Below, one piece after another: positions 1-64,000 of a DNA stretch of 64,000 bases (positions within the stretch are counted from its first letter, which is position 1; each line of letters starts with the position of its first letter). The stretch spans positions 1 to 64,000 of the forward strand of contig LLCB01000047.1 in NCBI GenBank assembly GCA_001414345.1, read 5' to 3'. The translations under genes were made by a program, and so were the position numbers. The stretch is from Hymenoscyphus infarciens (taxonomy: Eukaryota > Ascomycota > Leotiomycetes > Helotiales > Helotiaceae). The notes under the pieces are model-generated. The model was not told the DNA's origin, made no database searches, and was given only the letters and a program-made list of their open reading frames with translations.

Positions 1-208
1 AAAGTTATATAATTAATAAATAATTATAAAAGGTATTAAATATTAAATTAAAACATATTAGAGTAAGAGATATATATATATAATATAAAAAGACTATATA
101 AATCGACTTTTATTACTATAATAAGTTTCTAAATTATATCTTAAAACTAGGCCTTTTTTAAACTAATTACTCTAGATTACTTAATATTAAAGTAATTAGC
201 TTATTTTA

Positions 209-300
209 AAAGCTTAAATAATCTTAATTTAAGATTATTTAAGTACTTTTAACTACTTTTCTCAATTATATACTAATTTCCTAATTAGAGTTAGCGCTAT
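209..300 (+). repeat. Direct repeat copy 1 with internal hairpin
   Basis: About 90 bp closely resembling 6032-6126 in the same orientation. The first part is itself an inverted repeat: AAATAATCTTAA against TTAAGATTATTT. A direct pair 5.8 kb apart in a RIP block may be the ends of one decayed element (LTR-like) or two copies of a small repeat. Confidence 0.55.
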
Positions 301-352
301 TTATTTTATAAGCTAAAAAGTATACTTACTCTATATACTAACTCTCTTATAT

Positions 353-745
353 CGCTTCTTCCTTTAAATACTATATACTACTTCTTATTATTCCTTTCTT
401 TAAAAGTGCTATTCTACTACTATATATACTCTCTCTTCTCTCTTAAATTCAAGTATTAACAATAATAGAAGAAGAAAGAGAATAAGCTCTAATAATAGCT
501 CTAAGTATCTATTAAAGTATAATATCCTTAGTAGTAGAACCTCTTAAGATAAATCGAATTAGTCGCTCCTTCTTTTAAATACTACTCTATATTATTCCTT
601 TCTTCGAAAGTGCTATCTTACTACTATATATACTCTCTCTTCTCTCTCGAATTCGAGTACTAACAACGATAGAAGAAGGAAGAGAATAAGCTCTAGTAGC
701 GGCTCTAGATATCTATTAAAGTATAATATTCTTAGTAGTAGTATT
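353..745. repeat. Diverged duplication of a ~185-bp unit
   Basis: Copy A (353-540) and copy B (564-745) share the same order of words: a CTTCTTCC/TTTAAATACTA start, a TATATATACTCTCTCTTCTC core, an AGAAGAA-AAGAGAATAAGC segment, and a CTTAGTAGTAG end. Many differences are C/T or G/A, so RIP probably acted after duplication. Confidence 0.7.
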
Positions 746-3291
746 ATAGTATAATAATCCTAGAATTTTAAGTATAGTAGGAAGTATAAAAAGAGCGATT
801 TTAAGCGTATAATAGAAGTCTAAATATACTACGTTAGTTTATCAATTTAGAGCTATATAAGGTATTTATAAAGGAGTTATATTAAAAGGAAGTCTCTACT
901 TAAGAGATATATAATATTCTTAAAAGTAAGTATAATATCAACGGCTCTAATACTACTCTTAAGCTCTAAATTAATATAAAGTAGAACCTTCGCTAGTATA
1001 AAAAAAGTAAGACTACTTCTATCTTACGTATATAAGTAGTATATCTCTTTAAAGATATAAGATTATCTAATTTAAGTATAGTATATATATTAAATTATAA
1101 GAGCTTTATAATTAAGCCTTAAAAGCTTTAAAGGTTATAATTTAAGATAGACCTTTAACGTTGAAAGTTCCTTATATAGAAAGAGCGTAAAGAGCTAGAA
1201 GCTATTCTTTAGTATAAGATCGACGAATATAGCTACTTTAGTACTATAAGAAGCTTTAGCCTTAGGTTCCTCTATATATATCTTAATACTTATAGTATTA
1301 ATAGAGCTAGAGATAAAAGATAAAGCTAGAATAAGATTTAAAAAGCGCTATTAAAAGTTAATAAGAAGAGGTATAATTATAGGTTATAAGAGATTAAGAA
1401 TACTTATAGTAAATATATTATACTAGAGCTTAATTTTATATAGAGTATTAATAGATATTATAAATTAAGGTTTATTAGTATTAAGATATATACTAGTATT
1501 AATATCTATACTTGATTTCTCTCTTAAAGCTATTATAGTATCTTAAATAATATAGTAGTATCTACTTTATAGTAATATAGCAACACTATAAGTAGCTTTA
1601 GAAAGATACTATACTATATATAATTAGATTAAGGATTAGAATCTCTAATAGTAGTAGACGCTTACTATATACTTCGTTAATAATAAGCTATAGAAAGTAG
1701 TAGAGAGCTATATTAATTTTCAGACCTATATTAGTTTAGTACTTCTATAACTAACTAACGTATTAAGGCTTAGTAGAGATAGCTTATAAAAGGGTCTCTA
1801 AATAAGTAGAAGATATACTTCTAAGGTATTTATAAAAAGAGGTTGTTTTCTAAAAAGAGCCTCTCTAATATAATTGCTATATTATATATATATATTTCGA
1901 TTATCTAGAAGGAGCTTTAAACGTTTATATATATATAGAATCGCTATTATATTCGTACTAATACTAATTAAGAGTATAGAGTACCGAGAGTGCTATAGAC
2001 TAACTTTTACTATCTTAGGAGTAAAGAGTATCTAGTAGAGGATTATAATAACAAGGTACTTACTAAGAAGCTTACTAAGCTTTAGGAATTATATAAGAAT
2101 TAAGATATTAATATATATTTACTTTAGACGACTCTAGAGTAGTATAAAATAAAATTATTAGTATATAGATATATACTACTAATTAATAAGATAATATATA
2201 CTAAAGAGAGAGAAACTTATACTATAGTATATATAGATTTAAGAGTAGAATTATTAGCGTATATCTAAGAGAGTAATTTAGTAGGATTAGGCCTTTTAAG
2301 TAAGCTAGAGAGAGTATATAAGTAGAAGCTATGCCTCGAGGTAGCTTAAGAATTAAAGGAAGCTAGAGAGGCTAATTAAGATAAATTTAATATATACTTT
2401 AGTAACGAAGATAGAAGCGATTAAGTAATAAACGTAGTACTAGATTATCTATATAATAGTAACTTCTTAGATAAGAAATTAAAGAAGTTAGATAACGAAT
2501 TAGATAAGGATTTAAGAGAGTATATAACTAATAGATATACCTTACTAGTTAAAGATAATTTAGAAGGAGATTTAAGAATAGATATTAGTAGATAAATTTA
2601 TATTTAATTAATCTACTTTAGAGGCTACTAATTTATCCTCGGGATTAGGCCTTCTCCTTTATAGAGCTCTTCTACTAATAGATAGTATTAAACATCGTCG
2701 TTATAGTAGAGGGCTCTAACAATTCTAATCCTAGGTTATCTACTAAAAGATAGTCTCTTAAGTCTATTTAAAAAGTAAGGTCTTAAATCCTTAATCCTCT
2801 CTCTCTCTATTAGTAACCTCGTACTTAATATATATCTCTAGCTATAGTAGTAACTCTAAGATTATAGTATTATAATCTACTAACTAACTATAGACTTTAT
2901 AACAGTCTATAATTATAATTACCTACTAGCTAGAGTAAATAGAACGTTAATAGAGAGTAATATAATAAAGGAAGTATATATTACTATCTATGAAAAGTAT
3001 AGAGAGTTAGCTAGTAACGTTGCTTTCACTATCTATAATTAATAAGTAAATAGATATACTAAACTAGGAATAAACCTATACTAAATATAAGCTAAGCTCT
3101 AGGCCTAAAATTTATATATTTTAAGTATAAAAAAAGGCTTAACGTAATTCTAGAGAGAAATAGACATATTTATTAACTTTTAATTAAAATTAGAAGTAAT
3201 TTATATAAGGTTATAGATATAGTTATAGATATATAATTCTCTAAGTACTTAAGAGAGAGATTTTAGTAGAGTAAACCTACTAACTACGACT

Positions 3292-3563
3292 ATTAGCGCT
3301 AAGCTTAATTCGTAAATTACTTACTACTACTAATAAAAGTTAGTAATCTTAGACTTTTAAATCTTTAAAAAATCGTAATATTATAGGTTCTACGTCTATT
3401 AAGTTCTAGTTAGCTTTATAAATATAAATAATACTATTCTATATCTAAATTAAAAATAAAAGAATTAAATTAGAATATTATATTTTTAAGCTATTTTAAG
3501 TATATAGATTACTAACTTTTATTAGTAGTAGTAAATAATTTATAAATTAGGCTTAGTATTAAT
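3292..3563. mobile_element. Foldback/MITE-like element, 58-bp terminal inverted repeats
   Basis: Positions 3292-3349 and 3506-3563 are inverted copies of each other: 51 of 58 positions match and all 7 mismatches are transitions (C/T or G/A). About 156 bp lies between the arms and has no coding capacity. The size (272 bp) and long arms fit a MITE or a foldback element that was RIP-mutated after insertion. I could not fix a target-site duplication. The family is not recognised. Confidence 0.7.
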
Positions 3564-6031
3564 CGCTTACCTTTAGAACCTCCTTAGTCTTTAGAGGAGG
3601 TTTCTAAGCTAGCCTCTAAGTAGTTACTTAGATTAGAATATCCTTTAATCTAGTCTTACTTACGTCTACTCTTATAAATACTTATAAAATAGTAAATAAA
3701 GTCTTAGCCTTTATAGAGGATAATATACTATATAACTAGTAATTATTTAATATATACTAGAATAGTATATTAGAGCTTTATAAATAGTATTAAAAGTAAG
3801 AAGCGAGGTATAAGAGGTTATATAGTTTAAGTAGAATAGTCTTTTAATTTTCCTACTTTTATTCTATTACTTTTACTTATACTTTTAGAAGCTCTACGTC
3901 TACTACTCTATAATACTAAAAATACGCTAGAATATCTTAATATTAGTCTTCTAAATACTTAGAAGTCTAGGCTTCTTATTCTAAGAGTTTAAAGCTTAAA
4001 GTATACTCTTATTACTTCCTAGTAAACCTAGTAAATACTCTAGAAAATCACGTATCTACGCTTCTTTAGAGGCTCTTTAATAATAAGATTAAAAACTATT
4101 TATAAAAAGTAAAAGAATACTCTATAAAAGCTATAATATAAAGCTCTAATAGCTAGGAGAAGAAATAATAGTTAATTATAGAGTCTAAGAGAAAGTAAGA
4201 GGCTACTATAGAACGTTCTACTATTAACTACTCTACTCTTATTATTAAGTAAAAGAAGGATAAATTAGCTATAGCTAAAAAGTAAGCTATCTAGGAGGAA
4301 AAGGCTAAAGCTAGATAATCCTTCTTTATAAAGGCTCCTAGTAAGACTTAAATAATTAGAGTAAAAGCATATAAGAAGGGATTTATCTCTAATAAGAAAA
4401 AGGCTAAAAGTAAGTAGTACTCTTAAATTTAGTATATACTACTAATTAGTATAAGCTCTTTAGCTCCTCCTTCTCTAACCTATAGAGCGCTAAAGCCTGT
4501 CTCTGTTACTAAAATCCGTATTTAAGTAGCCTTATATATCTATATATATATATAACGAGTACTAAAGACTTCTCTACTACTAAGAGTATTTCTATAATTA
4601 CGTATACTTCTATAGTATAACGTAGTAAGATAGTTAGAGTATAAATTAATAACGACTTTCTGTTTTAGATATCTTACTTACCTACTAGTAACCCTAAGAA
4701 TCTATTTAACTTTAAATCAGTGCTCTAGAATATATAAGCTAAAAGATTCGCTATTAAGCTCTTAGAGGATATCTATTATATAATCTCTACTCCTAGTAGG
4801 TAAGATCCTATTAATATACTACTCTTTATTAATAAGGTAGAAGACGTCTTTCTAGCTATAAACGTTACTATTAAGAAGAAGAAAGCTAAGTAATTAAGTA
4901 CTATAGATTATAAGAAGGTAGATAACATATAAGCTCTTATATAATACTTTAATTTATTAAAAGATCCTACTAATAAAAAGTACTATAAAGTATATATAGT
5001 ATTTAATAGCTATATTAATAATAAGTCCTAATCTTCTAAAAAGAGGTAATCTATTATACTCTTATAGAATACCTAAGAGTTGCTAATTCCGCTTTAACTC
5101 TTAGCGTCTATTAAGATACTTAATAATAAGTCTATTATACTTAAAGATAACGCTTAGAATAGAGAGAGAGATACTAAGCCTATACTATTACTAGAGGATA
5201 GTACTAGTACTAGAGTAAGTATAATATTAGTAGATAATTTAGAATTAGACAATCTTCTAGAGATATCTATAATTGTTGTCGCTTATCTAGAAGACTACTC
5301 TATAATTATCGCTACTTATTTAAAAGAGGAAGATAATAGAGATAATAATTCTAGAGATAGTTCTAGAAGTAATATAAGAAGTAAGGATATAGATATAGAT
5401 ATAGATATAAAGGAGGATACTAATAGTAAAGGAGTATTAACCCCGGGCTTATACTTACTATTACCTCTTATAGAGGATAAGAAGAAGAAGAGCTTAATAA
5501 TACCTACTAAGTTAAATATACTAAGAAGAGTAGATAAGGTAGTATAATAATAGGTAGATATAGATAAGTAAATTATAAAGGATCTTAATACTTAATTATA
5601 TATAAATATTAATACTACTATTACTAAAAGTAGGCTTAAATTAATTAATAAGAAAGAGTAATTAAAACTCGATTAAGAGCTTAATAAGAGAGTCTCTAAT
5701 TTACTCTTACCTACTTCTCTTATACTTATAAATACGCTAGTAAGTAAAATAATATCTACTATTATAATTACTTCTATAAATAGCTTTAATTTAAAGAGAA
5801 AGAGAGGAGATACTCTCTCTTAAATAACTCTTACTAATTAACTCTCTTATACTATTAAAAAGGTTAAGATTATATATAGTAAGTATAATAAGAAGAGAGA
5901 TAAGAAGTAAGAGTATATAGTAGTAGATACTTTAGGTATAAATACTAGAAGGATTATCTATAATATCTTAATTTTATTACTACTTTTTAGTTACTTTTTA
6001 CTATCTTTACTCTTCTTTTACTCTCTTTACT

Positions 6032-6126
6032 AAAGTGCTTAAATAATTATAATTTAAGATTATTTAAGTACTTTAAGTACTACTTTACTAATTATATGTT
6101 AATTGCCTAATTAGGCTTAGTATCTC
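6032..6126 (+). repeat. Direct repeat copy 2 with internal hairpin
   Basis: Same word order as 209-300 (GCTTAAATAAT, TTTAAGATTATTTAAGTACT, then AATTATAT, CCTAATTAG). It lies near the end of the most degraded part of the block. Confidence 0.55.
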
Positions 6127-6554
6127 TTACTCTTAAGTTAAATTATATCTATACTTATAGTATTAAAAGTCTTAATTATCTCTTTTTCTCTCTTATTTAT
6201 TAAATACTTATATAATATCATTATTTATACTAAGTATATATATTACTTTTAATAATTTATAATATTTTAGATAATAGATTTAAAGTTATATTACACTTAT
6301 ATTTAGTATAGTACTAAGTAGTATATATTAATAGAGAGTAAGTAGTAAGCGATTATAATATATATATATATTTAATAGACATATATATACTATATTACCT
6401 TCTACTTTCTACCTTTGCTTATACTTAAATTTTATAATTTAAGCTTTATGATTTAAGTATTACAAATTATAAATACTCTTACTTTAAGCTTTAAGATTAC
6501 TAATTTAAGCATTTCGATTTATATCTAAATAGCCTCTAAAAAATCTACGTTTAT

Positions 6555-6661
6555 CGATTTACGATTTACGATTTACGATTTAGCTCTAAAGAGCTATATA
6601 CTTAAAAATCTAAGCTTTATAATTTACGATTTACGATTTGCGATTTACGATTTACGATTTA
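6555..6661 (+). repeat. 7-bp minisatellite (CGATTTA), two arrays
   Basis: Four perfect CGATTTA units lie at 6555-6582 and five (one CGATTTG) at 6627-6661, with a diverged spacer between. The reverse complement (TAAATCG) recurs briefly near 22515 in the other RIP block. Short terminal tandem repeats are one way some LINE elements end; that is only a possibility here. Confidence 0.75.
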
Positions 6662-7560
6662 GTCGATTCCGACTTTTAGTATATACGAGATACCGTAGTT
6701 AATAAACGTCGTTATTTTTTTATTTTTTTTTAAAAAAAAGTCTCGTTTATACTTATAGACTATTTAGAGGTCTAGGGTTATTCTTATAATATAATATATT
6801 TCTTTAAGTTGTAGATTTTAGAAGTAGAAAATCTTTTGGAAATTATAGTTTATTGTTTTTTTTAGTAATTATAGAGTGATTAATTAGATTAGTACGTTAT
6901 ATATTAAGTCGTATATCTAGTAAACTAAGTTAAGCTAAGTAAATAATATATCCTATTTAAGAGAAAGAATAATAGAATAAGAAAAGTAATTTCTTAAAGT
7001 CTCGAAGAATTGAAAAGTATAGAGTAGTAGATACTTCTCTAAATCTCGTTTTCTTAAGATATAAAATAAATCTCCTAGACTAATATAAAAGAAAGACTAA
7101 AATCCTTTTAAGGAACTTTCGCGGTTAGTTCTAGACTCTAGCGAATTATTAGTAAATAAAGTTTAAGAATTATATAATAGCTACTAGGTTCTATATTTAG
7201 ATCTTCTATATTAATAGACTTTCAGAGTTATAGAGAATACTATAAAAACGGATATATATATCTCGTTCTCTAGTAAGTTAGCGAAGTATATAATACTTTA
7301 TAAAGTACTCTAGAGTTATAAGGGTTGTGATTTTCGTAGACTCTATCTGTATTTTAGAGGTAAAGCGTGGTTTTTAGGCTCGCTTAACTCGTTAGCTTTA
7401 GAGCATCGACGCCTTTCTAGAGAGGATTGCGAATTAGAAGCTTTTGGAGTATTATAGGCTACTAAGGCTGAACCGCTTATACTTTTGACCGCGTCCTTTG
7501 TAAGTCTTTTTACTTAAATTGATTTAAAATTAGAGAGGTTGGGATACTTGAGATTCAAAG

Positions 7561-8073
7561 TCTTCTCCGATCATCGGCGTTCGTTGATCTAGGAGGTTGG
7601 GCGTATGATATCCCCGTCCTTTTTTTTTTAGCTAAGACTTTACGAGTAAGCTATTAGTAAGCCACGGGTAAGCTTTGTCCAGTTATCCCAGGAGGTTGGG
7701 AGAGTCGCTTTGTGAGTGAGCTGTTCTGCAACGGGTCAACTGCCCACCACCAACTGCCATGAGTGGAGTAAGCCAGTAGTTAACAGCTAATAAGCTGGTG
7801 GTATGGGTGGTTATAGAATGAACCAGCCACACACGTGTTATTTACCCCTCTATTACCCCTTTTGTAATGAGGTGCAGAAGACTGTTTGTTGTAATTGAGT
7901 CACCGTTGGCTTGCATGAGCAATGAGAGCATGGAGATACAAAAGAAGAATCACCTATACAGAAAAGCGTGAGCGGTTCCAACAACTCTCAAAGTAGAGTT
8001 TGGTAAATTCAGTGTGTCCCTAGTGGTTGTCTCTCAACCTCAACACCGCCTCAGAGCAAGTACCCCAACTCTC
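7561..8073. other. Intergenic, downstream of TEL2
   Basis: Normal base composition. No coding frame with family resemblance. It holds the 3' flank of TEL2 and the transition out of the RIP block. Confidence 0.6.
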
Positions 8074-11000
8074 TCAAGAATAACTAGCCAAATCACCAAC
8101 AAGCAACCCCTGATACCTCTCCACAAACCCCTGAATCCTAACCAGCACACTAGCAGCAAGCACCCTAACCTTTTCCTCCTCTGCTCCACCCCCCTCCTGC
8201 CCCGTCATCCTCCCACCAACCCCCAGAACACTAACGCCCCTCCCCTCTCCTAGAGATTCAAAAACACCCTGCACCCACCCTTGAACCTCAAGCAACTCCC
8301 TCCCCATGCCCTCAACAATCTCCCTCCCATCACCACCATCAACACCCAGCTCAAGACTAACCAAAAACCCAAACAGCATACTCTCAATCACGCCCCTCTC
8401 CCCCATTGCGCTAACCCGTAATCCCAGTAACAAATCCCAGAACTCTCTCCTCATATCGCGTAAGTTCGCAGCGTAAGGTCCGCCAGCATCAAGGATAAGC
8501 GCTAGCGTTTTAATGAAGAGCGAAAGAAGGAAGGGGTCGAAAGCTATGTTGTTAGAGGAAGAGGAACCGTAGGCGCGGAGATGGACGAAGTAGCGGCCTG
8601 TGAGGGGGAAGAAGAAGGATGTCGAGACGAGGGGAGCAAGAGTGTTTGTTGTAGGCTTTGGGCGGATCCTCGGTTTGGTGATTTGGCGTGTTGAGGAGGG
8701 GGAGAAGTTTATTAACGCGGGATTGGCAGTGGATGCTAGGGCGTCGGCTGCTATGGGTTTTGTGAGGGCGGAGGTGAGGTTTGAGGAGAGGGTTGTTAGG
8801 GCCGAGAAGGGTAGGGATTTTTGAGTCTTTTTGGGTTGGGCGGATTGCGTGATGTAGAGACTATGCATTTTTTCGGGTAGGGCTTTTGATGGGAATGATG
8901 TGTTTGGTAATCTGTCGGTCTTGGTGAGTTTTGTGTCTTCTTTTCCAAAACCTCCTAATTCTCGAGCACTCAATCCGAGGGTTGTGAGAATAGAAGCACG
9001 TTGAGAGATGGAATAGTCGCCATCGAAAAATGTTTTTGCAAACCAAGGTCCCATTTTCGAAGGCAGAGCGACGAGAATAGCAATCATGCCTTGTAGTCGT
9101 AGCTCTTGAAATTCCTCGATCTCGTATTTATCTTGAATTCCAACGAGGAGGGTTGCGAGTTCTTCCGCATGCGTGCTGACTTCAGTTCCAAAATTCGCTT
9201 TTCTTCGAATCAACGCAGCAGCTGTTTGAAGGCCAAGTTTTTGACGATCATAGTTGTCGGTATCTCGGAGATAGGTGATCAGATCTCTGATATAGACTGG
9301 GGCTGTAGGTTTGTTGCGAACGATGTTTGTCGCATCTTCATCAGAATCCTCCTCGTCTGAGTCTGGTTTTGCGTAAGGAGCGAGATCATCGTCGTCTGAA
9401 TCATCATCCTCCACCTCATCATCGTCATCAACCTCCTCAATGGATATAATTCTTGAAGTTCCACTCATATTTACCGCCTTTTTCGCCGGTTTTGGTTGGG
9501 ACGAGGCTTTCGGGGGAGCTTGAGCTACTGTTTTGGATTTAAGGGAGTCTATTGATCCCACCGTATCAACCACATTAACCAAGCTCTTGTACCATTTTGC
9601 TTCAGATGTGGCCATTTCGTCAACCTTGAAATCCATCTTCTTGTCTCCTTTGTCAACAAGACTAGACAATGCCTCTCCAACGGCCATTCCCAGGAATCGC
9701 GTTCGAGGTGACGATTCCGCCAAGCGATGGGAAACAGCATTCAGATGTGTACCTGCGCGCATAATCATTGCGAGCCGGAGTGGTGCTTTGCGGTGGAGAC
9801 ATCCGGCACTCAGTAATAGAATTTGGGCATGGACTAGGACAAATTAGTAGCCAATACGGCGAGAAGTGAGAACACATCGGTACCTTCTTGTTGTATTGTA
9901 GGAGTATGTCTAATATACAATTGATCTCCAAATTGTTGAATGCTTTTTTCTAGTAAACTTTCGATGTCCGACTTATCTTCTGAAACTACTGCAACCGCCG
10001 CACGTCGAATTGCAATGCTTTCCCCAACACCAGCCCCAGAAGAACTTGTCAACCAAGACATGAGCTGGCTCTTCCTCGATTCTGTGCCGGAAAGTAATGA
10101 TTTGATCAAGCCCGCTGCGCCAGAAATCAACTTGACGTCTGATTTCCACCAAGAAGAGTCTGCTTCTGTTGTGATGGCCGTAGATAATCTCTCCCTGGAG
10201 ATGACTTGAAGGGTGGAGTAAAGTACGTTCTTTTGCTCAAATGTTGGTAGATGATTTAGGAGATTAGTAAATCGAGCACTCTTGTCTTGGTTCCCTAAAA
10301 TCATGGATTCCAAAAGTGTTGCAAGAAATTTTTCTACGATGATGTTAGAGAAATTCAGGAACGACACAGAGCCACTCACCTGATTTTCCAAGCCGGAGTA
10401 GTTTTCCAAGTAGCTCGCCACAACATTTCCATTCATGTTCGGAGTCAATTGGTAGATTTAGTACCCAGTATTGAAGGTTACTTGTCAGCCAAACACTATA
10501 GAGATTGCCATCTGCTACCCAATACCGTTCTCCGATACTCTGGCTAAGATTATGCACAACATCATCTGCTTCAGCAGCAACGCCTAATAACCGGCCTCCA
10601 CCAACTAAGCCAAGAAATTCATTCCAGACTGACTTCTTGGTCGCAGGTTGTTCGTTGGAGTCCCATATTGTACCTGCAATATTCTGAACAGTACTAGACC
10701 CTTGCAAGAGTGCGGCCAATGCCTGCAGGAGGATAACTAGTATTTCTTCAACATTTGGGCCACCAGCCACCTTTTTCTTGGAGTCTTTGGAGAGTTGGAT
10801 GTGTCTCTTCAACGACAGAATGATAGCATTCAAGCCCGTAACACTTCGTAGGCATTTCAAGAGTAACTGTAACTCTGCTGATTGCTTCGTCTTCTTCCCC
10901 TTGACTTTCGCCTCAGCCTCGTAGAAAACGGACCAGTAGTTGGGTAGAATTTCTGATACGAGAACATGGACTAGCTGAGAAGATATAGGGCTTGGTGATG

Positions 11001-11232
11001 TGATTTTGAATTTCGATTCATTTTTGAAGAGAAATCGCAAAGTTTGTATGAGGGCATCATGATCGGGTTCGTTCTTCAAAATGTCCAAGGCTTCAGTGGG
11101 AGTGGTTGCGTTGCTCAACGAAGGTTTGGCAATAGGTTTGGAGATGGAGATTTTGGCAACTTCAACCAGAGCATCCTCTTTCTTTTCCGATTTCTTGTAA
11201 GTCGTACTCACAGGAGTCAAAAGTCCTTCCAT
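8074..11232 (-). CDS. tel2: Telomere length regulation protein Tel2 (TELO2)
   Basis: Reconstructed as complement(8074..9833, 9884..10333, 10380..11232): 3063 nt, 1020 residues, with both introns phase-consistent (46 nt GTGAGT..TAG; 50 nt GTACCG..TAG, with CTAAC/CTAAT branch points). Tel2, with Tti1 and Tti2, forms the TTT co-chaperone that matures PIKK kinases (ATM, ATR, mTOR family). The diagnostic conserved region is at about residues 611-721: YLRDTDNYDR, LIRRKANFGTE, LRLQGMIAILVALP and YSISQRASILTTL. An acidic tract (about 568-601) precedes it. Just after intron 2, GCLHRKAPLRLA matches the conserved segment before that tract. Start chosen at the first ATG of the open exon, 301 bp from the divergent UBA3 start. 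Length fits the family. The C-terminal 250 residues are Gly/Glu-rich and less certain. Confidence 0.93.
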
Positions 11233-11533
11233 GGTTGTCTGGATTCATCTGGTGGAGGCTGGATTTGGTGTTGTGTTTGGAATCTGGTGATGAAGCGTGA
11301 AATGGCGTTTGAAGGGAAGCCGCCTGAAGCTACTAGTGTAATGGAAGTTGAGGTGACACGGACCAGCTGCGGGCGGATAAGAAAGAGCTTATCACGGAAG
11401 CTCATCCAGGCACAGAATTGCTGGTTCGGTACAACACAACACAACACGAGCCAGCGACCCCTCCACATTTATTCCATACTCCAATAGATATCCACAGCAT
11501 CTAATGTCACAACCTGTAATGATATCAGGCACC
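11233..11533. promoter_or_regulatory. Shared divergent promoter region tel2/uba3
   Basis: Only 301 bp separates the two start codons, which point away from each other, so both promoters and 5' UTRs must fit here. A short AACAC run lies at about 11433-11447. No specific factor site can be assigned. Confidence 0.55.
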
Positions 11534-13116
11534 ATGGCACCTCCAGAGGCCAAGAAAGATCGATGGTAAAACCCTCGCAATACCACTTCAACTTCTCAGC
11601 TAACCTCCTCCTCAGGACCTATCTCGACAATGTCCGCCTACACGAAGGTCCATTTGTTACCGAGGAATTTGTTGGGACAGAGGAAGCCGTACAACAGATG
11701 GAGTCTTCTTTCAAAGTCCTGTAAGCTTGACTACATGACGGAATATGCTGCACTGCTAACTGTTTTCCAGAGTAATGTTAGTTGCCTAGAAATCCCCAAG
11801 CACCTAAGCACAATGCTGATTGAGAACCCAGCGGAGCAGGAGGACTTGGTTGCGAGATATTGAAGAATCTGGCCCTCTCCGGATTCAAGAACATACATGT
11901 CATTGATATGGGTACGCCATTTCTTACATCTCATAGTTTTCGAATACTTTCGCTGACGACCTCGCAGATACGATCGACGTCTCGAATCTAAACCGCCAGT
12001 TCCTCTTCCGAGCCAGCGATGTGGGCAGCTCGAAAGCAGAAGTTGCTGCAAAATTTGTGGAAAAGCGAGTAAAGGGCGTATCCATTACACCTCATAATTG
12101 CAGGATCCAGGACAAGGACGATGATTTCTATATGCAATTCCAGCTGGTGGTTTGCGGACTGGACAGTGTCGAAGCTAGACGATGGATCAACTCTACTCTG
12201 GTCAACCTAGTTGATATGAGTAATGAAGACAGTCTGAAGCCTCTCATCGATGGTGGCACCGAAGGTAATGAATCCCTCCTAGAGGTTTTAATTGCAACTA
12301 ACGACCAGGGTAGGATTCTCCGGCCACGCCAGAACGATCCTCCCTACGTTTACCTCTTGTATCGAATGCCAACTCGACATGCACGCTCCCCGAGCTGCCG
12401 TTCCTCTCTGCACACTCGCTACGATTCCACGTCAACCCGAACATTGTATCGAATGGGCACATATCATTGCGTGGGAGCAAGAACAACCTTTCCCTGCCCT
12501 CGACAATGACGATCCCGAACACATAACCTGGCTCTACCAAAAGGCCCTTGCCCGAGCCGAGGAATTCAAGATCACAGGTGTGACATACTCTCTCACTCAA
12601 GGTGTAGTGAAGAATATCATCCCCGCCATCGCGTCCACAAATGCCATCATCGCAGCAAGCTGTTGCAACGAAGCATTCAAAATCGCCACCAACACGAACC
12701 CTTATCTGGGACCGGAAGATAATTATATGATGTATAACGGCAACGATTCAATATACACCTTAACACTTCAGCATCTGAAGAAAGACGATTGTCCAGTTTG
12801 CGGAAATCTTGCAAAGGAGCTTTCGGTCGATCCAAATCTCACGCTGGAGGATTTCATTGCAAGTCTAGCTGAGAGAGCCGAGTCACAACTCAAAAAGCCA
12901 AGTATTAGAGCAGATCGCACTTTGTATATGCAGAGTCCACCAAGTTTGGAGGAGCAAACACGACCCAATTTGGTGAAGAAAATTGGAGAGTTGGTAGGTG
13001 ATGGGGATGAGATTGGAGTTACGGATCCTAGTTTAGGAGCTGTGAATTTCAAGTATAGACTCAAGTTCTCCAAGGAGCTCAAGACGGAAAAGGCGCCTGT
13101 GGGAAAGGAGGCTTGA
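11534..13116 (+). CDS. uba3: NEDD8-activating enzyme E1 catalytic subunit UBA3
   Basis: Reconstructed as join(11534..11565, 11616..11720, 11771..11776, 11832..11911, 11968..12264, 12314..13116): 1323 nt, 440 residues, all phases closing. UBA3 pairs with ULA1/APPBP1 to adenylate NEDD8/Rub1 and pass it to Ubc12, enabling cullin neddylation. Visible landmarks are the nucleotide-binding [12 protein letters not shown] (about 45-56), [21 protein letters not shown], a zinc site of SCIEC (189, 192) with a later CPVCG, and the catalytic cysteine in PLCTLATIP (Cys206 by homology). The C-terminal ubiquitin-like domain follows. The third exon is only 6 nt; without it the Rossmann strand loses Val-Ile. 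Start chosen for its strong context (CACCATGGC). Confidence 0.93.
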
Positions 13117-13492
13117 TGCTGCGATATACCAAAACATTTGAACAAAGCAATCATTTACAGTACTAATTTCTCGATTTTGAGACAATGGGGAAATAGGGAA
13201 ATAGAAAGTTGGGTGTCAGCGGACACTACAAATCTTGCAACGTTAGCTATATTTGAGCTCGCGAGCGGCAATTGGAGTCACGGAATAAAAAAAACGAATA
13301 AATGAAGGACACTTTTGCTTCTCTCTCTAAAAGACGCCAAACCTTGAAGAAGCGTGAGCTAGAAACAATGGTTGTGCAGAATATCCCAATCCGCAATTGT
13401 AAAACGCCTTGACCACCAAACTCAACTCCTGCAAATGCACTTGGATGCCTCCAAAAATTGATCGTCACACATCATCTCCCCCCCCTCTACCA
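13117..13492. other. Convergent 3' flanks of uba3 and rpc40
   Basis: 376 bp between two converging stop codons, so both 3' UTRs lie here. Nothing coding seen. Confidence 0.6.
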
Positions 13493-14683
13493 CTATAGCT
13501 TCTTCCGCACTTGTGACTGTAATGACTTGCATTTGTTCTTCAGATGACCAATGGATTCCAGGAATAAAGCATCGCTTTCCCATTGACCTACACTTTCAAC
13601 AGAGAAGATGAAATGATCGCGGACCCGCCCCAGTCGAACTTTATCCTTGAATTCATCCCACCGAAGACATTCTCTGCTGACGGTATCCTTCATGGCGTTC
13701 ACGACTACGGCTTTCTTCTCGCCTTCATGTCCTTCATATCCACTTCCTGCTTTTGAAGCTTCTTTCCTGGTGATGGGCTGCAATTCGATGACTCCTGGGG
13801 GGAAACAGCGGGAGAATTTCTCGGCATCTGCACCGATGATGGGGCGGAGGATGTCGATTGTTGGGAGGAGACGGTAGGAGGCTGGTGCGACGGGGGAATA
13901 TTTCGTGTGGTCTGAGCCTACTCCCAGGATTGCATCCATTTCGATGTCCAACACTTGACCGGGTCTCATCTTTGCGATAAGAATATCCGGGTACAAAGCG
14001 GTAATTCCTTCTGTCCCGCTGAAGACTTTGTCTTGGTTTCCGAAGTGTTTCCATACGATGTCTCGGGCGTAAACGTGTGCGTGGTGATACGCTTTTAAGG
14101 GATCTTTTTCGCCAGGTGCGGCATCGCGGTTATGTGTACATTCCACTTTGAGATGCAGGCGGATGGTGTTTCCTTCGTGATTGATTTTTGCATTTTCCTC
14201 CTCCTTGTCGCCGGGTGGCTTGCACCAACTTAATTTCCGGACACCTCCTGGGAGGGAAAGAGGAATGAGTCCTAATCGCGCGGCCAGAACTTCGTCTTGT
14301 ATTATGGAGGTGTTGTTGAATATGTAAACTTTTTCGATAGCTAGTGAAGGGATTTCTCCAATCATGATTCTGCGGAAGGCATTGGCGATCGAGGCATCGA
14401 CGCCGATGAGGGAGAATTCGGTTTCCAGACGGCTGTGTTTGTGGAATACGACGGAGCAAGCTTCACGGAATTTTTCGATGGACCAGGCGTGGTCTTCGCC
14501 TGGCCAGTGGCCGGGGAAATCGGTGGAGGTTACGTCTGTTACTGTTTCGAGGTTCACGCCGACGACCTGGTGAAGGTTTTGTTAGTTTTCTGCTGAATCT
14601 GCGGATGGAGGTTTTCGGGTTCTTACTTTCCGGCGATCAAGCTCTGCTTGGCTCGCGACAACTTTGGGTCCATTGGGTGCCAT
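13493..14683 (-). CDS. rpc40: RNA polymerase I/III subunit AC40 (RPAC1)
   Basis: Reconstructed as complement(13493..14566, 14627..14683): 1131 nt, 376 residues. The first exon (19 codons) ends GTAAGA and the 60-nt intron ends CACCAG, phase 0. The protein is the alpha-like subunit shared by RNA polymerases I and III, which heterodimerises with AC19 to nucleate assembly. The alpha motif is clear: FSLIGVDASIANAFRRIM, then GEIPSLAIEKVYIFNN and LAARLGLIPL. Downstream PVAPASYRLLPTIDI and FIFSVESVGQW match the second half of the alpha fold. The length is slightly above the usual 330-350. Start is an ATG in fair context (AAAAATGGC). The gene shares a 371-bp divergent promoter with the complex I gene. 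Confidence 0.93.
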
Positions 14684-15054
14684 TTTTGCTTCGCGATGTT
14701 GTCACGATATGGCGGGGTCTGGGAGCAAGTTGAGTCGCAAATATGGAAATTTTTATTAGACAGGGATTAGTAAGGATAATCGATATTCCGCTCCGCCCAC
14801 ATTCATCCAATCAGCGTCTCCCAGACCTCTGCCAAATTCTGCCCACCCTATTGGCTAAAGTCCTTCAGAGCACTCTTAGCTCAATTTGTAAATCATCAAC
14901 CTCGACGATACAAGCTCGGAGGCGACATTGACGTCGCTCAAGCATCAGGACGCCCGCACATACATGGTCGCCTCAATTGGCATCAACTGAACAGCAGACG
15001 ACCCAATTCTGGTGACAGACACCAAACACCTCTACTCCTGGTCCTCAAAACACA
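14684..15054. promoter_or_regulatory. Shared divergent promoter region rpc40/nuo49
   Basis: 371 bp between divergent start codons of two constitutively needed genes. It contains an inverted-CCAAT (ATTGG at 14850) and CCAAT (14808) element; no other site is assigned. Confidence 0.5.
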
Positions 15055-16593
15055 ATGGCAGCTTCTCTCGCCCGGCTGGCCGGCCACAGTGCCAAACGCC
15101 TCTGCTTGCGACCCGCACTCCCACGATCCTCGCGAGCCTTCACAGCCCTCCCATCTCGAAGACATGCCGCTCCCTACGAAGGCACGAAACTGGTTCCTAC
15201 CGATTCGAATTTCAGCCATCCTACGTCCTCCGATACCCAACACATCAACTACACACCCGATGCGAATTTGGATGAGGGCGTGGTGGAGGATAGGAAGATT
15301 AGACATTATACTGTGAACTTTGGGCCCCAACATCCTGCTGCTCACGGTGTGTTACGTTTAATTCTGGAGCTCAATGGAGAGGAGATTGTGCGATCCGATC
15401 CGCATGTGGGGTTGCTACATCGAGGAACGGAAAAGTTGATTGAGTACAAGACGTATCTTCAAGCGCTGCCATATTTCGATCGATTGGATTACGTATCTAT
15501 GATGACCAACGAACAATGTTTCTCGCTGGCCGTGGAGAAATTATTGAACATTGAGATTCCGGAGCGAGCCAAATGGATTAGAACGTTGTTCGGGGAGATT
15601 ACCAGAATTCTGAATCACTTGATGTCGGTGTTGTCTCACGCTATGGATGTTGGTGCTCTTACACCTTTCCTGTGGGGTTTCGAGGAGAGAGAAAAGTTAA
15701 TGGTATGCAATATTCATTGATTCCGCTGTCCCTGTGGAAAAGGACTGTACTAAATTTAATAACCAGGAATTTTATGAACGTGTGTCAGGAGCCCGTCTTC
15801 ACGCCGCATATGTCCGTCCAGGTGGTGTTCATCAGGATATCCCCGTTGGCCTGCTCGATGACATCTACCAATGGGCAACCCAATTCGGAGACCGTATCGA
15901 TGAAACCGAGGAACTTTTGACAGACAATCGTATTTGGATCGGTCGTACTAAGGGAATTGGAGTTGTTTCCGCCGCCGATGCGCTTAACTACTCATTCTCC
16001 GGTGTCATGCTTCGAGGATCTGGTATTCCATGGGATATCAGGAAGAGTCAGCCATACGACGCATACGGCGAGGTCGAATTCGACGTCCCAGTTGGAGTAA
16101 ACGGAGATTGCTACGACAGATATCTATGCCGTATGGAGGAATTCCGTCAAAGTCTACGAATCATCCATCAATGCCTGAACAAAATGCCAGCGGGACCCAT
16201 TCGAGTGGAGGACTACAAGGTTTCACCACCACCCCGTGCAGCAATGAAGGAGAACATGGAGGCATTAATCCATCATTTCTTGCTCTTCACTAAGGGATAT
16301 ACCGTTCCACCAGGAGAAACATATTCCGCCATTGAGGCACCCAAGGGAGAAATGGGCGTGTATGTTGTGAGTGATGGAAGTGAACGTCCTTATCGTTGCA
16401 AGATTAGGGCACCTGGTTTCGCACATCTCGGGGCTTTCGATCAGATCTCAAGGGGACATTTACTTGCTGATGCTGTTGCCATTATCGGAACTATGGATCT
16501 AGGTACGCTTCTTCTCTCGGACTCCCCACCTATGATCGTTTGATTGTATACTAATGAAAATCTTGTGTAGTGTTTGGCGAAGTGGATCGTTGA
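15055..16593 (+). CDS. nuo49: NADH:ubiquinone oxidoreductase 49-kDa subunit (NDUFS2)
   Basis: Reconstructed as join(15055..15702, 15767..16502, 16571..16593): 1407 nt, 468 residues. This core complex I subunit lies in the matrix arm of the mitochondrial inner-membrane enzyme and lines the quinone site. The N-terminus is rich in Ala, Arg and Ser without acids ([10 protein letters not shown]..), as expected of a mitochondrial presequence. Conserved blocks: [50 protein letters not shown] and the C-terminal [11 protein letters not shown]. The last exon is only 23 nt and supplies VFGEVDR-stop, restoring the family's invariant C-terminus; reading through the intron would give an unrelated tail. Confidence 0.96.
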
Positions 16594-19320
16594 GCTCTTA
16601 TGGAGTAGTGGAGAGGGGGTGATCATTGGAGTGATTTGTACATTTTGATAGAAAGAAGAAAAGAAATTCTCAATGATTGGTGGGGCGCATTATTCTCCTT
16701 TCTTATGTTTTTTTGTTGTACATTTGTGAGTGTGCTGGCAGTTGTTTAGTTAGCATCTTCTCTAGCATATGATACAAGGGGTTTAGAAGAATTTCTGCTT
16801 TTATGTTTTGTCTTGGTGCTTTTATTTCTTGTTTCCTTTTTAGGAACTCTGACTTGGGTGATTTTGGACACCACTTAGAGGAAAATACGTGAGGCGGGGG
16901 CGAGGATTTCGTCGTAACTTGATTTTCAGAGAGGGATTTTTAAAAGTGTTTGTTTATTGAAATTCTTTAGTATGTCGTTCGGTTCATCGTCACTTTAGCA
17001 TCTGGAAAGAGGTTCCTTGAAAAGTTTCGAGTAACCTATTTCTGCGACGGTTTATAAGAGAAATGGTATTTTCGGATCTTCCTTTTCTTAGTAAGAACTT
17101 ATCTAGATGCTTCTTAGAGCCGAGTTCTACGAATGCTCATAAGCAGAGACTATCGTCGCAGGTTTGTTTCTTTTATGGGAATCTTTGAGAGAGGTCTCGT
17201 GTAACAGAGTTCTTTGGCAGTTCGTTGAAGTTTGGTATCAGCCTATCTTCGTCCTTTTCCGAGAATTTATTGAGAAGTTTTGGTTGCTGTTGTGATACGG
17301 GGGAGTGGAGTCACTTCAAAATCGCCCCAAATATGCACATGAGGACCCCGGAAGGGAATAGAAAAACACTACAAGGTGTAAAACGGCTTTCTACCTCGCT
17401 TACATTACATCTCAAGCCATAACCACAATATGTGAGGATCCTGTTTCCATTTTCGCGGCGGACCGGGAGTATACGGCGTCCTCAATCAACTAGAATCAGG
17501 TAGAATTGGAGTAAGGAGTAAGGCGAGCAGCTCGCCCCAGCGAACCCATCGGATGACAACCCTCAACATTTCGTATCTCCGCCAGCCACCGCGGCAAAGA
17601 AGCCACGGTCACAGAGTCACTAGTCAGCCCCAGAGCCTCTGACCCAACCCCAGAAGTGCGTCGGAAATATTTTTCAAATTGGGTACCGCCGTCTGGCGAG
17701 GACGAGATTTTGGAGTAGATGGCAAAATGGATGGGCCTTGACAATGCCGAGACCCTCGAAGCATACCTGGAGTCGGAAGCCCTACTATGAAGTCCTTCGG
17801 AACAATGCCATCATACCATGCCTTAACGAGAACCTCAAAGACCTACATTGGAGAGTGCCCGGGCAGCTCCTAGTTGGTTTGAATATGGAAACAAACGCAA
17901 ATGTTCGACACCTGTGCCAAAGTTCAAGAGCTATGCTCGCAATGATGTTCATGGCAAAGACATGAGTAATTTGCGGTAATGCCGATGGCTCCAGACTGAA
18001 CGGCCCTCTTCTCGACGATACACCAGCTTTTCATAGACAAGTACGCCATGTTATTGTGTGGTTGCACTCTATAAGTCCACAGGGGTGAAATTTCAGTATA
18101 AGCTTCTTGGGGGCGAGGACTTTGGGGGCCATGATGTGTGTTATGATACTGTCAAGAATAAAATTGGCGAGTAGGCATTCAATGGGCATAACTGGATGGT
18201 TTCGCTGGAACACATGATGATATAATAACGATGGAAGTAATGCAGGTGATACAAATTAATGAACTCACTCAATTAGTATACTCTCTTCGATGAGTGGTGG
18301 CTTTGCTACAATCTACACTATATATGTTCATAGCCAAGAGTCGATTTTTCTCGTTCGATGTTCCTTCTTTGAAAGAAACTAACTGAAATAGCTCGAATAA
18401 TAACGTTTTTCAGTGTTTTTAAAGAACAGTAATTGGTAGTCTTCCTAAAAGTAACTAGTAGCTAACTCATAACTACCCTTTCGGGCCCCGGACCTAGTAG
18501 TAGCTTACTAGGTGACTTCTTAGGCGCCAAAAGTCGTTGCTACTGTTTCGTCTTACTCGACATTTAAAGTTTTACTTACGACTCAACTTTTCGGCCCCTA
18601 TTAGACCTTTGTGAATGACGATCATTAACTCCCAAGTAAGTTTTGAGTACTAAACTGGCCGATTCCCTGAAGTGCCTCGCGAGAGGAAAACAAAATAAGG
18701 TGTTCTAACTCTCTAACCTAGAAAATCTCAATCTGTGTTCCTGCCCTCGGCACCTACAGTACAACACCTTTACAAGAACCTCATTCACTGAAATCATTTG
18801 AAGTTTAATACAAAAGTATGCCAGGCGAGAAGAAGATGAAAATGTAGCTCGATCAAAGCAGTGGATAAATTTGCCAATATACCTCTAACAGTCTTCACCA
18901 ATACCCGATGATATTGCTTCAAGCTCTAAGCATAACAAGAAGCAAAAATTGACATCATATTTGTTTAATTTCAGCAGCTAAGTCATGAAACAACAATCGC
19001 GGAACCACCTAATTGACAGTTTATGCCTTCATCTCTAATTAGTATACCGCTTAAAAAAAGAGGTATTTCAGACAGGCATTTTCGTCAGTTAATTTTCACC
19101 ACTGCCTATCTTTGAGTGTATGCGAGTTTGATGCCAATATTTAGGATTACTGTATTACAACGCAAAGCTGAGTTTTACGAAGATTTTGTTTTACGGAGAG
19201 TCTGGAAATTGTCCCCTGTTCCTCCGTCAGTAAAAAGGTAAGTCAAAGTAGAAGTAGAAGTCCCGTACCTTTAGAAGAGTGTGAAACGCGCTCTTAGAAG
19301 GGTCTTAGTTCTAGTAATTT
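16594..19320. other. Gene-poor region
   Basis: The first 200 bp is nuo49 3' flank. Short open frames on both strands around 17496-17965 have protein-like wording but no recognised family and no consistent exon chain, so they may be a decayed gene. The rest (18240-19320) is moderately AT-rich with no feature I can support, and it grades sharply into the RIP block at about 19320. Confidence 0.5.
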
Positions 19321-20350
19321 CATTAGTTCCTAACTGCTCTTTATAGAAAACAGTTTTCTTTTAAATAGTTTAGATAATAAAGTTATTTAAGCATTTATAT
19401 GATATAGATAGTAAGTAAGAAGATTTAGTAATAAAAAGTCTTTGAAATAAGTTAGCTATTAATAACTTTTAGTCTAAATCTATAACTTTATATATCTAAC
19501 TCTTGTAATTATTCGAAATCTTTAGTAGTATATAATATAAAAAGATACTATATCGATTTAATATTTTTATATAAGTACTAGTCTTAAAAGATTAAACTCT
19601 CTATAGCCTCTACTAACTAAACTATCTCCTTCTTATTCTACTAAACCTAGTAGTAATCTAAGTATTCGCTAAAGAGTTATAATACCTTTATTATTACTAG
19701 AACGTCGAAATAAATATAAGTAAACAAAAGAGGTCTATTCTATATAGTTAAATACCTAGGATTATTTTAATAGATATAACTTGTTTTAATACTAAAGCTA
19801 TATTATATACGTTACGCTTTTTATTATAACTTTAATAAGTAATCTCTTCTAATATAAGAGAAAATTATTTAAGACTATAATTATTTAGAGCTCTTTATAT
19901 AGCTTACTCTACTAAGAAAGAGTAGTTTATCTTTATAGTAATAATCGTAATTATTCTAAACGTTCTTATAGAATTTCTACTAAGTTCTCGAAATTAATTA
20001 ACTTTAATAGAACGTATATTAAGATATAGTTTAGCTAGTTAGCTTATTAATACTATTACTTCTAATAGTATATCGAATACTTATAGAAACTACTTATTTA
20101 GAAAGCGAAGACGAAAGAATTTAGTCTTACTAAAATAACTAAGTTACTTTATAAAGTTTAATAACTAATTTAATTATATTATCTAAGTATAAATATATTA
20201 GAGATCTAGTTATAATAATTCTCGCTACTATTATAGTTGTTTTTAATTATATTATATCGATAGTTATTATAATAATAAGCGAAGAGATATAGCGTTATTA
20301 ATTACTACGATTAGTAGTAACTATAGAATATAGAATAGAGAATAAAGCTA

Positions 20351-21663
20351 TGACGGTTTCAGACCTGTCACGTGACTCCTCACCGCCTAGCAGAATCCTA
20401 TATATTAGTATCGTTTAGAGCTGTCTTCGCTCTTTATCTTTAGTTTTCGTGTTAATAACTATAAATAGACTACTTCTCTACTCTACTCCTACCTTATTAT
20501 TATATTAAACTAAAGGTTACCTTTCTTATTCTATAAAGGATTTAAAATATATTAAGCTCTTAATCTTACTTCTATTCTAGCCTCTCTACTACTAACTCTA
20601 CGACCCTCTTTTTTTAAATAGCTTCTAAATATCTATATATACGCTCTAAGACTCCCTTTTCAAATAGCTTCTAAATAACTACGTATATACTCTATAATCC
20701 TACGGCTTTAGTCCTCTTTATAATACTAACCCTCTTTAAATAGCTTCCTAGACCTCTCGCTAGCGACTCTTAAATTAATACTAAGCTTAAGACCCCTCTC
20801 TAGCGTCTTTAGACCCTCTTCTAGTATCTTTGGATCCTCTCTCTCTCTAGCGTCTTCGGACTCTCTTCTAGTATCTTTAGATCCCTTCCTCTAGTATCTT
20901 TAGATTCTCTCTCTCTCTCTTTAAATAGCTAGCATTTAACTATAAAATGCTAATAATAGACTCTAATATCGTACGCTAGGTATATAACTTTAGCTCTCTT
21001 ATTAAAAAGAAATATTAATACGCTTATATAATTAACGCTTCGATAAGATAGCTTATCTAGCTCGTTATTAGTTAATCTAAGCCTCTTACTAATAAGGAGC
21101 CTCTCTACGCCTCGACGAGAGTAGCCTTTTAAGCAGACCTTCTTACTTTTAGCTATATTATTTTCTAATAACTCTCGAAGCCTCCTCCTTCTCCTCCTCC
21201 TAATATTACGAAAGCTGATATTACGAAAGCTCTTAAAGCCTATACTTTAGTAATCGACAAAATCGTAGAAGTATATACTAGTTACTTAGCAGATTATATA
21301 GATTAGTATTAGAGAGGGAACATAGAGAGTTTTAGGTAACCTAGCGTATAGCTAGTATCTTACTACTCTTATAGAGCTAGTATCTCACAGCTGCCTTAGT
21401 AGATAGAAGAGCAAGAGTATAAGCAGCTAGTAGATATATAAATAGATAAGTATACTAGTTTCTAGAGCTATAAAGCTCGAAGGCAAGCTCTACTAAAGAG
21501 AGGGAAATATAACAGTTTTAGATCTATTACGTAACTCCTCACTACCTAGCAGAATCCTATATATTAGTATTATTTAGAGCTGTCTTCGCTCTTTACCTTT
21601 AGTTTTCGTATTAATAACTACGAATAGACTACTTCTCTACTCTACTCCTGCCTTATTATTACA
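20351..21663 (+). mobile_element. Short LTR retroelement (TRIM-like), RIP-altered
   Basis: Two direct repeats of equal length, 20351-20504 and 21510-21663 (154 bp each), differ only by C/T and G/A transitions. The left LTR still begins TG and the right one still ends CA. AAAGCTA precedes the left LTR (20344-20350) and follows the right LTR (21664-21670), a target-site duplication of 5-7 bp depending on where the ends are set. A purine tract (AAGAGAGGGAAA) sits just before the right LTR, as expected for a polypurine tract. The internal 1.0 kb has no readable gag or pol, so this is a non-autonomous element of about 1.3 kb. Strand is inferred from the purine tract. Confidence 0.85.
20792..20930. 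repeat. C/T-rich minisatellite inside the LTR element
   Basis: About five diverged units of 22-30 bp built on CTCTCTAGCGTCTTCGGACT / CTTCTAGTATCTTTAGATC. Paired variants (GCG/GTA, CGG/TAG) are again transitions. Confidence 0.65.
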
Positions 21664-23620
21664 AAAGCTATAGTTTATAGATTTTAAATTATAAATTACT
21701 AGATACTTTAAAAAACACTTATTTCCTAACTACGCTCTATACTTATACTCTCTCTCTTTTACTTAAGTAAGTTCCTAGAGTACGTCTTTCTAACTACTTA
21801 TCTCTCTTCTTCTATTAATCTTTATTACTCTTAGTAAATAGAATTAGAAAAGATAAGAATAAGATAGAAGTAAGAAAAGTAAATAAGAAGTAAAAAAAGA
21901 GAATAGAATAGTAATAAAGTCTCGTAATTACTCTATCTATTTAAGTGTTTTATATATTCTCTTCTACGCTTATATTAAGTGTAGTATAAAGGCTTTATAT
22001 AATTTCCTACTTTTAAGATCTCGATTAATTTCTCTTCTTCTTCGTCTTTTTATTAACTATAAGAATAGAAGAATTCTAGAAGTTAAAGAAGTATAAAATA
22101 GAAGCTAAGAATTAGTAAGTATATAAGCGTTAAGAAAGTATAGTAAGCGTATATATAATATATTATACTATTAATAAACGAAAGTATAAGCTTTCTAGAA
22201 GTAATAATTTATAATTAAAAACTTATAAAACTATAGCGCTCTACTCTCTAATTTTTCATTTTATAAGTAACTTAGAAATAATATTAAGTAAATTAAAAAC
22301 TACTCTATTTCTAAAAAAAAGTATATATATCTTAAGAAAGAGATATAATAAAATCACTACTTTAAATACTCTTATAGAAGTATTATTAGAGAAAATAGTT
22401 TTTCAAATAAGCTTATATAATAGAATTCTTTAAGTATTTATAAAAGACGAGTACTTATAATAGCTTAGATATACTAAACTCTAAAAACAACTAAATTATA
22501 AATTATAAATCGTAAATCGTAAAATATAAAAAGAGATTAGAATATATTTAAGCTACTAATTAGAGTAATCTTAATTTACTATTTATCTCTACTACTGTAT
22601 ATTCTCTCTTATTTATATACTCTAGTATCTTTACTCTTTACTTTCTTTAAGTTTCTTACTTCTATTTAAGTAAATTAGAAGATTCTCTTTTAGAGTACTT
22701 TTATTTTCTATTTTCTAAAGAAAAGAGAGAGAGAAAGCTTTAACTAAAAAAAGGCTTAGATTATAAAAAAAGTAGATAAATTTAAGCTTAACTTATAACT
22801 TACTATATTTTAGTAGTACGTCTTTTTTTTAAAAAGTTTATTTATTATAAATCGAGTATTAATATTTATTACTAAATTATAGGAAAAGACGAGTACTATG
22901 TACTAATTTTTTTAAACTTAATACTATTCTATATTTATTTCTTACGACTTAGTTTTCTAAGAGCCTATTTAGTTCGCGCTCTTAATTCGCGAATCTCTAT
23001 ATAAAAGTTAATTCGAATTAATTTAATTCGTAAACCTTCTTTTAAACTATAAATCCGTTTAGTAAGAAGCCTCTATATATAAATCGAATCACTTAAATCA
23101 AGCCTTAGTACTATATTCGTAAATCTCCTATATAAAAAAGCTCGATTCGTAAATACTACTCTAGAGATATATTTATAAATTAAACCTTTAATTCATTCGT
23201 ATCTTATACTACTATAGTATATCTACCTCCCTTGTTTAGTATAGTAACGCTATACTATTCTTAATCGCAGATATACTATAGTTGCTAGCGTAATAGCAGC
23301 TATATTAGTAGCTCTCTTTTTTAAGAATAACTTCGTCAAAAGGCCTTAGTATACTTCGAAGCTTTATAGAGAGTATTATTACTAATATATATTTTTAGAG
23401 ATTTCTTTTTAGTAAGTAATATAATATACAATTACTAAATAGTATAAGAATTCGATTTAAGAATATCGATTCGATTTATAAGCGAACAAAAAGTAGCCTA
23501 TACTAGCTCGATTCGACGAATAAATCAAGAGTTTAAAATATAAACTAAATAGGCTCTAAAACCTCTTAAATAACTTAACTCTCTTATAGTATATAGAACG
23601 AAAATACTTTATTCCTTCTT

Positions 23621-24340
23621 TATATGTTTTAGTAAGTACTTTTAAGAGATTAGATTTTTTGAAAGAGTTCGTATAATGAAATTATTTTAGGTTTTATAAT
23701 AAAAGATGCGTATTATTAAGATTTTATCTAAAGAGAGTATCGTCGTATCTCTATTTCTTTAAACCTAGTTTTCCCAAAACTAATCCAAACAACTGGAATA
23801 GCCGGTAGCATTTTAGACTGAAATACTCTAGGTCTCTCTTATATTTTTGTAAAAGTGATATCAAAAGAAAAGGTTTTCTGAAGTGGTTTATATAATTGAA
23901 CTTTTCGATGATTTATAAGAAAAGAGCTTTATTATTAAGAATTCATAAAAGGGAAGCTTTATTATATATATATATATATTCCTTTGAAGTTAGTTTCTCT
24001 AACACTCTAAAACACTTAAATTTTCAGGTTATTTATTAACTGAAAATGCGTTTTTAAGTGCCTTATCCGTATTATACAAGTTATGAAAGTACTGCCAAAG
24101 CAAAAACAATTTTCGAAGTGGTTCTATTAAGCATATTTTTAGGTGTATTATGAGAAGAGGGCATTATCCTAAGTACATTCCTTTGAAATCAACTTCTCTA
24201 GCCCTCTTAAACACCCAAACTCCCCGATCATTCATCAAATGAAAAAGGATGTGAACGCCCCATTTCTACTTTACAAATTTGCGGAAGTAACATCAAAGGA
24301 AAAGGTTTTTCTGAAAAGGTTGCGCGTAATAATTACCTCC
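23621..24340. repeat. Tandem ~200-230-bp repeat next to the 601-aa gene
   Basis: Three full units and one partial start at about 23621, 23845, 24074 and 24270. Each opens with AAGTxxTATCAAAxxAAAAG-type text, then a TTTTCTGAAGTGGTT-type segment, a TTATAAGAAAAG-type segment and an ATTCCTTTGAA/TTCTCTAxC core. Units nearer the gene keep more C and G; units nearer the RIP block have those positions as T or A. The unit seems not to encode protein. Confidence 0.65.
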
Positions 24341-24460
24341 GACCGTTCATCCACCAGGCCAATTGTCGTTATCCCCTTTGATTTCAAACAATGTATGAGG
24401 AAAACCTGATTCTGAAATGCATTATTCAGAATGTTTGGAGTAATGTAAATCTGTGATGCC

Positions 24461-26266
24461 TCATTGTCCAATTTCACTTCGAATAATGGCTGGAGAAGTG
24501 ATTTCTGGAGAGGAAGGAGCGGTGACGACGGATGGCTGATGAAAATTGGTATTTGCTGCAGGTTCCGGGGCTTTACCTTCATTTTCAACCTCTTTTGGCT
24601 CAGAAAACACATCTGAATCATCAGAAATGCCTTGAATAACGCCAGAAAAGCCCTCCGAGACTGTATTTTCGAGGCTTGGGGTATTTGGTGTCGTTGGAGT
24701 AGCAGAAGCAGTAGCAGAACAGCCATTTCCAGCAGCTGGATGGTGTACTTTTGGTGCAGTACTATCCTCAGAATCACCAGAAGTCATCATAGCTTCAGCA
24801 ATACGCTCAGAGCGTCTTGAATGCGCATTTGTAGCTCTCATTGAACGTCCTCTAGCACGCATAGCTCCCTGACGAGAGATGGGTTGCTGATTTTGGTTTT
24901 CCGGGCCACCAGAACTAATATTGAGGTTTTCAAACTGAGTTAGAGACTCAAGGTTGCTATTAGGTGCTGGGACAGGAGATTGACGGACATTTCGAGGTTG
25001 TGTGGGAGTTTCCGGGAACTGTGTTGGCTGAAATGTAGGGGAGGAAGGCACATGAGCGTTGGGATAGTAGCGACTGCCGATTCCGTAGGTGACTGGTCTG
25101 TATGCACCTCCGTATGCACGGTTTGCTACGTATGCAGAGACTGGTTGTTGTGCTTGCACATTTCCCCAGCCTGCTGGGCCTCGAAATTGCCATGAAGGAA
25201 TCTGTGCGTACGGTGGTGCTGGAGGAACCGAAGACGTGGGAGTTGGTTGATTTCTATCGGCAAGGGGTCGGGAAGGTGCGCCTGGTGTAGAAGGGCTCTG
25301 TATGATTTGTTCTTCGGGCGTGCGAGGGGACACAGAGGAAAATGACTGCTGGGCTGCTCTGCGAGCTTCCTCAGCCTCTTGCCTGTATCTCGCTGCTTGA
25401 ACAAAAACGGGCAAGTTACTGGTTCCTCCGAATGGACTTCCAACACCGAAGGCAGGAGCGTTGTTACTACCAGGGTAATTGGAGGGCCCAGCAACACCAA
25501 AACCCGGCCCAGCAACATAATTGCTCTGCAGTCCATATTGGGGTTGCAGTCCCAGAGGACCGGGACGATTGTTTCCGTACCGGAGCTTCTCATGATCCAT
25601 CTTGATGAAATCCTTTCGAGTCCAGGCGCCCCAGAACTCAGCTCTTGTATTCTCCTCGCAGGCTGGTACGGGTGGAAGCTCATGAATATCCCGGAGACCA
25701 ACAGGAAGCTCAATAAACTGGTTATCAGGCGTGTCTGGGTTGAACAAGAAGAGATTGCCTTCATGATCATAGTAAAGTCTCTGGTCTGGGCGATCATGTA
25801 CATATTGTCTCGCCCAGACCCCAGGAGATGGTTCTTGAGACTGGATTTGTTGCTGGTTATAATATTCCACAGCAATACCGTCAGAAGCGTTGTTGATGAG
25901 GTAGCTTATGTATGCATTCATAATCTCTGCATCATTTGGACCCCCGAAATGTGTTTGTCCGGACTGGTCTTGTTGCACCCAATTGTATTGTGGTCGAACC
26001 GCTGCATCCTGAAGGTCAGGGAATACAGTGTCACATTTGCATTTTCCTTCTCTGTGCATTGTCTTGTGTTCATTCTCCTTGTTCAAAACCTCAGCGTTCC
26101 AAAGAACCCGAAAACAAGGGTGGCAGACTGCGGATTGGTGGTGTGGGTGCTCGGCTGGGAAGGAACAGACTGGGAAACTTTGATCTGCTTGGGTCGTTGG
26201 GCATTTTACAAGCCATGGAACAGAACAGTGTCCGCACGAAAAACCAAGGAAGTGCTTTACACACAT
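24461..26266 (-). CDS. Hypothetical 601-residue protein, Cys-rich N-terminus
   Basis: Single open exon. I do not recognise a named family. The N-terminus (MCVKHFLGFSCGHC, then CPTT, FPVCSF, VCHPC) has paired cysteines and a histidine, suggesting a small metal-binding module. Another Cys pair (GKCKCD) follows. Residues about 100-240 have a globular look (YISYLINNASDG, RLYYDHEGNLFLFNPDTP). From about 260 to the end it is low-complexity, rich in Pro, Ser, Gln, Asn and Gly, with an RGR/RRSER basic patch. There is no signal peptide or membrane segment. The open frame continues 110 nt upstream of the ATG to an acceptor (CTACAG at 26377-26382), so the first exon boundary lies in the 5' leader or, less likely, in further coding sequence. 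The gene sits between a tandem repeat (3') and a mini-exon array (5'). Confidence 0.75.
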   Translation of the reverse strand: MCVKHFLGFSCGHCSVPWLVKCPTTQADQSFPVCSFPAEHPHHQSAVCHPCFRVLWNAEVLNKENEHKTMHREGKCKCDTVFPDLQDAAVRPQYNWVQQDQSGQTHFGGPNDAEIMNAYISYLINNASDGIAVEYYNQQQIQSQEPSPGVWARQYVHDRPDQRLYYDHEGNLFLFNPDTPDNQFIELPVGLRDIHELPPVPACEENTRAEFWGAWTRKDFIKMDHEKLRYGNNRPGPLGLQPQYGLQSNYVAGPGFGVAGPSNYPGSNNAPAFGVGSPFGGTSNLPVFVQAARYRQEAEEARRAAQQSFSSVSPRTPEEQIIQSPSTPGAPSRPLADRNQPTPTSSVPPAPPYAQIPSWQFRGPAGWGNVQAQQPVSAYVANRAYGGAYRPVTYGIGSRYYPNAHVPSSPTFQPTQFPETPTQPRNVRQSPVPAPNSNLESLTQFENLNISSGGPENQNQQPISRQGAMRARGRSMRATNAHSRRSERIAEAMMTSGDSEDSTAPKVHHPAAGNGCSATASATPTTPNTPSLENTVSEGFSGVIQGISDDSDVFSEPKEVENEGKAPEPAANTNFHQPSVVTAPSSPEITSPAIIRSEIGQ

Positions 26267-26376
26267 CCTTGCGAGTTTTGTTGGGTATTGGGTGTGTATA
26301 TTGAGATAGGGGGGATTCGAAGACGGAGAGAGGACCTGGAAAACGCAGGAATAGGAAGTATGATCTGCTATCTTGT

Positions 26377-29300
26377 CTGTAGTGTGTTAGTTAGATGTTC
26401 TGGTAATTCTGGGACAAATAAAGAAACTATTCAAGGCAGTTTGGAATATGGTTCTCCAACACATCCTTCGATAATGAATTTGATCACCAGAGAACATTTG
26501 GAAGAATCAGGCAATGGAGTCTTTGATTCTTCAAAATCTCCTCGAACAAATATTCTGGCTATCTCAGACTGCTTCACACACTCTTGGGAGTAGAAACAAC
26601 CAAAAAGGAAGGCGCAGTCCAGCAGAAAGGGGATTTGCCATAGGCGAGCTCCAATAAGAGGGGAAGAGAGAACGATTACGGACCTTCGGAGAATGGAATA
26701 TGAACGTCTTCGAAAGAAGAGGTCAGTTAAATATTCTTTGCAGATGTTATGAAGATGAGGAAAGTGTTTAGGATGTTTCTCAGAACGTCTAGGGCTTGTT
26801 TGGGGGAGAGGGTCGGAGCGAGTACGGACCTTGAAATTGAGAACCTGATCTATCTATATTATCAGTTAGTCATACGCTCTAGAGAGGGGTAAAGATTGAA
26901 CGAAATCGGATGAAAACGTGCTGAGAGGGCCAGAAACGTCATAAGGCGTGGGAGAAGAGGGGTTACCAACCTTTGAAGTGCTGGTCTCCTCGTTGAAGAG
27001 TATCAAGATATCAGAGACTGTATCGTGAGACTTGGTTAGTCATCAATTATTCGCAAGTTCTTGAAAATTCTTGGGGTGCAAGAAAAGCACAAGATTTGAG
27101 GATGTGGGTGACTCGGCAAGAAAAGAGGAGGGGAAGACAACGTACAAACTGCTGAAACTTTTCCCCAAGCCTTCGAAACACCGGTATCTGTAATTCTCAC
27201 CTACTTGGTCTCGTCAGCTGGTGTTTCTGGAAGAACCGTGTAGCAAATTGGGATAGATTGGGGATCATTTCCGCAGGTATGTCATTGCAGCAAGGAGGGG
27301 AGAGCAGAATAGCGGTAACGAACCCTCGACCTGTGCGATTTCTTTTTCAAGGGCGAAGATATGGAATTCTTCCGCTGTTCGGATTGGTCAGTTGTTATTT
27401 CTGAGTTGGAGGCGTGACAGAGTTGAGTGTATATTTGTTGAGACGAGGTTCGAGGAGTGCAATAACGGCGTGGATGGGAGGAGAATGGAGGTTACGAACC
27501 CTGGGACAACGAGCCGCCTCTTGTAAGTTCAATGCTTTGGAATTATCCGCTATTTAACCAGATTAGCTCTCGTGTCTTGATGGAAGTTGTGACAGATTGA
27601 GATGTAAATTTTGTGGTAGGGAGTTGAAGGATGTTTGAAGATGTGCGATATCGACGAGGAACAAGCGGATAGAAGCAGTACGAACTCTTAAAAGGTCCGC
27701 TTTATTGGGAATGAAAAGTTTTCAGGGTCTCTATGACTCAGTTTTGTCAGTTGTTTGTTGGCTGTTGGACGTTGTAGCGAAATAAGTGGAATATCTTGAC
27801 GGGGGAAGTCAGAAAGGAGAGCGATAGCGGAGTGTTGAGGTGGGGTAATAGCCTTTGGCAAGTGGCTTGTATTTGCTTTACACTTACGAGGAATATCTTC
27901 AAGTACTAGTAGCTCTGTGCCAGTGTATCAGCCTAGTTCTTAAGAGTTTTTTGTGATTGGAGAAGGAGTAGTTGGGTATTCTCGGAGGAGAGACTTGGTA
28001 AAGTTGGATGCAATAACGGAGAGTTGGAGAAGAGATGAGGGGTATCGATTCTCGAGTCTCGAGAAGTTACTCGTATTGCTTTAGACTTACGAGAGGGACT
28101 TTCTGAATTGGAAGCTGTCTGCCAACAACTTTATCAGTCATCATTCTTGAGAAATTGTTGTAAGAGAAAAGCAGTTGAGAAGGAATGGCCGGGTTGCACG
28201 GAACGAAACAAAGGATGCGATTGCATGCGATAACAGGGGTTGAGAGGAAAGAAGGTGTGCTGAGTCTGGAGAACTAGGTTCATAGTGCTTTTGACTTACA
28301 ATACGAGAGATTTCTTCGAGTGTGAGAGGTATCTACTGCCGTATCAGCCATCATCCTTGAGCGGCCGTACTAAGGACAGGTAGTTTGAGAAGGAGTCGTT
28401 GAACTGTTAAGTTGTATTGAGGGGAGAGGATGACGAAATGTTTTGCGATAGCGGGGGGTTCGAGAAGAGAGGAAGGTAATCGGGGTTGAGAATTTGAGTG
28501 GCATATTGGCAGCTCTGTCGACTTACCAAGATGGAGGAACACCTCCAAGGGTGGAAACTGTTTGAGAGAGAGTTAGTCGTGGTTATTGGGCGATTGAGAA
28601 AGGAAAAACGGGCCGAGAAGCAGCAGATGTGTTCGGTGAAGGAGCGTATGGGGAGAAAAGGAGAAAAGGAGAAGAGGGGTTGTGGTGAAGTTCGAGGTAT
28701 TGCGATATTGAAGGGCAGACGAGGGGTATCGAGACTTGAGACTTCGTGTATCCGCTGTCTACTTACAAAGAATGCCTTCACAAGAGTGGACTGTCTGCAA
28801 CAGTATCAGCTATTGCTGTGCCGTGATCACTAGAAGAGTAAGGTGGTTGAGGAGAAGTGGTTGAGTTGTGTTGAAAACGGGAAGGGGGCAAGGGCGTAGA
28901 GGAGTAGAATAAATAGAGGGTGTAAGATGATGCGATAGCGGAGGGCACAAGGGGATAAGAGGGGTCTGGGTATGCGAAATCGCTTGGTACTATGTGCTTT
29001 CTACTTACGTCGAGTGCTACCTCCGCCGAAAAATACTTTTAATGTTGTCAGCTAATTATGACGGGTTCGTTGGGGGAGAGAGCCTGTTGAAGAAATCGTT
29101 GTGTTTTGCAGAAGATGCAGAGAGTTTTTGAGTGTAAGATTGGGAAGAATAATGGGTGGTGTAAAGTGTTGTGGTAGAGACTAAGATGAAAGGCAGGTCC
29201 GGGGCTGACGATTTGTCTTGTGTGCATTTCCTACTTACAGAAAGCTGCTCTATATGGGTAAAACCTAGTTTGTGAGCTGTTAGTTGCTGAGACTAGCACT

Positions 29301-30017
29301 CTTTAGAGGGAAGCGACAGTTGACAAATAGCGCTTGTGTTTTGCGAAGAGAGGAAACAGGATAGGAAGTGCAAGGCTTTGGAATAAGGGGGGATAACGGA
29401 CAGGGAGAACGGTGACGAACCTCAAGAATCTGCCAACTCCTTGCGTCAGATAGACCAAGAAGAACTGTATCCAGGTTTTCAGTCAGCCAATTTCCAGAGT
29501 TTTTGATACTCTTGTTTGAGGAATCGATCGCAGAGATAACTGCCATTGTGTTTTGGGTTCCTTTGAAAGAGGAAAAGAGGGGGAATGGCCGAGGGGCGAG
29601 CGGGCTCCAAGATGTGCCTTGATGGAGGGTAATTAAGGACAGGGTGGGGACCTACAGCAAGAGTTTCTCTTGTGGTGGCTTACCGGCCAATAATCCAAGA
29701 TCTGTGCGGCGGGTGATCAGTTACTGTTGATCGAAAAGTATTTTAGGTGACGACGAGGTATTATCGTGGTGGGGACGTTCGTGGAAGAAGGGGAGAGGGT
29801 AAGATGATTGCGACTTCGTGATTTCGTGACTTGGGACTTGGGAGGGAGCGTCGCTTGAAACATACCGTGGATTTAACCTGGTCACGTCAAGATTAACTTG
29901 GAATACTTCTATCAGGGTGTCGGGGGAAAGAGAACCGCTCATTGAGGCTCTGCCATATTGGACGGGTGAGGGGAAGAGGTGTGGAGTCGCGAACCTTGGA
30001 GGGTGGAGTTGCGAACG
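26377..30017 (-). other. Array of 18 mini-exon/intron modules (probable spliced 5' leader)
   Basis: On the minus strand, 18 times in a row, there is a CTRAY branch point (CTGAC, CTGAT, CTAAC or CTAAT; the 29866 module has only TTGAC), an AG acceptor, a 12-55 nt putative exon and a GT donor. Proposed exons: 29995-30017, 29866-29877, 29684-29701, 29421-29464, 29239-29264, 29009-29035, 28767-28794, 28527-28557, 28300-28332, 28091-28118, 27888-27914, 27686-27699, 27500-27549, 27324-27374, 27146-27200, 26971-27017, 26830-26853, 26684-26707. A last intron (26377-26683) leads to the exon holding the 601-aa ORF. Donors come in blocks: GTAAGT for seven consecutive modules (27887-29238), GTTCGT for the three 27323-27685, GTCCGT for the last two. 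No proposed exon contains an ATG, and no single reading frame runs through all of them with GTNNGT donors, so a non-coding leader or lncRNA is more likely than coding sequence. Exact acceptors are uncertain in some modules. Confidence 0.6.
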
Positions 30018-31789
30018 CTATTCCTTACGCGCGATTAGCAGATGTTTTGTCTTGTAGATGCTCTGCAGTCGCCCTAAACTGCCAGTGGCTCTTCTGTGGC
30101 TCTGCAATAGGATGATGGGGTTTACGCGCACCTTTTGAAGGGGATGGGGATGGTGGTGGATGATCGTGGTGGAGGTGTTTGTGGTGTGGGAGGGACAGCA
30201 GTTATTTTAAAATTCAAGATGATTGTGGGTGGCTATGGCTCAGTTACGCTAGTCTTTTTAGGGAGTGCAGAAGACATATCCAGGCATCGGTGCGACTACT
30301 CTACGTGGACTTGCTCAGCGGGCTCGGCGTGGTTCATTATTGGGAAAAGTCACTGCTTGCTTCTCAAGCTTATGCATCAAGTTAAACAGTACTTGGATTC
30401 TGTTACGGGGCTCTGCAAAAGTTGTGATGGGAACCACACTATGCGTGGCTCAATGGAGGTTGAGGGAGGAGCAAACATTGTTTGTGTATTGTTCGAAGCA
30501 CCATCTTTCTAAAGAATTCTCACCTAGACTATAGAAACGTGAGAAATCAGTTCCAATTACTTACTATTTTTCTGGAGGAGTGGAGGTTGCTACAAATAGT
30601 TACAGAGATCTATTGAGTTTCAACATGGATAGTTTAGTGTTCACAGAAGAGGAACTTGTGTCAAAACCGTCCAGATATACTTCATAAAAGTTCTGGCGTT
30701 CGGCTAATTTGGGGGCTTTAGGGGGCTTAACCGAAATTTTGTGACTGGACACAAGTTAGAAGGGTTTTGGCATTTTTGAGGTGCAAAGGGAAAACCTTAA
30801 CCTTCTAGAGCATAGTAGGAGTGAAATGGTGGATAAACTAACTGACTTTGTTAGTGAGTTATGCAAAACTTGGGCATGGTTACAGCTATGAAAAACTGCA
30901 ACAGGATATTTTCATGTTTTTAGATAAAGCATGTGACATAACGTTGAACCAAGTTTTCCAACACAGGGCTGTTGTTTGTAGTTATTTTTATGAATCACAA
31001 TATCTGTGAGTTGGAATAAAGTTTGTGACTCAAAGTGTGGTGGTGTGTTACCTTCTAAAGGGCAGATGCATGCTAAGTTGTTTGGCTAGAATGTGAATCA
31101 CGACGACAAAGTGCCAAGTTTCTGTGCAACCTCAAGGGGGAATACCACCAACTTTTATACCCGCCAGGATTCAAAAAAGGGTCATAACTGTTTTCCCATT
31201 GGCTATCCCTTGATGACTGAGGTCACCTGAGGAAGAGTTTTCAGCTGTTGCTCTTTGGGTGTAAGGTTCTTTAACTTATTCAAATTCATGAATGGTTTTT
31301 GAAAAAGGATATTCAATAATGGAAGTTGCTGGAAGAGTCGTAATATATGAATCCTCATTGAGGGATTGACTGATGTAACAGAAGTTAGTTTGCTTGAAAT
31401 TGTGGATAATTTCAGAGAATATTAACAAATAAAAGATGCCAAGATTATTTAAGAAAGATGAAGAATCTTAACAACGCAGAGTTTATTTGGGTATTTAATT
31501 CAGCTTGAAAAACAGTGATAAGTGAGGGATTTAACAGAAAGCAACGATGTTGGATAGCAAGGCCAAAGGAAAGTAATTGCTGTAAGGAGAGTTATTTCGT
31601 TTGGATTTAAAAAGAGCCAGACAGAACACAAAGACACGAACGATGATAAGACTAACAAAAGCTCGCAAAGATACGTGGTTGATTTGAATTTCTAGTTGGA
31701 CTTGAGAAAGTGTGAAAAGTGAATGATTTTACTGGTGTAGGATTTGTCCATCTGGTGACAAGCATCGGACTTTCCACAATAGTGGTAGC
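30018..31789. other. Non-coding; possible start region of the mini-exon transcript
   Basis: No supported gene. On the minus strand CTTCAAAAG followed by GTGCGC (about 30126-30140) could be the donor of a first exon. About 31080-31250 has text resembling an LTR edge but no partner copy was found. Confidence 0.4.
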
Positions 31790-32260
31790 CTAAACAGAAA
31801 ACGGGCTACCCTAGACAGCATTTTATCTAGACGACATATTCGCAGGAGTGTAAAGCTTCAACGATAGATATACTCTACTAGAGAACCAGCTGCTCCTAAG
31901 AATCTGATAGGCTAGGATGAGATTGTCATTTAAAAAGCTAGAATTGTTTATAGTAGAAATAACAGCACTTAGGGTAATCCATCACTTAGGAGGAAGGGTA
32001 GTGATAAATATAATAAAGAGGGATAAGATACGAGATTAGCCACTACCCCTTAACTCTACTAGAGTTAGACAATTCCTAGGAGTAGTAGGCTTTGTCCGAC
32101 GCTTTATTAAGAATTACATAGAGATAAAGATACCACTATCAAGACTTATAGGCAACGTCCTATTTAAATGAGGGAAACTAGAAGCCGTGTCATTCCAACT
32201 CCTTAAAGATAAATGTGCAGCAGCTATCGAGATGCATGGTTGGGACTTTCGACTTCACCA
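31790..32260 (+). mobile_element. Ty3/gypsy pol remnant (RT to RNase H junction)
   Basis: Translated fragments show the RT active-site motif FYLDDIFAGV (about 31817-31846). About 200 bp further on come LNSTRVRQFLGVVGFVRRF, IKNYIEIKIPLSRL and GKLEAVSFQLLKDK, the conserved stretch after the RT palm in gypsy elements. Stops replace tryptophans (TAG before PLPLNS, TGA before GKLEAV), as G-to-A change would produce, and the frame shifts between the two parts. No LTRs found. Non-functional. Confidence 0.8.
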
Positions 32261-34513
32261 CTTATCTGATCATGAAGCTATTCCGAAAGCGGACATTTGC
32301 TGGCTTTCTCAAAAATCTAACCTCTTTTTATTAAACTCACGCCCTTGAATTTCGAGAACTCTCTCCGCACACTTTCGTAAATTCTACTCACTTTGGTCTC
32401 CTTCACACTCTACATCTCGAGAAGATTGATCAACTAAATTATCCTGAAACCTGCCTCGTTTGCGTCAATTTTATTATAGGCCCGCGCTTTCTTTGTCCTT
32501 CTCCAATAAGGCGAAAAGATAAGAAATAACAAAAGTTCTTTCTTATGTAGATATCTTGACTTCCTGAAATTAAGACAACAGGGCGCCGTTTCTGGGGGAT
32601 CTATCTAAGCTTAAAAACTATATCTCGCTACCTGGAGTTTTTCTGGTTCTATTCAGGATCTCTATGGAACTTTGGATACAATGAAAGGTTAGGAGCTAAG
32701 TATCTTATATTCAATGAGATTCAAGAAGTAGAAATAACCCTAAAGGTAGAGAGAACTGCTGGTGGATTTCAGTGATCTCCGAATTCATTATTTCCAAGAG
32801 TTGGGAATGAGTTGACTAATTCAGTGATATTTTCAGATCAAAGTACCAGAGTATAGGTAGCCTCTCAATGCGAAATCATTCGTGATATACTTGATGTTCG
32901 TGAAACATAGGGAAGGTATGACCCTGGACCTGTTGAAAGCTTTATTCATTTACGGAAAATACATGAGGCCTAGACGATCCTATCGTGCCCGAGTGAATCA
33001 GTGGCTCAGCTCACTAAATTCTGTCCAGAGATCATAGCCAATTCGGTCGTCCCAGGTTTACCAACTGTGCGATCCAAATGTCACCTGAGGGAAAGGACAC
33101 GGCCGGTGATATCGAGAATCGCATCCGACAAACTTTTGTGTTCTTTCGGAATCGTTTCAAAAGCTGCTATCGAATGAATTATTAGTAGGCATGGGAGATT
33201 TATGCTGGTCCAATCACCTGTTTCGACTGGTAATTGTAAGTTGCATCTTAACTGTTTCTTAAGCGCTGCTTAGGTCGAATGTTAGCAGTGGCTGAAGTGA
33301 CGCGAATGTGTTGGTTCTGTAGAGAAAAGAGTTCGAGAAGTGTTTACTAATTGCCCACCGCAAGACTAGGGTATCCTTCAGGCCCCTTCCCCTATTTATG
33401 CAAAATCCTAACTCTCAACAACGCAACCATTTTATGAAAACCTTATGGGATTCCTAAGTTGCGACTAGTTAGCCTCCCATTCGCGCATAGGAAGTTAGTT
33501 TAGTGTTTCTATGTTGTGGCTGGGAACCACGCTGGGGTGTTATTATTTTGGGTTCTTGCGTTAGGGTATGCGGCGAGTGCTGGCCTGGCGTCCAAGTACG
33601 GTGTTGACCTCGCTGTAATTCAGGGCTCAGATACCTTCTCATGGGCTGGTATCGTCGCCTCTTACAAGGCTGACACAGCCTACTGCCATGTAGTCTCTAC
33701 TTCTAATGTGCTATCTCTCTACTAAAACGGAAAAAAGTCCGTATTTCCACCTTCTAAAAAGCGTGTTAAATTTGAAAGTAAACCACGACACGGCAATCCA
33801 GAGTAGCCAGAGTTTGCTGTAGCACTATCTAGCTATTAATGAGTTATTCTTAGTATTTTTATAAGCTCTTTTAGAAATACGGTTGGTCTTTTGGTGAGTG
33901 CGGCACCAGGTGAGAAATACGAGGCTTTGCACTCTAACTTTCTTACCCTTTCCAATTAAATAGCTATTTAGAGAGATACTTCACTTAGAGTACAGTCAAC
34001 GTTCATCGACGTACTATGTATATTCTAAACTTACTTTCCAAGTAATAAATGAAGCCTTACACTGAAAAGATGTAGCTATGTTATATCAAGAGCGTATAAT
34101 CGTATGGTTTCTTCTCCGACTATTATAAGAAGAATAAACACATACATTGAAACACACGAAAAACTCCAGAGTAAAAGAAGTGTCTATATTTCACCACAGT
34201 GGTCTTCTCCCCTTCGGCGCAAAGTATCTCCTCAACTCCAACCATCCTTTCGCAGAACCCCAACATTCCCGAGCGGCGAGCACCCATGCCCGTAAACAAG
34301 AAACTCTCGCAGAGCATTGCCGACCCCATAGTAAAAGGAAACAGTTACCCCGTCGAGTCCAGGTTGTCGACTTCCACGATGTAGTTATTTTGAATAGATA
34401 ATTCGACGACAAGGATAAAGTAAGTGGAAAGTAGAGTGTGAAATCGACTTCATTTCAAGAACGGGCTGGACAACACTAGATCTCCTGACATCGGTTGATG
34501 CTCGCACTGTGTT
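32261..34513. other. Gene-poor, no supported feature
   Basis: Short open frames only (for example 33516-33725, 34104-34412), none with family resemblance or usable splice chain. Probably decayed mobile-element sequence; not classified. Confidence 0.4.
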
Positions 34514-35740
34514 CTAAGGAGGTTGTGATGATGACCGAGCTGGTGAGGGACTTTGTAGTGATACTCGAGTGTCGTTTTCCATCTCCGTGCGGTCACTAAT
34601 GCTGATAGTCTCAGCACTTGCCTCGAAGTTTTCCGATACTACCTTGGTGGTTGAACAGTCACTGATATAACCTAAATCCATGCGCGCCCATTCTACACTA
34701 GGAAAGTCCGAGTAGGATGAGGTTTGGTTGTAATCGATAATACCAAAGTTGACGTTAATTCTCATTGTCTCCTGAATGAAAGTCTTAGTTACGAGATTCA
34801 ATGATGTTGCCTTTGGCATCAACCAAGGAAGAATATTGCGGTCGTCCTCCCAAGAGTGCATCCACTTTCCTCAAGCTAAAATAGTAGGTTTCCAGCCACA
34901 AGAGTTGCCCAGCAAGAAATTTGACGCAGTGATGTCTCCCGTACTTGAGGACTGGTGCCCCCGTTTCCGCAAAGCTATAACCTGATGTAATGTCAGTGCG
35001 ATAATGTCAGTGCGAAAGACTAAATTCCAGTTTTATACACACCCGCTGTGTATATCCTGCACTCTACAAAGAACTCTATGTAACCTACTCCAACGACCAA
35101 CAGCGGGACAGAGAAGACAACAACGAGGATAGTATTGAAAATCCACACTACAAGTACGGATATCTCCATTTTGATCATGCCAAATAAAAAACCATAATCA
35201 CCACAAGGCGCTGGCATCAAGCGAACAACTCCCTTCCGCCAGAACCAGGCCGAGTAATACAAACTTGCACAGTTAAGAAGTAATATGTAGATCCCTAAAC
35301 GGAGTCAACGTGTGATTACTTCCGGGACCCAAGTCTTCTCCGCCTGAGGTTCGAACCCGCCGTCTGCAGTGCAATCGACGACCCATGAAATACCGCTGGC
35401 ACACCCGAGAGCAGTATTGTGAATCGAAAGGACAATTAATAGTTTGGCTGTTATAAAATCCTTCGCTGATATAGATGCCGGCATTAACAGGGCTGTAGAT
35501 GAGAGCGACAAGGAATGCGATTTGAAATATGGCACTGGAGACGAATATATCCTGCGATTTCATTGAGTTAAACAGAAGGAAAAGACTTGATCCAGCAGCT
35601 TGTTGATAGAAACCCAGGCGAACCCCAGAGGTCGTGATTTCCTGCGGCGGTGCAGTTGTTCGCGAGAATCCCAATACTACTGCGTAATTCCAAGGATTGG
35701 TGCAAGGTGCCCAAGTTGGAATGCTGGAACGGAGTTACCA
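34514..35740 (-). pseudogene. Decayed multi-pass membrane protein gene
   Basis: Pieces read in order on the minus strand: PCTNPWNYAVVLGFSRTT, then hydrophobic AIFQIAFLVALIYSPVNAG, then (in another frame) LSIHNTALGCASGISWVVD. A TGA at about 35302-35304 follows, then in the same frame YYSAWFWRKGVVRLMPAPCG, a hydrophobic VVWIFNTILVVVFSVPLLV segment, and a Ser-rich hydrophilic tail (34514-34861) after a probable intron. The WFW..PCG arrangement resembles fungal integral membrane proteins of unknown function. The frame change near 35450 may be a frameshift. The TGA, where CGA would give Arg, is a single C-to-T change. I infer a pseudogene; a very short intron removing the TGA is the alternative. 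Confidence 0.5.
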
Positions 35741-36377
35741 TGGCAATGATCGCGATGCAGATGATCCATGTCTATTGCTCGATGATCTAGGTACACTTAC
35801 CCGATGGCTGTTTAGCTTACTGGGTGATTTGCTTGATAAGCCAACCACCACATTTTGGGGCCAAAAAGTAGAAGTAGCGAGCCAACGATCACCCAGTGAG
35901 CCATAAAATCATGAACCCGTAAAAACAGATGTAAGAATCGAGGAAAGGAGGACCCACACCAATGGATTTTGTGAATTGGAACTTGGGCGAGCCGTTTCCA
36001 CGCTTATCACGGGAGAAAGAAATGTGAACTCAAGCATCGAGAAGGATGAACAGCAGACGAAACAAGAAAAATCCCTTTCCAATTTCATGTGAATTTCACC
36101 AGTACCATATCCATGCTTTACACTTTACGGAAACATCAAATATCTCGAAGCCATAAAAACCAATTTTTCCCTGTCGGATTCCATTCTCGACCAAATCATC
36201 TTTATGAACAAAGCCACCATCACGTTGACCGCCCTTTTGCAGGGCGTCATCAGAATAGGCAGAGGAGAAGGGCATGAAAAAAAAGAACTTCGCAACGCAC
36301 GCGCGGGTATCGAAATATTTCCCAATTCAACCCCGAATATGAACCCCCAGCGAACTTACCAAACGACCAAATATCCC
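35741..36377. other. Intergenic between pseudogene and CaM-kinase
   Basis: 3' flank of the kinase gene. No supported coding sequence. Confidence 0.5.
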
Positions 36378-38036
<1,659 letters not shown>

Positions 38037-41000
38037 GACGACGGTTGATAGATGTGCGACAAGACAGCGAGGGGAGAGTGATATTTTGCTCCTTCCTCTG
38101 CTAGAAGTTCTGCGGATGTGACGTGGATGTTTTGCGGTAGCGTGAGGGTTGAGATGTTGCTGTCCAGAGCACGGTGGAAGCACACTTAAGGTTGGCCTTG
38201 GTGGGGCTGAAATGGCTGGCAAGGCAGGAACAAAGGGGTGCGCGATTGAGGAGAGGAGAGGGGACGAGAATTGAGAGAAGGTGAATGTTTATGAAGGAGA
38301 AACTTCTTCTATCAAGTCCAAAGGAGCAACTTAGTAGACACTTCTCACACATTCACGGTTTGCTCTGCCTCGCCTCGCCTCGCATCTATCTATCGCTCAC
38401 TGCCCCGCCTGCGGCTGACGGCTACGCCAAAAAGAGTACTGTGGCGCAGGCTTCAGGGGTTGAAAGGGAGCGAGGCGAGGTCGTATATTTTGCATCCTTC
38501 CGAATTACTGTATTCACCCAAACCCAAGATAACTTGGGCCCCAATGGTACGGAGTATTTGGTTGCGAGGACTGCACGAGCTGAATAGCACCAACCATGTC
38601 AATCCACTGCCGATATGTCCCCGATAAGGCTGGCTTCTCCCCGGTGAAACTCATATTTTACCACGAAACACCAACCAACGCAACATTCAGGAGAAATCCC
38701 CACCGTGACCTCATGAACGTCAAGTGCCAACATCGAAAGTGGTGGCTGTTTCACCACCCACAGAGCTCAACCTACACCTACCTCTAGGTGCAAGTTCATC
38801 CCCCTTTTATCATACACCTAGCTGTGCCTAGATAGGAGTTTGGTCAAGAGGAGAGAGTATCAAGAATTAGCTCCTTGCTTAAGCTTTTCCCAAGGATACC
38901 TCTGTTATTGGAGATCCTGAGAAACTATCAAAGCAGGAATTCGCGGCCATGGTTTCAGAACATTTGCCCTCCGGAAAATCAAGGTAACGTGCACCTTATC
39001 ATTCAAACTTCTTAGGATAACGGAATTGATTTTCCAAGTCCTGGTTGAACAATTAAGAAATCAGGTATTCTACTCCTAACCGGTTTCGAGTTCCTGATCT
39101 ATACCAGACTATCGTATTCTATCTTTTCTGCTCAGTACGACCTCGTGTACATTTCGTGTCGAGTGAGACAATAAGAAAAAAGTAATTTATGTCTTATACC
39201 TCTCCCACTCGAGAGCGAAAAACCGACAGCCAACAACCATTAAAAACAAAAACAAAAACAAAAACAATTTTCTTTTCCCCAAAGTAATAGGTGGCTTCAA
39301 CTATGCAGCTGTATACCCCACATTCAGGAATCATCAGTGAAGAATGAAGTTGGTGGAAGGTTTGGAAAGTGATACTGCGGGATATATTAATGCCACCACC
39401 ATGGGATCGTTATCAATAAAATAAGCGCCATCATCCCCAAGCTATCTTCTATATAGAGACCCGAGAGATAAACAATTTTCCCAACTGGCGTAATACCACC
39501 AACTTCCACCCCACCAAGTCGGAGAATTTATGATTCTGCCAAAAATTTGTGGTTCGCGGTTCGTCCATGTAAAGAAGATTCATCATTTTATGCATCGACC
39601 AAAACAAGCACAAACCCCAGCTCCTAGAAGCACAAACAGGAAATCATCGGAGAATTTCAGAAAATCATTCAAGCTTACCAAAGATTGTCAAAATTGATGT
39701 GCTTCCTTTTGGTTTATATGGAAGGGTTTATGGTTCATCGCATGACAGAATTCAAAATTCATAAGATGAATCATTTTATGCAATCCCCCAACCCTCCACC
39801 AAAAACTATTTTGAGCCGCAACAACCTTGGCTAGGCCTTCTTCACACCGGCTAGAATTTTTAAACCCCGGCATTTGGGCAATTTCCTAGGTTTTAAATAC
39901 TTTCTAGGTCATGTTTAGGTTGGGGTTCAGGCTGGCTCGAGGTTGGGTAGGTCATCTAAATCTCCATTGCATGAAACTTGGATAGTGTGTGAATTGGTGA
40001 GACACCTAGGGACTAGATCTCGCTACCAGGAAAGTTGAGGTGATGGGATTAGACGGCGGGTGTGCACTGTGAGCACCTTGTGAGGGTGTGATCGTGTGAG
40101 AGTCGAACCATGTTTGAGCGATAACCTAGATGGCACATTGGCAGCGTTTATTTTGGCGTTTCCCATGGTTAGATAATCATACTGGAGTGCTTGGGTATGT
40201 ACCCTTTCGAGGGAAAAGTGTCTGGGTAACTCGGGTTCTTTAGCTATTTATTGTTGGCATAAAACCGGTACTATTCACAGCGGATGTGCTTTCGTAAATA
40301 TTCGAAGCCACTCCGGAGCCTCTGTACGTTACTATCGGAGTATAACGTGCGTATATTCCTGCTCGTCAGGCCATCCGCTCGATCATTCAGGGGCCGCCAT
40401 GTTGCATCACACAATTAGCTAGCCCTCGTCGAAACTTCTCAAACAAACCCAATTGCAAGCTCTCAAGCCATCTACTCCACGATTTCTAGTTCCCGCTGGA
40501 GAAGTGCTGGTTGAATCTGGTTGATGCAATGATGTTGTCAGTCACTGTCAGTGTGACCACTAAAGATGTGACGAGTGCTCGACCGCAGGAGCGAGCGGGC
40601 CGGTAATTCTCAGACGGCAGCTGTCCGGTTTTTATTTACAGTTTCTTGACTGGTTTTGCTCTTAGCTGCAGATGTCCAAGTGAAGAGTTCGCAGTTTTGG
40701 TTGCAGCAGTTCCAACGGCATATCATCCTGGCGAACGGTGGGTATCTGCGTTCCTGCGCGGAGAATGGGTTGCGCAAGGAGGTCCAGGCGTCACCATCAC
40801 CATGGAGAAGGAGAAAACAGAGAGAGGAAGGACGAGATAAACACCCGATTGGGTCACCGATTGGGAGGCGATAAGGGGCATCTTGGGCAGAATGAGTGAG
40901 TGAAGGTTTTGGTGAAGCAGCGAGCGTGCGCAGTGTGCTCAGACCCAAAAGATGGGACGGTGAGCTAAGGAGTGGGCGGGAGGGTACGTAGATTTGGATA

Positions 41001-41785
41001 GAGGCGCGGCAGTGGTTCGCTTAAGTCGCTTCTCTCTTATTTAGCGCCATTTAGCTGCACGCTAATACCGCTCTACAACTAGCTGCCTTCCCCCTGAGCC
41101 ATCACACAAGCTCTTAGCTCACCCACTTCCAAATTACCAACAACATCAATGCGTGGCCGTTTCGTTTCGACCTCTCTCTGCCCCGACGATCGCCACGCTC
41201 ACGTACCCTAAGTACTTGACGGACGAGCTCTGCACGCTTGCCCCTCCTTTTTTCGTCCCTTCTCACCAATCGTGCCACCCTGTCCCCCCTCGGTACCCAT
41301 CCAGTTCCCATTCCCGCTCCCCTGTTGCCAGACCCCCGAGCTGCGTGCATTATCGCTGGGCCATTCCATGAACAACCTCCTCTGAGCAACACAACAAATC
41401 GAGGAGAGAGAGGGGCCCAGACGAGGGCCCAGCGTATGCTGCAAAGCCCAGACGAAAAGAAAGGGACAAGGGAAAAGATGGATGGATGGATGTAACCGAA
41501 TCTGCCAGTGCAGCTGGGCCTTCTATATAATCAATGGACATCCTCCTATCTCAGTCCCCTTTTGGTTTTGTTCAATTTCATCTCGACTCTTTTTACCTTT
41601 CAATAATCTACATCTAGATCCATCCTATTCGACGATCAGCCAAAAGCAAACATCCTCACCAACATTACGGGATCTCCACCATGTCTATTGTTTCATAATT
41701 TACACACGTTTCTGTGCCGATCGAAATATCGTTTTATCCATAGCGGAACGCCTCGAGAAATACATCAAATACATACCCAATCAAA
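38037..41785. other. Long intergenic region
   Basis: 38037-38600 is the 5' flank of the kinase gene. No coding frame with family resemblance follows. Simple repeats: (AAAAAC)4 at about 39242-39268 and (GATG)3 near 41479-41491. The last 700 bp is C/T-rich, typical of a fungal promoter/5' UTR of the next gene. Confidence 0.5.
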
Positions 41786-43138
41786 ATGTTTCTAGATACC
41801 GCACCCCGGAAAAAATTGGCTCTCACGCGAATGATTCCATTTATAAAATCATCCCTTCCTAAAAGTCGCGCTCCTTCACCACCTTCCGAAGCCCCCAGAA
41901 CACAATCGCCAACATTACCCGCAGAAATGAAGTCAACACCAAGGAATCGACTCAATAGCCGCTCCCTGCCAGTTACAGAACTCACAATTATTCCTTACAC
42001 ATCTTCGGAATGGATCAAGGTTATGGAGGAAGTCAAGGCATTATATTTTCGAAACAAATACAAGCAGTGTTCAGCGCGTTGTATAAAACTCCTTGATTCT
42101 ATCAGGGACCCTGTAAGTTGACTTGCCATTCGGCCATACTCTCAAGGCTGATTTTCGCAATAGTACCACGTTCACCCGCTCTACTCAATAACTCTGGCTT
42201 TCTTCGCCGCCGCATCACTAGAAGCCACCGCTTCTCCTCTGCACAACGATTCGCCTCTCAAACTTCCTCTCTTCAACGAGGCCATCACATACTACGCACT
42301 CGCTTCGTCCTACATCTCTTTCGCTGATATCGCTACCAAACCTGCACCTACCGCACAACACGGACACAAAGCGAACAATTCCTCCATATCTTCGAGTATG
42401 CGCAGTTCGGTGGACAGTATCTTCAGCCAAGCTTCAATATCTACCTGCGGTTCCTCAATTCTCGATTCGCCATATTCAACAGATTCAGAAGTAGAAGGCA
42501 AACTCGCCAGAAGTCCCAGCATCCTAGTTCTAACACCCAAGCCCCTGCTCACCAAAAAGCGTGTCTCTTTTCACATCGCCGAAACTTCAACAGAAACATC
42601 ATCAGAATCTGAAGCAGAACCAACAATCTCGAATGAAAATACCGATCTCCTTGCCCGTTTCCCAAGCCCACCTACTCACGCAGCACTATCACCCACTATC
42701 GTTCCTACCACCCCAAATTACACAGCGACGGCATACGCCAGTCCCTCTAGTTCTCCATCAAGAAACACACCTTCTCTCAATCGTTACCGAAGCCATCTAG
42801 CCTCACTGGAGAAGCAATTGGATTACCACACCACGTCTATAAAAGCGCAAATCCATACTGTATCTTTAATACGACGCGCCCGTCGTTCAAACCTCCCAGA
42901 TCTTTTCCCCAGACGTGCGCGGTCCGGATCTGATAGTTCGATGACCTCCAACTCCTCAACCTCTGTGCAAACACAAATCTCCGAGTCGCAAGAAGTTCCT
43001 GAGACCGAACTCGCCGCCAGAATTCAGCGGATACGAGAAGACTCTTGGAGACGACCGAGATTCAATCCTCAAAAATATAAGGACTTGTGTGAGCGCGCGA
43101 TTTTCGAGATGGAAGAGGAGGGATGGAGAAGCTATTAA
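41786..43138 (+). CDS. Conserved fungal protein of unknown function, 433 aa
   Basis: Reconstructed as join(41786..42112, 42164..43138): 1302 nt, 433 residues; the 51-nt intron is GTAAGT..TAG, phase 0. The N-terminus is Pro/Ser/Lys-rich. Residues about 75-170 look helical, with TPR-like spacing: WIKVMEEVKALYFRNKYKQC, then YHVHPLYSITLAFFAAASLE and FNEAITYYALASSYISF. A long Ser/Thr/Pro-rich, probably disordered segment follows. The C-terminus is charged and helical (LASLEKQLDYHTTSIKAQI.. and RIREDSWRRPRFNPQKYKDL). There is no signal peptide or membrane span. I infer a scaffold-like role but cannot name a function. Confidence 0.8.
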
Positions 43139-44186
43139 TTTTCTTTTTTCCTTTGTTCAATTTTCTTGTTATGACACCATACTTTATGATATCCCACAGT
43201 TTTTGACGTTTCTTTGTAAGATAATTTGTATGAATGGTCATGAACGAGACGTGCAAGGATGTAAGAAGTTTGTATGAGAATAACGGAACAAGTATGAGAT
43301 TTTGGGAGGATATACCAGTACTCTATTCCACAATTTGTTAGGAAATAGGCTTGAGCACAATGCAATCAATCCATTATCAATAAATCTGGTGTCCCCTGAA
43401 ATAACGAGTGTTCTCTCAACTGAAAGTGGCCAGGCCGACGAAAGTACGGTATCCTAAAAGATGTGCGCTAAAGTACGGTGGCCTGTTTCTTGCACACTTG
43501 GTACTATCGGTTAGGGTCAGGAAGAGGGTTTGATAGCGCTGCAGCAAAGAGTGAAGAAGCAGTTGATGTGTAAAAGGATTAATTTTTGGATGCCTTTTTG
43601 ACTTTGACAGGAGCGAATTCACGCTTCAGATGTAAAAGGGTGGCTTTTTGAGAGGCAGTTGGACAGAGTAGTTAAATCAGTCCACGTGACTGAGAGAGAA
43701 AGACCTGAGAATGCGACTGCGAGACCAAAGCGCAATGGAACTCCAATATCAATTGCCCGTATCATACGACACTCTCATCCTACGAATCCTCACATCCCGC
43801 GAAGAGACACCCGTATCCGTTTCGCTCGACTACAATACTGGCTCACCATCATAAGTGGATTGGGGGTGGGACATTGGGGATATAAGAGGACACAGCACAG
43901 GCACAGGCTTGGGATGCGACCGGTGAGACGATTCCACGTGGTGATACATATATCAGCACCAAGATGTAAGAAGGGTCTCTAATGTGTTTGAGTAGTTGAC
44001 ATAGGTGCGATTCTATCATTCTCTCGATGCTGCGGGGGGAAGTGACTTTGGTATAAGTGCATGGCTTGGAATGGGAGGGAATTGCTTCGAGTAGCACCGC
44101 TAAGCCAACCACCGTCAACCTACCGACGGCCAGGACCCCATATATCGAAGCACTCACCCAAGGATCTAATAATTGAGGATTTTGCA
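43139..44186. other. Intergenic, upstream of lsd1
   Basis: No supported gene. The frame of lsd1 is open back to an ATG at 44061, so the true start could lie up to 42 codons upstream of the one chosen. Confidence 0.5.
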
Positions 44187-47100
44187 ATGGCATCAACAAT
44201 GGACTCACACATGCCTCAACATGAGGATTTGAATTTGATGGGATTGCACGAGTTGGACTCGCATCTCATGGAATTTGAATCGTTGGGAAGGGATTCGTCT
44301 ACCCCGGGTGCCATGTCCAACTCTGCTTACGGAGATGCCATGTCAACAACAGAAAATCCATCCACAACTATCGTTGTTGACTCGCCTAAAGAGAATTGGG
44401 CAAGAAAAAGTCAGCCGGAAATGTTACTAAATGGCCAGGGTGCACATTCAAGGTTGGTCTCCCGCCATCTGATAACCTCCATCGCCCCTTCCAGATGACC
44501 TTGAAAAGCACCTGATACAACTTTCACCAATTGTAAGATTGCCTTTCAATCAACTCTATTAACTCACACTCTTTAGAGCCGAGCCCATATTCAAGTCCGC
44601 GGCAATATCGGGTGGCAACATACATCTGCGGCCGGAAAGCGCCCGCGATTCCATGGCCTCTTCCATGACTACAGACCTCGACGATGCTTCATCGGCCCTT
44701 TCGTCGATATCAAGCAAAGCAACATCTCCCACGGGTTTTGAGGCCACTTTGAAGGAATCTGCAAATGGTACTTCCTCGGCCGCAGCTGGAAAACGACGCC
44801 AGAAATACGAGATTCGCCCGAAAGTTTCCATACCAACGGATCTCACAACTGCAGAATATGCAAGACAATGCATATCAGCTGCGGAGTCGTCTCGTTTGAA
44901 CCCATATGGAATGCATACTGAGGAACATTCACTGTTACGAAAACACCTCACCCATCAGCAAGTTACGACGTACTTGAACATACGAAATGGGATCTTGAGG
45001 TTGTGGACAAGAAACCCTCTCATTGGTGTTATGCGAGATGAAGCAATTGGCTGTGCCAAAGACCCTCGATGGTTTGATGTTGCGAGCGTGTGCCATGAGT
45101 GGCTTGTACGACGTGGCTACATCAACTATGGTTGTCTGGAACATCGAGAAGCCACTGCAGAAAAAAAGAAGCAACGAGCTGTCAAGCGGAAAAGAAAGAC
45201 GATTGCCGTAATTGGAGCTGGTATGTCTGGTTTAGGTTGTGCAAGGCAACTTGAAGGTCTTGTTTCTGAATTCGAAGCTCGATTTCGAGACTTGGGAGAA
45301 GATCCACCACGTATAGTTGTCTTGGAAGGACGAGACAGAATCGGTGGTAGAGTCTACTCACGGCCTTTCAGATCCAAACCAGCTTTCCCAACACTCAGTT
45401 ACGGAAGCCGACATACGGCGGAGATGGGAGGCATGATCATCACTGGCTTTGATCGGGGAAACCCTCTAAATATTATTGTCAGAGGTCAGTTGGCTTTGCC
45501 ATACCATGCCTTGAGATCAGAGACGACCATTTATGATGCAACAGGAAAGCCTGTGGATGCCAATCGAGACCAGTATGCGGAAAAGCTATTTAATTACATC
45601 CTTGACCGTGTCAGCGAGTACAAATTCAAACTTCCCGTTCCACCAACCGTCAAGGGAGATAGAGATCTTCTTGATGCCGGTCGAGAAGTGAGCGGAGAGG
45701 GAGCCAAAACGATTAGCGAGATCGAAGACAACCCCTCAGCTGCGGAAACAGTCGCGCCTAAGGCAAAAGAGGTACAAATGATCCCTGTATCTTCGGATAG
45801 GCTGACTGGCAGAGCTCATCTTGAGCCTGGAATACATGGTGTCCACACGGCGGCTTACAAGGCAAACGAAATCGGTTGGTTGTTGCGACCCGGCGTGGGA
45901 ATCGAACATGACTTGGATCTCGAAAACGCCGTCAACTCGAAATATGCCACCCTTGGCTCTGTTTTTGACGAAGCGATCCGTCAATACACGAGAATCGTTG
46001 ATTTCACTCCTCTTGATCTGCGACTCATCAATTGGCATGTGGCCAACTTGGAGTACAGCAACGCAATTACTTGTAACAAATTAAGTTTGGGCGGTTGGGA
46101 TCTTGATGCTGGTAACGAGTGGGAGGGCAAACACACAATGGTCACTGGAGGTTATCAGCAGGTCCCAAGAGGACTACTCAATTGCCCTCAACCTCTTGCT
46201 ATCCGAAAGAAGAGCAAAGTTAACAAGATTACCTACAGTCCCGAGCTGGGTGTTTCCCCATCCAGCATCGAATGCGAGGACGGAGAAATTATCGAGGCCG
46301 ATTACATCGTGTCATCGATCCCACTGGGTGTTTTAAAAGAACAGAAGATCACATTTCAGCCCCCTCTACCGGACTGGAAACAAGGCGCCGTGGATCGAAT
46401 CGGATATGGTGTATTAAACAAAGTGGTTTTGGTGTATCGCGAGGCATTTTGGGATGAAAGTCGAGACATTTTTGGAACATTGCGAAACCCAACCGATCGC
46501 TTTAGTTTGGATCAAGCCCATTATTACACACAAAGAGGTCGCCTATTTCAATGGTTCAATTGTACCAGTACATCTGGTCTACCAACTCTGCTAGCTCTTA
46601 TGGCTGGTGATGCCGCTTTTCAAACGGAGAAGGAGTCGAACGAGACAATCATCGCTGATGCAACTTCCGTTTTGAAGACCGTCTTTGGAGCTTCGGTACC
46701 ACCTTCTCCTATGGAAGCAGTAGTTACACGTTGGGGCCAAGACGAATTTTCCCGAGGTAGTTACTCTTACACCGGTCCAAACTTTCAACCTGATGACTAC
46801 GAAACTATGGCCCGTCCTATTGGCAACCTCTTTTTCGCAGGCGAGCATACTTGTGGAACTCACCCAGCCACTGTTCATGGTGCATACATCTCAGGCTTGA
46901 GAGCTGCATCTGAAGTTTTGGAATCCATGATTGGTTCAATCGAAATACCCGAGCCCCTTGTCCTACCAAAAGACTCTTCGTCAAAACGAAAATCCGAGGC
47001 CTTACAAAGTCCGAAAGACCCAAAACAAGCTCGCATTGATGCTTATGAGATTGAGGTCTGGAATGCGATATGGGTAAAGTTCGGTGACCGACCATGGAAA

Positions 47101-47502
47101 CCCGAAAACAAATATGCAAATCCATATCGGATGTATAGCAAGGATCAATGGGACGAGGCAAAGCGGAGATGCGAAGAAGGCAGAAGACCCGGAAAAGGAA
47201 AACCCATTCCCAATGAGGTCAAGAAGATGGTGACGAAAATGTGGAAGGACGCTTCAGATGAGGAGAAGAAGCCTTACAACGACCGAGCCGATGTGCAAAA
47301 AGCTGCTCATGCTGCTGCTGTCGCAGAATACAACATCAAAGCTGCGAAGTGGGATCAAGAGGCTGTTGCTTTTAGAGATGAATATGTGGCGGCACATCCA
47401 TACGTTCCGGATCCTGATGAGGAGAGTTCAGTAAGGAAACAGAGAAGAGCGAAGCGTGTTAGTGGTTATGCTGAGGATTCCGCTTCGGATGTGGAAGCTT
47501 AA
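44187..47502 (+). CDS. lsd1: Lysine-specific histone demethylase, LSD1/HdmA type
   Basis: Reconstructed as join(44187..44452, 44577..47502): 3192 nt, 1063 residues; the intron is GTTGGT..TAG, phase 2. Domains in order: an acidic/Ser-rich N-terminus; a SWIRM domain (about 182-274: EYARQCISAAESSRLNPYGM .. HEWLVRRGYINYG); a FAD-dependent amine oxidase with the dinucleotide motif VIGAGMSGLGCAR (about 300) and VVLEGRDRIGGRVYS; a FAD-closing motif FFAGEHTCGTHPATVHGAY (about 837-855); and a C-terminal HMG-box region (about 910-1025: WKPENKYANPYRMY .. VKKMVTKMWKDASDEEKKPY). SWIRM, amine oxidase and HMG in one chain is the known arrangement of filamentous-fungal LSD1 proteins. Its role is flavin-dependent removal of methyl groups from histone H3 lysines in the nucleus. 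The oxidase domain has insertions rich in charged residues. Start is uncertain between 44061 and 44187. Confidence 0.92.
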
Positions 47503-48038
47503 CCTTATCGCGTTGTTATCATTGTTGCATTTTCGGGTAAGGAACATGGTGTTGATTGATCATGGGGGAGTGACATTGGCATTGCTGCGGGGAGAATCAG
47601 TCGCATGTAGCTATGTAATGAGTATGATGTTAATATGAACGTGTTGCTCAATTATCATTGGTGTAAGAAGTTTGGCCATTGCTCTTCAGCACCCTTTATC
47701 GAGATGTTCTATAGCTAGAAAATCAAGTCTTTACTTCCTCCAAACGGTGTTCTATGAACCAGTTCCTCCGTACAACGTTTCTCGGAGTAGATGCTCAAGA
47801 GCAACGACCAAATTTCTTATTATTTAGATCTAATGATCATTACTTGGAATGCTATTCAGCAAATTATGCATTGCAAGTCTACAAATGGATAGCAAGTAGT
47901 GAAGTAGGCGTTGGTGAAGTCATACAATAGCGGCGTCAGACCCCATTCGCTTGGGAGCATCTCGAACATCAACCCCTCGACGCCCCGACAACCTCTCCTG
48001 CCACCAACAACCACAACATCAACAACCCCTCAATCAAG
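47503..48038. other. Intergenic lsd1-cap2
   Basis: 536 bp between tandem genes. Holds the lsd1 3' UTR and cap2 promoter; nothing else seen. Confidence 0.5.
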
Positions 48039-49072
48039 ATGGCAGAAATAGACCAATTCGATAGCGCGCTGTAAGTTCCAACCCCCCTCTCAAATCCTCC
48101 ATCCGACTTATCACCAACTAACACCATCCCCGCGCCCCAGGGACCTCCTCCGCCGTCTCGACCCAAAACACACAACCACCCACCTAAACTCCCTCATCAA
48201 CCTCGTCCCCTCCCTAACCGAAGATCTCCTCTCCTCCGTCGACCAACCCCTCACCATCTCGCGCTGTCGCAAAACTGGTCGTGATTACCTGCTTTGCGAT
48301 TACAACCGCGATGGCGACTCGTACCGCTCACCTTGGAGTGGAGAATTCGAGACTCCAGCTGGAGGCACGGGATTAGGAGGCGCGGATGATTTTGGCAATA
48401 ATGAGGGTGCGGGAGAGGGCGCGGTGCCTAGTGAGAGGGTGAGGGCTATGGAGGTTAGGGCGAATGAGGCGTTTGATGTTTACCGGGAGTTGTATTATGA
48501 GGGGGGGGTCAGTAGTGTTTACTTTTGGAATTTGGATGATGGGTTTGCGGGGGTTGTGCTTTTGAAGAAGGGTGGGTCTTTCATTTTCCATTCTTTGGTT
48601 ATTTTTGCTGCAGGATCGGGATTTTGGTTTTAGGGGGGGGGGGGGGTTACTGGGCGGCCTTTACTAATTACATGCAAAAGTCGCGACATCCTCCACCTCC
48701 TCAGAAGGAACTTGGGACTCCATCCACGTCTTCGAAGCCATCGATCGATCCCGAACCGCACACTACAAACTCACCTCGACCGTTATCTTGCATCTCTCGA
48801 CCACCTCCGACGCTCTTGGTCTCATGGACCTGTCCGGAAACATGACGAGACAGATTGAAGCCGATTTACCAGTCGAGGACGATACGAGTCACATTGCGAA
48901 TATTGGCAAGCTAGTTGAGGATATGGAGTTGAAGATGAGGAATTTGTTGCAGGAGGTCTATTTTGGGAAGGCCAAGGATGTGGTGGGTGATTTGAGGAGT
49001 ATTGCTGAGTTGAGTGGGGAGAAGAAGGAGAGGGAGAGTCATAGGGAGATGATTAATAGTATGAAACGGTGA
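48039..49072 (+). CDS. cap2: F-actin-capping protein subunit beta
   Basis: Reconstructed as join(48039..48070, 48141..48571, 48681..49072): 855 nt, 284 residues. The beta subunit binds Cap1 and the heterodimer caps actin filament barbed ends at cortical patches. Conserved text: [97 protein letters not shown] and [17 protein letters not shown]. The second intron (48572-48680) contains a run of 14 G and uses a TTACTAAT branch point with acceptor GCAAAAG; that choice gives [16 protein letters not shown] in the correct frame. Between the first ATG and the family start there is no extra sequence, supporting the start. Confidence 0.94.
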
Positions 49073-50066
49073 TAGGGAGATATGGGAAGGGGAGAGGGAG
49101 GAAAATGTGGTGGTAGAACTGAGGAGCAATTGCAAAAATGGATTTATGAACTATCGCTTTTCGTGGCTGTGGATTCGGGCCCCCGGGAGGTTTTGTGTCT
49201 TGTGTGTTTAGCAAGTCTCAATTTGGGATGGAGCACTGATTTTCGATGCCATTTTCTGCAGATAAACATTTCAGCGAGTGATAAATGAAGGAGCGGTTAG
49301 TTCCCTCCTGGAAAGTGTACATAGTACACCACTCCCCATCAAATATACCTCATCAGCTTCCCTATTCTCATGTCTATCATTTTATTTTCACCTTGGAGAG
49401 AACTTTTGCGCCTTGCCTTTTTTTCTCATACACGAGGTCATGCCATGCTTCAGCATACACCTGAACAAGAAATACACAATGTTATTACCCTAAGGTGTAT
49501 AGGAGAATTGAATTTCTTGTAAGAAGTTTGGGACGAATAAGTTTTGCTTGACTTAATTATCTGGTATTTCCCTTTTCCAGGTTACCTCGAGCCTTTCTAT
49601 TCTTGGGTAAAAGAGGTCAGGACTGGATAGAACGAAGCTGAAATAGTTGAACTTTGAACTATCAAATAGTATTTGGCATTGTTTTTAGCGTTCAAATGTG
49701 ATTCCTCCCTGTAGCTGAAAACGGGAACAGTTGTGAGATTTTGAAATGTTCGTAAGAAGATTATGGATTCACACAGAAAGAAAAAAACTAGAATTCCTAA
49801 TGTTTGCTTTTCCAATACTCTTTTTAGAACCTGAAGTCAACTTTCTGTTCATATCAAGTGGTTCTTCACCTTTCACTATTGGGTGAATGACACACATGGT
49901 AGTCAAAAACCGTTCACAGCCCTGCATCCTTCCAGTCTCTCATCTCACACCTCTTTCTTATCTTCAATCTTGCAAGCTTTTCCCACAGTGACTTTGCCAC
50001 AAGTCGGCCACAACTTTGTTCTATATCTCCAACTCAAAACCGTTACCTCCTGGTATCTCTCTTGCA
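49073..50066. other. Intergenic cap2 to membrane-protein gene
   Basis: No supported gene. The final 200 bp is C/T-rich 5' flank. Confidence 0.5.
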
Positions 50067-51764
50067 ATGCGTCAGCTATGGCGTCTTCTCTCCCCACTTC
50101 TCTTTGCTGTCATCATACGGGGGATCCAAGGGATAGCTCCTTCATCGACATATTTGACAGCGCCCTCAACGCGGAGCGACAACAGAGAAGTCATCTTCCA
50201 CAGCACGTCTGCGGCGCAAATAACAACACCTCCCAATCTAGAACTTATCAAGAAGCGAGCAGAGATGCCGATACAATACTGCGGGTTTGTCGATGGGAAA
50301 AAAGGCTGGTCGCCCTTCGTACCGCCCTCAAGTCAAAAGACAACAAATTGACGGAAGGAAGAATATAAGCTAACTTGCTGGGGAATATAGATTCAAGCTT
50401 AGGCTGTATTGCACCGAGCTCCTGTTGTTGGAACACGGATCTCATGGCTGTGGGATGTTGCGATAGTGTCACCTCACATGCGACTTGTTTCTTTTATACG
50501 AGTTGCATTGATGATAGTGCGGGGAGTATTACCAGCTTTCCGGTGGGAACACCTTATATTCAGACTTGGTTGGTACACTCCTGCCGCTTGTCGTGAAAGT
50601 ACGAAATTTGGCATGCTAATTTTACATACTTTATAGTACAGGTGGACGCAAGTGTATGCACCTTTCATATACCTCTGGCTTCCAGCAATATGTAAGTAAT
50701 TCCTTTCCAAAACAAAATTGTCACTCTTGCGGTATTAATAGTTTGATTTCAAAAAACAGATATGTGGGAATCTCAGCCCGTCACCAACGAGCATGCTTCC
50801 AACTTATTTCAATGAGCCCCCAGACGAACCGAAGGGAACCGCCCAAAGGCTTCTCATGGGCTCTAAAGAACTTGGCTTGAATCCAACTGCAACAACAACA
50901 GCGAAAGAAACCATCACAGCTGAGATAACACTTCCACCCTCACCTCCTTCCTCTCCCAGCACCACCAAAACAACACCATCAACCTCCTCGGTCTTTTCTA
51001 CTTCTTCGGCCGTTCCACCCCATCACCATGAGATCAACACAGGAACAATAATAGGCGCGTCTGTCGGGAGTGCCATCTTCGGCCTCGCGGCCGCTTCCAT
51101 CCTCGCATTCTTCTATATCCGAAAGAGAAACGAGAGGAGGAGATTGGAAATGGCGAATAATAGACGGAATGCTTTAGCGCACGCTGGCGTTAGCGATCCT
51201 CCAGCTTATCGTTCTCCAGGGCCCAGGAATCCACCCCCTCTTGTTTTGGTTGGCGGACCTGCTGAACTGGTTGGTGGACCGGGTGGTGTTGAGGGACCGA
51301 AATCTATGGCTACAACTAAAGGAAGACCCGAGTTAGATGGTGCATCTGGGATCGGTGGAATGGCCGAGTTGGATGGAAATTACGCAGCTCATGAAAATAA
51401 CGCACATCATGAACTTCAAGGAGATGGTCATGTGAATGTTCCTTACATCCACGTCTCATCAGCAGAGCATGAGGATGAGGACGACGAGGAGCTTCCAAGA
51501 CCAATACTTACTGGGGGCCCAATGCTTTCGGATACTCATACTGGAAACGTTCCTTACCCAGCGGATCAACAATTTTCTAGGCTTCCCTCGGCTAGGCAGC
51601 TTAGTTGGATTCTTCGGCAGCTTGATGAACCAGACGAGGAACTTGAGGGGAGTTGGGGTGCTGTGGCGGGTGAAGGTGGAGGAAGCGGAGGTGTGGATAG
51701 GGGTGTGGAGAGGTCGGAACATGGAAGGACGAGTAGTTGGGGGGGTGGGCCTCCACAGGGGTGA
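50067..51764 (+). CDS. Secreted/single-pass Cys-rich membrane protein
   Basis: Reconstructed as join(50067..50331, 50391..50568, 50637..50691, 50760..51764): 1503 nt, 500 residues. There is a hydrophobic signal peptide (about 1-22, RLLSPLLFAVIIRG). An extracellular Cys-rich part (about 76-170) follows: QYCGFVDG, GCIAPSSCCWN, VGCCDS, CFFYTSCID and TCTGGRKC, a spacing shared by many fungal cell-surface proteins with a mucin-like stalk. Next are a Thr/Ser/Pro stretch (TTKTTPSTSSVFSTSS), one transmembrane helix (about 262-287, IGASVGSAIFGLAAASILAF) and a basic stop-transfer (RKRNERRR). The cytoplasmic tail has Gly/Pro repeats (VGGPAELVGGPGGVEGP) and an acidic patch. The architecture resembles cell-wall sensors, but no WSC domain is convincing. 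The first intron has a weak donor (GTCAAA); the others are standard. Confidence 0.8.
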
Positions 51765-53093
51765 AGCTGAGGTTGGTTGGAAGTGGTATGATTTCGTTGC
51801 GCTGTATAAGAGAAATAGATACTAATGGAAATGGAAATATTGGAGAGTTAAGAAGAATGATAAGTGGTTCAATTGAAAAGACATTCGGGTAACGGCCGAC
51901 AGCTTGGTTTTTTGTTTTACTGCAATATCTTGTAAGAGAAGTCTCCTTTTTTAGAAGAGTCTTAGACGTTTAAAATCATGCAGTGGGTAGAGGGGTGGTA
52001 ATAAAAAAGTTACCATACTCATATTTTAACTATTATTCCAATCTTGAGTCTATGAATACTTGGAAATGATACAACCTCGGAGGTCTATTCAATCTTATGG
52101 AAGTAATACTAGCTATGGTAATGAAACTCAATGGTTTATGAATGTGTAGTATAGCATAATGAGTCCGATGTTTGTTAATAATAGTCTGCTTTCTTTTTCC
52201 TGTCTCAAGTTAATTTCACATCAATCGCACTCTCAAAAGATCATTTTCGCAGACAATTTTTCGACTCCGGAGCTGAAATATTGCTCTAAATCTGAAGCCT
52301 AGCTGCACGAACAAAGTTGTAACCTTCGGGATAGAGAACAAAAATAAGGCCCCCAACACAACAAACGGAAATTCAAAGACCATCACGAATGAAACCCCCT
52401 TTATTCTCGCGAAAGCCCGTTCTTAATTCCCTTAAATCTCAGCTCAATATGTTCCCAGTCTAATTCTTAAACTTTCTGGACTTCTTCGCATGTTTTGGAG
52501 TCCTTCGTGTAAGGAAAAAGACCCGCGCCTCTATGTTAAAAAAACAAAATACAAACCCGCGGCAGTTGGGAAGCAAAGACCTCAATCAGTCATATGTTTC
52601 AATAAGTGTAGATTAGATGTCGTAGAGTTTAGAGAAAGTGAACACTAAAGGTAAAGGTTGTCTTAAGAATAGTCGACAAATTCGGTTTTACATAGTATCT
52701 AGAAGAATCAGGATCGTACAAGAGGTGTTTCCGAAGTAAGCTATGGAGAAAGTTTCCAGCAAATAGGCTATCTTAGAGACGACTTAATTTTTTTTGCATT
52801 TCCCGCTTTTGAAAAGTCAGGATCTCTCAGAACTATAATTTTAGAGACAATGTAATTTTGTTCTAATTTGCTTGTTCGAAGACCTGAGATGTACAAAGTA
52901 TCTCTTCTGTCAAATATTTTTCCACGTCTTATGTCACGATTGAGCGGTGTGTAAAAGATGTTTATGAATGAGTAATCGATTCCTAACGTCTATTTCTAAG
53001 CACCTAATTATCTAACTTGTAACTCGCAACTTTATACTGACAACACTATCGATTCGGAAAGCGACCTGGCCCTGTGAAAATGAGTTTGTTAGC
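51765..53093. other. Non-coding, AT-rich in part
   Basis: 3' flank of the membrane-protein gene, then sequence with no supported feature. Confidence 0.45.
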
Positions 53094-53414
53094 ATGCTAG
53101 AAAGAAACGAGCTGGAGCGAATGGATAATCGGTACAAGGAGAGGGCGGGACCAAAAGCTCGTCCTCGCTTTTCGAAGAAGGCTGTAGTCTTAGAAAGCGT
53201 CTTAGAGAAAAATGATCCTGCGCAAGAAACTAACGGTGCTGTTTAGAAGATGATTGAGAGTGGAATTGAGGCAATTGACCAACGAACAGAGCTCGATTCC
53301 AGCGCTTAGAATCAACGAATTGAACTTGAATCAAGTACTTAGGAGGCTCCAAAAGTTCATAAAAGCCGTAAGCGAAAGAACAAAGATTTTGGGCTAATGA
53401 CTACCAAGGTCCTG
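53094..53414 (+). pseudogene. Degenerate ORF with three CAG-to-TAG stops
   Basis: One frame of about 107 codons runs MLERNELERMDNRYKER.. to ..KSRKRKNKDFGLM and is interrupted only by three TAG codons (after TNGAV, DSSA and ESST). Each fits CAG (Gln) changed to TAG, a CpA-to-TpA change typical of RIP. The wording is charged and coiled-coil-like, reminiscent of transposon-borne or gag-like proteins, but the family is not recognised. Confidence 0.5.
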
Positions 53415-54303
53415 GTGAGTCGACTTACATAGTAGCAAAAAGCAGTGGGAAGTAGGTTATACTTTACTTGACTCCTTGCTTTCCTCTAGTTATATAAGGA
53501 AAATGATAAATAAAATTAATATATCTATTAACCGAGAAGACTTCCTCACGATAGTGGCGACGGTTCCCCTTAAGTCGCCTATCCTTCAATTTAAAGATAA
53601 GATGCTAGGCAGGGTAGGAGTGCCAGCTGAGATATAAATCCTATTCCGCTGGTAGAAATGGGTATTTGAGGGTACGTGTACACATCTGGGTGCCAGACTA
53701 GCTAATGACTTCCTTCAACTTGCCGGGAGTAGTAGAGACGCAAATTCTACGGATGTAGATGAGTCGGTAAATCGGAGACATTTTATAACCTTGATTATCT
53801 TTAGAGATGCCCTGGGCCATAATCCAGCGTTTTGTGGCGAGTGGCGTTAATCGTGATACTGCTGCTGGGTAGCTTCAAGGCGGAAATAAGGGGTGTTTTT
53901 ATTGATACCCCATTTGTCCAAGTTGCCCTGCGACCAGAGACCTACGCCGCAATTGGCTTTATGCTACGAGTAAGTTCTTCTATTCTGTTGAGTATACTGA
54001 CATGGCCTCCAGAGCACTTAAATCAGCAACGAGAAGTACGCCAAATACCTACGTCGTGTTCACGAGTACCGTCAGAAATGCCGACGCCGCGATGAAATTC
54101 TACTTTCAATTCCTTAATTTTTGTACTGCCTATCTACCATTTTTTCCATCCTATCACATTCCATTCCTTCAGGGTTCCATGGTAGAATAAAAAAAGCAAA
54201 GACTCCCAGCGAAAGTATCATACAAACTCTACATTTTGATCCGTATCATGAAACCCGCGTTTTAAGCTAGTGTATATGACGTTCAGCGCGAAACAGAGAG
54301 AAA
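53415..54303. other. Remnant sequence downstream of the degenerate ORF
   Basis: Continues as mixed, partly protein-like text (about 53560-53970) without a stable frame; likely the same decayed element. The last 150 bp is the 3' flank of the kinase gene. Confidence 0.4.
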
Positions 54304-57300
54304 TTATTTACGTCTTCCATTACCACTTCCACCACTTCGGGACTTGATAGCAGGAGAATCAAAAACATCGCGGAATGCCTCAAGTTGCCCCGCCATTGTC
54401 GCCAATTGTCGTGAGAGCTCATTACTCATTTCCTCTCTTGATGCAGTGCCCGCAAGAGCAGCAGCAGATGGTGGTGCACCGAGAGATGGGAAGTGGTCAA
54501 AGGTGTAAGTTTGGTTGAGGTTGGTCGGGTGAGAGGTTGGTCCAGGACCCATGTTGGTATATTCGCCACTCGATTGTCCTCCTTCGGGCTCAGAGAAGTC
54601 GGAGATATCGTTGATGTCGCGCGACGGGGAGGGGTCAAGAGCCATGTCAAGGTCGATACGACTATCTCGATCAAGGTTGATACGAGTGTCTTCCGCAAGG
54701 TATAGAGATGGCTCGTAACCATTGTTGGGTGCGGCATAAGAGACGTGACGTTCGAACTCGAATGGGTTACCGGTGTTCAAGTGCTCGCTGCTGGTAGAAC
54801 CAACATCCGAGTTTGCGGTGGATGGTCGAACCATGTCGTTGGAGTAAGAATCTGGCATACTCATATCGAGATCAATGAGGGATTCTGCGACAGAGCGACG
54901 ATCCATGTTGGGAAGTGCAGCGGGGAGACCACCACCAAATGCACCACCGAGAGGCTCTGTAGGATGATGAACCAAAGTTGGACGACCGCCGGCACCAGGA
55001 GTGATGGTTGGACGTGGGAGTTCGTAGCTCGAGGCTGGGAATCGTGATACCTCAGGATCTGCGGAAGCAGGAGGAGCCATAGATGGGAACTTCCAGTCTT
55101 GGGTACGTCTGTTGGGATTGATGTCTGCTGGATCGCTCAATGCTGGACGGTGGAAGTCGGAATAACCATCATCCTCGGCTTGACGAGCACCTGGCTTGAT
55201 GGTACCCATGTCAGGAAAGCTTGAGAGTCCAGTCTCCATGTCATGGCCACCAAGATCAATCATTGACTCGCGAGTAGATGTGCGTCCGGTATCACTGCGG
55301 AGGGGAAGATCGGATGCAAAGTTGAATTGGGATGGTGGAGGTTCATGGAGGTCGGGAGGGGGCTGATTATACTGTTGTGGGGCCATGTTGTAGTGACTTT
55401 GACTCGAAGTCTTGTAATCACTCAAGGTGTTTGGGTCGAAGACCTTGGCCAATGGAGGCGGCAAGCGGGCAAGTGCTTCTGGTGGAGGACGTCGGCGCCC
55501 AGTTTGCTTTGGACGAACCGTGTCTTCCTTGAATTCAACTGCATTACCAGCATAGACTGCGTCGATATCCAATGATGTTGAGATTTGAGAAACCTGTGCA
55601 TCAAAGTTGGTTGTAGTGCTGAAGTTCCAATCATCTGATAATGCAGGAGCAGAGAGTCCGGAAACATCTTCTGCGGCACCGCCCTGTTGAAAGAGTGATT
55701 TGCGAGAACCGCCTTGATCTGTCCAAACTCTGTAAGCAACAACGAGACTGACAAGGCTTGCTGTTGGGTATTCGCCCTCGGTATTCGCGATATACTTGTG
55801 CTCCTGAACCTCTTCGATGGTTGGTCGCTTTTCGATGTCTCTCTCAAGGCAACATGCGATGATGTCTTTCAACGCGTCCGAGTATTGGTCGCCTTCGAGC
55901 CGAGGAGCGTTTTCTGCACTTTCCAAACTCTGAATAATGGCATCCATTGTTAGAAGACCATTCTTGACGTACGGAGGTGCGCCAGTGGCAATCTCGAAGA
56001 TGAGCGCGCCAAGAGCCCATATATCAATTTCCTTGCCGTAACTCGCACCTTGTGGCGCAAGCAACAACTCGGGTGCCATCCAATGCGGGGTACCGAGAAT
56101 GGTTGTGCGCTTGTCTTGGCTGAGCTTGCCTTCAGCGATACCAGCAACACCAAAATCACAAAGTTGCAAAGAGCCTTGCTCCGTAATGAGAACATTGGCA
56201 GCTTTGATATCGCGATGAATGAGACCAACTTTGTGAACCCACATGATTCCTTCGGCCACTTCTCGCACAATTGGGATGACCCAGTTTTCGCCCAGTCCAT
56301 TTGGCGCAGTTGGCTTCATCTGGTAGACAAGTCAGATCTGATCACAAAGGTATTGAAAGGATGACCGCTTACCAAAGTAGAGATGCTTCCTCCGCTGCAA
56401 TATTCAGTAACGAGCCATACTGTGCTTCCGTAATGCTCGGCCTCGATGACCACATTGATGTTTTTGGCACTACTATCTCGTAAGGTTCTCAAAGCAGTGA
56501 TTTCCTTTTGGATGTCGCTGAATGCATCGGAACCCTTTGGATTTGCCATATCAGCTTCCTCCATATTGAGAACCTTGACTGCTACGAGGTCTTTGGTCTC
56601 GGTGTTCGTGCTATTCAAAGGTCAGTCAGCATCAATATCGATGGAAAGGCGGCTACATACCCCATATATACTCGACCGAAAGAACCCTTGCCGATCAGTT
56701 CCATGAGTTGGTATTTTGGTGGAGATCTACCAGTAGTAGCACACAGCTCTTCAGCGGCGTTTTGCATCTTTTTGGCATCCTCAACTGCTCGAATCTTGGG
56801 CTCGTTCGTCCCCCGAACCTGTAGTCTCGATGTGGACGCCATTCTGGAAGGAGTTGCTGGTATATCTTCTGCTGGGATGTCTTCCGCTCCGTCCAGAGAA
56901 ATGATGGGACTAGGGGTTGTTGCCTTGTCGCAGTCCCCCGAAGGAGTTGGCAGTTCTTTTGCGTCGTCGGCCGAAAAGAGGATACCAGGGGTTGCCTTGT
57001 CGCAGGCTTTTGAAGGGGTTGTTGATAGATCTTCTGCGTCGCCAGCCGAAAAGTGGAGATCAAGTTTCTTGTCGCAGTCGGTATACAAGTCGTCCGATAA
57101 TACTTTTAAGGGTCTTGGAGTTTGAGCAGAATAGCTGTCTGATCGTCGAGGACGAGGACTCACATCAGCAGTGCTAGTCGAGGAGTCTCGATAATGGGCA
57201 GGCCGTGCCGAGCGGCTGGCTTGTTTTGGCTTGGGAGGAGTCGCGTCGTATAAGTCCTCGTGGTCTCCTGGCTCTTCAACAGGTGGGTTTCTGTTTCTGG

Positions 57301-59899
57301 GGGTGACAGGAGCAACTAGATAATAGCCTTCCGGGTCAGGTTCAACGTTTGAAATTGGGTTTTTAGACTTTTCACGAGTTGGACTGTTGGCTGGAGAATA
57401 TGCTCCGTCAAAAGAAGGAAAGAGAAAAGCCCAATTTCCGAGATTTGGCGACGGGACTTTGGGGGATTTAGTAAATGTAACAGCCTCAGAGCGCTTTCGG
57501 ATGAGATTCTCAGATTTGGTGCCTCTGAGTGTTAGAAGAAAGGGAATTTTGTATCGTGAACAAGGCCCGTGTGAGCAGTTGTAGTTATGACTTCGTTCTT
57601 CGTAATAAAACGCTTCCTCTTCAGATGCTTCTGATTCTTCCGGGAGAGGGATCAATCTTCCACGGATCGGGCTTGTACGTGAACTGGCCGCTGCACTACG
57701 TGAAAGAGGACTGAAAGCTGTAACTGGAGCCGGGAAGGTGGTAGAATCCTCACCAGCAGCACTGGGCGGGCTTGGTGGTGGATTGAACAAGGAGTTAAGT
57801 TCATCAGATGGCCCTGCCACCTGTATTCCTCTGCCCACGCTCGTATTTACTGCAAGCACGGGTTTCACAGCGTAAGAATCGCCCAATTTTGATGGTCGAG
57901 GCCATCCATTGGCTGTTGCGGCCTGTCTCGGGTTCCGTCTAACCCCTTCCTCAGCCTGCAGAACCCCACTCATTAGCCACCGCACTAAGATTATTGCGCG
58001 CACATCGTCGGCTAAAGAGCTCGACGACACCTCAAGACCACTTACCATCAACGCGGCATCACCAACCTCATCACTACGCCCTCCAACAAGCTCACCGGTC
58101 GTCTCATCGATCAGACAGCTTATATATTGCACACTGCCGTCTTTAGGTGGCCGTCGTCTGAGTCGAGATTCAGCCCATGGCACTGGTTGGATCAAGTCTG
58201 CCCGTATCGACACCGCAGATGCTTCACGACGGTGCCCTCGTCGGATCTTCTCACCTCCAAAGATTGGTAAGGGCTTTTGCTCCTCATTCAACCCCCCTAG
58301 CTGACGATAATTCTCTCTCACAGGAGATGCACGCGCACTTGTCCCGGCTCGACTGGGAGACTTCACAAGCTGGACCGGCCCCTGCCCATAACTCTTGGTT
58401 GCATCGTATCCCGAAGATGGCCAACTGGGTCGTTTCTTAATAGGAGAGCCACCATCCATCGAAGACACGGATACTCGTGATGGGGTCTGGGCCCCTGGCG
58501 TCGTAGGACTTGCGAGGATTGGAAACCGTCCTCGCGAGGTTCTTGAGCCACGCGCTCGGTGCTTCTTGACAGATTCGACGTCTGTGGTGCCAATGGCGGC
58601 CAACGAGGGAAGCGACAACGGGATCAATCTTTTATCGGCTGCTAATTGTGGATGCGAATATGAAATTGCGCTGTTCTCTTTTACTGGTATGTTGTCGTCG
58701 TCAAAGGGATCCGAAGCTTCACTAACATGACTGGTGTAGGATTGATCGCCGAAATCATTCTGATCATCTTGACTCGCAAACTCGCTACCACTTTGACGAT
58801 GAGCATCCACGGGAGAGTCGAGAAAGGTCGGTGATAAACAATAAAACCGCGAAGAAAAATGCGGACCTGGTTCAGGGTTTGGGTGCGGATGCGGGGCAAA
58901 GGTGTCGCCACCACGACTGCTCGAGGGTTGGTCGCCGAAGTCATTCTGATGAGCTTGACCTGCAAATTGGCCATCCTCTTCGCCCTGAACGTCATTGGTC
59001 GACTCGTCAATCCCAAAGATGTTGTTTCGTGAAGCAAAACCCGAAAAAAAATCGACACCTGCTTCAGGATCTGGGTGTGGAGTAAAGGTTCTTGAAATTC
59101 GATCAGGCCGAACACTGTCCCTTTCTCGTCGACGGTTAAGGATATCTCTTGATCGCGAGCGAGCGGTGCTTTTCTGAACTCGATAACTCTGAACACGATG
59201 ACTTGGCCTATAGAATGCTTCTGCCGCAGAGGAAGTTACGCTTATCCGGTCATCTCCTCCTCGTGGTACCGATCGCATCCAGTCTGCGTCGGTATGGGAT
59301 AGGTTCTCAAGCGCAAAATTGATTCTTTGGTTTGAATGCTGACCGTCTGGTCTGGGCGTGCCTGCTCTGAATGCTGGATCGACTGCTCGCAATGTGGGAG
59401 TCCCCCTTCGCATCAGTGGTACGAGTGGTGCTAAGGTCGAATCCAATGACATGATTGTTGAACGATGGGATGAAGACGATGTCGACCGGTCCTTCTTTCT
59501 GCTGAAAATCTTTCTCAACTTCTCAATCGTCTGGCTCCGTTTGATCGGACGGCGGGCACCCACGATGGATTGCACGACCGTCGACGCGTTCAACTTGAGC
59601 ATTGAATATCTTGAGCTCCGAGGAGCTGGTATCCTCTGGAGGGGCGTCTTGGCTCGCTCCATCGCCATGGGGTATTGTTGCTCTAGCGGCGGCTCCATCT
59701 CTTCAGCATCGTGAAGCGCGTGGGGAGACACATAATCCGGGCTGTTGTTCCGTGATGGGCCTACCATAAGGTCCATATTGATGATGCCGTCTTGTTCTAA
59801 GACGTCCATCGCGATGGTTGGTGCTCTCCTGGCAATCGGAGTTGAATTGACGCCGGATCGTTGTCGCCGCAGCGGTGAGGTCCTAAGACCGTTGTCCAT
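54304..59899 (-). CDS. Ste20/GCK-family protein kinase with very long N-terminal extension
   Basis: Reconstructed as complement(54304..56319, 56373..56610, 56661..59899): 5493 nt, 1830 residues, phases closing. Residues 1 to about 1060 are Ser/Pro/Arg-rich and probably disordered, with patches such as FPILASPTTPG and VRRNPRQAA and no other domain I recognise. The kinase domain is at about 1062-1330: LIGKGSFGRVYMG, VAVKVLN, WLVTEYCSGGSI, LIHRDIKAANVLI (about 1192-1204), CDFGVAG (DFG 1214-1216) and GTPHWMAPELL. These are the sequence signatures of Ste20-related germinal-centre kinases. The C-terminal about 500 residues are again low-complexity, ending with a short helical ELSRQLATMAGQLEAF. Kic1/Nak1/POD-6 of the morphogenesis (RAM/MOR) network is one candidate ortholog and Sps1-like kinases another; I cannot decide between them. 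The long 5' exon could include an earlier alternative start, and a shorter protein from an internal Met is possible. Confidence 0.85.
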
Positions 59900-60470
59900 G
59901 TTGTTGTCGTTTGTGTCACCGAGTTCCTTTGGGCCTCCGCCGTGCGCCTTCTCACTCCACTGCTCTCAATCAAATCAACGCATGTTGTCGTTGGATGTCG
60001 CCGTGTTGAAAGTTTCGAGGATGTCGAGGACTCGAGAAGTTCTCTTGTGCGCGACCCAAATCAAGTGGCGCGGGTCGCGGGGGCTCGAATGTCGAGTGCA
60101 CCTGTGAGGTTCTGAGTATCTCGAGGCCATCCATCATCAATCAAGGCCGCTGGTTCTGCCTTTTCTCCCACGCCACAACACCACCACCGCATCAAATCAC
60201 ACCCGCAAAACAGCGTTGGAAAGCTCATGCTCTCAGTTCTCACATGGTCCACGGTGCATTTCGTTTGTGTGGAGTTGAAGGATGCTATCCATCTTCCAAC
60301 GTTGGAGTGGTGATGAGCTTCTTCCAAAGTCGGCTCATATTCGGCAATTGCCGTGGACAGCACGCTAATTAACCGAAAACTCTATATCTTCACGGCACAC
60401 ACCCAATCGGATGGTTATCGCTCATGCGGACCGTAGATGGGTCTTCTCCACTGCCCTCAACAAGGCGGCT

Positions 60471-60504
60471 GCACCTGCCTGCACCTGCCTGCACCTGCCT
60501 GCAC
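60471..60504 (+). repeat. 10-bp tandem repeat (GCACCTGCCT)3.4
   Basis: Three perfect units plus GCAC. Confidence 0.95.
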
Positions 60505-60804
60505 GCTATCTGTGGGAGACGACGTGAATCTTTGGCTCCTCGCGCTGTGAATCAGATCTCAGCTCAAAACCACAAGAATAGATGCGTGAAAGGTTTTGCA
60601 AAACAAATCGCATGCATTGCAAAGAACAGTGTATTACTGCATTGCATCAATCGTGGGAAGCAATCCCCTCCAATCTACAGTCAATAGGGATTTTGTGCTG
60701 GTCAAGAAAGTACAAAGGCTGCACATCTACAACTGGCCTTCAAATCAAGCTCCTCTGCTTCAATCTCATATATTGCCTTGAGGGCCGCTCCTTCCCTTTA
60801 CTCT

Positions 60805-60995
60805 GCAATGGCTGGGTCGTGCCTTCCTTTTGAATATGTTGTGGGTCACTCGCACCTTCCCCAGCATTTTCTCAATCCCCTCGTGGGTCGCTCCTACACT
60901 TAGTTCGGTACTGGTCGCTCTTTCCATTGGATATGGCCCGGAGTGGGTCACTCGCCAAACGATCGTACTGGGTCACTCCTTCCACTCCGCAATTT
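60805..60995 (+). repeat. Degenerate repeat built on GGGTCACTC
   Basis: Six related words: GGGTCGTGCC (60810), GGGTCACTCGCACC (60842), GGGTCGCTCC (60884), GGTCGCTCTTTCC (60911), GGGTCACTCGCC (60955) and GGGTCACTCCTTCC (60979), spaced about 25-45 bp, each followed by C/T-rich text. Confidence 0.6.
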
Positions 60996-62210
60996 CGCTA
61001 CCCCTGAATCCACGTTGGGGGGCCATGCCATGTGTGAGAAGGTCGTTGAGATGAAAATGCATGAAGTCTCGTCATTTTTCCAATCAACCAGTGCAGAAAT
61101 ACTGAAAATGACACCCAAAAATGACAATGAAGATTCAACACTTGAGTCTGCAGTGCAAGCCCAGCAGGAGTCGCCAAAAGAAAGTACATCACTCCACCCC
61201 TGAAGTCATCTCCAGAGTCGAAGAGCTCGAAACCACCAAGCAAGTTCTTGTGTCTCCATTTTGCCAGGGCATGTCGGCGTTTTGGATTCGTGGGACCAGC
61301 AATTGTGGCTACGTACATCTGTTTGCTTGAATATGCTTCAAATCGTCACTCCTTATGCAAGCGAGGAGATGTTTCAAACTGAATTGCTTTCGAAAACGAA
61401 GTCTTGGTTGATCACATACCACTCACTCGATGCCTTTAGTGGGAAGAGCGGTCCAACTTCAGATTTTTGCGCCTTCCAATCCGTGTCTTCCAGCGAATTC
61501 GCCAGTGTGAGAGATCTCTCGCTAGTGCCTATGGTTTTGCTGGACCTTTTGCGTTGCTAGCCAAGTACCAAGTTCCAATATCTCAACCTCCTTCTCTCCC
61601 CTTCTTTCAAGCGACTTCTGGGATCGAGCTACTTGAACGATGATTGGAACACCACACTCATGGGTCCTCTTCATCGTCATCTTATTCTTCGTTTTTGGGA
61701 GTCTTGATTGATTCGTGTCGCAACAGCCGATCAAAACGAAAATATTCCTTGGTTCCTTGACGGTGCCTGTCACGAAGAGCTAATGGAGAAGTGTGGTGAT
61801 CTTTCTCGAATTGCCAACTCTCCCTTCGAGATGCTGTGGTGCAATGGTAAACGACTTTACGGACTTGACGCAATGATGACGGTCTTTCCTTATTCCGCCA
61901 CTGCGCCTGTCACGAGTCAATGAGGTGGGGTGATCTTTTATTGATCGCTAATAATTCTTTTGAACTCCTTGACACAGTATTGAAGATGGCCCACATCCCT
62001 GGAAACCTTGCTCACTTTCAATGATTGTCTTCCTTGGTTCTTCATTCTGGTTTGATGATCTTGGATCTTCAAGTCGTGACTGGTACCGCGGGACATAGTA
62101 AGTTCCACATCTCTCTCCCACATATGAATGATACTAACACGATGCAGTGAAACCTCTTCGATTCAAATCAAATCAGGGTCGCGGAAAGGCTTCTAGTCTT
62201 CACATTCGGT

Positions 62211-63344
62211 AACATCTTTCTTTTGTTATTCCTACAGCCTTTGCATCCAGGAGCCCACGGCGCTCTTCACCAGGGTCCGTATCACCAAGATTCGGAACTG
62301 AGGTGGTTTCGGGGTCTCCAGCATGCTGGAGGAACTGACCGCCTCGGGTGGTACGCTCGACTTTGGCGGCTCGCTGTGGAGAACGGCAGTATCACGAAGA
62401 TTCGGACCTGGGGTGGATTCGGTGTCTCCAGCATGCTGGAGGAACTGATCGCCTCAGGTGGTACGCTCGCCTTTGGCGCAAAATGAGTTCCGATAGAGCT
62501 GTTATTGTCGGAAAAATCTTTCTTTTGTTATTCCTACATGTCGAATTCATTCGACGACACCATGCATTGACTTGCTTGGGGGACACCACGGACCCCCGAT
62601 ACTACGAAAGCCAACGGTTCCTCATTGAGGATCCAAAGCTAGGCATCGCCTGGCTTAAAGCCATCGCAGCAGTTCGAATCTACGTACCGGCTGGGTACAA
62701 TTGGCTCGACCTTGACAAGGGCCAGGTTGGTGTGCTCTCTTCGAATGGTTGGTGGTGCGGGCTACGGCCCTTGAGGACGTGAAGATCTTTTGGGAGTGCG
62801 ACACCAGAGATTGGGGAGTTAGACGTTTAGGAGGGGGGTGGAGTGGAAAGGCGCATGGCGGAGGCCTCGGAAAAGACGTACGACAACATGGGCAATCCCT
62901 CGCTTCGTGATGGAAAGATTGCCCCAGAGACTGATGTTAAATTTCACGTTTCTCCATGTCGTCACCTCAGACTTCAACGCCTTGATGAACTTAGTCACGG
63001 CGCGATTCTTCACAGCTCCAAGCCCCCCCTTACCGTCATACATCGGTCCACACGACGAGAGAAGAGCAGACGCTGTATTTGCGCAATTGAAACACGAGGT
63101 GGAAGAAATCAGAGGTTCCCCGCGAGGACTTCAGAAGATCTTCGCCAGATCATCCAAATCAACATCTATATACGAAGACTTGCACACAGCACTATTACGT
63201 GTAACCCAGGAACATGGATTCTCTGGGAATTTGAAAGTCCTTCCCAAGAGATTCAAAGTAGTGGACGGGGATATGAATGTATTAAAACGGCCAACTCCGG
63301 GCATCTTGGGTCTCGGAAACATCTTTCTTTTGTTATTCCTACAA
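62211..63344 (+). repeat. ~27-bp motif present three times
   Basis: ATCTTTCTTTTGTTATTCCT, extended to TCGG(T/A)AA(C/A)..CCTACA, occurs ending near 62236, 62539 and 63344, in the same orientation and almost unchanged, although the flanks differ. Confidence 0.8.
62280..62483 (+). repeat. 109-bp tandem duplication with internal palindrome
   Basis: Unit 1 (62280-62388) and unit 2 (62389-62483) share TATCAC(C/G)AAGATTCGGA, a GGTGG(T/A)TTCGG..TCTCCAG stretch, the 12-bp palindrome CCAGCATGCTGG, and GGTGGTACGCTCG. The period is not a multiple of three, so the copies read in different frames. Confidence 0.85.
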
Positions 63345-63547
63345 TGAGCTCGGAAAAACCGCTCGCAACCCACGAAAACGAGAAGACTTTGATCAAGTGT
63401 TCCTCAACCGCGGAACCAGTCAACTCCGAACCAAACGACTTCCCAATGCATTTTGCACCACTTCACGGCCATCCACAGATAGTCGGACGTCTTATGTTGG
63501 GAGGTGCTGTCTACAATCTCTCCACGAACCGGAATACTGAAGTGTGA
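62838..63547 (+). CDS. Possible gene fragment with ankyrin-like end
   Basis: Two overlapping open frames run here. One (62838-63347) has helical, charged text (RADAVFAQLKHEVEEI, TALLRVTQEHGFSGNLKVL). The other (62843-63547) ends with APLHGHPQIVGRLMLGGA, which resembles an ankyrin repeat. A real protein would need an intron or frameshift between them near 63315, where one copy of the 27-bp motif lies. Start, end and function are unproven, and it could be a pseudogene. Confidence 0.3.
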
Positions 63548-64000
63548 AGGAGGGGAAAGGAACGAAGTCAATCAGTTGTAATGGCAGGAGAGGAAGTCGA
63601 GCTGAGCTCGCAACCACTATCAAATGGAACTTTGGCGCGCACGAAGAGAGTGATAGACATCGTTCACTTCCACTAACTCAGCGAACCATTCAAAATAACT
63701 CAGGCAACTCTGGCGAAGGAATCGTTTTCCTAATCTCGCTTGTTCACGCCGGAATTCCACGATAATTTGAAGATCAACCCACTCGACGTCGAAAAGATTA
63801 TCTACAACAACATGGAGAAATCCATTTTCAGGGTGATCTCGAAAGATGGCGAGAACCCATGGAACTCTATTAAAGGTCAAAACGACCATTCTGCAAGAAA
63901 TCACGTTTCCTGCAACGCAAAGTTGGCAGGGACGAAAATGCGTCCGTCAAGTTGAGAAACGAAACGGAGGAGATGGTGCGTCGTCTGGCTAACCTCACCA
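63548..64000. other. Window edge, no supported feature
   Basis: Short open frames on both strands, none distinctive. A gene crossing the window end cannot be excluded. Confidence 0.3.

Follow-up and report, generated by a model that had tools for sequence, protein, structure and literature searches.

The minus strand of the window analysed here, a 64,000-nt stretch of Hymenoscyphus infarciens DNA, carries upstream of a 601-aa open reading frame (ORF) a long run of very short putative exons, each set between readable splice signals. This raises the question of what the locus is: a protein-coding gene in its own right, a leader of the gene downstream, or something else.

Splice signals of the array

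An earlier note had listed 18 consecutive modules, each with a donor, a mini-exon, an AG acceptor and a branch point. Direct inspection of the minus strand confirmed the donors at 18/18 of the listed positions, all of them reading GTNNG[TC].

29994, 29865, 29683, 29420, 29238, 29008, 28766, 28526, 28299 (minus strand): first bases of the 18 donors
28090, 27887, 27685, 27499, 27323, 27145, 26970, 26829, 26683 (minus strand): the same, continued

When the acceptor was taken as the first AG at least 7 nt past the branch A of CTRAY or TTRAC, one was present for 18/18 introns. By this first-AG rule the introns measure 98–307 nt, with 8–22 nt between branch A and AG, and are followed by mini-exons of 12–58 nt, several of which are 24–36 nt long; 110 nt separate the last acceptor from the ATG of the 601-aa ORF. 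The weaker TTGAC branch point reported for one module is that of intron 1, which does contain a CTGAT alternative, and several acceptors are ambiguous, e.g. GCAGACAG. A GT donor, a CTRAY-type branch point and a near AG, which we take to be the signals of Ascomycota spliceosomal introns, can be read in 18/18 introns and would place them in that class; from these signals we infer that the array introns are spliced. Trypanosome mini-exon (spliced leader) arrays are tandem too, and in each of their units a short exon precedes a donor. The units here are diverged, and because a branch point and an acceptor precede the exons, these would be internal exons, unlike the trypanosome spliced leader; an array of that type was therefore rejected.

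For controls, a chain was defined as a succession of donor, intron of 60–260 nt, branch point, AG, mini-exon of 6–60 nt and next donor. The array forms an unbroken minus-strand chain of 18. When the region was dinucleotide-shuffled 200 times, the mean was 1.63 and no chain exceeded 4; the longest chain was 2 on the plus strand of the region and no more than 3 in stretches of the window not overlapping the array. The strict donor GT[AT][AC]GT occurs 12 times in the region, always within the chain (12/12), and shuffles contained 1.7 such matches on average, with chains of at most 2. Twenty 10-kb stretches of the same genome, scanned on both strands (40 strand-stretches; 200 kb), gave a longest mini-exon chain of 3 with loose donors and 2 with strict donors. 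Even in a permissive scan with exons of up to 400 nt, one strand-stretch in 40 reached 10 (loose) and one in 40 reached 5 (strict), compared with 18 and 12 for the array. Serial mini-exons with full splice signals are far above chance at this locus and unmatched in the 200 kb sampled, and the 18 consecutive modules were borne out.

GTAAGT was enriched before branch points in the genome controls (small numbers) and GTTCGT and GTCCGT were not, so that the array's second donor type is not established as a usual donor of this genome. On the 5' side of the first listed donor, the minus strand carries donor-like GTAAGT (30564) and GTGAGA (30523) with CTGAT (30550) between them; given these sites, the array may start further 5'.

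Tandem growth of the module

Adjacent units, each of about 200 nt and made of a short exon plus an intron, are homologous and their likeness falls with distance, as in a tandemly duplicated exon-intron array.

27204 to 29420 (minus strand): homologous core of the array, comprising the introns of donors 29420, 29238, 29008, 28766, 28526, 28299, 28090, 27887, 27685, 27499 and 27323 and the short exons between them

Since homology between neighbours fades in this way, we conclude that the core (donors 29420 to 27323) grew by serial tandem duplication. In 13 hand-picked module pairs, 91/91 invariant donor and branch-point positions agree, and the module interiors are identical at 1189/1781 positions (0.67, vs 0.64 after shuffling); the test is biased, with overlapping pairs, sites located by the same pattern and loosely aligned interiors, and lends weak support only to the idea that the signals were kept. 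We also looked within the GTAAGT introns for a decayed GTTCGT donor some 30–43 nt inside. The best matches fell at +30 to +43 in 5/7 introns, with p<0.05 in only two of these five (28766, 28090); a third low p (27887) was at +56, on a TATYGCA-type box, and such internal decayed donors are suggestive only.

A DNA search of the own genome (65.6 Mb, 742 contigs) returned the locus alone, with no second copy of the array and no dispersed near-identical copies, although diverged ones could escape, and we rejected membership in the introner-like elements. These fungal elements (PMC4457414) share mutual intron homology with the array, whose copies are adjacent at one locus and include the exon. Tandem exon duplication and intron gain by tandem genomic duplication (PMC4974935) present the same picture of adjacent homologous units with neighbours most alike; what differs here is the fungal host and a very short exon-plus-intron unit that is repeated in series about ten times, in strongly diverged copies. 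We conclude that the array is real, unusual and grown by tandem duplication.

Coding signal and exon-intron structure

A codon model was trained on the long ORFs of the window (3961 codons, 601-aa ORF included), and the minus strand was scanned from 31190 to 26400, blind to exon calls. Two large coding islands were found before the 601-aa gene, at 29576-29442 (20 windows) and 26601-26449 (25 windows). Small islands fall on the mini-exons just ahead of donors 27323 (2 windows), 27145 (5 windows) and 26970 (9 windows), and weaker ones of 1–5 windows elsewhere, including introns and upstream. As both end stretches had first been picked by eye, this exon-blind scan is the fairer evidence for them. 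The features concerned are the following.

29421 to 29546 (minus strand): first coding-like exon, ATG at 29546, 42 codons, open to donor 29420
26684 to 27374 (minus strand): last five mini-exons, phase-concordant and coding-like, before donors 27323, 27145, 26970, 26829 and 26683
26431 to 26582 (minus strand): terminal coding-like stretch, ending with TGA 26433-26431, inside listed intron 18; the intron before it ends at 26572 or 26583
26377 to 26683 (minus strand): listed intron 18, of 307 nt, a candidate alternative splice into the exon with the 601-aa ATG; CTAAC twice, branch A to AG 10–14 nt
24461 to 26266 (minus strand): 601-aa ORF, downstream gene and near-orphan, with one homologue and one match in the own genome

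The codon score of the first exon, 10.0, was reached by 2/5000 shuffles (best of three frames, for a stretch picked since it was open), and its ATG stands in the context CACAATGGC, which presumably fits the fungal start consensus. For the terminal stretch (26571-26434) the figure was 1/5000. With fixed acceptors, the last five mini-exons and this 138-nt stretch give 326 nt open in one frame, the exon before 27145 using a later AG than the first. No exon-internal shuffle in 5000 reached the score of this chain (open in any frame, p 0.0028). Its acceptors, and those of a second phase-consistent chain that includes a 45-nt exon before donor 27685, were selected in part to suit the reading frame, which makes the p values of these chains optimistic, and the two conflict on the frame of the exon before 27323. 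The score of the whole chain from ATG to TGA, with listed free acceptors, was reached by 1/3000 shuffles, and its single stop is not significant (p 0.065). When acceptors were free within a hand-made list, no shuffle in 3000 reached the score of exons 27499-26683, and exons 29238 to 27887 gave p 0.0087. For the repeated middle, taken from 29008 to 27499, neither the score (p 0.27) nor the number of stops (p 0.92) gave a significant coding signal. Both ends of the array look coding-like and the repeated middle, on its own, does not.

These stretches bear on the modules as drawn in the earlier note. Introns 3 and 18 are doubtful in that form, each overlapping coding-like sequence: intron 3 (donor 29683) has its branch points and AGs within the coding-like exon 29546-29421, and intron 18 (26683-26377) encloses the stretch 26571-26434. 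The two coding islands, at 29546 and 26601-26449, together with the last mini-exons that join the second one in phase, point to an unrecognised protein gene that probably ends at TGA 26433-26431. That the locus is such a gene, lineage-restricted and with an exceptional exon-intron structure, is the reading we tentatively favour, with slightly less than even confidence. The proposed gene would be laid out with these additional features.

31154 to 31159 (minus strand): TATAAA, candidate core promoter; no other TATAAA occurs on the minus strand from 31300 to 26200
29547 to 30017 (minus strand): donors 29994, 29865 and 29683, probable 5' UTR introns upstream of the ATG; a coding locus would require the third to end before 29546

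Transcription would run leftwards from near the TATA box at 31159, two or three introns would lie in the 5' UTR, and coding would extend from ATG 29546 to TGA 26433-26431. In the interval that separates the first exon from the last five mini-exons, the unit of about 200 nt would have multiplied and diverged, with donor, branch point and acceptor kept through the divergence, presumably by selection for splicing. Both coding-like ends would be part of one mRNA, in which the middle mini-exons may be translated or skipped. The 601-aa gene is probably separate from this array gene.

The proposed structure meets several difficulties. The coding model requires three acceptors without a CTRAY branch point. 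Only TTAAT is found before ATG 29546, the coding chain needs a 48-nt exon 2 with only CTAAA ahead of its acceptor, and no branch-point match is present in 26683-26572, before the terminal stretch. With the listed acceptors no stop-free chain uses every exon, and 27/3000 shuffled sets gave one. In its branch-supported forms of 51, 45 and 43 nt, the exon preceding donor 27685 is interrupted by stops in every frame; the 14-nt form is open, yet with the listed acceptors yields no stop-free whole chain that uses every exon. With the 45-nt form one chain stays in phase with a single stop, and no stop is left in it without that exon. These stops would mean that the exon is skipped or otherwise spliced, that the frame is broken or that the middle is untranslated. 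A gene finder with free acceptors found a stop-free path only when the exons before 29238 and 27685 were left out. Its paths hinge on arbitrary costs and disagree in the middle, and a single exon model derived from them was rejected.

The main rival explanation makes the array a non-coding 5' leader that is spliced to the 601-aa gene: the mini-exons would be 5' UTR, and the last intron would end at 26377. Such a leader might serve to remove upstream ORFs or to tune expression that depends on splicing. A strong branch point and acceptor stand just before 26376, as they do not before the coding-like stretch, so that the earlier claim that the array leads into the 601-aa gene, or else an alternative 3' end, is still plausible. 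A simple leader is not supported, given the coding-like stretches within supposed introns 3 and 18 and the last mini-exons in phase with the second of them. The leader reading would readily accommodate middle exons that are not significantly coding, and a frame from ATG 29546 that, with first-AG acceptors, meets a TAG in exon 2. It would also suit the short gap, only 164 nt, from TGA 26431 to ATG 26266; the 110 nt between 26376 and that ATG score non-coding in all frames, which fits a UTR but gives no tie to the array. The permissive gene finder ranked the path into the 601-aa exon (177.5) above the path to 26431 (61.5), both skipping the exons before 29238 and 27685, mainly because the 601-aa exon is long. 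On balance we consider a pure leader unlikely, if clearly the strongest of the alternatives. The two CTAAC before 26376, the lack of CTRAY before the terminal stretch and the preference of the gene finder make a splice into the 601-aa exon possible, at least as an alternative one.

Two further readings involve the stop-bearing exon, and we find both very improbable. If the tandem homologous mini-exons were alternatively spliced cassettes between coding exons, giving many isoforms of one protein, the exon before 27685 would serve as an off-switch when included, and the locus would be a fungal counterpart of animal tandem-exon diversification. Or else the locus, a gene in decay or a mere array of repeats, would have lost all function and retain its splice signals as fossils, as its in-frame stop in every branch-supported form and its lack of homologues could suggest. 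Donors, branch points and AGs are readable in 18/18 introns despite strongly diverged module interiors; random decay should have struck some of them, which counts against this second reading.

It is very improbable that array and 601-aa ORF form one large fusion gene, in which the array would code for additional amino-terminal sequence of the 601-aa protein: the 601-aa frame is open upstream as far as 26386, through the acceptor, and gene-finder paths enter it in frame, but the 110 nt upstream of the ATG have no coding score and the sole homologue, P0001, starts at the same methionine, although an ORF caller might pick that ATG anyway.

P0001 (492 aa, source 'lgn') was the one homologue of the 601-aa ORF among 7988 scored candidates, with 41% identity over 77% of the query; Pfam gave no family at E <= 1. 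For the favoured protein gene, a composite protein had no homologue at E <= 10 among 298 candidates, nor had the first-exon ORF (1 candidate). The composite protein matched no Pfam family at cut-off and no PDB entry, Pmp3 coming out at E 0.2, below cut-off, and the own-genome search for paralogues of the coding exons gave only the locus itself. Protein sets predicted regardless of introns would presumably miss such a gene, so that the lack of homologues says little.

Runs of very short exons are known from the micro-exon genes of schistosomes and similar animal genes. The array has in common with them such runs, several exons being 36 nt or shorter, and the absence of known relatives; its last five exons are coding-like. 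It differs in being fungal, in its mutually homologous introns, in lengths that are not uniformly multiples of 3, and in a middle that shows little sign of coding. PMC11121469, which mentions schistosomes, describes the switch microexon of Xlr2 in Trichoderma virens, 20 nt long and missed by gene predictors. Both cases would involve very short fungal exons; Xlr2 has one microexon, and here there is a predicted serial array. The earlier note held the array to be exceptional for fungi and knew of no described counterpart. A search of openly available literature on fungal mini-exons, microexons, micro-exon gene effectors, intron-rich orphan genes, repeated or duplicated exons and introner-like elements showed no such fungal locus in titles or the opening lines of abstracts. 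Should the junctions prove real, this would be a fungal gene with at least about 15 coding or cassette exons, most of 24–58 nt, grown by serial exon-plus-intron duplication. It would then be naturally suited to testing how introns multiply and how a fungal spliceosome defines serial mini-exons, and would serve as a caution that genes of this kind may escape gene predictors.

Mid-intron box and surroundings of the locus

The array introns can be read side by side, and a common box is seen within them.

27458 to 28941 (minus strand): mid-intron box with the consensus CCGYTATYGCA, shared by the eight consecutive introns from donor 29008 to donor 27499

TATYGCA is exact in 7/8 of these introns, that of donor 27887 having TATCGCT. 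From 26400 to 29420 the motif occurs 7 times on the minus strand and never on the plus strand. The rest of the window holds 10 more on the minus strand, and the whole window 17 (7 in the array) against 2 on the plus strand; 400 kb of control strand contained 28. The longer CG[CT]TAT[CT]GC was found 5 times in the array and once in the control. Protein binding and mere inheritance are both candidate readings of the box.

Repeated introns with a common box, and middle exons with little coding signal, might suggest a host transcript for intronic small RNAs or a structured long non-coding RNA, a reading to which we give very little credence. No consensus base pairs were predicted on an alignment of nine introns, the array introns are G-poor (10.6% G), and no Rfam family matched at gathering score in the whole window. 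Four matches came from a relaxed search of 23500-34000, all under their gathering scores; the sole one inside the array was on the opposite strand (20.7 bits vs a gathering score of 50). A snoRNA host gene was rejected on the Rfam and base-pair results, which for Rfam cover known families. No tRNAs were found. Just 5' of the TATA box, at 31278-31363 on the minus strand, lies a below-threshold match to snR75, a C/D snoRNA family (28.2 bits, gathering score 40, E 0.012).

AT-rich blocks occupy window positions 1-7000 and 19000-24000 (GC 0.20–0.31 per kb), and the second flanks the 601-aa gene directly. In 2-kb bins (1-8000, 18001-24000) TpA/ApT is 1.4–1.8, and in the block cores (CpA+TpG)/(ApC+GpT) is 0.05–0.23, ratios that we take to be the signature of repeat-induced point mutation and that fit a filamentous ascomycete. 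This process acts above a length that units of about 200 nt would not reach, which may explain the survival of the array in a genome with that mark. Within the second block, 20786-20905 is a tandem repeat with periods of 21 and 47; another, with a 110-nt unit (1.8 copies, 91% matches), lies at 62279-62478.

Pfam domains were carried by 6/10 of the neighbouring ORFs scanned, and belong to a TEL2-like protein, a ubiquitin-like activating enzyme, an RNA polymerase subunit, the 49-kDa complex I subunit, a SWIRM/amine oxidase/HMG protein and a protein kinase. The SWIRM, amine oxidase and HMG-box domains are those of a 979-aa ORF at 44563-47502 on the plus strand, presumably of LSD1-like architecture.
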